Below the pieces are notes generated by a model. The model saw only the letters and a program-made list of their open reading frames with translations. It was not told the origin of the DNA and did not search any database. Both the position numbers and the translations under genes were made by a program. A stretch of DNA of 64,000 bases, taken from NCBI RefSeq assembly GCF_018143015.1, contig NC_054743.1:42612922-42676921 (forward strand), read 5' to 3'. Below are positions 1 to 64,000 of this stretch, piece by piece. Within the stretch, counting starts at the first letter, position 1. The number at the start of each line of letters is the position of its first letter. This stretch comes from Lytechinus variegatus. Taxonomy: Eukaryota > Echinodermata > Echinoidea > Temnopleuroida > Toxopneustidae.

Positions 1-538
1 TTTTCTGAATTGTTTATTGTATAAAATATTGTATATTGTATAAAAAGATAAATACGAAAAATGTGCCCAGCACTAGTATTTTCGATTTCTGCAATAATTT
101 GTTTCACTTGCAAGGTGTAGGACTGACTACTGCTTTTAACTGTTACAACTGAATTTACTGGCTTTGTTTTTTTTTCATAATGGTAATTTTTCAAGGAATT
201 GCATAACTACGGCTATGTATAAAATTGATTTCATGTTCAGAAAATCATATATTGGAGTGGCATCCTCAGTCGTTTTTTTTTTCGCTTTCCGCTTTAACCC
301 TCTTTTTATATTGAGTGTTGATATTAATATAGCTGATATATAGGTTTGTCTCTTGTAGCAAATTCTGGGAATGGCATTTCTCAACGCAGCTGACCATGTC
401 GACGTTTTCAATAATGCAATGGCATGTTCCAGCGAATTGTACGCCTAATAAATGTTAGTACTACAAGTTAATTTTCTTTCAGCATAACCCAGAATAATGT
501 TGAATTGGATGGATAATCTAAATTGAGCATTTACTTAC
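1..538. other. Left-edge non-coding stretch (intron of receptor A)
   Basis: No exon with convincing splice borders is seen here. Because the signal-peptide exon at 539-599 ends in a splice donor pointing left, this stretch should be the beginning of intron 1 of a receptor gene that continues beyond the window. It is AT-rich with T runs. Confidence 0.4.
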
Positions 539-599
539 CGTCTGAGCTCGACGCTGTAATATGTAATAAGAGCACAAAATGTGAAACGAGCAGTTTCAT
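539..599 (-). CDS. Receptor A, exon 1 (signal peptide), gene continues off left edge
   Basis: Read on the minus strand, an ATG at 599 opens 20 codons, MKLLVSHFVLLLHITASSSD, followed by a single G and the consensus donor GTAAGT (533-538). This is a short basic-hydrophobic signal peptide with small residues suited to cleavage. The exon ends in phase 1, exactly like the signal-peptide exon at 62093-62156 and as required by the phase-1 start of exon 2 of receptor B. An in-frame ATG at 617 would add MFLFGN. The rest of this gene must lie to the left. It is inferred, not shown, to be a third member of the nicotinic receptor-like cluster; any secreted or membrane protein gene with a phase-1 first intron would look the same. 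Confidence 0.5.
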
Positions 600-951
600 A
601 TTTCCGAACAAAAACATGGCGAGAAGAAAGACCGTGATTCCGAATCCAACACCTATGTTTGATGCACCTTCGTTTCCTTGAACCATATGAGGAGTGTTAC
701 CTTCTTGGCAATAACACACCGAACATAATGAAGCAATTCTCATAACTTGGAGGCGCCGTCTGTATTTTCGTTCTTGTATTGCGTAGTTATATCGCTTATT
801 CCTCATCACAGCAACATACAAGCAACAATCAGGGATTTCGACGCAAGCAAATGATACCCTCCGATCCCTTGGGAAATACATTTTGGAAATCAACGAATGT
901 CGTCTTCTCAATACATGAATTGATTGGTAAAAACAGTAGTACAGGCGTTTT

Positions 952-1101
952 ATCAACATTATCGTCCGTCAAGTAGTCAGATCTGACAACTTTCCTTGAT
1001 TTTGATTGGCTGAGAAACAATGTTGCTATGGTAACTGTCGGATAAAACAGGGCTTGTTGGATTAAATATCTGACAAATCGATTCATTAAACGCTCCTTTA
1101 T
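952..1101. repeat. Short interspersed repeat shared with 41500-41655
   Basis: The core around TTTGATTGGCTGAGAAACAA and CTATGGTAACTGTCGGATAA reappears in reverse complement at about 41500-41655, with matching flanks (ATCTGACAA, AAACGCTC). Two diverged copies in opposite orientation are what a dispersed MITE-like repeat gives. No terminal repeat or target duplication was resolved. Confidence 0.5.
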
Positions 1102-1994
1102 TTCGTCCTGGACGAACGACATATTTGCACAGAACTGCTGGTCCGGTTTACCAAGGTTTGAGAAAAAAAAGACATCCCAGCTGTTCTTTGTCTTTTGACG
1201 GGCATTTTCAAAGCAATCTATTTCATTTCTGTATTATTTAGTCCATTCCCGTTGCAGTTGTGTAGACACCATATCAGAAGGGGGGGGGGATAAGTTTAAT
1301 GACATTTTTTACATGTATAATAATCCAATATGTTGACGCGAAGGAGAGTCTGTCGGGTGGTGGCTTTGACCTCATTTATTTTTTTTCAATAATGTTTGCC
1401 CCTCTTGACGAGGTTTTCCAGGTACGCCACTGAATAAAGTGGGGCGAAAACACCCCCATCCATAATACCAAAGTAGATGATTTGCTACTTGATATCACGA
1501 TTAGGATATTACTGTATCCTTTGTGTGATACAAAGATTGTAATTACGCCAGGCGATATTTGTTAACATATATCTCTCTAGTCTCCATGGTAACGGATGAC
1601 AAATTGAAATGTAGAATTAATGAGTATGTCAATTAGTTTCCTCCACAGTATGTTTTTTTTTCAATTGAAATCACCGTGTTTTGATCATGGCATTATACAC
1701 CTCCTTGTTGTTCTAAAGCTGTATTTGATCATTAGCACAAGTGTCAAAAGACAGTGCATTGAAGATTAATGGCGCTGTAAGAAGAGTAATAATTGATTAA
1801 TGAATCGCTCATGGCTCTAATTACAAATCAGCGAATGAAGTGATTACATGTAGCTACTTGTTACCGGTCATCGCTGATCACGTTACAGAGACTACAGAGA
1901 CTACACTAATGAAATGAATATTCGAAAAAGTAAAAAAGAGATCTCTCAATATTTTGGTGAAGAATACAAAATAATACAACACAGTAACAATATC

Positions 1995-2135
1995 ACCATC
2001 ATCATCATCATCATAACCTAGTAATGGTACATGTATCATCATCATCGTCGTCATCAACATCATCATCATAACACCGTAATAGTATCATCATCATCACCAT
2101 CATCATTATTATCAACATCATCATCATCATCGTCA
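1995..2135. repeat. CAT/ATC trinucleotide microsatellite
   Basis: Imperfect runs of ATC and CAT with interruptions cover this stretch. The long His/Met/Asp-rich open frames across it are composition artefacts. Confidence 0.9.
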
Positions 2136-3895
2136 TATACACTATGATAACATTCCGACTCCGATTAATGGCTATGTTTCTTTTTTACAAGTAGGTCATT
2201 ATCTCAATATAGTCTGATAATACATCATCTCTCTCTCTCTTTCTCTCTCTATCTGTGTTTCATTACCATCGTCTTTTTGGTCTGTCTGTCGTAAACATGG
2301 TAATCGATGTATTTTGATAAATCACAGGAATGACATTTTATCATACATGATGACAAATTCAAGCGTTTTTAATACATCATATTTTCACCACAGTACATTT
2401 TTAAACTGTTAATTATTAACAAAAAAAAATGTCAAAATATCTTACAATTTCGTTGAAAGATACATGGTATAAAAGGGGATTTACATATAACCACACTGTT
2501 CTTCCCCCTTTTTTAACATCTTTCCCCTTTGATTTCAAATCTGTAGATATCAATCATAATTATCCGACATTAAAATAAAATGTAGAATTTTAAAATCCAT
2601 TACATTAACAGATATCGACGTCACTGATGGTAAAATAATCACCCTTAATCACCATGCATATTGAATAAAAACGTTGCTAAAGTTAGACCCATGTACATTG
2701 CAAACTGTCAGCACGCGTGTATATTTTGCACCTTTCATAGATTGAAAGTTGATACAGACTATAATAGGGACGCATTCATGTAATTATTTATAATTTATCT
2801 CTTTATAGGTAACAAAATTGAACACATTTTTTTTTACTTATCCCTTAAACCAGTTTTAAATGAAATTACTTTTTGATTTTTTTTTTCGAATCGATAGCAC
2901 TGCGGGAGTAGTGTTAGACGGGCAATGGATATGTACAGTTAGGTAGTGAGTCTTAAAGGACTACTTAAAACATATAAAATGGCAAGGGGTGGAATAAATG
3001 CATCATAAAAACGTATTACGTATAGCGCAGCACATGGCGATATTACGAACGCTGAGAAACTTGAGGTGCCAACGTGCATTTGATGGTTACAACGAATCTT
3101 TTCAAAGATGAATGTCAACAACCTTGTAAACTACCATGTCGACAATGTTTGACTAATGTAATGACTGTTTAAGATGTACAATAGTCATGATAGTAACGTC
3201 GTAGGATTTAAACCAGAAAATCTGTAAGTTTAGCTTTAATCATTATCCTGGGCATTGTGGGGGTACGCTTGTAATTAAAGGTATGTAAGATAAGTTACAA
3301 ATGGATGTAGAGGTTCGGTCCCTTATTACGTCTTTTTTTAATGGTGACGTTCAATGTCGGTCTTAGACCGACCTTTGTATCTCATTATAAAAATATGATT
3401 GACGCACGTCTGTAATATTAAATGAAACACACACCTCATCAGTAACTAATTTGTCTTATTAAGAAATGACATAAATTACAAGTCATTTGGAAAGCAATTA
3501 CATATCATTATTACTAATCATCTGGGAACTTGGGTAGTGAATCAAGCGTACTGCTGTCCATCATGTTTTTTTTTCCTTGCCAGAAGTTTTTGCTCCTATT
3601 GACGAGGTTCATTAGATAAACCACTGCTATCTAATAAACAGTGAGCAAACCACAAAATATTACAATGCTATTTATGTGGCAATTTACAATATTTCCATTT
3701 TAAAAGATAGACCAATGTCGATTTTGAAAGTGTGACTTTTGTACAGCAGTCCAGGATTTGTAGGCCTAGAAAACAGTGTACATCCAAATATAACCTTTCA
3801 TTTCCCGAATCGCTTTAAATATTCAATGGGCCTGGTGCTTGTTCGACATGTGTGTGCATAATTATTTCGGATTTGTTCCGGATAAGTCCGAATTT

Positions 3896-4244
3896 TCACG
3901 AATGGAATAAAAACGACACGATCATATAGACCCAAGAGGTAGCAGTCACCAGCAACAACACGAAGAATATCAGCTTATCGGTAACGATAGCCGTATCGCG
4001 CCAAGTTTGCGCAATCCTTTCCGGGTCAATATCATTCTTGTGATGGCTACCAAGGCTGTTCTTAGGGCGATGTACGTTGTTAGCGTGGTTGACGAGAAGT
4101 GCATTGGTAGCGGGATCTGGCGCCTCGGAGTCCCGAATAGTTTCTATTGGTGCCTCGATGCTGACGTTGCGAGGTTGAGGGTTTTTGGTTTTATCTAGAG
4201 GAATCTCGATACGTTCCCTGGCACGCTTTGATCTGCGATGTTTT
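3896..4244 (-). CDS. Receptor B exon 8: cytoplasmic loop end, M4, stop
   Basis: Begins after the acceptor CCTTAG with one base completing a lysine codon. It encodes a Lys/Arg-rich cytoplasmic stretch (KHRRSKRARERIEIPL), then a helix WRDTAIVTDKLIFFVLLL that opens M4, and ends SFLFHS with TGA at 3896-3898. The loop between M3 and M4 is short for the family. M4 is followed by only a few residues, which is typical. Confidence 0.88.
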
Positions 4245-7200
4245 CTAAGGCAAAGTATAATAAAAAGTAGAAATCGGTTTGAAGTCATGTGCAGCAGTAC
4301 TGTCATTATTTCCGTAGAACCTACAATCAGAAGTGCGGCAGATTAATGTGATTCGAATTGGGCTATTGATCTTTTGGAAGTTTTAGAATAGTTGCTTAAT
4401 AACATATCTTTAAAAAAGAAGAATGGAAACTTCAAAAGTGCCACTTGGATAAGCGCTATCCATGACCCACTCGCAATTGAATTGCGTAATTCACTCGTAA
4501 ATAAACATTTTCTTTTTCAGACACACTTGATCGGACGCTTTATCTTGCTGTGATACGTTTCAAGCTGGTATTTGAATTCAAAACGTTAAACGGTTCGAAA
4601 TGAAATCATGGCAGTTTTCTTTTTCAATCTTCCAAGATTAAAGAAAAGCCAGTAGATCTGTATACTGAAGGGTCCCTGCAACGTTTGACAGGGCCGTTCC
4701 ATACTTGTCGTACGAGACATTTTGTCAACAATTTATAGTCTCTTAGCTGATTGCTTGAGCAATGAAAAATTATTTTTTGGTCAATAATAAATGTATAGTG
4801 GGTAGTAATGTGAAAAAATGATTACCAACAAAAATGTTTGATTATGGATGACTTAAGGGCGAAATGTTGTGCGTCGTAAGGGACTCAGAAATTGCCCGTA
4901 CGACACACAACATTTTCACCTCCAATTCCCACATGGACGTTAAATTTCTGTTGGTTGTCATTTTTTCATATGTCTACCCAGTAGTACTCTATCATTACCA
5001 CAACACAAATTGAAGTTCTTCGTTTGTTTGGACAATAGGTTGAAAAATGTTGCAAAAATAGCTGATATTTTTAGCATGGAATCGCCCAACAAGGCTTCAC
5101 ATTTTTAAATTGAGAATTATTTTCGTTTTTTGTAGTTTAATGTGCTTAAGATTATACATAGTAACGAGAAGAGGGCCACAAGCTTAAGTAAGGATTGTAT
5201 TATTAAAGGTGTCACCATTTGACAGTTTTCATAGTTAGCTAGATTCATGTAAAAATGATAATAGATGGATAGATAGATATATGATAGATATATAGAAGAT
5301 ATACATGTACAGTTACCAGTGTTCTAGAGTTATAGTGAACCCCAACAGACAATGAACATATGTAAAGTGTTCCAGTTCGGCCATGATGTAGATATCAGGT
5401 GATAAGATATTACATTAACAAAGTTGAATGGTTGTTGTCTACATTCAACAATCAGCATGAACGAGTGCATTTTGTAAAAGGGTTCACTAACTTTTAGCAT
5501 AAATGTATAGACAGATGTATAGACGGTAAAAATACAAGTATATATATTATTATCCATTTGTTCAATTTTAAGAATAACTATGCCAATAATTGACTTACTT
5601 ATAATTGGTTTGTTGCGCTCTAAAGACCTCTTTACTATCTAGACTGTGGTAGAGGGGTAGGATGATGGGACACAGCATGATTCGCCTTACCAACCACGGA
5701 ACCTCGGTCTGACCACCCATGTGATAAATGCGGAGAACGAAGATTGAACAGAGGACCTCAGCACAGCACATTGCAATCATCACGATGAAGAAACTCACTG
5801 TTCAAACGAGATAATTAAGCGAGAGACACGAAGAAGAATCGTTAAAGGGAGACCAAAGAGAAGACGGTTTCTCATAAGCTTTACAAAATAAACCAAAGGA
5901 ATCTCTCGCCTATTTAGATTGCAAATGTATCAAAAGTGTGTAATCCCGGACATCTACGTTATTTAAGATGTTTAGATTCAAGAAGATAAACAGGGGCAAG
6001 TGAATGGTTTTAAACTTTGCTATCATCATGTTTTCATACTTAATTACCTATGATGGACGTAGTTTCACCGCTCGGTGGCATCCTATCGGCTACGAGCTGC
6101 TGGAAGAGGATCAAAGCCAGAAGGTTACTGACTGCCAAGGTCACCTTCTCACCGGAAGCTGGATGAAGCCAACATACGAGCGCCATCAATAGAGTTAAAA
6201 GAAAGGCCGGTACGACGACGGTCTTAGTGTAGAACTTGGACATGCGACGGATGGTGATGCTGTACTCAATGATAGACCAGGTCCTGTTATCGCAGCAGAG
6301 GACCGCATCCTTGTTGACCCCAACGGATCGTTCCAGGATCCATACTCCGTTTCGGTTGAATATGTCGATAGTGGTGTCCCCTTGTTTAGAGAGCTGGAAA
6401 TGCACCTGCTCAGCAGTGCAATGCAAACATAAATGCAGAATTGATAAAAGCTATTGAGTCAGTGGTTTGGACTAACTAGCCACTTAATTTGAGGAGGCAG
6501 GCATGGTGTAGGGGCCATCTTTTTTATAACCCTTTCAATACAGAAATCTGATTGTGTGTCAAGTCCGTACTCCTAAATGTACACGGTAACTCTGCCTCCA
6601 TTACCGTTAGAAGTCTACACCCGTTTCCACAATCATACCTCATAAATTATGCTTCAAACAACATTCATCACGAAACTGCAAACAATGTGTGTTAAGTTGA
6701 CAATTGATTAATTAATCAATAAATAATTTTGGCTCTTTCCCTCCTATAAATCCAGCAACCATTGCACAAAGTCTTAATTGTAATTCGGGCTTTCAGTTCG
6801 TGATGCCATGTAGCCCCGTCTCCATTAGATGTGAACGTACCGTCGCCTACAGAGGGCGTTGCATAGTTTTATCAGTGGTTTTCACGGTCAAATATGGCCC
6901 CAGCCAATCAGGTGCAAGGTTTCCCGTTATCTAATGAAGAAAGCCCTTAAAACACAACTGAGGAGACTCTTTATACATGTAAAACGTTCCTTATAGGTAC
7001 AGTGTGTCCATATCTACCGGAGATGTATATATAAAACGATAAAATTGAAGAAGCTCTAATTCATTTGTTATCTGAATGTCCGATAACTTCAATATTTACA
7101 AGAAAGTAATGCATTGGTTAAGCGAACTTTTATCAGTTTACCGTTTGATCGAGAATTGTGTTTATCTTGAATAAGATTAATATTTATGCTCTTAGTACCA

Positions 7201-10200
7201 TTCTATTAATCTCTCGTCTTTCACAAAATGACCTGAATTATAAATTACCAACCTTTATCTCCTAATAATGAAATTGAGAGATATGTTATTCTGTAAAAGT
7301 AATTTTTTATAATAGCCAATGTGAGAAATTCCATCAGAAATATGATCGTTGTTTATGAATTTTTTCATGATGTAAGCATCACTAGTCGTCTTTAATTTAC
7401 AGAATATTGTATGTTTTGCGGAAAATAAAGAAAAAAAGGTGGTATGTAAAAGAGTTAAGCAAAATAATTTTATTTGTTATTCCTTTTGCTTAGATTATGA
7501 AATAGAGGTTTTATTTTGTTCTCTGGAATAAAAAAGGAAAGAATGAAAAAAAAGTGGTTCGATACTAACCATGCTTTTCATGTACGCCCAAGGCCCAATT
7601 GAAATCTTGCATTCTTGCACGTCGTATGGGAAGTAGGTGATGTCGATTGGACATACTGATGTCACAAAGGCGGGAAAGTACCAATCCATAGAGCCGTTAT
7701 ACGATACTAAGATATATGTTTCCTGGATACTGATGAAATCTTTCTGGGCACTGAAAAATGATCACATGACAAGTGATTATTACTTAAAGTAAAAATGTTC
7801 GGTGATTTTGTGGTTTCGATGACAAATGGTTTTAAAACTAATATCGGTCACTGCAATTATAGTCAAAATTGTGGGTGAATTCAAATCGATAATATTTCTT
7901 ACCTCGCAAATCATAAAGATTGAGGGATGTAATTCTAGTTGCTTAAAAATGCACCATTCGTTCATTCATTATATCTATCATAACACACTCCAAATGACAT
8001 TTATGAAATCCCACTCCTCCGTGACGTTTAACGCCTAAGGCCATTCAGTAACGAGCCTTTAACTGCGTATCAGGGTAAGTAAAGGTGCGGGCTAATGGGG
8101 TTTAATTTCCCAATTTTTATGCACGTGCTATAATAAAAGTATCAAAGTGCTGGACGTATGAATAATCGGTGCTAGAGTGTAACATATAGATGCGATGATG
8201 ATTAACGGCGAATGGGCACTAGTTTTGTACATGTACATGTAAGAACATGAATTTTTGATAAATGTTTAAGTTCGTGGCATTATGATAATGTTTAGATAGA
8301 AAATAACGAGGGAAAATATTGAATAATATCAGAATATCTCTGTGTGACGTATTACTGCAGTCTATGAAGAAAGTTCGATCCGGCATCTCCTTTCACTTTA
8401 TTTGATAATATTTTCCAAGCAGCGCTCAATATCTGTGTACTGTTTAGCATTATTTCGTAGCACATATGACAATGCAGCAGGTCATATTTCACAGTGGTAC
8501 CTTATTACTTTTACGACTTTCTTGTTTTCAATTCATGTTTATTTGTTTTGTTTACTGCTTTCAAGCTTAATCCATGGATAAACCATCGCATAATATCTGT
8601 ATGCTTAAACCACCATCTCAAATAATCGTAAACATAGGGAAACAACCATAATACAGGTACAACGAACCAATGCCACTCTTAACATCCTTGGATACTTTAG
8701 GTTCACTGTTTTCAAAATCAATATTAATTGAATTTTAATTGAGTTGCTTACTTTTCATAAAGAGATATATCAGGTGTCCAGACATCGCTCGGCAGTAGTG
8801 TGGTGATATTGACTCCTCCGTACTCACTCGGATCCCACGTTAGATTCTCATCAATCCACATCTAAAGGAGATCGATCGAAATATTAATAACTTTTGATTT
8901 GACAGAGGTGTGTAGGACGTGTGTGTTCAAATTTTCCCCTTCTTTTTGCAGACGTGTATCATTCAGATGGGACTGACCCTTCACGTCACCAACCGAAAGA
9001 CGTTACCAGGGCTTGAACCTATAACCTCTGCAGCAATGTGTAATCTCCCCCACGTAGCTTGACCTTGTACAATATAATAGTAACATGCCAATGTATTTTA
9101 ACTAAAAATGCAACAAATACCCTTATAAAGTGTCCATTGGTGTGCTAATCCAGTTTTTTTGTCTTATGTAATCTGTGCATCAGGCTAATGCAATATGAGA
9201 AAAACGGCCCCGTGGACCGTCGGTCTCGTAAGGATGGGAGGTTCGAAACCTCTGGGCTCTATGCCGTTGGATGAAGCACTTTGTGCATAAATTCTGTCGA
9301 TTTTGAATTGTACATGATATAGAAGATATTTCACAAATCTCAAATCAAACACCGACGACTTGTCTTATAACGCGATTACTCAATGACGGCATAAACGGAG
9401 ACCAGTAATCATTAAAACCAGGGACACTTAACCCCAAAATAGAAATCCCTCCTATTTGATAATAATTATGTATGTTTGAAGCAGAGAAGATAATAATCAT
9501 GATGATATCTCTACAATGCTCCGTTTGAAATTGGATTTATTACTTCAGTCGATGGCAAGTGATTTCTGTAAAATCTGCGGTCTTCTGAGTCATTCATTAA
9601 CTTTAAAGGACAATACAATATCTATATTTTCACGTCATGTTCTCTATGCTGCATCATGGAATACGATATGCATTTCCCTTGGGCATGATTTTCAGAAATA
9701 GTTATGATTTTTATGCGGGACATGATAACTTTTTTTATTTATTGCATCGCTTCTGCTGGCTTTAATAAAATCACTGATGTTGATTCAATCAATCGAAGTG
9801 GAGACCTAGGGAAGGCGAAAATAATGTATTTTATAATCCCATCTGGAATTCATATCCCTTGTGCATTGATTTGTTTCGTCAGGTTTCGGAAACGGAAATC
9901 TGTACCATTACTCATTCTTTTATGTTTCATTAAAAATGGAAGGGACATACCAAAAAGCATATTGAAAATGAAGAATACAAAATGAAGGGTTGCATTCTTA
10001 CCATTCGCATAAAGTTTAGTAACATAATCTGTTGATGGGCCTCGTCCTGCAGTGATGAATAAATGGACGAGGACAGAGGGGGAAATAGTGTGGTAGGAAG
10101 AGATAAAAGGAGAGGGCGAAATAGAGAGAGGGGGGCACGAAAAGGGGAGAGAAGGAGAGAGAAGAGAGAGAGAGAGAAACGCGATGGAAAATGGGACGGG

Positions 10201-11598
10201 GAAAAGGAAGAGTGAGAAAGAAATTAAGACAGCGAACATAACGCACGTAGAAAAATAGAAAAAGAGATGGGGAAGATTTGGGGATCAAGAGGGATTAACA
10301 TATTTTTTCTAAATATATTAACTCAGAGGCAATAGATATTTTCCCCCAATATCACAAACATGGTCATAAACTGGAATAAAACAGGAATATGAGCATTATA
10401 TATCTTCACACAACGTTTTATCAATCCACAATCAGAAAACAAAAACAGATTACCAGGCAGCATCCTTGTTGTAACCATGGTACCTTGTAATTCCTTCTTT
10501 AAAATACGTAGTATTATAATACACTAGGCCGTCAAGATAAATGATTGGACCTCAGGAAATTGTCACATCCAGTCCCTTTATAGCAATTTTCCTTGAGAAA
10601 ATTAAATATTAAAGACCCCTAACGAGGGTGCTAAGGGGACAATATATTCACTTCACTTATATTTAGTCTGGATGTAGCTATTCCAAAGTGAATGGCTCAA
10701 GAAAGAATCAGATTGCCGCCCGTATCAATTGCCTGAATGACAACAAACAGTAATGTAAAGGTTCATCATACCACTTTCCCTTACTATATATATATTGAAA
10801 TGTTGAGTATTTTATGAGTGACTAAAAAATGTCTGTTATCAACCACAAATTTGTATAACTTTGGTGGGCATCGGTATGGCTTGAAAGAAATATACAACAG
10901 AGTCATGTGGTCACTTTGGATATAAAGAGGGGCTACTTTTTGGTTATTATTTTCCTTGTTTTTTTTTACGATATTCATTTAGTGTTTTTTTTTTTAAAGA
11001 AAACCAGAGTATCAATTTATGTCATCGACATTTCATCTAGGCGTTTGATGACTCTTATGAAATAGGGGTGTCACTTTTTTTCAGGGAGCAGAATAAAAAA
11101 GTGTGTTTGGCGAGATTAAAAAATAAATGTCGCAAGAAAGCAAAGCGAGGGTTTCGACAGATTCAAGATTTTGATCTTTAGAAAATAAAATGAAAATTAC
11201 ACAGTATTTTTTAACGCAATATTCACAGTATTTTATGTTTTTTGTTGTCCTTTTATCCGCCGTCTCCGACCGTGTGACTTTTTTGGGGGTGCAGGTACGC
11301 GAAAGCCCTCATGTGAACGCTTGTGCGGGCTGTATGTTCTTGTGTCTTTGTCATTGGATGTATTCAACAATCTAAAGCTCTTCATTAACTTTACGATCAT
11401 TAAAATAACAAGTTGAGTTATAAAACGTTCCCATTTATATTCAACTTACGAAGCCAATGAGTTCCTTAGGGAGAAGCCTGAAGAATACTTCAGATTGCGT
11501 GGAGGAGTTCTTGACCGGCCTCACAGAAGATGGACCGTACTTGGCAAGCAGGTCAGATACAAGCTGCTTCTCGTAACGATCCCCGAATTCAGAGGTCC
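3896..11598 (-). CDS. Receptor B: nicotinic acetylcholine receptor-like Cys-loop channel subunit (signal-peptide exon not found)
   Basis: Predicted subunit of a pentameric ligand-gated cation channel in the plasma membrane. Seven minus-strand exons join without any frame break: 11450-11598, 10002-10046, 8752-8861, 7570-7750, 6048-6405, 5599-5797, 3896-4244, with phases 1/0/0/2/0/1/2 at the exon starts. They encode about 463 residues without the signal peptide, a normal length for the family. Seen in order: N-terminal helix (RYEKQLVSDLLAKYG), loop D and loop A region, a 15-residue Cys-loop CPIDITYFPYDVQEC, a vicinal Cys pair (VLCCDN) as in alpha subunits, M1, M2 with GEK at the cytoplasmic end (cation-selective signature), M3, a short cytoplasmic loop and M4. 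The 45-bp and 110-bp exons match the conserved nicotinic exon 3 and 4 sizes. Odd: the loop C tyrosines flanking the Cys pair are replaced (Val, Trp) and loop D Trp by Phe, so acetylcholine may not be the ligand. Confidence 0.9.
4691..5087. mobile_element. MITE of the GGGCGATTCCAT family, copy 1 (in receptor B intron 7)
   Basis: The ends are near-inverted (GGGCCGTTCCAT at left, ATGGAATCGCCC at right). The interior matches the copy at 19756-20150 over its whole length, including the pair of GTACGACACNCANCATTTTC-like segments facing a central inverted partner. It has no coding capacity. It lies between exons 8 and 7 of receptor B, so it should be spliced out. Confidence 0.75.
5599..5797 (-). CDS. 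Receptor B exon 7: M3 and start of cytoplasmic loop
   Basis: Acceptor CAG precedes TGAGTTTC; the donor is GTAAGT. It encodes M3, FIVMIAMCCAEVLCSIFVLR, followed by IYHMGGQTEVPWLVRRIML, the conserved post-M3 pattern in which a histidine and a W-V-R-R motif mark the start of the intracellular loop. The 199-bp length carries phase 1 in and phase 2 out, matching both neighbours. Confidence 0.88.
6048..6405 (-). CDS. Receptor B exon 6: loop F, loop C, M1 and M2
   Basis: Begins after GAGCAG and ends at donor GTAATT in phase 1. It carries the loop C segment KDAVLCCDNRTWSI with vicinal cysteines, the pre-M1 arginines and M1 (KTVVVPAFLLTLLMALVCWL), then SGEKVTLAVSNLLALILF for M2 and the MPPSGE loop. 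In M2 the -1' Glu and 9' Leu of cation channels are kept. Positions 15' and 16' are both Gln, which is unusual in a pore helix normally hydrophobic there. Confidence 0.9.
7570..7750 (-). CDS. Receptor B exon 5: Cys-loop exon
   Basis: Acceptor TTTTTCAG at the right, donor GTTAGT at the left. It encodes NAQKDFISIQETYILVSYNG, then MDWYFPAFVTSVCPIDITYF and the rest of a Cys-loop with exactly 13 residues between the two cysteines, followed by GPWAYM, whose Trp is the loop B aromatic. In vertebrate alpha7 this region is split over two exons; here it is one. Confidence 0.9.
8752..8861 (-). CDS. Receptor B exon 4 (110 bp): loop D end and loop A
   Basis: Flanked by acceptor CTCCTTTAG and donor GTAAGC. 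It encodes MWIDENLTWDPSEYGGVNIT and LLPSDVWTPDISLYE, the family motif W-x-P-D-x-x-L-Y of loop A with its Tyr. The exon is 110 bp, the conserved size of nicotinic exon 4, with phase 0 in and phase 2 out. Confidence 0.92.
10002..10046 (-). CDS. Receptor B exon 3 (45 bp)
   Basis: A 45-bp micro-exon between acceptor CTGCAG and donor GTAAGA encodes DEAHQQIMLLNFMRM. It was located by the family rule that nicotinic exon 3 is 45 bp, and it joins in phase 0 to both neighbours. The Phe in LNFM occupies the place of the loop D Trp (Torpedo alpha1/alpha7 Trp55). Confidence 0.82.
11450..11598 (-). CDS. Receptor B exon 2: N-terminal helix and first beta strands
   Basis: The right border is an acceptor CAG reached through TTTACAACAG; the left border is donor GTAAGT. 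The 149 bp encode GTSEFGDRYEKQLVSDLLAK and onward to RLLPKELIGF, the amphipathic N-terminal helix of nicotinic subunits followed by the first strand. Phase 1 at its start requires an upstream signal-peptide exon ending in a single base, as at 539-599 and 62093-62156. No such exon was recognised between 11.6 and 34 kb. Confidence 0.85.
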
Positions 11599-14500
11599 CT
11601 GTTGTAAAGTGATGATAAGAAAAGGTATATAATTATTAAGGGAATATTAACGATAGCGTTCGTAGTAATACAGCGGTGGATCCCTTTTTCGCCAATGGGG
11701 GGGGGGAATATCTCCCATATTTTCCCCGGATGGCCTCTCAAAGTTGATGTTTTTTCTTTGTTTCTTTGAAGGGGTAGTCCTATCAGTCACTTCACTACCT
11801 TAATTCTTAAATCAACATAAATGGGTAATCATCTCATAAGCCCTATTTCATTCGGCCGAGCGCGAAGGGCAAGCTAATATTTTCTGAAATTTTATGTTTT
11901 GCTCTGTCTCGAAAATTTACCACTCTGTGCAATATATGCCATTCTGAACAAGATGCGTATTGTTTACCCAGATAAACACTGCGAGCATGAAGCGCGAGCA
12001 GAAATTTTTAATACACGTTTTGGCCTGATCGAAAAGTTACGTGTTAAGGACTGTTTGCAGTTACCCATGGAGACGATACTTTTCAATAATTTAAATAATG
12101 CGAGAGCGAAATGCAAGCTGAGAATTTCCGACATTCCGACCTGGAAATGGACATTCTACATTCTAAAAAATGAAGTGCTTATTTAGCATTTAATGTCCTT
12201 GTATAGTGACTGCGCTTTGAGTGCTGATTTTCCAGTTCAAATTTGAATGACTTAATCAGCATTCAGAGTGCAGTCATTATCCAAGGACAGTGCGCATATT
12301 GTAATAACGTAACAATCAATACACCTAACTCGCACGGCATGAGCATGTTTTGCATCGAAATTCATAAATTTCATATGAAAAAAAAAATCAACTTTGTTGG
12401 TGTCATATAAACCAAATAATGATTTTTTTTTCATTCGTGCAATGGTCAGAATAATTCATTCGGTGAAAAATGAAATAACGATCCACTCAACTCGTTACAC
12501 TCATGAACGTTTATCATTTGTATACTCTTTCTCTTTTTGCGCGAGATAAAACTTGTCGATATTCAATTCAGCAAAAGTGCTTAGGAATTCGTAAAACAAG
12601 TTATTATCTTATTGATGAGAGCGCTGAAAACTCACCAATCAAAATGCAAGCGCAGCGCCAGCTGATACGTTTTGACAATGAGACCTGAAAAGGGATATTT
12701 AAAGATTTGTTTGGAATACACTAAGACAATAGGTACTTGGCAAATCATAATAATAATACAAGCGGGCAGCGGTAGCTGAAAATGTTGATAATTGGACCAT
12801 AAGACGGACATTCTACAAATCGATTTGTAATTCAAACAAAATACAGATAGCTCGATGTCCGAGCTCAAATATGTTTTGTATATTGACTTCAAAACTTAAT
12901 ATTTTTAAGCTCCATATCAGCCTATTGAGCAAGATATGTATCTCGTCGAACAGACAATGCAAGTGCGAAGCGAGAGTGCAAACTTTAACTAGTGACATGC
13001 AATACATATATATTTTTCATGTTCCAAGTCGTCCCCTGAACTTATTTCACTCACTCATCAACCTCCGTGTACCTTCCTCTTCTTTTCCCCTCTATCTTTC
13101 CACTTATTTTCCTTTTATTTTCTTTCTTACCCCTTTTTTTCCGCCAATAAGGGGGAGCTCGTTGCGGGGCCCCTGGATCCGCCTATGGTATTAACAGAGT
13201 AGTGATAATGTGAGATGTGAGTCTTACTGCCAATGTGAGAGCAGCAGGTGCTGGTACAAAAACTAAGGACGTTTCTTCTTCTTTTTTTTCCTCTTCACCA
13301 TTTTCTTCTATTACCACCGAATCAAATGGCCCGGGGAGGGGGGGTCGATACTCATTCTAAAAACGGAATTCGCAATAACCATCCTCCTCAAGGTAAGTGG
13401 TAGTTAGACCGTACCTCTTATCTTTAAATCACTGCTGATTTTAATTTCTTACTGTTCCATTTACCTGTTTGCAATCTCATGACGGATGACAAACGAATGT
13501 TGATATCGATCATACCGCTTGCTATCCTGGTGAATTATTGAATGACTTGAGTTATCCAATCCACCCACATCATGACAAAAGCATTTAACTTGTTTTGTCA
13601 AGAAATACGTTTTTCGGGCTTTTATCAGGATGTTGTTGGCCATACTCGATTGCTGTGATGCTTTGTCTTTGTTCTGAATGTTTTTCAAAAATCTGATAGT
13701 GCTAGAGTACAACCGCAACCCTTTTAACTTTTCAAAAGACTGGTTGAAGTATTATGTATATGGGTATTTGTATAGTTTATTTTCCACATTTTTATCATCT
13801 AGTTTAAGTATTCGCCTTGCTTACACATCGCACATTACTAATAGCTTCATCAGTTGTTAGAGTGAAAGAGGTTGGAGTTCTGATCAATGGTATTTTTTAT
13901 TTGTTTTAGGGGTGTTTGTGGGAAGGAAATAGACAGGAAGAAACATTTCATGATTTTATAGATTAGCGCTGTTGAATAATGACTGCTCCCCTCTTCTCTC
14001 TCCACGCACCTCTCTCACCCCCGGCCCATCCCCCCCTCTCTCTCTCTCTCTCTCTAGATCTCTCTGGGTTTTTTCCCCTGCTCATCCAATATTCCCCCTC
14101 ATTCTGCTCCTCTCGGGTATATATGCACATTTCACTTACTGTTTACCTACCAATTCGACATCTTCCATTCGAATCATCCATATTGAACAGCAATTATTGA
14201 TAGAAGCATTTCTCAATTATTCGTCCATCAGCCATGATGCGACCGGCGTGTACTCCACAAGAAGTGTTTGCATCACAGTAGACTCTTTTCCAAACAGTTG
14301 ATATCACTCAATTTAGCAGTTTAGGGAATTGTATAGATCGTCAATATGTGCAAGAAATGATTTAATCGAATATACGTCATTCTTTTACAAAAAATCTAAA
14401 CATTTTGATATTTGTCTTAAGTCTGTGGGATCTTCAACATGTTTGTTGCATTTTATGTATACCTCTTTCAAATATTTTCTTTTCAGAATACTCACAGTCT

Positions 14501-15235
14501 CCCCCCCCCCCCCCCTCCTTTCGCCTCTTTCTTGCTCTGTTTCTCATTTATTTGAATGTTAACGTCGTCACATGCTATATTTCACCATCGAATGCTCAAT
14601 GCTGAATTACATTTTTGTTCTTTTTCATGGATAAATCCATTTTCTGTATTAACAATGATATAACTCTATAGATAGCAATACTGATTGATTGATTGATTTT
14701 ATTTGTCAGGTAACTGTGAACAAGTACATGAAAATATGAACAGTAGTGTATACCTTGACAGGATTGCCCATGAAAGCCGAGATGGCTTATTTCCAATGGG
14801 GTCCTTACATCAGTAATTGACAACAATGTACATATATGAAAAACACTTATAGAAATCTACAAACTACATCAATTAAGTCTAAACCACTAAAATTACACGA
14901 AGAATTGTAAAACTTAATATATAAAAAGACAAAAACAAATAAGTTTGCCATGAAAACCATTTGCGCAAAATATGATTAAAATAATTGTAAAACAGGTTGA
15001 GATCATCTTCAGATTAATAGACACAAGATAGCTGCAAAGCCGAACCACGAATGTTTGAACATCAGTCCCAATTTCTGAAATTGCTTCTGTTAAATATAAA
15101 TGACACAAAGTAGAAGGCGAATGTATGACAGCGTAATAAAGTGAAAGCTTTCTAATCTGTACCTACTACAACTTTAGGGCCTATAATTTGAGCACTCTCA
15201 AATATTGCAGTTCGAGAAAACTATATTTTATTATA
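11599..15235. other. Gene-poor stretch right of receptor B
   Basis: No coding exon supported. The missing signal-peptide exon and promoter of receptor B are expected somewhere to the right of 11598 but were not identified. Visible are a palindromic repeat (12155-12295), CT-rich runs near 13980-14060, a poly-C run near 14500 and dispersed GCGAAGCGCGAGCAG-type repeat sequence near 11.98 and 12.96 kb. Confidence 0.4.
12155..12295. repeat. Palindromic MITE-like repeat, copy 1 (partner at 47051-47220)
   Basis: The two halves pair around CAGTTCAAATTTGAA. The left arm TAGTGACTGCGCTTTGAGTG faces the right arm CATTCAGAGTGCAGTCATTA. A better-preserved copy with the same core lies at 47051-47220. Confidence 0.6.
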
Positions 15236-16054
15236 CAGTGCGTCCCAAAATAAACGAAACCGAGATTTAGCGATCATTTATCATTACTTAATCATAAATA
15301 AAATAGACAAATGACCTACCAATTTAAAGCTTAGAATCTCCTCTTTCATCTGATATTACTTAGCTTATTTCTTATTCACGCATGAGTGAGCAAAAACAAT
15401 TTGAAGAAAGGATACCAAAAACTCATTTGGCGAGGGGTATCTGGGTTTCAAAAAGAAAACCACATTTCTGAAAAGTTCAAAATCTGCTCTTTAATTTGGT
15501 ACCTCAATTACAGAAAATGGTCAAGAAAAAAAAAGTTCTGGTCATTTGAAATAAGGCTTGTATTTCCATAATTTCATGAGATAAACGTGTTTTCACCGGT
15601 TTCCCACAGAAGCTTTCGCATAGTGAACAAAAGATTTAATGCATGGCTGATCGTCAACAAAACGGAGTGTTGAGCGAGTTTGAAAGCCAGCCTGGAGAAC
15701 CTCTTCATTTTATGAAATTATTGAAATTCAAACCTCATTTCAAATGACCAGAACTTTGTTATTTCTTGACCATTTTCTGTAATTTAGGTATCAAATTAAA
15801 GAGGAGATATTGAACTTTTCAACAATGTGGTTTTCTTTTTGAAACCCAGATACCCCCCGCCAAATGAGTTTTTGATATCCTTTCTTCAAATTGTATTTGC
15901 TCACTCATGCGTGAATGAGAAATAATGTAAGTAATGTCAGATGAAAGAGGAGATTCTAAGCTTTAAATTGGTAGGTCATTTGTCTATTTTATTTATGATT
16001 AAGTAATGATAAATGATCGCTAAATCTCGGTTTCGTTTTTTCTGGGACGCACTG
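15236..16054. mobile_element. Mariner/Tc1-type MITE with long inverted arms
   Basis: Starts CAGTGCGTCCCAAAATAA and ends in its inverse, CTGGGACGCACTG, flanked by TA on both sides (15234-15235 and 16055-16056), the target duplication of the Tc1/mariner superfamily. The arms pair over about 360 bp each (15236-15600 with 15690-16054), so nearly the whole 819-bp element is one foldback. No transposase frame; non-autonomous. Confidence 0.85.
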
Positions 16055-16120
16055 TATAACACACGCCCTCTACTTTCTAGATTATGATCACTATTTAAAC
16101 ACAAAATGCCACTTTTTTTT

Positions 16121-17545
16121 GTAAGGTCAAATAAGAGTCACCTGTTCCAATTTCTAGATCGTGCCCCAACAGAAAATATTGATTAAAAAAAAACTAGCAT
16201 AACGCTGAACATTTCCTCAAAATCGGATGTAAAATTTAAAAAGTAATGGCATGTTTGTAAAGTTTAGCCTTTTTTCACCAAACAGTTATATGCGCAACAC
16301 AGTGACATGCAAATGAGAAAGTCGATGATGTCCCTCACTCACTATTTCTTTTAATTTTATCTTTTGAATTGTAAAATTCTTTTACAGAGTCGACAGTTAG
16401 AATCAACCAGACTAAAACATTGTATATAAATGATGTACAATCTATTATACAATACTGGACTATATATGAACGACAAATATAAAATTATCCTAAGTGCAGG
16501 TTTATTTCAACGAGGCCGAAGGCCGAGGTGAAATAGACCCGCATGAGGGATAATTGTATATTTGGAGTTCATATAGTCCACTGATTATGGAAATACTGTA
16601 TGATAGAACGTTCACTATTTATTATAGTAAATTGTACAACGCTTACATAGCTTGTTGTACGCAAGCAAAGTAGGCTGAATGTCAAACATTCGTACCGTTG
16701 CACACGTACCATCCAAAGTGTACCGTCTATATAATGTACCTTGCACGGGTCAGAAAAAGGGTGACGTCACTTTAAAAATAAAATTCAACGAACTGCCTGA
16801 GCTTGGTTATTGCAGAAGCCATAGGCGGCGGAAGCGGGGGGGGGGGGGGGGGGGGGGACGTGTCCCCCCTAAATTTGAGTAGGGGGGGACGGTCCCCCCT
16901 AAATTTGCCTTTTTTTTTTTTTTTTTTTGCTTGTCAATTTATTTTCCTTCGCTTCCCCCCTAAAATGTTTTGGTTGAGAACCTTTTTTTTTTTGCTTGTC
17001 AAATTTTTTTTTGGGTTGTCCCCTCCTAAAATTTTGGCTTCCGCCGCCAATGGCGGAAGCACATGGCTTACTGGTTAATTGCGCATTGCCATTAATCGAT
17101 ATTCTCCCCCATTCATTTAACGCAGGTTTTATCCCCTAAAAATCGAAAGTTATATTGTACATATATACAATATAACTTTTTGAAGGGAAGTCACGTGGTA
17201 CCAATCTAGCCAATCACAACAACTTTAACTACCACTACTCACTATAGTATTTTATAATACAATGCTAATTCCACGTGTTCACGGAGGAATAAATCTTTGC
17301 TTTACTTGACAATTAGGAGAAAATTAGAATTTTCCCATTTCATGTCATGAAATACAAAAGAAATCGCACTCTCCCATTTGCATGCCCAGCGGGATGTGCA
17401 TATAACTGTTATGTGAAATTAAGCGAAACTTTAAAACATTTTAATTTTACATCCGATCTTTATGACATTGTTAGTGTTATGTTTGTTGGATATTCTCTTT
17501 TTTTATCAATATCAACGTTTCGTTGAGATGGACTTGTCTTTTAAA
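16121..17545. mobile_element. TTAA-type MITE (TCCACCCC family) split by nested insertions
   Basis: The left part (to about 16400) and right part (about 17240-17545) match the two ends of the intact relatives at 20194-20680 and 43354-43975, with a conserved CAAAATCGGATGTAAAAT segment and ATATAACTGTT. The middle, about 16400-17240, is foreign and itself contains the GC-rich element at 16823-17051 and a hairpin ACGAGGCCGAAGGCCGAGGT. The left terminus is decayed, so its exact start is approximate. Confidence 0.6.
16823..17051. mobile_element. G-rich/C-rich MITE bounded by GGCGGCGGAAGC
   Basis: GGCGGCGGAAGC followed by a long G run opens the element, and GCTTCCGCCGCC closes it in inverse. The inside alternates TCCCCCCTAAA blocks with T runs followed by GCTTGTCAA. 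It sits inside the interrupted MITE at 16121-17545 and is therefore younger than that element. Confidence 0.6.
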
Positions 17546-17824
17546 GAGAAAATGAGATAGTGTAGTAGGTTACACTGTGCACCATGTAGCTTTCTTGGGC
17601 AGGTGTTGGTCCTGAAAAGGACCACCCAATCTCGATGATAGCCCTGATGGAGGGTGTCTTTGTTTACAAAGATGGCCATTCAATTCAAGACCTGATAGAT
17701 GAAAGAGGAGAGTCCTGTCTTGATTGAGCAATAATGTAGGCTTCTTACACCTTTATTGTTTAAGGATCTCTGCCAAATTTAAAATAAAATTGATATGTAC
17801 CTTTTTTAATACGCGTGCATTCAG

Positions 17825-18088
17825 CGGATACCTGACAAATTTGATATTTTGCAAGTGGATGTCGATTTCTTGTATGAAGTTCACCAACTCAAGGATTACG
17901 TTTTTTGTCGGAACCCAACATGCCCATGATGTCACCGAGGAGAGATCTATTGCAGCCGCCTGGTGATTACTTATGGATTCTTTCGGGTTCATCCTACAGG
18001 ATCTACATCGAATTAACATCCGATCTGGAACCTCTTCCCTACATTATGTTGCAACACACAAATGTAGCTGACTACGGATCAATCGATG
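17825..18088 (+). pseudogene. Coding-like exon relic, function unassigned
   Basis: After an acceptor-like TGCATTCAG, frame 1 reads RIPDKFDILQVDVDFLYEVH and continues to CRNPTCP before a stop; a second frame then continues as LWILSGSSYRIYIELTSDLE and LPYIMLQHTNVADYGSID up to a donor-like G|GTATGT at 18088-18089. The phrase I-P-D-K-F-D-I-L-Q-V-D-V-D recalls the strand-plus-acidic motif of FkbM-type methyltransferases, but that is a weak resemblance. A frame change in the middle suggests a decayed host exon. It may also be chance. Confidence 0.25.
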
Positions 18089-19755
18089 GTATGTCATTCA
18101 AAATGATAAAATAGCTATGATCGTTCTGGTGCCAATTCTGTTTGTGTAATTGCCGCATCCCACAGGGTTACGATTTATCGCCGTTGCTTCTTACATAAAG
18201 CAACTGTATAGGTGAGCAGGTAAGTGGTGTTACGATACTGCAACAAATAACAATTAAACATTTAAATCTAAATTTGATTTCCTTTTTTTTAATTACAGGA
18301 AATATATATAAATCAATCAACAGAATTAAAACAAAAAATCCTACATCTCTTGAAGAGTTGATTATAATCCAAAGTTAAATCCAAGTTAGCTGGTGAAAAT
18401 TCCTTAAAATTAAAGTTCAGTGATGGCGATGATGAAACTAATGTTAAAACCCGATGGATAACATGAGTCACTGTAAAGAGTTGAAATGTCTGTGAAGACG
18501 ATGTTGATGATGATTAACAGTGAAAATTTAAGCAATCCATGGGTTGAAAAGCGTTCATTAGAACAGGTTGATGATCTTGATGAGAACTGAAAATTCCTCT
18601 TTCAAAGTAACTGCAAACAGTTCATTGATGGCGTGCAAATAATCCCACAGAAGATAAATATTCCAGGTGGAAATAAGCTATCCTCTGACATTAAGTCTGG
18701 CGTGAAACTCTGTGTTCTAATCTGATATGATGTGATGTGATATGATGATCTTTTCACTGCTGCTATTAGTAGTCTATTGTGTAGCAATCTAATTTTTAGC
18801 AGTCTGTATTGTCTCTCTTTGGACATTCTAGAGATAACAAAGAGTATAAGTATTCAAAGATAACTCATGTCCAACAAAGCTATACTGCAACATTTTTAAT
18901 CATCATATGCTATGAATATCCTTAAAGAGGAAATAACTAAATAAATAAATGTAATTGCTCCTACAATTCTTTTTGTATATAAAAGAGGCATTAAAACATT
19001 AATGCGCAAATTTGGCAATTTCTAATATACGCTGGATAGTAGCAATGAATTTCCTGATACTTTCAATCATGGCCTTTATTCAGTCAGCACCCTCTTACAC
19101 TGACCAGATGGTCAACCATCTAGTTCATTCATTTTTTTGTTGTTGATTCATTCAATAATAATTTGGCAAAATTGACAATAGTAAAAATAGCCGGTGAATC
19201 AATTAGCCAATCTATGCTTACTATATTTTTTAGGTCATCTTTCTACCGAAATTGCCACAACGGACCTAATTAGACAATACTCTTCCCAAACAAACACACA
19301 TAATGGAATTGTTTGGAGAAGTTGTTCAGGTGGACTCGCCTGTGTTTACCCAGTCTTTTGAAGAGCGTGACAAGTATACTCTCCAAACGAACAATGACCG
19401 AAGGGCTATTATTGTTGTTTCTCCTTCGAAGTGTCATTTATTTTGTTGCTGCTAACCGTGAATGCGGCACACGTAGGATTTGAATGTAGTTGACAAGAAT
19501 AATATTCATTGATTTGAACGATCCAAATATACAGTTTTTCTGTTCCAACAATCTGAAGGGCTGCAACATATATGCCCCAACCTGATTTCATACATGTAAA
19601 TCAAGGAGCTACCAATGGCTGCTGCCAACTCAGTACCCTTAGAGGGACCAAAACTCTATCTAATAACTGCACATGCATTGGAATGTTTAATAAGGAATAC
19701 GCATTAAAGCTGTACATAAATTCATAGCAGATATACATTATATAATACATGTTTA

Positions 19756-20150
19756 GGGCGACTCCATGCGTGTCGTATGGGACATATCGGGACATTTCGG
19801 AACTAGTATCTCAGCCGAATGCTTGAGCAATCTTATTCATATTTATGTAAATTATAGACCTATTTAGTGGGTAATTATGTGAAAAACTGATAACCAACCC
19901 AAAAATGTTTGATTATAAAATGAAATGCTCTGTGCCGTACGGGACTCACATATGTCTCGTACGACACTCAGCATTTTCACCTCTGATTCACCCATGGACG
20001 ACATATTTTTTCTTGGTTGTCATATTCTTACATGACTGCCCGTTAGTATATTATCATATTTATCATAACGCAATTTGAAATCCCTCGTTTGTTTGAATAG
20101 CGGGTTAAAAAAATGTGAAAGTGGCTGACTTGTCGAAAATGGAATCGTCC
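19756..20150. mobile_element. MITE of the GGGCGATTCCAT family, copy 2
   Basis: Begins GGGCGACTCCAT and ends ATGGAATCGTCC, inverse within one or two mismatches. TTTA directly precedes the left end and follows the right end, a candidate 4-bp target duplication. It aligns along its length with the copy at 4691-5087. Confidence 0.75.
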
Positions 20151-20193
20151 TTTATGTTCATAGTATACCGCTTAATACATCGGGACGACCTGT

Positions 20194-20680
20194 CTTAACT
20201 AAGTCCACCCCAACAAAAAGTTCATTTGAATAAAAAAGACAAATCATACAAGAATAACACTGAAAATTTAATCAAAATCGGATGTAGAATAAGAAAGTTA
20301 TAACATTTTAAATTTTCGCTTTATCTCACAAAATAGTTATATGAACATTCCGGTCGGTATGCAAATGAAGAGACTGATGACACCACTCACTATTTCTTTG
20401 TTTTCTATTATATGAAATATGAAATATTCCATTTTTCTCCTCACTGGTTTCATTTCGCCCTGAACATGTGGAATTACCATTGTTTAACATGGTTCAGTCA
20501 TGTGGGTCCTTATTGTCAAATTTGTATAAAAAATCACTATAATATAAGGAATAGTTAGTGGGGAACATCATCGAATCTCTCATTTGAATAAGAATTGCGA
20601 TTTTCAATATTATGCCTGTCTGGGTTTTTTTCTCTATTAAATGAAATCAAAATTTTTCAGGGGTGGACTTGACCTTTAAA
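20194..20680. mobile_element. TTAA-type MITE, TCCACCCC family
   Basis: The left end contains AAGTCCACCCCAACAAAAAG and the right end the inverse, GGGGTGGACTTGACCTTTAA. The interior has the family hallmarks ATCAAAATCGGATGTAGAAT and ATATGAACATTCCGGTCGGT. Relatives lie at 16121-17545 and 43354-43975. The TTAA edge suggests a piggyBac- or Kolobok-mobilised element; no protein is encoded. Confidence 0.75.
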
Positions 20681-23049
20681 TTACATATAAATTATATCAT
20701 CGGACCCTGGCGTGCCCGCGTACAATGCACAGCTTATCAACTCCAAATGTGGCATTCCCGAAAAGAGTTCTAATACTCAATTGCTAGATGTTATTATACT
20801 TAGGCTTTCGCATCAGACGTATCAGCGGGATTTTTAATATCAGAGGTATGGGCATTTCTTTTTGTTCTCTCTCTCTCTCTCTCTTTCTCTTTAGAACGCT
20901 TTATTTTTTCCACAGTAATTTGTAATTACTACCAAAAACGAATTGTGTTTTGTTTCCCTATATTCAAAACGAATATTTTCCCGTTGTCAGGCTGGTTGTT
21001 ATCGATATTGATTTACGAAGGTAGGTAGTAGAAAGCAGCAAACTAATTTTCAATTTGTGGCATTTATGGAAAATATAATGATTATGCTATAAATTATGAT
21101 GATAAAAAGATAAGTATAATAATAACAACAACATCAACTATAGTAATGATGATGATAACGATAATAATAATAGCTTAGGTAATATTGATATCCGTGCATT
21201 TAATAGCCATCCTTGAAATTATGTTACCCCCCCGCCTTTATCTTAATTTCTCTTATCTTTTGATTTATAATGTTTACTATTATGCATCGTGTAAAATTAT
21301 GTTTGTATCATGTAATATTCTAAATCATTTTGCCATGCGAACAAATTGAATTTCCATTTGTAAAAATATCTGAATCTGAATAATAATGTTAATAATCATT
21401 ATCATCATCTTCATCATCATTATCATCGCAATTATTATAGTTCAATCAATAATAACCAGTATGATTTGCATTTCCTATAATCAGAGATTAAAATCATGTC
21501 TATAGTTCAGCATGTTCAGTCATGAAACATTAATGACTGTACAGTTGAAGAAAAAATAGACGGATGAAATTGCTGGAAAGAACGAAGGTTAATAACGTAC
21601 TAAAGATAATGGAAACGGAGATGAGGCACACTTTATCAGTTCGGGAGATAATCGTTTGGTTAGAAAAGAAGGGGTGGCTGAATGGTACCCATTATTGCAG
21701 TAGTTCTAGATAGATTTATATGAAAGTCAGAGTGCCTAAAATAAACTAAGAAGCGGAAATCGGCTGAACGTATATAGACTTATAATTTCCTTGATTTGTA
21801 GTGTAAGCAGTAATGATATGGACAATAACGAAATATAAAACATGGGCGATCAAGTTGTCCCCTTAAATTAGATTTTGACATCAGTAGGTTTAATGAATTT
21901 TGCGTTTTTCATTGGTCATAATCCTACAGACTGCGCTCCATTTTTTTGTTTTTAATATTATGGCGCTTTTGAAGGATTGACCTCTTAAAAAGCAATCATT
22001 TCGTCAATACTGCCAGCCAGAAACCCAACGTTTGGTTACCTGGGCGAGATTGATAGAAAATACGGCAGCGGAACGTTAAATTGACAGTGGCACTTTTCGT
22101 GGCAACATTAATTTCGTTACGATGATGTTTATAAAAGAAAAAGGGTGGAAGGATTGGAGTGGCTAGGTTGAGAGACGTCGCAGCGAATCAAAATGTCAAT
22201 GCCACTAATTAGGAAGAATCTCTAACCCCGACTGGAAGCGAAGCGGATGGGTCAGACTGTCCTCAATTGCTACAAATAGTGTACACTTACTTTGGGGGGG
22301 GGGATTTAGGAGAGGCGATATTGCCTTTTAAATTCATATAGGGGGCAGTGGCTGGCATCTAGGTGGAGAAAAAAAATCGTCAGTTATTAGGGCAGCAAAG
22401 TTTTCTGACAACTAATAAAAAGCGGTCAACGTTCACGTCCATTTTCAGAAGCAACCGTCCGCCACCCCCCCCCCCACCCCTTCTGAATGCGAGTGAAATG
22501 GGAAAGGTGAGATGGGGCAGTCCCTGGCTACTTCACGTGCTTCTGTCTCCTTGCTTTCCCATTATAATCACGTTAGTTAACTTTACCCCATGTATAATGA
22601 GACTGGGGCGCTTTTTCATCCATAAATTGCTGCACAGCGGTTGGTTCAAATAATTAAGGCGTGTTCAATTGGTTGATCTGCAGCTCAAATACTATTATTT
22701 TAATTTCTTTAGACTATAGAAGAAATTATGTTCTTACTTCGGCGTCACGGTGTGCCCATACAACCCGTCTGCACGCTTAAAATCAAACAAGTTAGACTAA
22801 CTAAAGTAATAGTCAGTTGGGTTTTAAAGAGATGAGGAGGCAGATGAATGAATGTAATCTAATTTAACTGAGAAGCCTATTAATTTCCTGATGTTTTTCT
22901 ACTTGTAAATATTAACATTTGCCCCCCCCCCCAAACATAATAAAATAAATAAATCCAGGAATGTCGTTGTTTCTGACAAGTTTTTCATAACCGACTCTAC
23001 GTATGGAAATTAACAGTTCATTAAGAGGTTCGAGATTCAAAACCTTATA

Positions 23050-23475
23050 TTTTCCCTTGTCGGGTGAAGGTGAGTTTTGAACAATGACAAGCCGCCATGC
23101 CTCAGCTGGATCGAAGCTATTGCTTTGATACAGTACACGTATGGGAGAAGAAATACAAATGTGTAAAGCTTTACATGTACAACAGCTTTTGGCAACTCTT
23201 TTTTTAGTTAAATATTGTAAAGAAATGGATGAAGAGAACAATGGGAAAATATAATTGGTATAGTGTCGAAAATCTGTCTATCTGATGGTCAATCGGATCT
23301 GGCTCGCCCTAACCATTAACCCGTCTCTGTGGTCTAGTGGTTAAGGCACCGGCGTTCAAAGCTGGGGGCCCGGGTTCGATTCCCGGCAGAGACATTTTTT
23401 CGGCATCACCAATTTTTCCAAAGGGTAGATGGCTCTGGGGAACCTTGATTTAAGCTACGCCTACCATTGTTCTCT
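23050..23475. mobile_element. tRNA-derived SINE region, copy 1
   Basis: Shares with 29946-30345 the segments GATGGTCAATCGGATC, the tRNA-like head, ACATTTTTTCGGCATCACCA and GGGGAACCTTGATTTAAGCT through CTACCATTGTTCTCTTC. To its left (23050-23110) is a reverse-oriented piece of the same unit containing GCCATGCCTCAGCTGGATC. The order suggests a composite SINE or two adjacent inverted copies. Confidence 0.6.
23323..23394 (+). tRNA. tRNA-like gene/SINE head, anticodon position reads UCA
   Basis: Folds as a cloverleaf: acceptor GTCTCTG with CAGAGAC (seven perfect pairs), T-arm CCGGG-TTCGATT-CCCGG, anticodon stem CCGGC with GCTGG, and loop GTTCAAA. Box A (TGGTCTAGTGG) and box B (GGTTCGATTCC) are present and a T6 run, a Pol III terminator, follows two bases later. 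The same head with a large internal deletion occurs at about 30200-30256, so this is most likely the promoter head of a SINE rather than a working tRNA. The anticodon UCA would read UGA, and a G at position 32 is atypical. Confidence 0.5.
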
Positions 23476-23480
23476 TCTTT

Positions 23481-23483
<3 letters not shown>

Positions 23484-23552
<69 letters not shown>

Positions 23553-23572
23553 CGTGTGTGTGTGTGTGTGTG
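23484..23572. repeat. (TA)n(TG)n compound microsatellite
   Basis: About 60 bases of alternating TA pass into TGTGTG with one interruption. It lies directly at the 3' end of the SINE, as SINE tails often do. Confidence 0.95.
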
Positions 23573-23705
23573 GCTGCATAGTTTGTATGATGAAAGGCAA
23601 ACATTTTATTTGTAATAAAAGATTATAAAGTCAACATAAAGTTTATTCGCACTTCTGAACACCATACAGGGAGTTATGAAATCGCTGACACAGAGAAAAA
23701 AAAAC

Positions 23706-23907
23706 AAGAAAATTCAAAATCCGTTTCTGAAACAGTCGTGAAAAACGCGTCTGTTCTTTGGCATACGGATTAGGAAACCCACAATCTGTATGGGATGAAG
23801 AAGCACACTGTAAAAGATGCGCACCGTAAAAGACACATCTAAAGACGCGTATGCCCATGAACAGACGTGTTTTTCACGACTGTTTCAGAAACGGATTTTG
23901 AATTACC
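23706..23907. repeat. Inverted repeat with about 50-bp arms
   Basis: AATTCAAAATCCGTTTCTGA and the following AACAGTCGTGAAAAACGCGT at the left are matched in inverse by AACAGACGTGTTTTTCACGA and CTGTTTCAGAAACGGATTTT at the right, around a spacer of about 95 bp. Probably a MITE; no target duplication seen. Confidence 0.7.
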
Positions 23908-25140
23908 TTTTTTTTTCTGGTCACATCTTGGGCACTGACGAAGAGTGTTACTGTACCTTTCTATTTTTTAGGGGTATGCTCTTTTTTAAATCTACGATTT
24001 TATTTCTACGGCATTTACTAAACTATTTTTTATTATTGTATGCCGAAGCTGAATATATCTGAATATATGTATAAATGGTATGTGTAATGAGACAATATAT
24101 AAATGATATTTGACAGTTGATCACTTTAAGTGTTTATCAATACGTGGTCCTCTCATGTAATTTAGAGAGTTCAGTTAATAAGTTGGTTAAAGGCAATATG
24201 ACAAATGTTAAAAATAAAATCAATAGCAGTTAACAGTTGAAAGGAATCTGATTTAATTGGTGGAGTCGAGATTAGAATTAAAAACAATGTGAACATTGTG
24301 ATATGTAATTAGTACACATAATCAAAGAAAGTTTTTTGAAGAAAACAGTTGAGATCTTGATGATGATAATTACGAACTGTGGATCAGTACAAACAAAGTT
24401 ATGAGCAGGAACTACTGAAGGAAATTGTGTTTATGATGTATCATACAAAAATATTGTCTCCAATAAGCCAGTTCACGGTTAGCTCATGATCAACTAATCT
24501 CAAATGACCTTTGTGATTTTTAGTTAGGATAAGCACTATCATTTTCAAATGTAGATGTTGGGTAAGCTTTACCAGTAGAGTATTCAAATTCTAAGAACAA
24601 AAGGCATTGTATAGACCAGGTGACTAGAATAGTACATCAGGGATAAAGTTTGGAAATCTGTTCTATTGTCTGCCTTTGGTACATTTGACTATGGTTTAGG
24701 CTACTGTTAAATACCAGTGATTATGAAGGCTCTATTTATTCCTCTTCAGCTTGGATGTGATAAAATGAATATTTTGAAAGGAATACATGAATAATCATCA
24801 AATCACAAATGCCTATGTCAGTGAATTTGAAAGCCACCTTCATGGTTTTCTCCAATGACCCTTTTCTGCTCAAGCGCAGTTTACAACCGTGAACAGGCTT
24901 ATTACTAACTACAAAATTGAAATTACAAGGGCAGTAGATCCAAGCATGATCTTTAATAGGGTTTCGGTTATTCGTAGTGAAAACGGCAGTTTTCCTTTCG
25001 AGAACTTACGTTACGTTATATTCTACTTTGTGCATTTATTATTTCTCGAATGTATCAATACGATGATTAAATAGATCATTGATAAATTGTAAATAGATTG
25101 ATATCTAAACAGCATAGCCACTTGGCACATGATCACTATA
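23908..25140. other. Gene-free stretch
   Basis: AT-rich, with no exon, terminal repeat or tandem array that I can support. Confidence 0.4.
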
Positions 25141-25294
25141 CCTTGGTCACATTTGATCCACGACGGCCGTACGGCGAGTAAAAAACAGCCGTTTTGTTAA
25201 TTTTAATTCAAACCACCTATATGCCACTGGTACAATGTTAAAACGAGTGTTTTCAACTCTCCGTACGGCCGTCGTAGAGCAAATATGACCAAGG
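25141..25294. mobile_element. TA-flanked MITE, CCTTGGTCACATTTG family, copy 1
   Basis: Starts CCTTGGTCACATTTGATC and ends AGCAAATATGACCAAGG, with TA on each side (25139-25140, 25295-25296). The arms continue through ACGGCCGTACGGCGAGT. A second copy at 34708-34858 lies in an intron of the sulfotransferase gene. TA duplication points to Tc1/mariner-type mobilisation. Confidence 0.85.
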
Positions 25295-25621
25295 TATAAG
25301 AAGTCTAATAAAGAATAATCCTGAATAAAGGAGACATCAAGACCTAGATTTACATATTGTCCGTTTAAGCACAAGCGAAATACAAACATGACATTAAATA
25401 TTAAACATTATAGCATACTGTGGAGTCAAATATCAAACCTTGCATTTATACACCATAAGCACAATTAACAAAACAAACATATCACCAGACTCGACATTAT
25501 TAGGCCAATATACACTTGAGTTTAACAGTAACGTAATCATGGTAAATACTTTTAACTCACCGCTTGAGCACAGTCCCAATTTGAAGAAAAAAGTGGGGTA
25601 CATAATTATGAAAAATCGTAA

Positions 25622-26147
25622 ATGCATTTTCGCGTTTTTTCCAGAAAAACTAGTCATTGTATATTCCTCCTTCGTAATTTTCCAAATAAAATCACAATGC
25701 GATATCCTTATTTATTCAAGGCAGTTCTGTACATCCTTCGCATCGTTGAGGGCTGTACTGCGACCGAGTTTGGAGGCCACCATAAGACAACAAATGATTT
25801 TGGTTTCATCATTCTCGATGGCGCCCCTCGAGTCGACCATCGACCAGTATTGCATGCAGAAGTTATGGCGATGTTGGCGGTAACACTAATTAGTGACCAA
25901 TGTTCGCGTTGCACTCTCAGTTGATGGCATCGACGGGTCGAGACGGCTAGGGGCAAATACAGGATGCGATAGCGTCTTTGATCTGGATTCAAGCACACCA
26001 TGCATCCATGCTATCTCGGTTGATGAAATTAATAATGAGCCATCAAGTATGCTATACATGCAAAACGCACTCTTAGAATGTTTAAGTGAAATCATTAACC
26101 CAAGAAAATATTTTGCTCAGATTATCAATGTGCCAAGAGGCAAGTGA
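25622..26147 (+). other. Unassigned region with overlapping open frames
   Basis: Relatively GC-rich and CpG-containing for this window, with two consecutive plus-strand frames: one containing RYPYLFKAVLYILRIVEGCT and LDGAPRVDHRPVLHAEVMAM, the next containing SVDGIDGSRRLGANTGCDSV and SVDEINNEPSSMLYMQNALL. A G|GTAACA donor-like site sits near 25879. No domain is recognised and the opposite strand is open as well, so this could be a decayed gene or chance. Confidence 0.2.
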
Positions 26148-29100
26148 CCATCACCAGTGACCTTTGCATGGCAATTGTGATATACTGTCGGTCAAAGCAA
26201 GATTCGAAATAAAATCGGCACCTCGAACTAATATAACAACTGAACAGGGCAGCAGAATGGTATTTAAGAAAGGAAATGAAGACCCGTAAATGACGTTTAC
26301 CGCTTTCAGTCCCTGATCCGGACCAATCCCGAGATAAGTCGTAACATCCAATTCCCGGTCCCGTTGCACTCAAGGCCCGGTCCCATGACACATATCGATG
26401 CAAAGCGGATGTAAAACGGAAAAAAATCGTGCATCCTTCTAAAGACGCTACGCATCCGTTGTGTACTCATTGCATACGTGCTTCATACGCTCTATCATGT
26501 CTATCCATCGAGCATCCGTCCACTGTGATTTCATCCGCGCAAAAAATTTTGACTGCGCAAAACTTATAGAACGGATGGACTTTTCGCCTTGTACTTCAAT
26601 CCGTTTATATCTGCAATTTTCTCGATGAACAACCGTTTGTAACACCCAAGCTCTATTCCGTTACGAATAAGTATTTGGTACCGCAAAATCGTGAAATAAC
26701 ATTAAAAACGGACATACTGAAACTTTTCGGAGTTAAATTGCATGAATGACTGAAACGCTAGGGCAAAATTTAGACAATGGACGCTAAATGGCATTGAGGA
26801 AGAAAGAAAGGAAATAAAAAAGAAAAGAAATGAAATAAAGAACTGGAAGAAAAAAAAACAAGATGGGAGAAAAAAAGAGGAAAGAAGCAAACGGGGGGAG
26901 GGGGGATGGAGAACGTAGGCTTGTATGGATACATTTTTTTAGCTTTTTAAGTGCAGTAGGTCTATGTGTATAATTGTTTTACTGGAAATTAATAAATCAC
27001 GAAATGAATGAATGAATGACTGATTAAGATAGATATGTTGTGTGCCCCTTTCCTCATATGACCCTCCATTAGCACACTGGACCAATTATCGTTTAAGGTT
27101 ACAAAGTTTCTTCCGTAACTATAACGTACGTAAATCATATTTGTATAGTTTGCAGGAAACAATCCAAATGGTATTGTCGGATTCGGCAAAATGCATTTTC
27201 ATGGACATTAAGATAAACGGTGTCAAGAGTTATCATTTCTGCTTGTTTCGGTTCATGTGTGATAAAGCATCAGATAAAGAGTAGCGTGTATATCCATGTG
27301 TGTGTGAGAGAATTTAAAAATAGGGGAGGGGGCATACAGCTGTAAAGACAGTGCATATAATATAGGAAAGAACTACGTCTCCTCCCTAAACCTACGTGTA
27401 TAATATTTCGACAGCTTGAGTAGTTTAGATGACCGCATAATATATACGTTTGCCCCTCTTTAAGACGAAGAGGTCCAATCGATAAGATAAATCGGCTTTA
27501 TTTATTTGTTTGCAGCTGATAAAACCAAGTTAATTTCCGATGACACTCGAACGATATGACGACAGCGATTCTATATATACATAATTATCCTATCCCCATA
27601 TGCACAATGAACACTGATATCAAATTAAAAGAATGATTGGAAGGATTTTATAAGAGGATTGGAGATTGATCTGGAGCAGTACCTAGATAATGCCAAAAAC
27701 ATGTATGTTATTTCATGTCAATTTGTGTTTGAATGTGAAATAAATTTGGAAATAATTGAACATTTCTGATGCATTTCGTATATGCGAAGGATTTAATACG
27801 AAATGGTGTGTGTGTGTTTGCAGACGAATGTTAATAAAGACCACCCGGGCCCCATTCACATTATCAAAGGGCTGATTAAATTTGTTGAAAGTAGGAACAA
27901 GGTATTTGTTTAATTAATGAACTGTTGTATGATCAACAATCAACTAGAGGCTAATCGGTGTTTTGAAACATCGATTAGAAGACTGGAACGCGACGATAAA
28001 CACACCAATTGACGAAATCTAAGTCAAATACTTTCCTAAAACCTGTAAAAGATGACCAAAAATTAACTTACACTACACCGTGCAAGAGTACCCTGGTAAA
28101 CCGCGTGAGTCAAACGGTGTAACACTCGTGGAGATACACAAGCTTCGGCTTCATTTTGGTCCTAACCATCTTATGATATATGTTTTGTATTTGATTTTAT
28201 AGTGTATATTGGTTCTAATAAATGAACTTGAACTTGATACTGCCTGCCGGGAGAATATTCTAAAGGTTTTGCGGTGATGCCCATGACGCCGTTTCATTTT
28301 ACATGTTTTATATGATGATAGAGAGAGTGAATTGGCTTTCCTCTCAATCTAAATGATTGCAACTATGCTATATTAGCAGCTGAAATCAAGTATTTTTTTT
28401 ACTTTGAATTACTGGGCAAAGTTACAAACTCCCATTGGATTCCAATACTTTCTAGTGCAGGATGCTTATATGATTCATGGCCCTGGAAAATTACGTTTTG
28501 GGTGTTGTGGGTATTATGCTCCATAGGCAGCATCCCCAGGTATTCTGGAAGATGTGTAAAAATGTAAAATATATTACCAACAGAACTTCGTTTTGTAGTG
28601 AAACTATTTTCTTAAAGCTTTTTGAATAATTGCATCGGGACCAATTTCATCTCCTTTTGGTAGGGAAACCTTTTTTTCTTTCAAATTTCTCTGAACCAAG
28701 TGAAAACTTTTTGTTCTTTTGCATGCTTTTCAAATTAGCTTCAGCGCTCCTATCAAAACATTCGTCCCCAGGACCCTGTTATAATTGTAGAAAGCAAAAC
28801 TGCTCGCACTTTTTTATGATTTCATTTGTCTGAAAGAATATTTTCATTAAAAGTGATGATATTTCAAAGGAAACGTTCCACGCATGTATCAAACTGTCTT
28901 TAAACAAAGTAGGTTGTAAAGAAAAGAATAAGGTTTTCCCTTTAAATGGGTACTACTTTTGACGCCGATGCCCATAATTCATTTTGAAATGCTTGTTGCC
29001 ATAGTTGCGTTTTGAGGTGCTTTAAACTGTCTCCTTAAAGTGTGATAAAGAAAATATTCGATAGCGACATGGAATCTGCGACCGAGAGCATAGTCTACAA

Positions 29101-29945
29101 ACACAGCCTCCTGTCACTCGTCAGAATGATTGTTGTCGTTACAGTGCTTGTATATGGCGAGACTCTAGGTTGGCCAATTGCAACAACCTCCTAGCTGTGT
29201 GTGTGTGTGTGTATGTGGAAGTGTGTGGGTGTGTGTGTGATTTTACAGATTTTTCACAGATCAATCACATAAGATTATTCACGTGTGGGATTGACATTTA
29301 ACGTCACCATCCGAACCTCGAACCTCTGCATCAATTTGTAGCTTCCCACGTATAGCCTGAATTAAAGGCGCACTTCACAACACTAGCAGACCAGTAGCTG
29401 ATTGTAACTTTTCTTTTTTTTGTCGGAAAAACTCCGAGCAATCAATTTTCTAATAATGTCATTTGCAAGCCTCCACATTGAGACTAATGGCACTATAGGT
29501 GTCACTTGAAAGCGATGGGTTTTTGGGGCGAGACAGGGGTGAGAAAGGGAGAATAACACCTTACATGAAAAGTAGATTTTGAGGCCAAGAATGAGAGAGA
29601 TAAAGGTGCTTGAAAAATAAATAGTGGGAGAAGATTAATTGATCATGTAGCAAGGAGGGCAAGCAATCGCTTATAGAAAAGAGCGCAAGAGAAAAGAAAA
29701 ATGAGAGAGAGAAAGGAAGAGTGAAAAGGTGAAGTACAAAGAAAGAAAATACAAAACAACAACAAATACACTCGGAAAGCATTTCAAGTTAATACCAAAA
29801 TACAGAGGCAACGAATTTGAATATGGCACTCTTTCCTCTGAAGCCACCTGAAGATGGCGGTAATCAACTTGGAGTAAAAATCCATGATAGTGCAGTGGTC
29901 ATCGATATATGGCCGCTGCACACATATATATTCATATTTATATTT
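26148..29945. other. Gene-free stretch
   Basis: No exon supported. It holds a CATCCGT-rich repeat (26400-26650), A/G-rich runs near 26800-26900 and TG runs near 29200. The segment at 29210-29360 resembles 8915-9060 (GACATTTAACGTCACC against GACCCTTCACGTCACC, and CCTCGAACCTCTGCA-like), probably another old dispersed repeat. Confidence 0.35.
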
Positions 29946-30345
29946 ATATATTGATCCAGCTGAGGCATGGTGGAATGTCATCGTTCAAAACTCACCTACA
30001 CCCGACAAAGGAAATTTAATTGGTGGTGTCGAAAATGCCTATTTTATGTTGGTATTAAATGTTATTATTATTTGTCCACGGCCTTGCTGAAAAGCAGCTT
30101 CTAGCTGATAGCAGGCTCTTTGACCGTGAATAGAAGTAAAAAAAAAAAATGTTTATCTGATGGTCAATTGGATCAGGGTCGCCCAAGCCACTAACTCGTC
30201 TCTGCGGTCTAGTGGTTAAGGGGGGGGGCGGGTTCGATTCCCGGCAGAGACATTTTTTCGGCATCACCATTTTTTTCCCAATGGGCAGATAGCTCTGGGG
30301 AACATTGATTTAAGCTACGCCTACCATTGTTCTCTTCATTCATTT
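29946..30345 (+). mobile_element. tRNA-derived SINE region, copy 2
   Basis: Contains GATCCAGCTGAGGCATGGTG near the left, GATGGTCAATTGGATCAGGG, a tRNA-like head shortened internally (GTCTAGTGGTTAAGG joined to a G run and GGGTTCGATTCC at 30200-30256), and the same 3' body as copy 1. Loss of the anticodon arm means this copy has only box A and box B left at shortened spacing. Confidence 0.6.
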
Positions 30346-30444
30346 CTTTCAGAACACATTTAAATACACGAGTTGCCAAAGCTGTTGTACATGCATAATT
30401 TGTCACACACACACACACACACATATTTAATATGTATACAAGCA

Positions 30445-32476
30445 GGCGCGCCGGAACACTTTCAGTTTTGGGGGGGCAAAATCCCGAAGGGGGCACAATA
30501 TTTTTGACAGCGTGAGATACCGAAGCGTTCGAGCGGGAGAGGGTGTGGCGCCCCCACGGTAAGGACTTTGTGTAAAAATGGAGTATAAAAGTTGCGTTTC
30601 CAAGAGCATTAAAAAAATAAATTTCTTGAGAATTAAACATAGAATTCACTACGAAAGACTATACCAATAATTTATGAGAACCTATGAAATCTACGCGCAA
30701 AACGATCGCTTCGGAATGTGGTTTTCATGTCTGATCAATTAAATTACATATTACGCTTATACTGACTCAAAATAACAGAAATTACATTTTTCATGCAATA
30801 TCCTTTCAGAAACATTTATTTATGTACATTTACATACACGGACGACGCGAGAGAGCACAATCATCATTAGTTTCAAGTAATTCATGTCAGAACAAGGAGT
30901 GTATTAAGCAGAATAAGCGTAACAGAAACAAAAGAAATTCTAATGAATGTCTTTTCAAATTCAAAATGTCATACTGTTCTGAGGTGGCAGACGTCGATAA
31001 GCACTTAAATCTCCATTCTATGCAAATCATTTCTGACATCAGCATTGAAGATAGTCCCTGATTATCCATGCATTGGCAATACGTTTCCTATTGTGTAAGT
31101 AGAGGGGAAAGAAATTTGACAAGCTTAATTGTCTAACAATTTAAAATTTTTCTGAAAATGATTAAAGTTTAAAACATTACTCGATTTATGTGTTTCCTTT
31201 TGCATGTTTTGTATGGCTGCATGGGAAGCACTTTTGGATGACTTCTTCAAAATCTTCTTTTTTCTTTACTTAATTTCTGGTGAAAATGTGACCATAACTA
31301 GGAAATGATGAATATCAAATTCCAGGAAATGTTCACTTGTAAATTATCATGAACTGATTAACAAACTACAGCAGTTCATAATGCACATTATGTAACATTA
31401 TTTAGAAGAAAACAATTACATTCCAGTAGCGGAAATTGTTGACGGTACACCATGTGGAGTATTCAAAAAAGTGGATAGAGGAAGAAGTGAAATTGATAGG
31501 GGAGTGGACAGTTGATAGTCGAGTAATTTTTTGATTAAATGAGCATAGTCCTGAAAAAGACAATAAACCAGAAAAGGTTGAAGGAGGGGGCGTGGTCTGG
31601 AATGCGTTACGAAGACAAGGCCTAGGGTTGACCTGAGGCTGAGCTGAGCGAGCTGTGCAGGTTTCAATTATTGGAGAACCTGCTTTTTAACATGAATGAT
31701 AAGGCTTGAGTAGTTGATAAATGAGTACTCCAGCTCTGCACTCAATTCGCCGACTCAAACTAGCATGTTCTCATTTATCCAATAATCCAACTACTCAAGC
31801 TTCTCTAACTCTTTAACCTTTTGTGTTTTACAGTCATTTTCAGAACTACACACATTTTCAAGAAATATTACTCTAGGACCTACTCTCAGTATTTATCTTC
31901 CAATTTCTCGCCTATCAAAATTGGATGATTGAGAGTATATGACGACCTCGAGATGTTATGGTATCTGGGCTTGACAGCTATGACATAGATTCCATATTTT
32001 GCTAGCGTTCAGGCGCGTTAGTGATATCGGGTCCGGTCTGAGCGTTTCTGGGCGACCGCGCGTTTGTCAGCCGACACAGCCAGCATGCATTGGTAAACCA
32101 CTTTCATTTTGCCATTCGGTTTTAGTTTGAAATGTATTCATAAAAGGTTAAACGTTATCACACTGTAATGTGATGGAAAAGGGGCTTATCAGAGGTATGT
32201 TTCACAGAAGGAAATGTTCGTCAAAAGACGCAAGGCTTACTACGATATGTAATTGCCCCGTCAGGGGCGAAATTTTTTCATTTTTGACAATGGAAATGAC
32301 AATGTTTAGGCAGAAAAGTGCCTTCATCGTTTACTTTTGTCCTTAAACATGTTAGATAATTTATCCTTTTTCTACTTTTAGGGGGCACATTGGGGGGGGG
32401 GACAAAATCTCGTTTTGCCCCCCCAAAATTTTATTTGGGGGGCAAGTGCCCCCCCTGCCCCCCCGCTTCCGGCGCC
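30445..32476. mobile_element. 2.03-kb inverted-repeat element with a 14-bp flanking direct repeat
   Basis: The left end GGCGCGCCGGAA and right end TTCCGGCGCC are inverse. Inside these are G-rich and C-rich blocks that also pair (TTTTGGGGGGGCAAAATC at left, GTTTTGCCCCCCC at right). TATGTATACAAGCA occurs immediately left (30431-30444) and immediately right (32477-32490), so the insertion is exactly delimited. The interior has no long open frame. A 14-bp target duplication is longer than usual for cut-and-paste transposons. Confidence 0.7.
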
Positions 32477-33029
32477 TATGTATACAAGCACACATGCAAT
32501 ATTGTGCTCAAAAGTTAGTGAACCCCTTCAAGAAAGGCTCATAATCATGGTTTGACTAAGACGCGGTCTTACTATTACCATTAACTTGATCATGTTGATT
32601 ACATGAATTGATGTTTAGCTCGTTAAGGTCTTTCATTTTTTTTACTTTCCTTTTTTCAACCTTAAGTATATAGGCCTACTATACAAATTTCTCATTTAAA
32701 TGTTGTCATAAAGATTTGTTATTGGGACTATTTCTCTAATCTCCTTTTTTTCAAGTCAATGATCAATTAATTAAATCAAAGCGTTTCTTTTATTCTGCAA
32801 TATGGCTATCAAATGGACCCCTTCATTCAAGGTAATTTATTAAAATACATTAAATTCATATTGGGGCATATTAGAAGGGTGAACACGTAGGTTTAACACA
32901 TTTTTTCTAGTTAAATTGTATTTATAATATATTTTGCGTACATCATGAATCGTTCAGTCCTACATTGTACATGCAAATTAGAAAGAGAAAATGAAAACCA
33001 TGTAATAATATGATTTTATACAATAGATT

Positions 33030-33155
33030 ATTATCATTACTAAGTAATAATATTAATTATAATATTAAGAATAATAATGATAATAATAATGAAAATAATA
33101 ATAATGTTAATAATAACAATAATAATAACAATAATAATAATAATGAATCCCATAC
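33030..33155. repeat. AAT/AAC-type trinucleotide microsatellite
   Basis: Long imperfect run of AATAAT with AAC and GAT variants. The Asn-rich open frame across it is an artefact. Confidence 0.9.
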
Positions 33156-33854
33156 ACATAACTTTCCATTTTTAAATCTTTATCATCGCAAATAAGTGCA
33201 ATGTTCCCGTTCGTGTTTTTCCCATAACTGCGCCGTGTCCCGGGCCCCTATGTATTTTCTATGGATATTTTCTTCCCGGTGTCAAAATTGGGTTTGTTGC
33301 ATCAAAGACGCATCATGAAGACTATTCACTAACAAGAATCGTAACGTGGCAACAATAGTCAAGTATGACTAATCGCCACTCAAACCATCGTAAGAAGAAG
33401 CTTTAATCGGTATCTTCATATACATAGTCGCTTTCACGTATGAAAGGACACATTCTGTTGTGTTTCCCCAGACCATGTATGTACGTAGTGGAAACAACCC
33501 TTTTTTCGACGCCTCAACAGTAGGAAGAAGCCCCCCCCCCCCCGCGTAATCCCAGTGATGGGTATTAAAGCAGAGATTAAAATTTCTTCAATGGCCCGTG
33601 ATTCTTTTGTCCGCGTATCGATCGAAGCGCTTTGCTGAAATTGTTACATGTTACGTAATGTAAAACTATAAAAAGGTATATTGCTTAGGAACCTTGGTAT
33701 CAAGACAGCAAATGCTCAATAATCAATGAGCTATTCTCAGATTCTAGTCACTCCGCAATCAGAACCCTTGGAATTTCATCTTACGGGGTCCTCCATAGTC
33801 ATGCAATTATCATGATCATCGCCAGCAGTAACACTCTCTACATTTGCGTCATAC

Positions 33855-33982
33855 CTGAATTGTACCAAGGATTCGTAGAAGACATCTTGCGTTGTCTTAT
33901 TGCAGTCTGTTAATAGCATCCACGAAATAAACTCCACTGGTCTTTTACTGATTTCTGATTTCGAGCGAGTGATACTTGACAT
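33855..33982 (-). CDS. Possible first exon of an unrecognised minus-strand gene
   Basis: Read on the minus strand, an ATG at 33982 opens MSSITRSKSEISKRPVEFIS and runs 42 codons to a donor-like AG|GTATGA. The peptide is non-repetitive and not of low complexity. No downstream exon was found to its left, so this is only a candidate; chance is quite possible. Confidence 0.22.
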
Positions 33983-34511
33983 ATTGCTAAAAATTCGAAA
34001 AACATTGTCATGATAATCGTTGATGTTCAGTTCACTGGAATTACCAGGAGTTATTAACCAACAGCGGGCCTGCTCATCAACGTGATTTTGACCAGCTTAT
34101 TCGGCCTAATCACATATAAAGCAACTGATATTCTAGAACACACTGAAACTGGATGGAAATAAGTAAAAGCATTACATCGAATTGTATCATCTCTCATCAA
34201 AGTACGATTTCAATTCGCTTTATAGAACCAGATGCCGGACCTATACTTCTATGATTGCTGTAAGAACATCGGAACATTTCCCATTGTCTTGTGTGACTCA
34301 TTTTCTCCTGTCACAATATTATATCCAAATTACGTGTTCATTATCAAGGCCTGTTTGTAAACACAGTGCTCAATGATATTTATTTTTTTAAATTATTATT
34401 GGACAACGATTTTATTTGCGTATCAACCAACGAATAAAATTCTCGGATAAATGTACAGTGATACAGAACGTGGATCTCCCCTTTTCTGACTAGAAGCATT
34501 AGAGGAGCAGG

Positions 34512-34632
34512 ATGCCGCGAAAACCCCATCTTCAAACATTATATGGACTTATATTATTGGTCGGTATCGCATGTCTGTTCATGCTCATCAGTGGCAGTAC
34601 GAAAGATCATTCGTTATACAACTCCAGGAAAG
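34512..34632 (+). CDS. Sulfotransferase exon 1: cytoplasmic tail and signal anchor
   Basis: ATG at 34512, then MPRKPHLQTLYGLILLVGIA and CLFMLISGSTK, a short basic tail with one hydrophobic span. Forty codons plus one base end at donor G|GTAGCC in phase 1. The start was chosen because it gives the family topology and the exact phase needed by exon 2. Confidence 0.82.
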
Positions 34633-37372
34633 GTAGCCCAATGCAATTTCGTTCGTAATAAATAAATCCCTCTTTATTTGGAAGTTTGTGCCAGGTTTAT
34701 AATAATACCTCCGCCAATACGGCGGCCGCATACGGTGAGTCGAAAACAGCCGCTTTAACATTTGTTTTGTACTAGCTACATATTGGTTTGAATTGAAATG
34801 GATGAAACGACTGTTTTCGACTCGCCGTACGGCCGCCATAGAGCAAATGTGACCGAGGTATAAACAACTTCATTTTTTTTAGAAAATGACATTTCACTGA
34901 CTTTTTTTAGTCACGATACATTGTTGCTCGCATCAGACGTCGCAAATGAAGAATATATAATTATAATGACTCTTTAAAAAGAATCTTTGGAGTTTTCTCA
35001 AACCTTCACCAATATTTAATATGCTTTCGACTGTTTTTACAATAAACTTTTTTTCTCTTTAACTAAACCATGACAACGAGAATATCACCCATTCTTTCCA
35101 TTACATGCATACATGCTCCCATGATTTTTTTTCCTCCTTTTTTTTACCAGAATATATAATAGTTTGGATCCAGTTTCGATTCAACGTATTTTTCTGCACA
35201 TTTTGCTATGTTTGATGTTCAGTTGGATTTTAATGATTTTCTCAAAAAGAAACAAATATGTCGACACTGATGATGACAATGTCGCTGGTGGTGATATCAA
35301 CTCGTTTTCTGAACATCTGGATATGACATTTCACATACTTTTGGCATTATAAAGAATTCCTTAATTAAGGCCTGAAATCACCATTTAGTGTGTCAAAAGG
35401 GAATTTAATGATAGAGTGACAGAAATAAAACATCCCAATGTTTTATATAAGACACATCTTACAAATAGGGTATCTTCGCTCCTTTTAAATCTCTATTGAA
35501 AAAAAGGCAAAACATTCTCTTTTTAAGACCCCTACGACGATGCATTTTCGCCCGGAATACGTTTCTGACTCTTTTCCATCCAAAAGGTTTTACTACAAAA
35601 CGTAAATCATGTTGGTTATATTTCTCCATTTTGCCACACCTTCCAGAAGTTCAAGGGGATGTTGCCAAGGGAACATAACACACACAACACCCCCGGTTCT
35701 CATCCAGGGCAATATCCCCCCCCCCCAAATAAAATAAATAAATAATAATGAATAATAATAATAATAATAAATAAACAAGTAAATAAAATATATAAATATA
35801 TTATAAAAATAGAATGTAATATTATTAATGATGATAATGATAATGACAATATTCATTCTGCATCATCTGGGTCGAGAGTGGCAAAAGCTAACTGAATGTC
35901 TTCACTATACGATATGACTTGATCGTGTTAGCAAAATGTAGCATTTTACAAGCAGGGCATTCATGCTATAAATAAACTCTCGCCTGTCTGTAATATACAT
36001 CTATGCAACACATACTCCATAACTATGCCGTAACTATGTACATGATGTCGGCCTACATGACTTTGTATGCTAATGTAGCTACTGCACATAAACATGATAA
36101 GCAACCTTTTGAACGATGGACATAATCAGCAGACTCTGCAATAATGTACGAAGTAAATTATATGACTGTACATGTATATCATGCTGTTATAGCTATGTAT
36201 GTTAACAGAGATCAAAAACGTACTTTATTTTCTATTATTAATTTGCAGATGTCAGGAAAATACTCGGAGAAGATGAAAGGATGACAGACTCTGAACAACG
36301 TAAAGATGACAGATTTACAAATGACCAAAGCCTCGTAAGTTTTGTTTCGCTATACCTTTATATTATTTGAAATGACTTGTAATCCATTTTGTTCTAAAAG
36401 GGGTACTCCAGTCCGTCAAAATGACGGATAAAGAAAAATGAAAGAAACAAAACACTGACAATTTTATCAAAATCGGACAAGGAATAACAAAGCTATGGCA
36501 TTTCAAAAGTTGCATATTCCAGTGAAACGTCTTCTTAAATATCCAGAGAGAAATCTGATGGTGTCAAATATCCCCACCCAGTGGCGTACCTGGTATTTTC
36601 CACAGGGGGGGGCAAAACCGGTCAAAACATTTGACAAGCCCCCAAAACCCGAGAAAATATGACAAGCAAAAGAAAAAAAACGGAAAAAATTTGGCAAGCA
36701 ATAAAAAAGTCTTCAAGCTCATCAAGGGGGCGAAATAGGTATTCAAGCTCGTCAGGGGGGCAGGGATATGTCTTTTGTATGGGTTGTGACTCGTCAGGGG
36801 GGGGCAGACTGCCCCCTCTGCCCCCCCCCCTTAGGTGCGCTAGTGTCCCCACCTGTTCTTTTGTATTTTGCAATGTGAAATTTGGTTTATTCAAGTTTTT
36901 TCAAGAAGAAGAAGAAGAGAAAGAACAAGAAGCAGAAGAAGAACAAGAAGAAGAGAAAGAAGAAGAACAGGAAGAGGAGGAAGAATTTTCCTATGATATT
37001 AAAAGGTTATAACCTTTTAATATCATAGGAAAATGAAAAAGTGAGCTAATCTGGGAATAGTTATATCGAAACAAAATCCAATTTTCTTTTTTTCTGATCT
37101 TAGGTTATTAAATCCCAGTTATTCTGCTCTTTGCTTTTTATTTTGCTTCACTTTCCTAACTTTGTATTGTCAAAAACTAGCCAATTTCCGTTCCCTTTTG
37201 CATGTGGAAATATTATTTTCTTATCAATATTAGAAATGCTGAATAAAAATTTATTAAATCTATTAAAGGTCACGTTGGAATTTTTTTGTGTTAGGATTAT
37301 GAAATCAATAATGGGGAGGCAAAATGAAATTACTGATCGCCTTTCGAATTGCGTTTCTTCTATATATAAATA

Positions 37373-37418
<46 letters not shown>

Positions 37419-40303
37419 GAACTTTAGAAGTGCATTTAAACAGGAAAGTGACCGATTATATAGTAGAAAGAATGAACACCGATTTGTAAAAAAAAATAGC
37501 TATTAAGGCAACAGAAAGGTCACTCCTCTGCTGATCCGGTTGAAACTTCTTATCTGTATACTAACAATTAAAGGTAATTGAAACTTAAAGATAATTTGAC
37601 AAAGGGTATTCTTATCGAATCTAATCGGCGCTATGGTATTTTCCTGAAACCTTAAGATGGAACATCAGATCATATGTTTTATATGTGGGTATTAGAGTAA
37701 TAAATAGCACCTTTTACATAAGAATGTACATAGTGAAGTGGAAATCTGAGAATCAATATTTTCTGTTATTTTGTGGGGTTTGTTTGTTCCTTTAGATAAC
37801 TTTTCAATTCATGGAGACTATTTTTTTCCTGGTAATTTAGTACATTGATCGCTTAGAAACCTCCGTATTTAGCGCTCTACAAATGTTATAATTATTATTA
37901 CAACAAGTCGAATGCCTCTGGCCGTCTCACCTGCATCACACGATTCAATAGAGCAGCAGTGCTGACTTTGAAAACTACTATAAGATGTTCAGTGATACTT
38001 GGTTACTCTGATGTCCAAGTTTCATGAATTAGACCCATAAACTTTCAAAGTTATGATGGTAATTCAACTGATACCCCCAATTTGGCCAAAGTTCATTTAT
38101 TCGGCCAAAGTTCATTGACCCTAAATGACCTTTGAGGTCATGTGACATGAAACTCCGGCAGGATATTTAGTAGTACTCGATTAACCCTATGGCCAAATTT
38201 CATTAACTAGGTCTATATACTTCCTAAGATATGCTGTCATTTCAAAAACTTAACCTTCGGTTAAGATTTGGTGTTGACGCCGCCGCCGCCGTCGGAAAAG
38301 CGGCGCCTATAGTCTCACACTGCTATGCAGGTGAGGCAATTATATACTTCATAGTGATCCCTAAATTAAGTTTTGAATGTACTGTACATCTCCCAGTTAA
38401 ATGTTTGGATAGTCAATCGCTTTGCTGTCAAAATATCAAGATAATATTTTCCATCCATGATAATTCCATGTGATATGTTAATTGTTTAAGTTTGGAATCA
38501 AACTTTTATTCTTTTGTTTTGGAAAAAATAATGCAGGAAATCAGTACTCTTTGACAGTCAACCTGTCCGAAATGTCGAATCTACTCTCCTGCTCCTGCTA
38601 TCGCTCAATTCGCCAACTCAAGCCAGCCTTATCACGCTTATCTCGCCTATTCAAGCCTTCTACTCGGGCCTGTCTACTTCTCAGCTTTCGACTCCTTCTC
38701 GTTTAGTCCTTTTAATGACTGCACTCATTTTGAAAATAATACTCTACTTTCAAATCCCCATTATCTCGCCTTTCCATTTCATCTATCCGCTTTTCTCATA
38801 TTAGTCCTCCAAGAACTTTACACATGGTGTACAATAAACTTGTTATCTCGACACAGCCTATTTGATTAAACGCACTCTTAAGTGAAAAAAAATGCAGGAC
38901 CATACTAGGTGATTATCATTCCCCCTCCTGCCAGTGTAATAAGTCTGAGTTTCCCTTATTTATAATTGCTTTATTTTCTCTCCTTTAATCTGGGCCGACT
39001 ATGAGAAAAAAAGAAATGTGATATCTGAATATTCTTTATTAATGTGCTCAAAGTAGTTTGATTCAAACATGAATACATGCATTAATGACTTGGGTCTTCG
39101 AAATAAGAGTACGCATGCGCATGTCATATAACGTTCACGTTGGCACGAATGAATCAATACCTTCCAATTACCGGTACCCTTACATAGGCCTTAGGCTAAG
39201 ATCTATATTTGGATCCAATTTTTAAACAATTATCAAATTGCAATTAATTTCGCGCCCTGGATAGGGTAGTATGGGGCGTGGGATAAATTGCTGAAATACT
39301 GGACTGTCCCTTGATAGTGCCTGAGTGAAAGATGCTCCCCTATTTCAAATATAATTGCGAATGTCTTTGTCTTATTGGTTTTTCCCAGGCTGCCCTTTCA
39401 AGAAGCAAAGTCGAAGCAGATCGCCAACGCATATCTGTCCTTCAACAACGCAAGGCACGGTTAAAGGAACAGTGCGCCCTCATGAAGGAACACCATCAAG
39501 TCCGAGATGTAGCCCTAGATCCGCCAGAACAACTCATTGTCAACGAAGAGTATCGGATCATCTACTGCAACGTACCGAAAGTAGCCTGCACCAACTGGAA
39601 GACCATTTTACTGGAACTAGGGGGGTTTAGCGAATTCAATACTTCGAGAGAGGCACACCTTGGGGCTAATAAGAAAGGTCGACTCTATCTCGATTACCTA
39701 CACAACTACAATATCAGCCAGAGGCGATTTATGCTGCAGAACTACACGAAGTTCGTCTTCGTCAGGCACCCTTTCAATCGCGTTCTTTCTGCTTTCCGAG
39801 ACAAGCTTGCTCCAAACATTTCCGTCTTTTTCCGGAACGAAGATCGAAAGGGGACTTGGATCTCGCAGTACGGGCAGCGGATAATTGACCGTTACCGCGG
39901 TAAGGCTGAAGCTGATAGAGTCAACTCGAACTGGAAACAGCAATACGACCTCACCTTTACAGAGTTTATCCGGTTTTTGGTTGATCCTGGAATACAGTCG
40001 CACAACAAACACTGGGATGACATCCATTCTATATGCAAGCCTTGTGATATCGATTACGACGTCATCGGCAAATACGAGACGATGAGCGATGACGCAGACT
40101 TTGTTCTCAGACTTGCGAACATTGACCCCAAAATACAATTTCCTAAACCACATCCGTCACATGTGACGAATAGTTCGGACGGATCGCTGGCTGATACGGT
40201 CTATCAAGGTGTTCCTAAATCACTTATGTATAAACTGGCGATGCTGTATGCTGTCGATTTTAAATTGTTTGGGTACGACGCTGACCCGTATCTACAAATC
40301 TGA
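34512..40303 (+). CDS. Carbohydrate sulfotransferase, CHST8-14 (HNK-1/chondroitin 4-O) family
   Basis: Predicted type II Golgi enzyme that transfers sulfate from PAPS to a sugar hydroxyl on glycoproteins or glycosaminoglycans. Three exons (34512-34632, 36249-36334, 39389-40303) join in frame to give 373 residues, a normal length. Residues 7-27 form the signal anchor after a short basic tail (MPRKPH). Residues about 70-120 are a charged, possibly coiled stem. VPKVACTNWK at 131-140 is the 5'-phosphosulfate binding loop and VRHPFNRVLSAFRDK from 194 the 3'-phosphate site, both diagnostic of Sulfotransfer_2 proteins. CKPCDIDYDVIGKYET near 286 matches the C-terminal HYDLVGKYET-like motif of CHST11. 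Five N-glycosylation sequons lie after the anchor. No stop or frame break is seen. CHST11-like is the best guess; CHST8/9/10/12/13/14 are alternatives. Confidence 0.92.
34708..34858. mobile_element. TA-flanked MITE, CCTTGGTCACATTTG family, copy 2
   Basis: TA precedes 34708 and follows 34858. The right end reads AGCAAATGTGACCGAGG and the arms share TACGGCGAGTCGAAAACAG with copy 1 at 25141-25294. The left terminus has lost part of its sequence. It is inserted in sulfotransferase intron 1, 75 bp after the exon 1 donor. Confidence 0.75.
36249..36334 (+). CDS. Sulfotransferase exon 2: stem region
   Basis: After acceptor TTTGCAG the exon completes an Asp codon and reads VRKILGEDERMTDSEQRKDD then RFTNDQSL, ending at donor GTAAGT. 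The 86 bp enter in phase 1 and leave in phase 0, matching exons 1 and 3. The hydrophilic composition suits the lumenal stem. Confidence 0.8.
36397..36888. mobile_element. TTAA-type MITE (GGGGTACTCC family) interrupted by a hAT element
   Basis: AAAGGGGTACTCCAG at the left and the following ATCAAAATCGGACAAGGAAT match the relative at 49590-50134. After the hAT insertion at 36579-36845 the family sequence resumes as CCCCACCTGTTCTTTTGTAT, equivalent to CCCCACGTAATCTTTTGTAT in the relative. The far right half of the element is missing. Confidence 0.65.
36579..36845. mobile_element. hAT-type MITE with 8-bp target duplication
   Basis: Begins CAGTGGCGTACCT and ends AGGTGCGCTAGTG, inverse with few mismatches. 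TCCCCACC flanks both sides (36571-36578 and 36846-36853). CAGTGGCG termini and 8-bp duplications are typical of hAT transposons. The interior is G-rich/C-rich with ACAAGC motifs and encodes nothing. Confidence 0.85.
36900..36984. repeat. GAA/GAAGA-rich microsatellite
   Basis: Purine-only run built from GAAGAA, GAGAAAG and GAAGAG, encoding an artefactual Glu-rich frame. Confidence 0.9.
36985..37034. repeat. Perfect 50-bp palindrome
   Basis: ATTTTCCTATGATATTAAAA plus GGTT is followed by AT and then the exact inverse, 24-bp arms with a 2-bp centre. It abuts the purine microsatellite. Inside sulfotransferase intron 2. Confidence 0.95.
37374..37416. repeat. (TA)n microsatellite
   Basis: Uninterrupted alternating TA run of about 40 bases in sulfotransferase intron 2. 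Confidence 0.95.
37904..38318 (+). repeat. Dispersed complex repeat ending in a CCGCCGCCGTCGGAAAAG block, copy 1
   Basis: Same 5' part (GCCTCTGGCCGTCTCACC) and same 3' part (AAAACTTAACC, GTTAAGATT, then GACGCCGCCGCCGCCGTCGG and AAAAGCGGCGCCTA) as the longer copy at 50301-51270. The middle consists of units with ATGACCTTTGA-type and AAGTTTCATGAA-type segments; this copy has about two of them. No terminal inverted repeats and no coding frame. Confidence 0.7.
39389..40303 (+). CDS. Sulfotransferase exon 3: catalytic domain and stop
   Basis: Acceptor GTTTTTCCCAG precedes GCTGCCCTT; 304 codons and TGA end at 40303. The whole lumenal catalytic domain is in this single exon, as in several vertebrate CHST genes. 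It contains IIYCNVPKVACTNWK, FVFVRHPFNRVLSAF and the conserved KHWDDIHSICKPCDIDYD stretch near the C-terminus. The first in-frame ATG at 39332 lies in the intron and is not the start. Confidence 0.95.
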   Translation, partial: AALSRSKVEADRQRISVLQQRKARLKEQCALMKEHHQVRDVALDPPEQLIVNEEYRIIYCNVPKVACTNWKTILLELGGFSEFNTSREAHLGANKKGRLYLDYLHNYNISQRRFMLQNYTKFVFVRHPFNRVLSAFRDKLAPNISVFFRNEDRKGTWISQYGQRIIDRYRGKAEADRVNSNWKQQYDLTFTEFIRFLVDPGIQSHNKHWDDIHSICKPCDIDYDVIGKYETMSDDADFVLRLANIDPKIQFPKPHPSHVTNSSDGSLADTVYQGVPKSLMYKLAMLYAVDFKLFGYDADPYLQI

Positions 40304-40458
40304 AATCCGAAGTGACAATACGTTATTATTTGAATGTATACTGAGTGTTATGTTGCCGATTTTGTAGTGTAATTCAGACTTGGTATTGGATAGGGTTGGT
40401 CATATCTAGGTAGGCAAGCGACCGGCCTCAATATGGAAAAGCAAGGGGAGAGAGTATA

Positions 40459-40464
40459 AATAAA
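40459..40464 (+). promoter_or_regulatory. Polyadenylation signal AATAAA of the sulfotransferase
   Basis: First AATAAA downstream of the stop codon, about 155 bp after it, on the coding strand. Confidence 0.45.
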
Positions 40465-41269
40465 GAGGACTAAAGATAAAGAACAAGGTCTCTCTAAATA
40501 TGAGAAATGAAAAAGACGTCTAAAAAATCTTGCCGCATATCAAAATACCCTGTGTCATCCCAGGTCTTGGTCGTAAAAGTAATATCAACGGCAATTATTC
40601 AAGTGGTGTTTGCCTATGTTTATCCATACAATAACTTCAAAATGTCTTTCCTACCTTCCAATAAGACTTAATTTCAGATATTTCGTACAAAAATACAAGA
40701 ATGTACAAACAAATTTTGAAGGATTTGAGATATGTATGGTGTTTTTTTTTTAGATCACCGTTATCAGCTGTATTTATTATGCCTGTGTGCCGACTTTTAT
40801 AGTCATCAATTGTTGAGGGAGATAGCTTATATCATTACTTTTCAAAACACATAGCATCGTACGGTTGGTGAGTGTCTTTAATTACGTTGTTACACCCCAT
40901 GTTTATTTTGTTTACCGTAAGATACTTTTCATATTTTTATTCAGTTATAGCATAGCAACTTTTCATATAAATTTCGCACACAAACAGAAAACAAAACCGG
41001 AACACTAATTCCAAATTGATACAATGTATGGCACTAAAGAACAGAGATGGTTTTCATGAATTAAATGCACTCTGAAAATTAAATGGATGTAATGGGTAAA
41101 TCGCCCTTTAAAACGATCGCGGAGTGACAGCATTTTTAATAAGGTTGGAAAGCGCTATCTCTCCTCGGCCCTTTTACTCCTTTTCGCCTTCTGTGTTTTC
41201 AGAGTATATTATGTATAACCAAATCTTATTTGACAAAACAAATTGGAGGATTTCAGTAGCATATAACAT

Positions 41270-41430
41270 AGGGGTGTGAGAGTTCAGATTTTTAGCCGAT
41301 TTCAGGTTTTTTCAGCTTATTTTGGCTCCTCTAGGTACAAAATGTATGGGAGCTCTTTCTATTTCAGACTTTTTCAGCACTCTTCAGCTTTTTTTCAGAT
41401 CTTTTTATTTGTGACCACTCACACCCCTGA
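41270..41430. mobile_element. Short MITE with AGGGGTGTGAG / CTCACACCCCTG ends
   Basis: Inverse termini of about 12 bp. ATAACAT precedes the left end and follows the right end, a 7-bp direct repeat compatible with a hAT-type target duplication. The interior repeats TTTTTCAG motifs. Confidence 0.7.
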
Positions 41431-41499
41431 TAACATTAAATTGTAACTTGTCATCGATATGATGTGTGTGACTGACAGGGAAGTGTATCATGGAAGATC

Positions 41500-41655
41500 T
41501 TGTCTGAAGTTTTATCTGACACGTCTAATCTATCCGGCAGTTACCATAGTTACAATGTTTCTTAGCCAATCAGAGTGGAGGAAATTTGTCAAATTTGACA
41601 ACTTGTCGGACAACAAATATTGATGAAACGCTCTTATGAATTACATGTAGGGTCG
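41500..41655. repeat. Reverse copy of the repeat at 952-1101
   Basis: In reverse complement it reads GATTGGCTAAGAAACATTGT and CTATGGTAACTGCCGGATAG, matching 952-1101. Confidence 0.5.
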
Positions 41656-42091
41656 AAATCATGGATATCTTCGACCTCCTACCTTATGTTCTTGTTTATT
41701 AATTACAATTTAACCTAGTGACAAATTTGTTTCATATGATTTTGTAATACCATACCAATTTCATGGTTTTGTATTTCAACTCGTATGCTTTCGCGTTGTC
41801 CAATAGAATCAGCAGCGTTAGTATTATATAACCAACAAAATAATTGAAGAAAAGCTGAAGAAAATTTCACTTTCACTAGCTTCCAGGAAATTCATACTGA
41901 CCCATATACATGTACGCTCTATAACTGGATACTCTATGTACGCTATCTACACAAAATAGCTGTATGTAGATAAACAAAAGTTTGATTTGAAATTGTTACC
42001 AATAATCAATGACTGAAAATAAAACCAGCCGCAGCTGTATTTTTTGTAAGATTGAATGTTTGATGATTACCAAGTATAAGCATTGACCCAA

Positions 42092-42385
42092 GGGCCCGTA
42101 TTCTGAAGTCGGGTTTAAAGTTGTGGCTTAAGTATGGATAGCCAATTGTTACATAAATCACTAACAGTAGAGATATCATATTTCAGCTCATTCGACTCTC
42201 AAATTATTCATGATTATCTAAGAAGTAAAAATAGATGATTGTCTTCAGCATTGAAAAATCAGGAAAGAGCACAGTAAATATAAGAAACAAACAACTTAAT
42301 AAAATTTTGACACTTTTGGCTTCCCATAATTTTAGCACAGACTTAGACTAAGGTCTAATTTAAACCTGACTTCAGAATACAGGCC
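42092..42385. mobile_element. MITE with GGGCCCGTATTCTGAAGTC ends
   Basis: The left end GGGCCCGTATTCTGAAGTCG, then GGTTTAAAG, is mirrored by CTAATTTAAACC and TGACTTCAGAATACAGGCC at the right. About 30-bp terminal repeats and a non-coding AT-rich middle. Confidence 0.8.
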
Positions 42386-43353
42386 TATATGTACAATATT
42401 TTTACCAAAGCTTTAGGATAGATTTTGATGTTTGTAGCCTCAGGAATTAAATTTATTTTGTCGATGGCAATACATATGAAAATCCATTCATTCATTCATT
42501 TGTTAGGTTTTGATGTGGTTTATGCAGGGATGGTTCTGTGAGATAACATGGTTTGAGTCGTGGTTTGAAATACCCATGCATGTTTGCTTGTTTGTTTGAT
42601 TGTTATGGGTATGCATGTGGAGAGGTATGTTTGATTCCATGTTAATGTTGTATGAAAACAAAAGAAACCGCTGAGAAACCCACACATCACCATGGAAAAG
42701 AAGAACAGTGACTTTCAATATTGTGTCGTTTTGCAACTTGTTTGACATGCCCCGCATTTCGAGGCACTGAACCTCCATGTGAACCATAAACATTATCATG
42801 AAGGGTATTATTTTAAAGACAATTAAATGACCTATTCATTGATATCAATCACACATTAATATTCACTAAAACCGAGGAGGGATTATCGATCAATGTCAGA
42901 TTTACAACATTTTTTTGAGAAGTTTATATTCAGATACGTTAAAAACTAGCAATTTGCATGATGGCGAATAAGGTGTAAAAATAATTGATTTCAATCAGGA
43001 GCGTACGCAGGCTAGATTTTCTCAAAGGGGACGGTTTTCATGATTCAATGAAAACCTTTCTTCAAATGTCCCTCTTTAGGTCCATATAGATTTTTTAAAG
43101 CTCGTAATAATCGCTTTGTTGATTATTATCTAAGTATGCTGACAATGTTGCATTTTCAAGCCTTGTTTAATGAAATATCTCAAAATTTCAGTTTTGACTC
43201 AAAATGTCATATTTTAAGTATTCAGACGTGACATTTTAACCCTCATTTCTAGCAGTAAATAATGAACAAGATGCGTAAATCAAACAAATTAGGGAAATCT
43301 CTATGTTTTCTTTGGGGGTGTATATTCACTGAAAATGAATACTATAAACGTCA

Positions 43354-43975
43354 TTTAAAGGACAAGACCACCCCAGCAATTTTTTATTTTATTTTAAAAA
43401 AGAACAATCCAACAAGCATATCAAGGATATTTTTTTATCAAAATCTGACGAAAAGTACGAAAGTTATGACATTTTCAAGTTTTGCTTAATTTCACAAAAC
43501 AATTATATGCATAAACTGGTCGGTGTGCAAATGAGAGAACTGATGCCGTCACTCATTTTCTTTTGCATTTTCATATGAAATATTCCAATTTCTGATGTGA
43601 AGCAAAGTGTTCTCTTCACTGAACGTGTGGAATGACAATTTTTTTAACTTGTTATAGTTCAGTAAAGTTGATTCTCAAATCTGTAAAAAAAAAAACTACA
43701 GGTAGGCCTATTTTATAATTCAAACAATAAAAAAAAACAAATAGTGAGTGAGGAACATCATCGATTCTCTCATTCGCATATTACTGAGTTGTGCATACGA
43801 CTGGTATGAAAAAACTAAGTGAAGCTTTAAAATGGTATAACTTTCTCATTTTTAATATCTGTTTTGGGTGAAATTTTCAGCATTATTATGCTTGTTTGAT
43901 TTTTCTCTATTGGTTCAAATCAACATGTTTTTTTTTTTTGGGGGGGGGGCGGGTGGAGGTGGACTTGACCTTTAA
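43354..43975. mobile_element. Intact TTAA-type MITE, TCCACCCC family
   Basis: TTTAAAGGACAAGACCACCC at the left and GTGGACTTGACCTTTAAA at the right, both including TTAA. It is the longest uninterrupted copy in the window (622 bp). The conserved inner blocks (CAAATGAGAGAACTGATG and its inverse GATTCTCTCATTCGCAT) show that the inner halves are also inverted relative to each other. Confidence 0.8.
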
Positions 43976-44042
43976 ATATTTCGGACAAAAATATTACGAA
44001 GTGAGGAAATGTAGAAGAAATCATGTACTTGCCGAGTTTATA

Positions 44043-44420
44043 GGAATGAATTTCTTGATGTTGAACTAAAAGATCACAAAAAACTTGGCGAATCATGTGT
44101 AGGCCTATTTACTTGGTACATGAAGTACTAACAAAGTAATAATATAAATTTGTTACATTCGATAGCTGGTATGAATAGTTGATTATTATGAGCCAGAAAT
44201 TCAAAAGAAGAAATTTTGTCTCAGAGGCATTTCCACACGCTAAAATTCCATTATTTAGATGTGGTAATAATAGTGTAGAATATAATAGTTTTAAAATATG
44301 GAATGGATTTCTTGACGTTGAACTAATAAAGCATAAAAAACTTGGCAAATCATATTTACATGGGATATAAAATACTAACAAAGTAATAATATAAATATGT
44401 TACCATCAATAACTGGTATA
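44043..44420. repeat. Diverged tandem duplication with a coding-like tail
   Basis: GAATTTCTTGATGTTGAACT near 44049 recurs as GGATTTCTTGACGTTGAACT near 44305, and ACTAACAAAGTAATAATATA recurs about 240 bp on. In the second copy a plus frame reads FPHAKIPLFRCGNNSVEYNS and FKIWNGFLDVELIKHKKLGK before a stop; the first copy ends similarly (FLDVEL, HKKLGES). The shared coding-like end suggests a fragment of an old gene or LINE that duplicated in place. Confidence 0.5.
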
Positions 44421-45123
44421 AATAACAATAAATCAAGTTTATTAACGACTCTGATATTTCTCCAGAGCAGTTTACAAGGGTGATCAATGTGAACTTTCCA
44501 GAACAATAAACAACCAATAACGATAAATTAAAAAGAAAGTGTAGATTCACTTTGTTATAAGACAGTACCATGAACATACCCAATAAAGTGTTTGTCTTAT
44601 TTAAGAGACAATTCATTAGCTTGAAAAGTACACAGGTATCGAAATGAAATAGTAATAGTGGTAGCAACTACATCATATTACAATCTGATTTGCAATTTTT
44701 TTTTTACTTTGTATATTTATATCTTATCATCCCAAACGCAGAATACTCCACTTGATAAAAAAAGAATAGTTTGACACCACATCATGTCACCATCATTAAA
44801 ATTCGTTCCAGGTATCGGAAATAAGTCTACAAATATAACCCATTATTTTTTTGTGGGGGCACCTAAATGACTTCCCTCCCCATCATCGCTCACAGGAATT
44901 ATTGTACATTAAAAAAATAATAATAATGACTGTGTGAAAAACTACTGAACCGGACCAAGGTCGAAGGTATAGTCGCACAATGAATTATTCCTGGCGCCTC
45001 CTATACTCCCCATGCCACCCCTGTTGAAATTAATCACCACCCTGACCGTAGCTGTTTTAGTGGTCTACATCTCTTTCCAATACTATTTATCCATGTTTTC
45101 CATTACCCATTTGATAAACATGA

Positions 45124-45129
45124 TTTATT
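45124..45129 (-). promoter_or_regulatory. Polyadenylation signal of receptor C
   Basis: AATAAA on the minus strand, about 105 bp beyond the stop codon at 45233. Confidence 0.45.
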
Positions 45130-45232
45130 TAAAGAAAAAAATATCAATGCCCTATCCATCCACATTCCACATGTTCCAAGACGCCATATTCTCTCGAAGG
45201 ACCTGAAAACATCAAAATTGTGTGGATGGTCC

Positions 45233-45548
45233 TCATTCTAGATAAACACTTACAATGACATAACACCAAGTAACAAGGAGGGAAATGAATATCAAACCAA
45301 ACAGAATCTTAACACAGAGTATAGCAACTTCCTGCCAATGCATTTTATTTGCCTCAGGTTTGGCAATAGGCTGCACGTCGCCCTCTACGATTGGTCTATC
45401 ATTTGGTTCTACCGCTCGCATGGCTCGGTTGTCTCTAGCTTCGCAATAGTTGGTCGGATGTAGCTTTTTCGGTATGTCCATGAAGAGTTCAAGATCTGTA
45501 AGTTCCAGAATGTTATCCATATTCCTCTTGTCGCCTGACCTGGTTCCT
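45233..45548 (-). CDS. Receptor C exon 8 equivalent: loop, M4, stop
   Basis: Acceptor CTGTTACAG at the right. It encodes RNMDNILELTDLELFMDIPK, a polar cytoplasmic stretch, then MHWQEVAILCVKILFGLIFI and SLLVTWCYVIVSVYLE as M4, ending in a stop at 45233. It enters in phase 2 like exon 8 of receptor B. M4 resembles receptor B only in pattern (WxxxA, WxYxIVS). Confidence 0.75.
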
Positions 45549-45800
45549 CTGTAACAGAGTAATCCATAATGTATATATCAATTGTGATATGGGCATCTGC
45601 TACTCCTTTCAATCTTATGTCGTACTTAGGTCACAAAGGATGCCTACCTTTTCGACTATCTTAAAAAAGACACTTCTTATTACACCCAACGCTAACAATT
45701 CAACTGGACGGCTTAAATAACAACAACAACAAAGTCCGTATGACTCTTTCGAGCAATTGTTACGTTGTCATTGAGATGAAACACATTAGAATAGGCTTAC

Positions 45801-46001
45801 CCTTGATTGGGATGGCTACATGGCGCCAAGAAAAGCTGTCGAGCGTTGTCGCTGACCAGGAAACCGATATATGGACTGGTTACCGTCCTCATGACCAACG
45901 ACGGCAATGGTCTACCACTGCCAGTGTGGAAGAGCCGAAGAACGATGATTGCACATGCCACTTCAAGATAGCATAGTAGTATGAGCAGACTGAAGAGATT
46001 C
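45801..46001 (-). CDS. Receptor C exon 7 equivalent: M3
   Basis: Acceptor TTTTTTTCCAG, donor GTAAGC. It encodes NLFSLLILLCYLEVACAIIV and LRLFHTGSGRPLPSLVMR, collinear with FIVMIAMCCAEVLCSIFVLR and IYHMGG of receptor B (shared C..LEV.C.I.VLR). It leaves in phase 2 as expected but enters in phase 2 instead of phase 1. Confidence 0.72.
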
Positions 46002-46836
46002 CTGGAAAAAAATGAGAGTCCGATGAATGCTACAGTCATACCGAAGAAACTTATCCATATCTATAACGTTGTTTTCAATTAGATAGCAGCAATCATTTTG
46101 GGGTCAGTTCATTCGGTGTGACTGTGCATTGAAAACTGGAGAATGATAATATTTAAGTGACGAGATAACAAATGTGTTTTCTACTGTAGATGGTAAAATG
46201 TATCCGATATATTTTGTTTGCTTAACCATCCATAAAAAATATCTAAGTTTTTTGTCCCCCCCTCCCGTCGTTACATAAAAAATGTACCTGCCATAACCAG
46301 AGATAACATAGTAAATTGGCTCGACTTGAAGGCATATTCCTGAGAAGAATATAAAACATCTCATTCAATATCCATTACTAATTTGTAAAATAGTGCCTCG
46401 AGTGAGGTATGGCCGACCCAAGGAATTATGAATTGATTAATAGTCATATGCTGTACATCATTTCAGTGGATTATACATCCATATTGTAATATCCAGCTAG
46501 GGTTTAAGACTCGAGGTTAACTATATTTCATTGACGGTTGTTGTGCAATAATTAAAAAGATAATTTGACATGGAATTTTAGTTCAACGATTGGTTTCCTT
46601 AAAACTCTTTCTTTTTCACTTATATTTGTTTTGCGAACTGCATTAAAATTGTAAAAGCCGTAATTTGAAAGTAAAGTATTTTTTGTTCTTGAAATATATA
46701 TTGCAGGTTGTTGAAAAGCTGAATCTAATGGCTGCTAGATATGTTTATATAAATACTGTTAAACGAAATAATGATGGTCTCAGTTTTGAGGGAACTTTGC
46801 TGTACCCCTTTTCCAGGTGTCTCTCTAATAACGTAC
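46002..46836. other. Stretch where receptor C should carry its Cys-loop and M1-M2 exons
   Basis: Both strands were read for a Cys-loop (C, 13 residues, C), a vicinal Cys pair, GEK or an M1/M2 pattern, and none is present. A minus-strand piece near 46288-46340 with acceptor-like TTCTTCTCAG and donor-like CAG|GTACAT reads NMPSSRANLLCYLWLW; MPSS could be a faint trace of the M2-M3 loop, but this is not convincing. Confidence 0.5.
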
Positions 46837-46946
46837 TTCTCTTTTAGCTCGATATCCGACATCCAAACATCATCCATGCCAACTGTGACGTAATCAACAC
46901 CGTCATATTTTTCGGGGTTCCATATCACGTTCTCGTCTGTCCATAT
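46837..46946 (-). CDS. Receptor C exon 4 equivalent (110 bp)
   Basis: It encodes IWTDENVIWNPEKYDGVDYV and TVGMDDVWMSDIELKE, aligning without gaps to MWIDENLTWDPSEYGGVNIT and onward in receptor B. The size (110 bp) and phases (0 in, 2 out) are identical. The loop A motif is altered: W-M-S-D replaces W-x-P-D and the loop A Tyr is Lys. Acceptor AAATAG is weak; donor is GTACGT. Confidence 0.82.
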
Positions 46947-47050
46947 CTATTTCGTTGAATTTGGGAGCCAACATTAACAAAAAAAAACAAAGAAAAGAAA
47001 AAAGGAAACAAACTTAGATTAACTTGAAATTAATATTACCATTGGGCTTT

Positions 47051-47220
47051 TGCTCTAAAAAAACGAAATGCTGATTTAGCTCTTAAAGAACGTGTATAGA
47101 GACTGCACTTCGGAGTGCTGATTTTTCCCGTTCAAGTTTGAACTAGACAAATCAGCACTCCGAAGTGCAGTCGCTATACACGCTCTATAAGAGCTAAATT
47201 AGCTCTTTGTTTTTTAGAGT
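47051..47220. repeat. Palindromic MITE-like repeat, copy 2
   Basis: Arms GACTGCACTTCGGAGTGCTG and CAGCACTCCGAAGTGCAGTC are perfect inverses around CGTTCAAGTTTGAAC. The outer parts (GCTCTAAAAAAACGAAATGC, and TTTGTTTTTTAGAGT) pair more loosely. Same core as 12155-12295. Confidence 0.75.
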
Positions 47221-48181
47221 GAATATATTCACAGAAAATTTCATTTCCTTACATGCAGTGGGAATACTCTTCAGCTAAATCTATATAAACACTTAATTGC
47301 AATCCCGTCAAAGACCGTGTTTCATCCGATGGTTATATTAATCTTATTTAAGAGCCATTCAAGAATTCAAGACTAAGGATTGTTGGTTGAAAATTTTATC
47401 CTTATTACAAATTTTGTGCAACGGGCAGGAAGTGGGAAAATACCTTGCCAAAGTTATCAATTTGTTTATCCATTTTATCGAAATTATATTTCCATGACAA
47501 CGTCATCTTATTCATGACGATGCCAATAGATCAAATTTAGTACACTAGAATTTAGTGACATGGATTTGCTGCAAGGCACGGGCGTAAATCCCGGGGGGGG
47601 GGGGGATGGGGGATACATCCCTCCATTTTTCGGAGGGGGGGGGGGTGGCATGTACAATCATCCCCCACTTTTCAAGATAGAAAAGGTATGTTTTAAATCA
47701 TCACATGGTTAATGTTATTGTTAATGTGTGGATTCATCTTTAAATGCAGTCAAAGTGCTTGAATTGGCCTAATTTTGAATTTCAAAATTTCTCGCATGGT
47801 CGCTCCGCTCCCGCGCTCAACATAATCTTACAAGAATTTTGCCGTGACAAATCCCTACGTTTATCTTATTGCAAAGGTTATATCCACTGCAACATGTGCG
47901 TTTAGTTGTAATGAATCAGTTTATGAATATATTATGATTCCAATAACTTTCAAATATTATTATAACTTTTATCATAAACGAATTAAAACATTCATTAAAT
48001 ACACTTTGGTGAATATTGGAGGAGGTCATCTGGTATGTTTTTTTTTCGAAGCGGGGATTTTGTACGGAAAATACTTAAATTATTTATTATTTATAACTAT
48101 TTAACTCCCTATTTGCTCTTTTTTTTATATTTCTTGTTCATATCCTTCTATAGTTTACGCTATTGATAATATTCACTTATC

Positions 48182-48219
48182 ATCCCTTATGGAACAAACA
48201 CAGTGTTACCACAGTGTGT
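48182..48219 (+). repeat. Left terminal inverted repeat
   Basis: Thirty-eight bases identical to the inverse of 59695-59732, starting ATCCCTTATGG. Divergence begins sharply at 48220. Confidence 0.9.
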
Positions 48220-48330
48220 ACCACAGTGTGTAACACAGTGTGTACCACAGTGTGTACCACAGTGTGTACCACAGTGTGTAACACAGTGTGTACCACAGTG
48301 TGTTCACAGCGTGTACCACATGTGTTTAAT
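48196..48330. repeat. Left array I: 12-bp CACAGTGTGTAC units
   Basis: About nine to ten units alternating CCACAGTGTGTA and ACACAGTGTGTA. Both the plus frames that stay open through it (Thr/Val/Cys-rich, Gln/Cys/Val/Pro-rich) are products of the repeat. Confidence 0.9.
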
Positions 48331-48470
48331 ATATTATTTTGGGACGTGTGGTAACACTGTGTTTACAACACTGTGTAACACAGTGTTGCCACACAGTCGC
48401 CACACAGTCCGAAACACATATTAAACACACTGTGTACCACACGTTTATAACCACATAGTCCTTTACACTG

Positions 48471-48872
48471 TGGCATTCACCACATAGTCAACCACACTAT
48501 GACATACACCACATAGTCCACCACACTATGACATACACCACATAGTCCACCACACTATGACATCAACCACATAGTCCACCACACTATGACATATACCACA
48601 CAGTCCACCACACTATGACATATACCACAGAGTCCACCACACTATGACATGCACCACATAGTCCACCACACTATGACATATACCACATAGTCCACCACAC
48701 TATGACATATACCACATAGTCCACCACACTATGACATATACCACAGAGTCCACCACACTATGACATATACCACAGAGTCCACCACACTATGACATACACC
48801 ACATAGTCCACCACACTATGACATACACCACATAGTCCCCCACACTATGACATACACCACATAGTCCCCCAC
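48471..48872. repeat. Left array II: 29-bp units, about 13 copies
   Basis: Consensus CACATAGTCCACCACACTAT followed by GACATACAC. Thirteen copies keep ACTATGACA; the fourteenth is degenerate. Variation is limited to a few positions (ATAC/ACAC, CATAG/CAGAG). Each unit carries CATAGT and its inverse ACTATG, so single strands can pair within and between units. Confidence 0.95.
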
Positions 48873-49281
48873 ACTAAGGTGCTCATCTTACTGTGATGTC
48901 TACCACAGTCCACCACACGGACATTGACTACACAGTCCACCACACTGTGGTATGCATGTGCCACTAGCTCGTTTACCACATGCAGTCCACTACATACCCA
49001 TGCAGCACATACCATGTAGACCACTGCAACACAGGCCAACTGGAACGAAGCACAGTGTCCTGCAATCTTGACCACAAAAGTATACCATCATTGCCAATTA
49101 GTGCTGATCTCAATAGGAGTGGAAGCTAATAATAGTGTCACCAATTCAAATCAAATTTTAGAATATATCTTTCATCATTTTGCATACCCACTTGTAAAAA
49201 AAAAAAAAAAAATCAACACTAAAAACTTCCATCCTCCTGATCACAACAAAATTGATTTGAGAATTTGTCTGTTGTCACTGG

Positions 49282-49355
49282 CTATAGGTACTTGGGTGGT
49301 TGTATCATGGTAGACACTGTGCTTTGGTCCCAATCTGAAGAGTAGGGAGAGCAAT
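49282..49355 (-). CDS. Possible additional 3' exon of the Lys/Arg-rich gene
   Basis: An excellent acceptor (CTTGTGTCTTGTAG after a long pyrimidine tract) opens this exon. Joined in phase 1 to the 54397-54472 exon it would read CSPYSSDWDQSTVSTMIQPP then KYL and stop at 49282. Joined in phase 0 to a CAG|GTTTAA donor inside the 51816-51928 exon it would read IALPTLQIGTKAQCLP and stop at 49305. Either is possible; transcript data would be needed to choose. Confidence 0.35.
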
Positions 49356-49589
49356 CTACAAGACACAAGAAAATATAATTAGAAATAAAAAATGAAAAAA
49401 TTCATTTTGTTCAGTTTAATAAACAGTAATATAATAAAAGCAACATGAAAATAACTGGGTCATAAATACAAGCACTGTGAATACAAACATGAATTTTTCT
49501 CCTCGATTTTCACAAGTAAACATACGTTGTGGAATGAAATTGTTTGGGAAAACAAGCCTGGTATGAAATATTTCTTAAATGTAAACATA

Positions 49590-50134
49590 TTAACGGGGTA
49601 CTCCAGGCTGACATAATACAATTTTAACAAATAAAGTAAAAGGAGACAAATAAAATACTGCAAATTTCATCAAAATCTGACAAGGATGACAAAGTCATTA
49701 CATTTTTAACTTTTGCATTACTAGGGCAAAACAGTGCTATGCATGTCTTCATGAATATGCAATGAGCAAGCTGATGATATCCCCACGTAATCTTTTGTAT
49801 TTTATTTCAAAAAATTATATTTAGTCAAATTTTGTCACCAGATATAATAAAAAAATGGGATTGACAACTGATTTAGTTTGTAAGAAAATCATTGTGCCAA
49901 CTTATTTTGTTACAAGGGAGACATGTTGTGTACACATGTAGGAAAATGACATGACATCATTAGTCAACCTATTGCACATTCATGATGACTTGCATATGAC
50001 TATTTTCACAAAATAATGCTAAGCTTGAAATACTATAACTTCGCTATTTGCTATCAGATTTTCAGCGTTTTGCTCGGTGGATTTTACTATATTTATTTTG
50101 ATATGATTATTTTCAGCCTGGAGTACCCCTTTAA
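49590..50134. mobile_element. TTAA-type MITE, GGGGTACTCC family (intact copy)
   Basis: TTAACGGGGTACTCCAGGCT at the left and AGCCTGGAGTACCCCTTTAA at the right, TTAA at both edges. It shares inner phrases such as ATCAAAATCTGACAAGGATG with the TCCACCCC family, suggesting related non-autonomous families. Further family members are at 36397-36888 and, truncated, 63840-64000. Confidence 0.85.
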
Positions 50135-50300
50135 GGTATCTAACATTTATGAGTCTATATTCTGACAAATTTATCGTTGAGGTTGTTCTTTCATTCAAAT
50201 GCAAGTATCTTCATTCGAAACAAGACTTGCAAGGTTACAAGTGATGAAAACACCGAACTAAAATAACCTGTTTAAAAGAAAAGGTTACTTGAAAAAAAAA

Positions 50301-51270
50301 ACAAGTGGAACGCCTCTGACAGTCTCGCCTGTGTCACGCAATTCAATATAGCAACAATGCTGACTTTGAATAAAAAACAGTGATACTTGATTACCCTAAT
50401 GTTCAAGTTTACTTTCAAAGTTATGAAGACATTTCCAAAATTATTACCAACATAGTCAAAGTTCTTTGACGCTAAATGACATTTGACCTTAATCATTTGA
50501 CTAAAAACTAGTGCAAGACTATCAATGATACTTGATTACCCTTATATCCAAGTTTCATGAACCAGATCCATAAACTTTCAAAGTTATGACATTTAAAAAA
50601 ATATCTCGAGCATGCATGGTCACAGTTCATTGACCCTAAGTGACCTTTGACCTTAATCATGTGACCTAAAACTCATGCAAGATGATAAGTGAAACTTAAA
50701 TACTCATGTCCAATTTTCCTGAACTAGGTCGATAAAATTCCAAAGTTAAGATGACATCTCAAAAACTTTGGTTAAGATTTTGATAACCAAACATGGTCAA
50801 ATTTTATTGACCATAAATGACCATTGGCCTTGACAATGTGACCTGAAACTCATTGTCAGTGGTACTTGATTACCCTTATGTTCAAGTTCATGAAATAGGA
50901 TCATGATGATGACACTTAAAAAAATTAACAGTTCAGATTTCAGTGCTGTGACCTTTGACTTTGATCATGTGACCTGACAGGCTGACACTAATGTAAGATT
51001 ATCAGCAACTTTTGTACAAGTTTCATAAAATAGGCCCTTATATTTTTAAAGTTATGACATAAAAAAAAAATTAGACCCTAAATGACCTTGATCATGCAAC
51101 CTGGACACTCATGCAAGATGGTCAGTGATACTTAGTTACACTTATGTCCAAGTTTCATGAACTAGGCCCATATACTTCCTAAGTTATGACGACATTTCAA
51201 AAACTTAACCTTAGTTAAGATTTCAATGTTGACGACGACGCCGCCGTAGTCGGAAAAGCAACGCCTACAC
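50301..51270 (+). repeat. Dispersed complex repeat, copy 2 (expanded middle)
   Basis: Starts like the copy at 37904 (ACAAGTGGAACGCCTCTGAC) and ends GACGACGACGCCGCCGTAGT then CGGAAAAGCAACGCC. The middle holds about five units of roughly 150-190 bp, each with TGACCTTTGACC-, CATGTGACCT-, AAGTTTCATGAA- and AAAGTTATGA-like phrases, against about two in the other copy. Confidence 0.75.
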
Positions 51271-51815
51271 ATGTAGTAAAGCAAATCCCTACCATCACAG
51301 AGAGTTGTGAAATTTCGAAACAGGAAGAAGTAACCAACATTTATTTTTCAAAAATAAGAACACTTTGCATATATTTTGCCTTTTCACACCTATAGACAAA
51401 TATCAGAAAAATATGAACAAGAGCCAAAAAATGTCCACAAATCTCTTGCATGAAGTGCATATACTAGCGTCCATATAGCTGCATATAAGTATTCCTTTGT
51501 ATTAGTTGGAACTTGGAAACAGTATCAAACGGAAGGTACATGGCAAGAAAATGATTTGTCATAGTATAAATATAAAAATATATCAATCTGAGTTTGATGA
51601 ATAGCACAAGGTGATAAAGCAGGAGTTGGAATGTCATGATAAATTTTGAAAGCACACACTATATAAACCTGAGTTGGCTGTATTAGCAGACATGTCATAA
51701 TACATGAAAGACATTTTCGTGTAATATATACCCATGATCAGAATAAAATGGGTTTTTTAATGACTTGTATGAGGCAATATTAAGGCTTATTTCCAAACAA
51801 AAAAAGGTATCACAG

Positions 51816-51928
51816 TTAAACCTGCTTTTCTGCACGTCTTCGAGATGAACGGACATCTTTCAGCTTCTGGCCCATGCGTGCACGTACTTGGCCCATGGAA
51901 GTGCAGGGAAATTTGCTTGTTGTGTGTG
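51816..51928 (-). CDS. Lys/Arg-rich gene, candidate last exon
   Basis: Acceptor TTTTCTTATTTTCAG precedes CACACACAACAAGC. It reads HTTSKFPCTSMGQVRARMGQ then KLKDVRSSRRRAEKQV and TAA. The acceptor and first bases of the exon lie in a 58-bp tandem duplication, so two equivalent acceptors exist 58 bp apart. Confidence 0.5.
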
Positions 51929-54900
51929 CTGAAAATAAGAAAATGAAAGGACACAAAAATTGGCAAGATCATGCTTGTTGTGTGTGCTGAAAATAAGAAA
52001 ATGAAAGGACACAAAATTTGGAAAGATCATGTAGATGAAATTTCTCGTAAGATATCCTGTGTCATAGGAATATTGAGTAGAATTAGATATATTTTACCAA
52101 TGTCAGTTCTCCTGAAATTATATAATGCTATGATCTTGCCGCAGTTGAGTTATTGTAACATCATATGGGGAAATTGTCCAAAATACTTATTACAGAGGTT
52201 ATATTTGTTGCAGAAACGTGCTATTAGAATAATAACAAAGTCATCATACCTTGCCCATACAAACATAATTTTTTAAAATCTCAATATATTAACAATATTT
52301 GACCTGAATGTGTACTGCGTTGCAATATTTATGTATCAGTATTTTAAAAATGTTTTGCCTGAATGTTTTAATGATTTATTTATTTTTCAAAGGGCAGTCA
52401 ATAAATATGCAACAAGAAACTATAATGATCTATACTTGCCAAAGTACAAATATGATTTTTCTCGTTCCATTATTAATTATAGAGGACCTATTATTTGGAA
52501 TAATTTGAAATCAGAACAGAAATCTTATCAGTCAATGTCTCTTTTTAAAAGACAATACAAATCATATCTTATTAATCAATCGTTCATTAAATAGACTTTC
52601 AGTTGCCTGTTTTTTTTTTTTTTTTTTTTTTTTTCCCTTTTGTATTTGGTGTATACTTTATTTATTTATTGTTATGTTATGTTCGGGGACTAGCCTTGAT
52701 AGGCCTTTGGCCTTTGCTGGTCCCCTGCATCCGGTACTTGTATGTTGTGCTTTCATTTGTTGTAATTGTTATCTCTAAAATTGTATTTTGCTTTTTTATC
52801 CCTTTGCCTCTTTATAATACTTGTAAATATTGTTTTATCATGTTAAATGTATGATTTTATCTTGGATGCAATAAAAGGCCATATCGGCCAATCAATCAAT
52901 CAAAAAAACTGGCTCAAAGTCTCAAACTTTTATCAAAGACTCTACATCATTTATAAATATTAATTAAAGCCAAGTCAAGTTCCGTCTGTTTGTGACTGTT
53001 GGTTACTCAGCTGCAGTGGAGTATCTAAGAGTCACAAACATAACAAAAAACCATGCATACCCATGAAACAGGATTATAATATTAGGGGCAGATAAGTTAA
53101 AGCAAGAAAATCAAGATTTCAGGCTCGGTAATCTTATTTCTATAGTCCTGCTTGATTGAAAATATCTTATGAAATGACAAGGAAGTGACTTAAAGGAAAT
53201 TAAGTTCTTAAACTGGTTGATTGTCTAAGCCTTTGACTCTAATTTCTAATTTCTTTGGTCTGCCGTTCTGGAAGAAATTGTACTGGTGACAGGCAGCATC
53301 GTTGTAAAATGTAAAATGACAAGACATTTGTGAAGATCAATCACTTACTTAAAAAATTAAAATGTTTTCTATGGTTACGTAGATTCAAATCAAAGTCGGT
53401 GTCCTTTTCCTCCTTTTTCTGTTCGTTTGTTTTTGTTTCCACATCAAAACTTATTTTCACGGTAGATTACCATTTGGAGAGACTGTGCTATTCTACATGT
53501 AGTACATGTAGTTTCTCTTTCAGGGAGATTCACCCTAACCCTCCGCCTTGAAATTATTGACGAGCTTGGTAATATGAGAAATTACAGGGCATCTTCCTAT
53601 TTACAGTAATTGTGATATTCTGAATTCATTTGTAGATTCACGCAGAGACAATCATTCTTGGCAAAATACACAAGAAAATGTAAAAGCTATCAAAGGGGAA
53701 GTTCACCCTGATGAATAATTGGTTGTAATAAGAAGCAAAAAAAAATTGAGAAATATATCAGTGAAGGTTTGATAAATATCATTAAAGAACAGAGATTTTT
53801 TTTAAATATGATTTTATGACATCACAGACGATATGAATTGCCCAAAATGCCATTTTTTCAAAAATTGAAAGTGATTTCTTTATTTTTGCGGTGGATATAT
53901 CATCAGACACATCATTTCATAGCCCCTTCTACTAGAATTTACCATAACGCAAATCTGTGTGTGAGACAGTGTTATTTGTGAATGTTGATATGCCAGGGCT
54001 AGCAATGGAAATTCATCCGTTTAGAGTGCCAATATCCTACAATGATATACCAAGAAAGTCAGAAAAAAACTTTAACATTTAAAAAAATCACCAATTTAAT
54101 GAAAAAGCATGTCCGGAAAACATAACTCTCATCTCATATAGATGTATGTCCTGAAAGAGCATCTACTCCATCATAATTTCAGATACCATTTTTATGTGGT
54201 ATATGTTTAACCTTCGATAATTAAGAGGTATTCTTTGTTGTGATGTAAAATTCTATTTGCACCAAAAGCATGAATGCAATGCTCTGGAGAAGATACTCTT
54301 TCTGGACATATGAGAATTTTGTTTTCTGGTAATGATTTTTCATTTAATTTAATTGGCCACAGAATCTTGCCGTAAATAATAAACTTTTAAACTGACCTTC
54401 ATGGTTCCGCTGGTCTTCAGTCTTTTTCTTCTTTAGAAGCTCTGCCATAGCAGATCTGTCAGCTTTCCCAACCTGCAACCAAAAATGGAAATAAAATATG
54501 AACACATATGGAATATGTTTAGAATTTTTAAAAATTAAAATTTAATTGAGCCCCCCCCCCCCCCGCTCAACATTTTTCAAGACCATTCAGCTGCGATTTT
54601 TTGGGGTGACCGCGCCGCGCCACTCACATTTAAGTCTCGCATATCTTCTGAGTTCAAATTTGCGACACCTGGGTACGCGGTCATGTGCAAATCCAATGCA
54701 ATTCTGTATCTAGACTAGGAATCCAGACAAAATTCATAAGTGTATCATTATTTTTAGTTTTTCTAATGAATTTTCTTTTATTGAAGTAGTACCACCAATA
54801 CTTTCCAATTCCATCAATTTTTTTTTCAAGTAGAAATTTAAGAGCAATTTTTTAATCACCACTGGCAGCGATATCAAGTTATGTAGAAGTCATTTTTTTT

Positions 54901-57900
54901 GCAAATCACAGAATAAAGTCTGGCCTGCTTCAGGTAAACACTTATCACTTTGGAATTTCCTGGCTAGTAGGCTTCAAAATTTCCTGATCCATGCACGTCT
55001 TTAAAATTTAAGTTGAATGTAAAGTTTCAACGTACCCTCTTTCTCACATCTTTTTTTTGAGGTTGAAGCCTCATCCTCCATGTCCTCATCTGTGGCATCA
55101 GACTCATCCATAGCCTCATCTACTCTGGTTGCGGTGTTTAGGAACTCCTTCTCTTTCTTTAGTACATCAGCTTTTTTTCTGTAAGGGACAGGCACATTAA
55201 GGACAGACATAAATAATCAGAGTAATTTCAAAGAGCCATTTATGAAATGCATTGTAAAAATGGAGTTTTAGCATTATTAGATTTATTACTACAGAGTACA
55301 GACAAGTTATCAAATCAGAATTCAGACACCAGTTTTTAAGTTATAGACGTAAATAATTTTATTCTGTACACACAAACTATTTTGAGTTGTAGACATATTT
55401 TTCAGTAGATCTAAATAACATAATTATTATTTAAAAACTAGTAAGAATCTTTCACATCATTAAATTTGCCCCCAAATTGTTAATTAGCAGATGTAATGCT
55501 AATCCAGTCTAGCCAGGAGGCTTCTAGAGAGTAAAAATCATTTACTAACATAACTTATTCTCACACGAAGCCAGGGCTTCTATTGTATACATGTGCATGT
55601 AGGCAGCCAAAACCTGAAACTTTTGCCCCCGAGATTTCTACTTTCTCTCTAAAAAGATCTAGCCTTAAATCATGTACCTGGGATACAACTTCATTTCCGA
55701 CATTTCTATGCTATGGATTTTATTTTTAGACAAGAATTCATTAAAAAAAATGACAAAAAAATCATGAAAAGAAGAGACTTGCCCGATGTTTACACCGCCA
55801 TCTTGTTTTCTATTGTTCTTCACCCACGATACGGACGCTTGAGTCGAGTAACGTGGTGAGAGTAGCCAGGCGGCTTCTAGAGAGTAAAAATCATTTACTA
55901 ACGTAAGGTTACTCTCATACGAAGCCAGGTCTTCCTTCTCATAGACGCGTGCGTCGGGTAACGTTGGCGAAGAACAATAGGAAGTAAGATCGGGCAATTC
56001 TCTTCCGTCTTTTCACAATATTTCTCTCATTTTTTTGATGAATTCTTGTTAAAAAATAACGAGAGCGTAGAAATGTCGGAAATGAAGTTTTTTCAATATA
56101 CATGATTTAGGGCTAGATCTTTTCTATTAAGGAAAGTAGAAATCTCGGGGGTGAAAGTTTCAGGTTTTGGCTTCCGTCGTGTGGGTCAATGAGAAGGAAG
56201 ACCTGGCTTCGGATGAGAGTAACCTTACGTTAGTAACTGATTTTTACTCTCTAGAACTAGAAGCCGCCTGGCTACAATGTAGGTGAGAGTAAGGCCGTGT
56301 TTATGCTTCCACTTTTCAAGCCAGAATCAGCGTTTCCAAACGTGATTAGTCCAAAACACTGTTGCGTCCATGCTTACTTTCAGTTAAACGCTGTTTCAAA
56401 ACGCCAATCGTAAACTCACAAAAATGTGCATTTGTAAACGTCGTTTGACCAGAATCAGGCTTTCTGGGGAAGTATAAACAGAACCACGATCGTAAACGTG
56501 TTTAAATGACGTCATTTGGTACATGCTTCCGGTGAGATGAAAATCCGCGGACAAATACAGTCGTATTGCTCCTTGTTATCTCTACGTAAAAACAATAATC
56601 GGAAACCCCCCCCCCCCCAAAAAAAAAGGCGCGCCCAATTTGACCTCGCTTTACAAGATCATGATTTGCTATGAAAAGTTAAGCATAAACAGCACTCCCA
56701 GAACCACGTTTACGATCGGCGTTTTGAATCGACGTTTGAAATCGCTGATTCTGTCCTCGCAATGGAAGCATAAACACACCCTAAGATACGTTAGTATTAG
56801 TCTTGAGGACACAATGATGATGATTTTTTTTATCATATACTTCTTCATCATTGACGTCTTGACACTCTCTCCATAGTGTCTTAAGTGAAGGACTAAAACA
56901 AAGATGGATTTCCCTAGAAAATCCATCTTTTTAAACCAAAATCACAAGAATTCTATTCATTCTTACACCTTCCTACGCCTAATGCGTAGGAAGTTTTAAA
57001 TACGTGGTTATTATATAAAAATATAAAACATGAAGATTTCTTACCTAACTGATGCCGCGTAGACCCCCCCCCCCCCTTCCACATGTAAACAACGGAAATA
57101 CAATACAATAGCGTCGACCCTTGAACCGCTTATGTATGACGTACTTCCGGAAAGCAATCCCGTCTTAACGAACAATTTAGAGATAAAAATTCTTATTAAA
57201 CAAATATTAAAATTTATTTTTTGATTATAAATAATTCATATTAATATATATAAATTATTTATGATCACGAAATAAATTTTAATATTTGTTGAATAAGAAT
57301 TTTTATCTCTAATTTCTATCTCTAAATTTTATATTTTTATATAATAATATTTAACACCTTCCTACGCATTAGGCGTAGGAAGGTGTAAGAATGAATAGAA
57401 TTAATAGAATTCTTGTGATTTTGGTTTAAAAAGATGGATTTTCTAGGGAAATCCATCTTTGTTTTGGTCCTTCGCTTAAGACACTATGGAGAGAGTGTCA
57501 AGACGTCAATGATGAAGAAGTAGATGACATATCTAAAAAAATCATCATCATTGACATTGCTTCCTCAAGACTCCGTTAGTATAGGCCTAGTATTAGTAAA
57601 TGATTTTTTACTCTTTAGAAGCCTCCTGGCTAGTAGAAAAGATGGAAAGAGCTTACGGCCGTGTTTATGTCGCCATCTTGATTTCTTTGTCTTTCGCTTG
57701 GCGACAGCACGCAAATCGCGTGATTCGTTATTTTATGAATTCTTCTTTAAAAATGAAATCAGTATCGCAGAAATGTTACACCCGGTAATCTACTTCACTT
57801 GGAAAATAAGTTGAACCGCATGACAGGTAGGCCTACATGTTTTACATGTTTTAGGGCTAGATTTAAAAATTAGAGGGAAAGTAGAAATCTCGGGGGCGAA

Positions 57901-58283
57901 AGTTTCAGGTTTTGTACCAGTGGCAGTACCGTACGTGGGTGAATAGCTCGTGATCCCAGGCGTCAGTGGGGAGTAACCCTACGACTGTGTAGAGCTAAAT
58001 TCATAGTAACCCAGGCCAGGGAACTCCCGCCCGCGTAGCGGGCGGGCAGGAGTTCCTTGGCCTGGGTTAAAATCATGACTTTCATTTCAGTTTCAGACGC
58101 CGCGCCTCCAGGCTAGTCATGCTAGTCGAGCACCACATAGCCTATAGATCTATATACATACGGACACGGTTCGACAATTACCCCTGGACAAAGGGAGAGC
58201 ATAAATAATTACATATTAGGTACAAATCAGGATATAATAATGTATTATTTACCACTGGCCACTAACACCTTGGCCTTCCACAT
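51816..58283 (-). CDS. Small Lys/Arg-rich protein gene of unknown family inside the 11.55-kb element
   Basis: Minus-strand exons 58253-58283 (candidate first exon), 55036-55178, 54397-54472 and 51816-51928 (stop at 51816). The last three give KKADVLKKEKEFLNTATRVD, an acidic DESDATDEDMEDEAS patch, then GKADRSAMAELLKKKKTEDQ and MGQVRARMGQKLKDVRSSRR to a basic C-terminus. An acidic patch followed by basic stretches resembles nucleolar or chromatin proteins, but I recognise no family. The 54397 and 51816 exons join in phase (G|CA) with good splice sites. The 55036 exon joins only if its run of eight A is seven, so one base is in doubt there. The first exon does not connect in phase without an intermediate exon. 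It could be a captured host gene or an element gene. Confidence 0.5.
51914..52029. repeat. 58-bp tandem duplication spanning a splice acceptor and the LINE start
   Basis: TGCTTGTTGTGTGTGCTGAA and the following 38 bases occur twice in tandem at 58-bp spacing, differing at very few positions (AAAAATTGGCAAG against AAAATTTGGAAAG). The duplicated unit contains the minus-strand acceptor of the gene's last exon and the plus-strand 5' breakpoint of the LINE. Confidence 0.95.
52005..52903 (+). mobile_element. 5'-truncated non-LTR retrotransposon (CR1/jockey-like LINE) with 3' UTR
   Basis: It encodes the C-terminal end of a LINE ORF2: IWKDHVDEISRKISCVIGIL, LYNAMILPQLSYCNIIWGNC and YLLQKRAIRIITKSSYLAHT, the post-catalytic thumb region of the reverse transcriptase. 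The frame breaks after 52276 and resumes as YQYFKNVLPECFNDLFIFQR and IINYRGPIIWNNLKSEQK to a stop near 52594. A run of about 24 T, a 3' UTR with GATAGGCCTTTGGCC, AATAAAAGG and a terminal (CAAT)n tail follow. 5' truncation and one frame break make it dead. It lies antisense in an intron of the Lys/Arg-rich gene. Confidence 0.85.
53693..53960. repeat. Fragment of a dispersed repeat beginning GGGGAAGTTCACCCTGAT
   Basis: The left end has the form of a MITE terminus and is followed by the TTTTATGACATCACAGACGA type of interior. No matching right terminus was found, so this is probably a truncated copy. Confidence 0.35.
54397..54472 (-). CDS. Lys/Arg-rich gene, internal exon
   Basis: Acceptor GGTTGCAG, donor GTCAGT. 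It reads VGKADRSAMAELLKKKKTED then QRNHE plus one base, phase 0 in and 1 out. The helical Lys-rich stretch fits a nucleic-acid-binding or coiled segment. Confidence 0.6.
55036..55178 (-). CDS. Lys/Arg-rich gene, internal exon with acidic patch
   Basis: Acceptor TGTCCCTTACAG, donor GTACGT. It reads KKADVLKKEKEFLNTATRVD then EAMDESDATDEDMEDEASTS. In an eight-A run near 55051-55058 the frame must shift by one to give KDVRKR and join the next exon in phase 0; as written it would run into a stop just after the junction. Homopolymer miscount or a real inactivating change are both possible. Confidence 0.55.
55505..56285. repeat. Large palindrome, outer unit
   Basis: Left arm (about 55520-55830: TTCTAGAGAGTAAAAATCAT, GCCCCCGAGATTTCTACTTT, GCCATCTTGTTTTC) faces an inverse right arm (about 55968-56280: AAGTAGAAATCTCGGGGGTG, GATTTTTACTCTCTAGAA). 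The centre (55830-55965) contains a third copy of the AGAGTAAAAATCATTTACTA edge. A fourth, single-arm copy is at 57590-57935. Confidence 0.8.
56292..56780. mobile_element. MITE with GGCCGTGTTTATGCTTCC ends
   Basis: GGCCGTGTTTATGCTTCC at the left and GGAAGCATAAACACACC at the right. The interior repeats AAACG-type words (AACGTGTTTA, AAACGTCGTTT, CACGTTTACGATCG). TAAG occurs at both edges, a possible target duplication. Confidence 0.75.
56785..57580. repeat. Large palindrome, middle unit, with hairpins in each arm
   Basis: Arms of about 205 bp (56785-56992 and 57352-57580) are near-perfect inverses: GACGTCTTGACACTCTCTCC against GGAGAGAGTGTCAAGACGTC, and so on. Each arm also contains its own short hairpins, CCTTCCTACGCCTAATGCGT-AGG and AGATGGATTTCCCTAG-AAAATCCATCT. 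The spacer carries a 13-C run and the inner palindrome at 57178-57312. Confidence 0.9.
57178..57312. repeat. Large palindrome, inner unit
   Basis: AGAGATAAAAATTCTTATTA and AACAAATATTAAAATTTATT at the left are mirrored by AATAAATTTTAATATTTGTT and GAATAAGAATTTTTATCTCT at the right, centred on an AT-only core near 57242. Confidence 0.9.
57590..57935. repeat. Single-arm copy of the outer palindrome unit
   Basis: TAGTAAATGATTTTTTACTC and TTTAGAAGCCTCCTGGCTAG at its left, GGGCTAGATTTAAAAATTAG and GAAAGTAGAAATCTCGGGGG at its right, in the orientation of the right arm of 55505-56285. Confidence 0.75.
58007..58069. repeat. GC-rich 63-bp hairpin
   Basis: TAACCCAGGCCAGGGAACTC and CCGCCCGC face GCGGGCGG and AGTTCCTTGGCCTGGGTTA, a loop of a few bases and one small bulge. 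It lies just left of the candidate first exon of the Lys/Arg-rich gene. Confidence 0.9.
58253..58283 (-). CDS. Candidate first coding exon of the Lys/Arg-rich gene
   Basis: ATG at 58283 followed by MWKAKVLVAS and one base to a donor-like G|GTAAAT. The sequence upstream (to about 58400) is GC- and CpG-richer than its surroundings and open in the same frame, as expected near a promoter. The link to the downstream exons is unproven, since the phases differ and an extra exon would be required. Confidence 0.3.
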
Positions 58284-58974
58284 CCCAGCCAATGTTCCGG
58301 CCGTTTCTCTGCGGGGTTCCGGACTCCACCAGGCCCTTATCTCAAGTTCGGGTCCACCAAGTTGACCAACATCTTTTTGTTACAAAATCGCTAGAAGTAA
58401 CCGTTCCTTGTTTCCACCCAGTGTTGTTCTAAAACCCACATGGTTGATATCCTTATCAATTCAAGAAGATTAAGACAAAGTGCAGTAAGATCAGATTCTA
58501 ACGGGCGTAAATATTGGATGAAGTGATAAACTGTAACGGGCGTCGGTGAGCTTTGAACATAGAGTTATATAAACCTAACGTATTTAACTCTATGGCTTTG
58601 AATTTGAAACGCACATGTACACGAGCGCGCTAGCGGTATGTAGCATGCCTCGCCGAAAATAGATTTCCGAGGCCGAGATTTACCGAAGAGTTCCGGATAT
58701 CTAGTATAGATCTATAACTCTATTGAACGTTATAGCCTTTACTGATAGTTTATCCATTGCGATGATGATCTTAAAAGAAAATAAAAAAAAATCATCAAAT
58801 ATCAAATTACCGGCAAAATTTCAGTGTAAATTATAAACTAAATGGAGATTGTATTGGGAATAGTGCATCAAACAATTTTTCAAGTTTAGTACTCCTCCCT
58901 GCTCCCCTCCCCCCCCCCTGACGAGCTTGAAGACCCTTTTTTGCTTGTTAATTTTTTTTCGGGTACGATTGAAG

Positions 58975-59694
58975 AACTTATTGTGGTAACACTGTGTTTG
59001 TTACCCAACTATGTGGGCAATTATGTGATTAACAATGTGATCTGAAGTCTAACACTGTGAATACATAGTTAGTCAACTATGTGAACACACTGTGGTAACA
59101 CTGTGTTTGTTACCCAACTATGTGAGCAATTATGTGATTAACTATGTGATCTGAAGTCTAACACTGTGTCCACATAGTTTACACATAGTCAACTATGTGA
59201 ACACATTGTGGTAACACTGTGTTTGTTACCCAACTATGTGGGCAATTATGTGATTAACTATGTCATCTGAGTCTCACACTGTGACCACATAGTTTACACA
59301 TAGTCAACTATGTGAACACACTGTGGCAACACTGTGTTTGTTGCCAAACTATGTGGGCAATTATGATTAACTATGTGATCTGCAGTCTAACACTGTGACC
59401 ACATAGTTTACACATAGTCAACTATGTGAACACACTGTGGTAACACTGTGTTTGTTACCCAACTATGTGGGCAATTATGTGATTAACTATGTGATCTGAA
59501 GTCTCACACTGTGACCACATAGTTAACACATAGTTTACACATAGTCAACTATGTGAACACACTGTGGTAACACTGTGTTTCTTACCCAACTATGTGGGCC
59601 ATTATGTGATTAACTATGTGATCTGAAGTCTCACACTGTGACAACACTGTGACCACATAGTTAACACATAGTTTACACATAGTCAACTATGTGA
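58975..59694. repeat. Right subterminal array, six units of about 110-140 bp
   Basis: Each unit contains TGTGGTAACACTGTGTTTGT, AACTATGTGGGCAATTATGT, GTGATCTGAAGTCT and CACATAGTTTACACATAGTC in this order. Units differ by small insertions, mainly extra copies of CACATAGT or CACTGTGA words. The first phrase equals the inner part of the terminal repeat, so the terminal repeat is in effect the last unit of the array. Confidence 0.95.
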
Positions 59695-59732
59695 ACACAC
59701 TGTGGTAACACTGTGTTTGTTCCATAAGGGAT
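59695..59732 (-). repeat. Right terminal inverted repeat
   Basis: Exact inverse of 48182-48219, ending TGTTCCATAAGGGAT. Confidence 0.9.
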
Positions 59733-62092
59733 CCTCTGTATTTAATGCATATTATTTAAAACGAGTGAAACAACTTTTTTAAGGCTCGTTATTTACGCTC
59801 ACCGCCGCAATTTCTCCCATAACACTCCCTTGAAAGATGATTCTTTTTCTTCCTACTATGGAAAATTTGCTCGTTCGCTTCGCTCACTCGCATTTGGACA
59901 CTAAATGCAATCCAATGGTGTATGTCACAGCAAGTCTATTGCAATGTAACCATCACTGAATAGTCTTTCAAGTGAAATATGGTAGTATATTATGCACGCA
60001 GTTTTATACACCTGTATATATAATTACACACCATTTGAAAGAGGTTAGGGGCAACATTCTTTCTTCCACCTACTGAAAATTTGCTCGCTCGCTATTCTCA
60101 TTCGCCACATCCAATTATCACACCTCGTGAAAGACGATTGTGGTCAGCGTGTCTACCAAACACTGAAAATGTACTCGCTCGCTTCGCTCGCTCGCATTTG
60201 GATATCAACTGTAGTTCAGTAATTTATAACGCAGCAAATTCATTACTATAGCCATTGAAAAAAATAAATCATGAGACACCTTTAACAGAACGATAAAAGG
60301 ATTGTGTACACGGTTGTATACCCCGTAAACATAGCATTAGGTGAGGGGGGGGGGGTGTCCCCCAAATTTTGAATTTTCAGGTCAATATATTGCTTACCCC
60401 CCCCCCCCCCCCACCCCCTGCTCGGACCGGATTAACGCCAGTGCTGCAAGGAAAATAGAATAAAAGAATGAAGGCTAAGGATGATACATTATTCTTGAGG
60501 CAGATCGAGTCAAGCCAATCCTGTCACAATCTTCATAATCTAATATTTTTGCTGCATACTTCAGACTAGAGGGTTAGAAATAAAACAAAGGTTTCGACGG
60601 GGATTAAAAGTTCGGTATAATTTCTTTGTTTCGTTTCTTTTTTTTTACTTCTTCGAGTTAATTTACTTTAAGTCAATTCCTGTGAGCAGAATATCTAAGA
60701 GCAACATTAAACTTTGACACGATCTATGACATTGCCTACTGTGATAAAATAATCTGAATCTTGGATTAAGTGCCCATCAAGACTTTAACAACAACTAAAC
60801 TCTAAAAAATATACCGGTTAAAAAAAATTAAAGAGGCATTTTCTAAATATCCTTGTCCAATGTTGCACACAACGTAGTGCTGTAATTACCTTCTACGACG
60901 GTGGAGTATTCATATCAAAAGATTGTGGATTGCTTTATTTGTCAACGAATTTGTTAATTCTACACACCAAAACCAAATTTGAACATTATAACTTTTCAGT
61001 TTGATTGAGTTGTTTAGATGCACACTCTCATTTGAAGCCCATAAATAAAATTGTATGAGCTGGTTCAAATGTGTAGCTTACAACTCCTTTTTAAACAAAC
61101 TTACATGCACAATGAAATAGGATTTATTTTTAACAACTGTCGATTCACAATTCAACCAACTTTGGGGTTGATTTACGGAAAATATCTGATAGAGCATGGA
61201 AAAATGCCCAAGAAATGGCTTTATACGGGTTAAAGTCTAATTGAATTTCGACTGTTTACTTGGTCACCCTTCCCCAGTACCTTCTACCATTATGGGTATG
61301 ATATTGCACCCTTGAAGGGGGGTCAACTTCGATGTCTTACATGGGCGCCACATGGCTATCCACCACTACTGATATCCTTCCCTGTACGTATAGGTGTAGC
61401 CATTTTCATAACGATAATATACATTGATGATGGCGATATTATAATAATGCTGACGTACAGAATCATTACTATTAATAGCCTTTACTGTTAGAAAATTTCT
61501 ACTTAAAAAAAAATCCCGCAGCAGAGTCTTGAGAACACCTGTTATCTTACTGCACTGTGCACATGCATTTGTGTGGAATTACAGATAATAGTTATTTGGT
61601 GTATGTAACCTTACAAATTCTTAAAACAGACCTGTTCTGTAAAATTCAATAAAAATTGTATAAAATCTTTCCTGTTTTAACAAGTTACAGAATGATTTGG
61701 TTAATTCTTTCTGTAAAATCTGTTTTTTTCTTCTTCTGTAAAATCTTCTGTTTTTTTCTAACAGTTCCTTTTATCATTGTTTTTAAGGATGTTATTGGTA
61801 TTGTATACGAAAGGGTTCTTGGTATTATTCAGACAAAGGGGTCGGTCATGGGTAATATTTAGACAGAGAGGATACCCAAGCCACTGGAAGAGGGGTCAAG
61901 ACAGTGCTGAGTACTGAGGACAATCCCCATTCGGATGATGTTAAACACGACCTACCGCGTACGCCTAAACTACAATCACTTGTATGAAATATTGGTAGAT
62001 TAATGATAATCATGAGCAATGGCCAAAATTGAGCTAAATAATGAAGGATTTCATTCAATAAACTACCGAATACAGCGGGGATCTATACTTAC
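59733..62092. other. Remainder of receptor C long intron
   Basis: No exon recognised. Around 59860-60200 the phrase CTCGCTTCGCTCNCTCGCAT recurs at about 300-bp spacing, an old tandem repeat. Poly-G/poly-C blocks lie near 60350-60415. Exon 2 and 3 equivalents of receptor C were searched for here and not found. Confidence 0.4.
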
Positions 62093-62156
62093 CATTTTTG
62101 AAAAATAAAATAAGAACGATCACAATAAATGTATGATGTAGCTCAATCGCTCTCAT
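62093..62156 (-). CDS. Receptor C exon 1 (signal peptide)
   Basis: ATG at 62156 opens MRAIELHHTFIVIVLILFFK then N and a single G before the consensus donor GTAAGT. The length (64 bp), phase 1 and hydrophobic core are those of a first exon of this receptor family and closely parallel 539-599. Confidence 0.55.
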
Positions 62157-64000
62157 GATGTCCTGATCTACGTGTTCGTCAATACAGTGTTTGGTTTCAA
62201 AGTCTGTCAAGTGCGTGGATATCATCAACGTTCTAAGGCCTTATGAAGTACATGTATGTCTAGCATACATGACTTCGGCATGAAGGGCATTTTAAGTGTA
62301 GGTAACGCCCTTTTTAAAGGTAGGGGCCAAGATGCAAGAAAACTTAAAACATACAGGCGTAATGCGTATTTCCTTATCACTTAACATCTATCAATGTTTG
62401 GCCTATGCTCCGTCTATAACATATCTTTTAAATAGTCATTATTTTGGGTAGAAATCGCATTTTTGTTGGTTCTCTCTCTCTCTCTTAGAACATATAGAAC
62501 TTATCCCTAAATTATCTTTCTGATCCACAATATTTTATTTTTCTGTTTGTGTTTGATTTATTATATTAGCATAAATTATACGCCCCCTCATTTAGTCTTT
62601 GTCTTCTCCATTCATCTCTTTAGTGTTCTCTTTCTCATCACTTACTTGCCATCTTTATTCCTACTCTCTCTAATACTTGCACACACACGCGCGCGCGCAC
62701 GCCCATGTCCGCTCTCTCTTTCACACACACCCTCTCCCTCTCACACCCACTCACTCACACACGGGTGATGTCATTTTCTCATTTGAATAGTGGGGGTAAT
62801 TAATGGAACTCTTTTACGTTCTCCTTTCTTCTTTCTTCTCCTGTTTTCACTTTAATAATGATTGTTTTTTTTTTATTTCAAAATGAACAATCAAAGTCAG
62901 TGCTCGCTCACCTCACTTCCCCATGCAGGCCTAATTGTACCGCCTCTGCCCCCACATAACATCATTATATGTCTCCTCTTTATTCCACTTCAAATTTCAC
63001 TATACTTAAATGAAAAGAAGTAAGGTGAATTGAAACAGAAGTATTTTTTTAAAGTTGTTTAATAATGAAGTAAGTCCGCATTTAAAATTCAATATCGTAA
63101 TGATTCAAAAAGGGGCAACATCCAATTAATAACCAAAGCTTAATTGAGAGATGTATCGGATGCACTTATGTTTTTATCCCTCAAAATAATTGTGGTTATT
63201 ATCTTAAATATGTGAATCAAATCCATCATATCGCATCAGAATCATGTTTTGGAAGGTTGGCAAAAATTGATTGCAAATTTCGGTATTAATCGAAAAGGGT
63301 CTAAATCCACTACAATTTTTTAAGGTTTGTTGATTTTAACGCATTGCCCGCAGTTATCCATTCGTATATACGTTTGAATACATGATATGACTGCAATTCT
63401 CTATTATCAGTGAAATTTGATGTAAATAACAGATTTTTACTACTTTTTACCCTAGTCACACTAGAGGCGGAATGAGCCGGAATGCCGTCGGAATGTAAAT
63501 TCTTGGCACATTCTTGAATATTCGAAGTGCATTCTAAAAAATTCTGACTGCATTCTGAGTGCATTCCAAATATTCTGGTCCATTCTTGTGTCCGGTCCGA
63601 ATGTTTTCGGACTTTCGAGGTGAAAAAACTTTCCGTTTTCTTATGTTATTACATAAAATCATATTTTTTTATTTTTTTCATATTTGTGTGAATAATGTCT
63701 CCCTTATAATGAAACAAGTTGCAGCAATAAATATTAAATATCTAATGCACTAAATCAGTGGTCAGTCCAATTTGTCTCGTTCTTGAAGGAAAAAATGAAT
63801 AAACCTAATTTCATATAATAAAATAGAAAAGAACAAGTTAGGATGTGACATCATCAGCCCACCTAATTAATATTCATGTCGACTGTTTTCACAAACTATT
63901 GCCAAACTTTAAAATTCAATAACTTTGTTATTTTTTATCCGATTTTGATGAAATTTTCGGCATTTTGCTCAGTGAATTCTACTCTGTTTATTTAAGCTAT
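62157..64000. other. Right-edge non-coding stretch
   Basis: It holds CT and CA/CG microsatellites near 62470 and 62680-62760, an ATTC-rich repeat (GCATTC and ATTCTG words) at about 63460-63600, and a truncated MITE from 63840. The promoter of receptor C is expected just right of 62156. Confidence 0.4.
63840..64000. mobile_element. Truncated TTAA-type MITE, GGGGTACTCC family, running off the window
   Basis: GACATCATCAGCCCACCTAA, then GATTTTGATGAAATTTTCGG and ATTTTGCTCAGTGAATTCTA, match the right half of 49590-50134. The terminus lies beyond 64000. Confidence 0.6.

Follow-up and report, generated by a model that had tools for sequence, protein, structure and literature searches.

What is the block of about 11.5 kb at positions 48182-59732 of this 64,000-nucleotide stretch of Lytechinus variegatus DNA (the window, hereafter), and have its two inverted ends moved together as one element? 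The initial annotation proposed a non-autonomous element with terminal inverted repeats (TIRs) and arrayed subterminal sites, and the anatomy favours this reading over the others; regarding the superfamily, the sole hint is a weak AT at the borders. The block (48184-59730) is probably a single copy of a DNA transposon of the cut-and-paste type without its own transposase, the arrays of which are putative secondary binding sites.

The two ends (48182-48219 and 59695-59732) are identical over all 38 bp in inverted orientation, exactly as first described, and, microsatellites aside, no other exact inverted pair with a separation of 1 kb or more is as long in the whole window; in 20 dinucleotide shuffles of the window, the longest inverted pair was 15-17 bp each time. 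The TIRs stand at sharp borders, which is a feature of cut-and-paste TIR DNA transposons, and beyond them 16 of 60 bases are alike between the two flanks. The left TIR (48184-48219, plus strand) is 36 bp long, or 38 bp when the outermost AT is included, and the inverted-pair comparison places the right TIR at 59695-59730 on the minus strand. The outer 11 bp of the end (ATCCCTTATGG), with at most one mismatch, is restricted to the two ends in the window, the count of such a short word being unremarkable per se (38 of 100 shuffles contained at least two matches). The inner 27 bp (48193-48219) is an array word and also forms the core of the right-array units.

Each end runs straight into a tandem array, and both arrays could be mapped. 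Repeat analysis revealed that the left array is composed of 12-bp units (CACAGTGTGTAC; 48199-48325, plus strand) and of 29-bp units with CATAGT-N7-ACTATG dyads, nine of them intact (48450-48876, plus strand). The right array (about 58976-59721, minus strand) is composed of units of approximately 116 bp, each starting with the 27-bp TIR core; six further copies of this core are present, 109-138 bp apart and with 0-3 mismatches, together with CATAGT-N2-ACTATG palindromes. The two arrays are unlike in unit and length and have half-sites in common at different spacing, in agreement with the earlier remark that the same words are used in different unit lengths. For example, the counts of CACATAGT are 11 for the left array, 12 for the right array and 0 for the other parts of the window. 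CACAGTG is found 10 times in the left array and 0 times in the right, and its complement CACTGTG 4 and 19 times, respectively; the two words are thus largely mirrored between the arrays, as mirrored ends would predict. The arrays have 38 12-mers in common in inverted orientation, compared with a mean of 0.2 and a maximum of 14 in about 300 randomly chosen pairs of segments of the window, whereas the 8 direct-orientation 12-mers and the 45 inverted 8-mers in common are inside the random range (maximum 62 and 50, respectively). CATAGT...ACTATG dyads number 9 in the left array (spacing 7) and 13 in the right (spacings 2, 6, 13 and 24), with none in the three remaining parts of the window; shuffling each array 500 times gave means of 0.022 and 0.014 and a maximum of 1.

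Regarding the target site, flank comparison yielded AT as the sole match when both ends were shifted alike over offsets of -4 to +5 and lengths of 2-12 bp were allowed; no target duplication of 3-12 bp fits the two flanks at any of these offsets. The outermost AT (left copy 48182-48183, right copy 59731-59732) may be a 2-bp target duplication, and reading it so makes 48184-59730 the element proper. The evidence is weak because two bases over ten offsets match easily by chance, and because AT is self-complementary, such that the inverted repeat alone could yield it. The ends inside this candidate duplication start with CCC, giving the context C-AT-C. One copy only is seen in the window, which contains no empty site, the joined flanks having no match elsewhere across the junction. 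The exact end is absent from viral contigs (searched as an 18-mer) and from prokaryote genome contigs (20-mer), as expected for animal DNA.

The interior looks host-like: it combines repeated sequence with minus-strand exons and a LINE-like piece, and 1344 of its 10049 bases correspond to repeats located in other parts of the window. A nested repeat of approximately 0.5 kb (49590-50134), the inverted ends (GGGGTACTCCAGGCTGA) and flanking TTAA of which were read from the sequence, has relatives elsewhere in the window, and an internally repeated dispersed repeat (50300-51267) has relatives at 37902-38309. The segment at 51947-52895 (plus strand) carries an AATC tail and is presumably the 3′ piece of a LINE-like element, without a Pfam match; the stretch at 55510-57914 holds several nested inverted repeats and is foldback-like. 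The suggestion of a carried gene stands for at least a two-exon 3′ end on the minus strand, in which an internal exon (54397-54472, AG...GT) joins in frame to a last exon with an AG acceptor and a stop (51816-51928) of a gene or gene fragment. A further exon-like open segment on the same strand (55036-55178, AG...GT) does not join exon 54397-54472 directly in frame. The best Pfam hit of the last-exon peptide was Sec10_N (E 0.062), and the joined-exon peptide gave Sec10_N (E 0.05) and PhaP_Bmeg (E 0.14), all below the cut-off; a PDB search with the joined peptide returned one match, at E 1.2. None of the 17 longest interior frames (at least 70 aa) matched a Pfam transposase, THAP or YqaJ domain, consistent with the initial observation that no transposase is visible; the interior has a further 47 frames of 50-69 aa. 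Podovirus_Gp16 (E 0.072) and APOBEC4_like (E 0.03), obtained with other interior frames, were below the cut-off and were taken as chance. No confirmation was obtained for the proposed position within a receptor-gene intron: the receptor-like exon on the left falls just below the Pfam cut-off; the single frame scanned to the right of the block gave no Pfam match.

According to the preferred reading of the block as a non-autonomous transposon, recognition of the terminus and the adjacent 27-bp core would fall to a transposase encoded at another genomic locus. By analogy with Galileo, the arrays of 27-bp cores and CACATAGT half-sites may act as secondary transposase-binding sites, which would enhance recognition of the ends when the cargo is large. 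This cargo would be host-like DNA (dispersed repeats, the LINE-like piece and a few exons), acquired via capture or later nested insertions. Counting against this reading are the single copy, the lack of an empty site in the window, the weak AT and the unlike arrays. A bolder extension is that the ends, with their CCCTTATGG termini and AT duplication, define an unnamed group of animal DNA transposons, in which the terminus was multiplied into unlike arrays and a polarised multi-site transpososome would be able to transport over 10 kb of cargo, host exons among it; we regard this as tentative and rather improbable. Among the matches listed for the openly licensed literature, judged by titles and the starts of abstracts and including a search with the 9-mer CCCTTATGG, no paper on such an element was found. 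As a single copy, the block is a modest find. If more copies confirm it, it would provide a natural case of secondary transposase sites amplified differently at the two ends, and could help to examine how far end recognition and cargo size depend on the number and spacing of sites, and in what way transposon ends seed satellites.

The block might also never have moved as a whole, its two sides being small array-bearing repeats of one family that inserted independently in opposite orientation. The resemblance of the interior to ordinary host DNA, including its matches to window repeats, and the unlikeness of the arrays in unit and length would fit such insertions; moreover, as the core word is also an array word, any member of the array family could have the inner part of the end. 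However, ATCCCTTATGG is confined to the two outer edges, where its copies face each other, and thus neither array has a second such terminus at its inner edge, although each independent insertion needs a second end, unless of different sequence. AT is likewise present at both outer edges, and we consider independent insertion unlikely. It is hardly credible that the whole arose without any transposition from a local satellite that underwent expansion and inversion, gene conversion having preserved the 38-bp identity: the same short words do build both arrays, but the outer 11 bp is not array sequence, and its two copies coincide precisely with the outer borders of the block.

Quite improbable is an autonomous element in decay, presumably an ISL2EU-like member of the PHIS group, with transposase exons too degraded or short to recognize. 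In its favour, minus-strand exons of unassigned family lie in the interior, and a 2-bp AT target duplication is a stated hallmark of ISL2EU, a member of the PHIS superfamily, in the account of PMC4482050. As described there, ISL2EU ends usually start with GG in the context A|AT|T (PMC4482050), and in PHIS relatives overall a target duplication is given as either absent or 1-4 bp long (PMC10045372). The AT, itself only a candidate, suggests ISL2EU, yet the CCC start and C-AT-C context of the block differ from this pattern. Most autonomous ISL2EU copies encode a DDE/THAP transposase and YqaJ, whereas neither was found in any of the 17 scanned frames; a non-autonomous copy would lack both.

CACAGTG being the RSS heptamer, an assignment to Transib or RAG-like elements was weighed and rejected. 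These elements have CACAGTG at the very end and a 5-bp duplication; in the block, the first CACAGTG is internal (48199, 17 bp inside 48182) and there is no 5-bp duplication. PiggyBac and Kolobok duplicate TTAA, which is absent from the block borders and flanks only the repeat nested inside. A Helitron was rejected on account of the symmetric ends and the lack of a CTRR 3′ end, both read from the sequence. TU elements of Strongylocentrotus are built of short tandem repeats; unlike the block, they have arrays that match between the two ends and an 8-bp target duplication. The P superfamily, including Galileo, generates target duplications of approximately 7-8 bp, which the block does not show; the 17 frames also gave no match to a P-type transposase with a THAP domain as in Galileo, which a non-autonomous copy would lack.

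In the Foldback-like elements Galileo and Tetris, as in the block, tandem repeats adjoin the termini, whereas the arrays of Galileo and Tetris belong to long matching inverted repeats and the two arrays of the block differ. Galileo has extra transposase sites inside its repeats, the site being held by the first two of four repeats only, and PMC3688188 describes binding to the Foldback and Phantom repeats as untested there. Tetris is presented in PMC4079207 as having 37 bp common to its terminal domain and tandem repeats, no apparent coding capacity and target duplications of 8-10 bp, the last of which were not found at the block. Subterminal tandem repeats of 9-15 bp are reported for 10 of the 12 long-TIR families among the Mutator-like Muta elements of Aedes aegypti, with host-gene fragments in non-autonomous copies and target duplications of 8-9 bp (PMC5225508). 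The block, in contrast, has no duplication of such length, and none of its 17 frames matched a MULE transposase. Overall, the element appears to be a modified form of designs already described, and not a novel type.

The block at 48182-59732 is bounded by a 38-bp segment (48182-48219) whose inverted copy at 59695-59732 is identical at 38/38 bases, and both the coordinates and the perfect identity given in the initial annotation are exact. With microsatellites set aside, no other exact inverted pair separated by 1 kb or more in the window is as long. In each of 20 dinucleotide-shuffled windows the maximum was 15-17 bp, and the runners-up of the unshuffled sequence, which measure 27, 27 and 24 bp, are right-array copies of the inner part of the end. 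Outside the ends, the flanks agree at 16/60 bases. The structure is real and, judged from its sequence, very likely represents a pair of transposon ends. The outer 11 bp of the end (the terminus), ATCCCTTATGG, are confined to the two ends within the window at up to one mismatch, and this 11-mer alone is too short to be telling, as at least two matches occurred in 38/100 shuffles. The 12-mer CCCTTATGGAAC has one further site in the window (36391-36402, up to two mismatches).

The inner 27 bp of the end (the core; 48193-48219 at the left) are repeated in inverted orientation at six internal sites of the right array, starting at 58976, 59085, 59201, 59316, 59430 and 59557 with 3, 0, 1, 1, 0 and 1 mismatches, respectively, and the last core copy of this array lies within the right end, at 59695. 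The core-to-core distances from 58976 to 59695 are 109, 116, 115, 114, 127 and 138 bp, and Tandem Repeats Finder reports a unit of 116 bp. The end combines a single array core with an 11-bp terminus, because the six internal cores are followed by ACCC (five copies) or GCCA (one copy) and then by the remainder of the unit, whereas the bases after the core at the right end are CCATAAGGGAT, unlike those of any internal copy. The left array begins from the same core with 12-bp units, CACAGTGTGTAC (48199-48325), and passes through a degenerate stretch into 29-bp units (48450-48876).

The word CACATAGT occurs 11 times in the left array and 12 times in the right, and its complement ACTATGTG 0 and 16 times; both are absent from the interior and the rest of the window. 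CACAGTG is found 10 times in the left array, 0 in the right, once in the interior and 3 times elsewhere, and its complement CACTGTG 4, 19, 3 and 3 times. In 200 shuffles per array, the means for four 7-mers ranged from 0.09 to 1.43. CATAGT-N-ACTATG dyads number nine in the left array, all with a 7-base spacer, and 13 in the right, with spacers of 2 (five), 13 (five), 24 (two) and 6 (one) bases; the other three parts of the window contained none, and 500 shuffles gave 0.022 and 0.014 per array (maximum 1). The arrays are thus alike in vocabulary and arrangement and differ in spacing and unit, bearing out the earlier description of the same words in units of different length. The two whole arrays have 38 inverted and 8 direct 12-mers in common. 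Since single pairs among about 300 random pairings of window segments reached 14 inverted and 62 direct (means 0.2 and 0.5), only the inverted sharing exceeds the random range; inverted 8-mers show no excess (45, against a random maximum of 50). A putative transposase would bind the terminal core together with the further core copies, and the anatomy of the block is as expected for such binding.

When both ends were shifted equally (offsets -4 to +5, lengths 2-12 bp), the sole candidate target duplication was AT, with which the element would begin CCCTTATGG. This candidate is weak, because a 2-bp match among ten offsets is not rare and because AT, being its own complement, is indistinguishable from two further inverted-repeat bases. 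No duplication of 3-12 bp was present at these offsets, the range into which those of Mutator, P, hAT, piggyBac, Harbinger and Transib fall. As initially annotated, no transposase was visible: a Pfam scan of all 17 interior open frames of at least 70 aa, from a listing with another 47 of 50-69 aa, yielded nothing above the curated cut-off, with Podovirus_Gp16 (E 0.072) and APOBEC4_like (E 0.03) below it. This is moderate evidence for the lack of a transposase, because one that had decayed or was split into many small exons would escape, and because Pfam also gave no match to the segment at 51947-52895, which we take to be LINE-like from its protein words and AATC tail.

Repeats elsewhere in the window match 1344/10049 interior bases, including those of a TTAA-flanked repeat (49590-50134) and of a longer repeat lying within 50300-51267; several inverted repeats occupy 55510-57914. 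At 56833-57527, inverted arms of 131 bp (97%) enclose a palindrome (57174-57315), forming nested foldback repeats within the block. A minus-strand exon (54472-54397), bordered by AG and GT, joins in frame to a last exon ending in a stop (51928-51816), the acceptor of which sits in the first copy of a 58-bp tandem duplication (51914-52031) at the 5' edge of the LINE-like piece. An open AG...GT segment on the same strand (55178-55036) has no in-frame join to the former exon, so that an intervening exon is missing, the gene is broken, or the segment is no exon. Pfam and PDB searches with the exon peptides, in which joined queries had imperfect junctions, returned no named protein.

Neurotransmitter-gated channel exons, one spanning 7495-7761 (E 5.5e-17) and another 6040-6450 (E 8.6e-9), and a sulfotransferase frame are consistent with an animal source, and the character of the repeats may point to an echinoderm. 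The proposed position of the block in a receptor intron found no confirmation, because the minus-strand frame to its left (46725-46946) resembles a channel ligand domain below the cut-off (E 1.1e-4; 22.2 bits against 26) and the single frame scanned to its right (61846-62082) had no match. Degenerate repeats rich in GCTCGCTTCGCTCGC lie a short way to the right of the element (59846-60202), and a hairpin with 78-bp arms (87% complementary, 2-bp spacer) lies about 1 kb to the left (47058-47215). Farther away are a single-frame sulfotransferase (39329-40303; Pfam Sulfotransfer_2, E 1.9e-51), a tRNA gene adjoining AT and TG microsatellites (23323-23394; Rfam, 60.9 bits), and a large inverted repeat (15231-16059; 304-bp arms, 94% complementary, 221-bp spacer, with a second nested pair) that resembles an inserted foldback element or MITE.

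As a putative mobile unit, judged by sequence features, the block could work like Galileo, Tetris or the Aedes Mutator-like elements, by analogy. Only two of the four Galileo repeats, the first and the second, carry the transposase site, and the same study calls binding untested for the repeats of Foldback and Phantom (PMC3688188), which limits the analogy. In Tetris, a 37-bp stretch is common to the terminal domain and repeat unit (PMC4079207); Aedes Mutator-like elements have short subterminal repeats, and some of their non-autonomous copies carry fragments of host genes (PMC5225508). The block was not assigned to any of these three on the tests run. An AT duplication is shared by ISL2EU (PMC4482050) and, as a candidate, by the block, but the block lacks the target context and end bases expected of ISL2EU. 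As the wider PHIS group has no target duplication or one of 1-4 bp (PMC10045372), the block may be a distant PHIS relative. Arrayed secondary sites are an already known design, and it is the asymmetry of the arrays in this block that is unusual.
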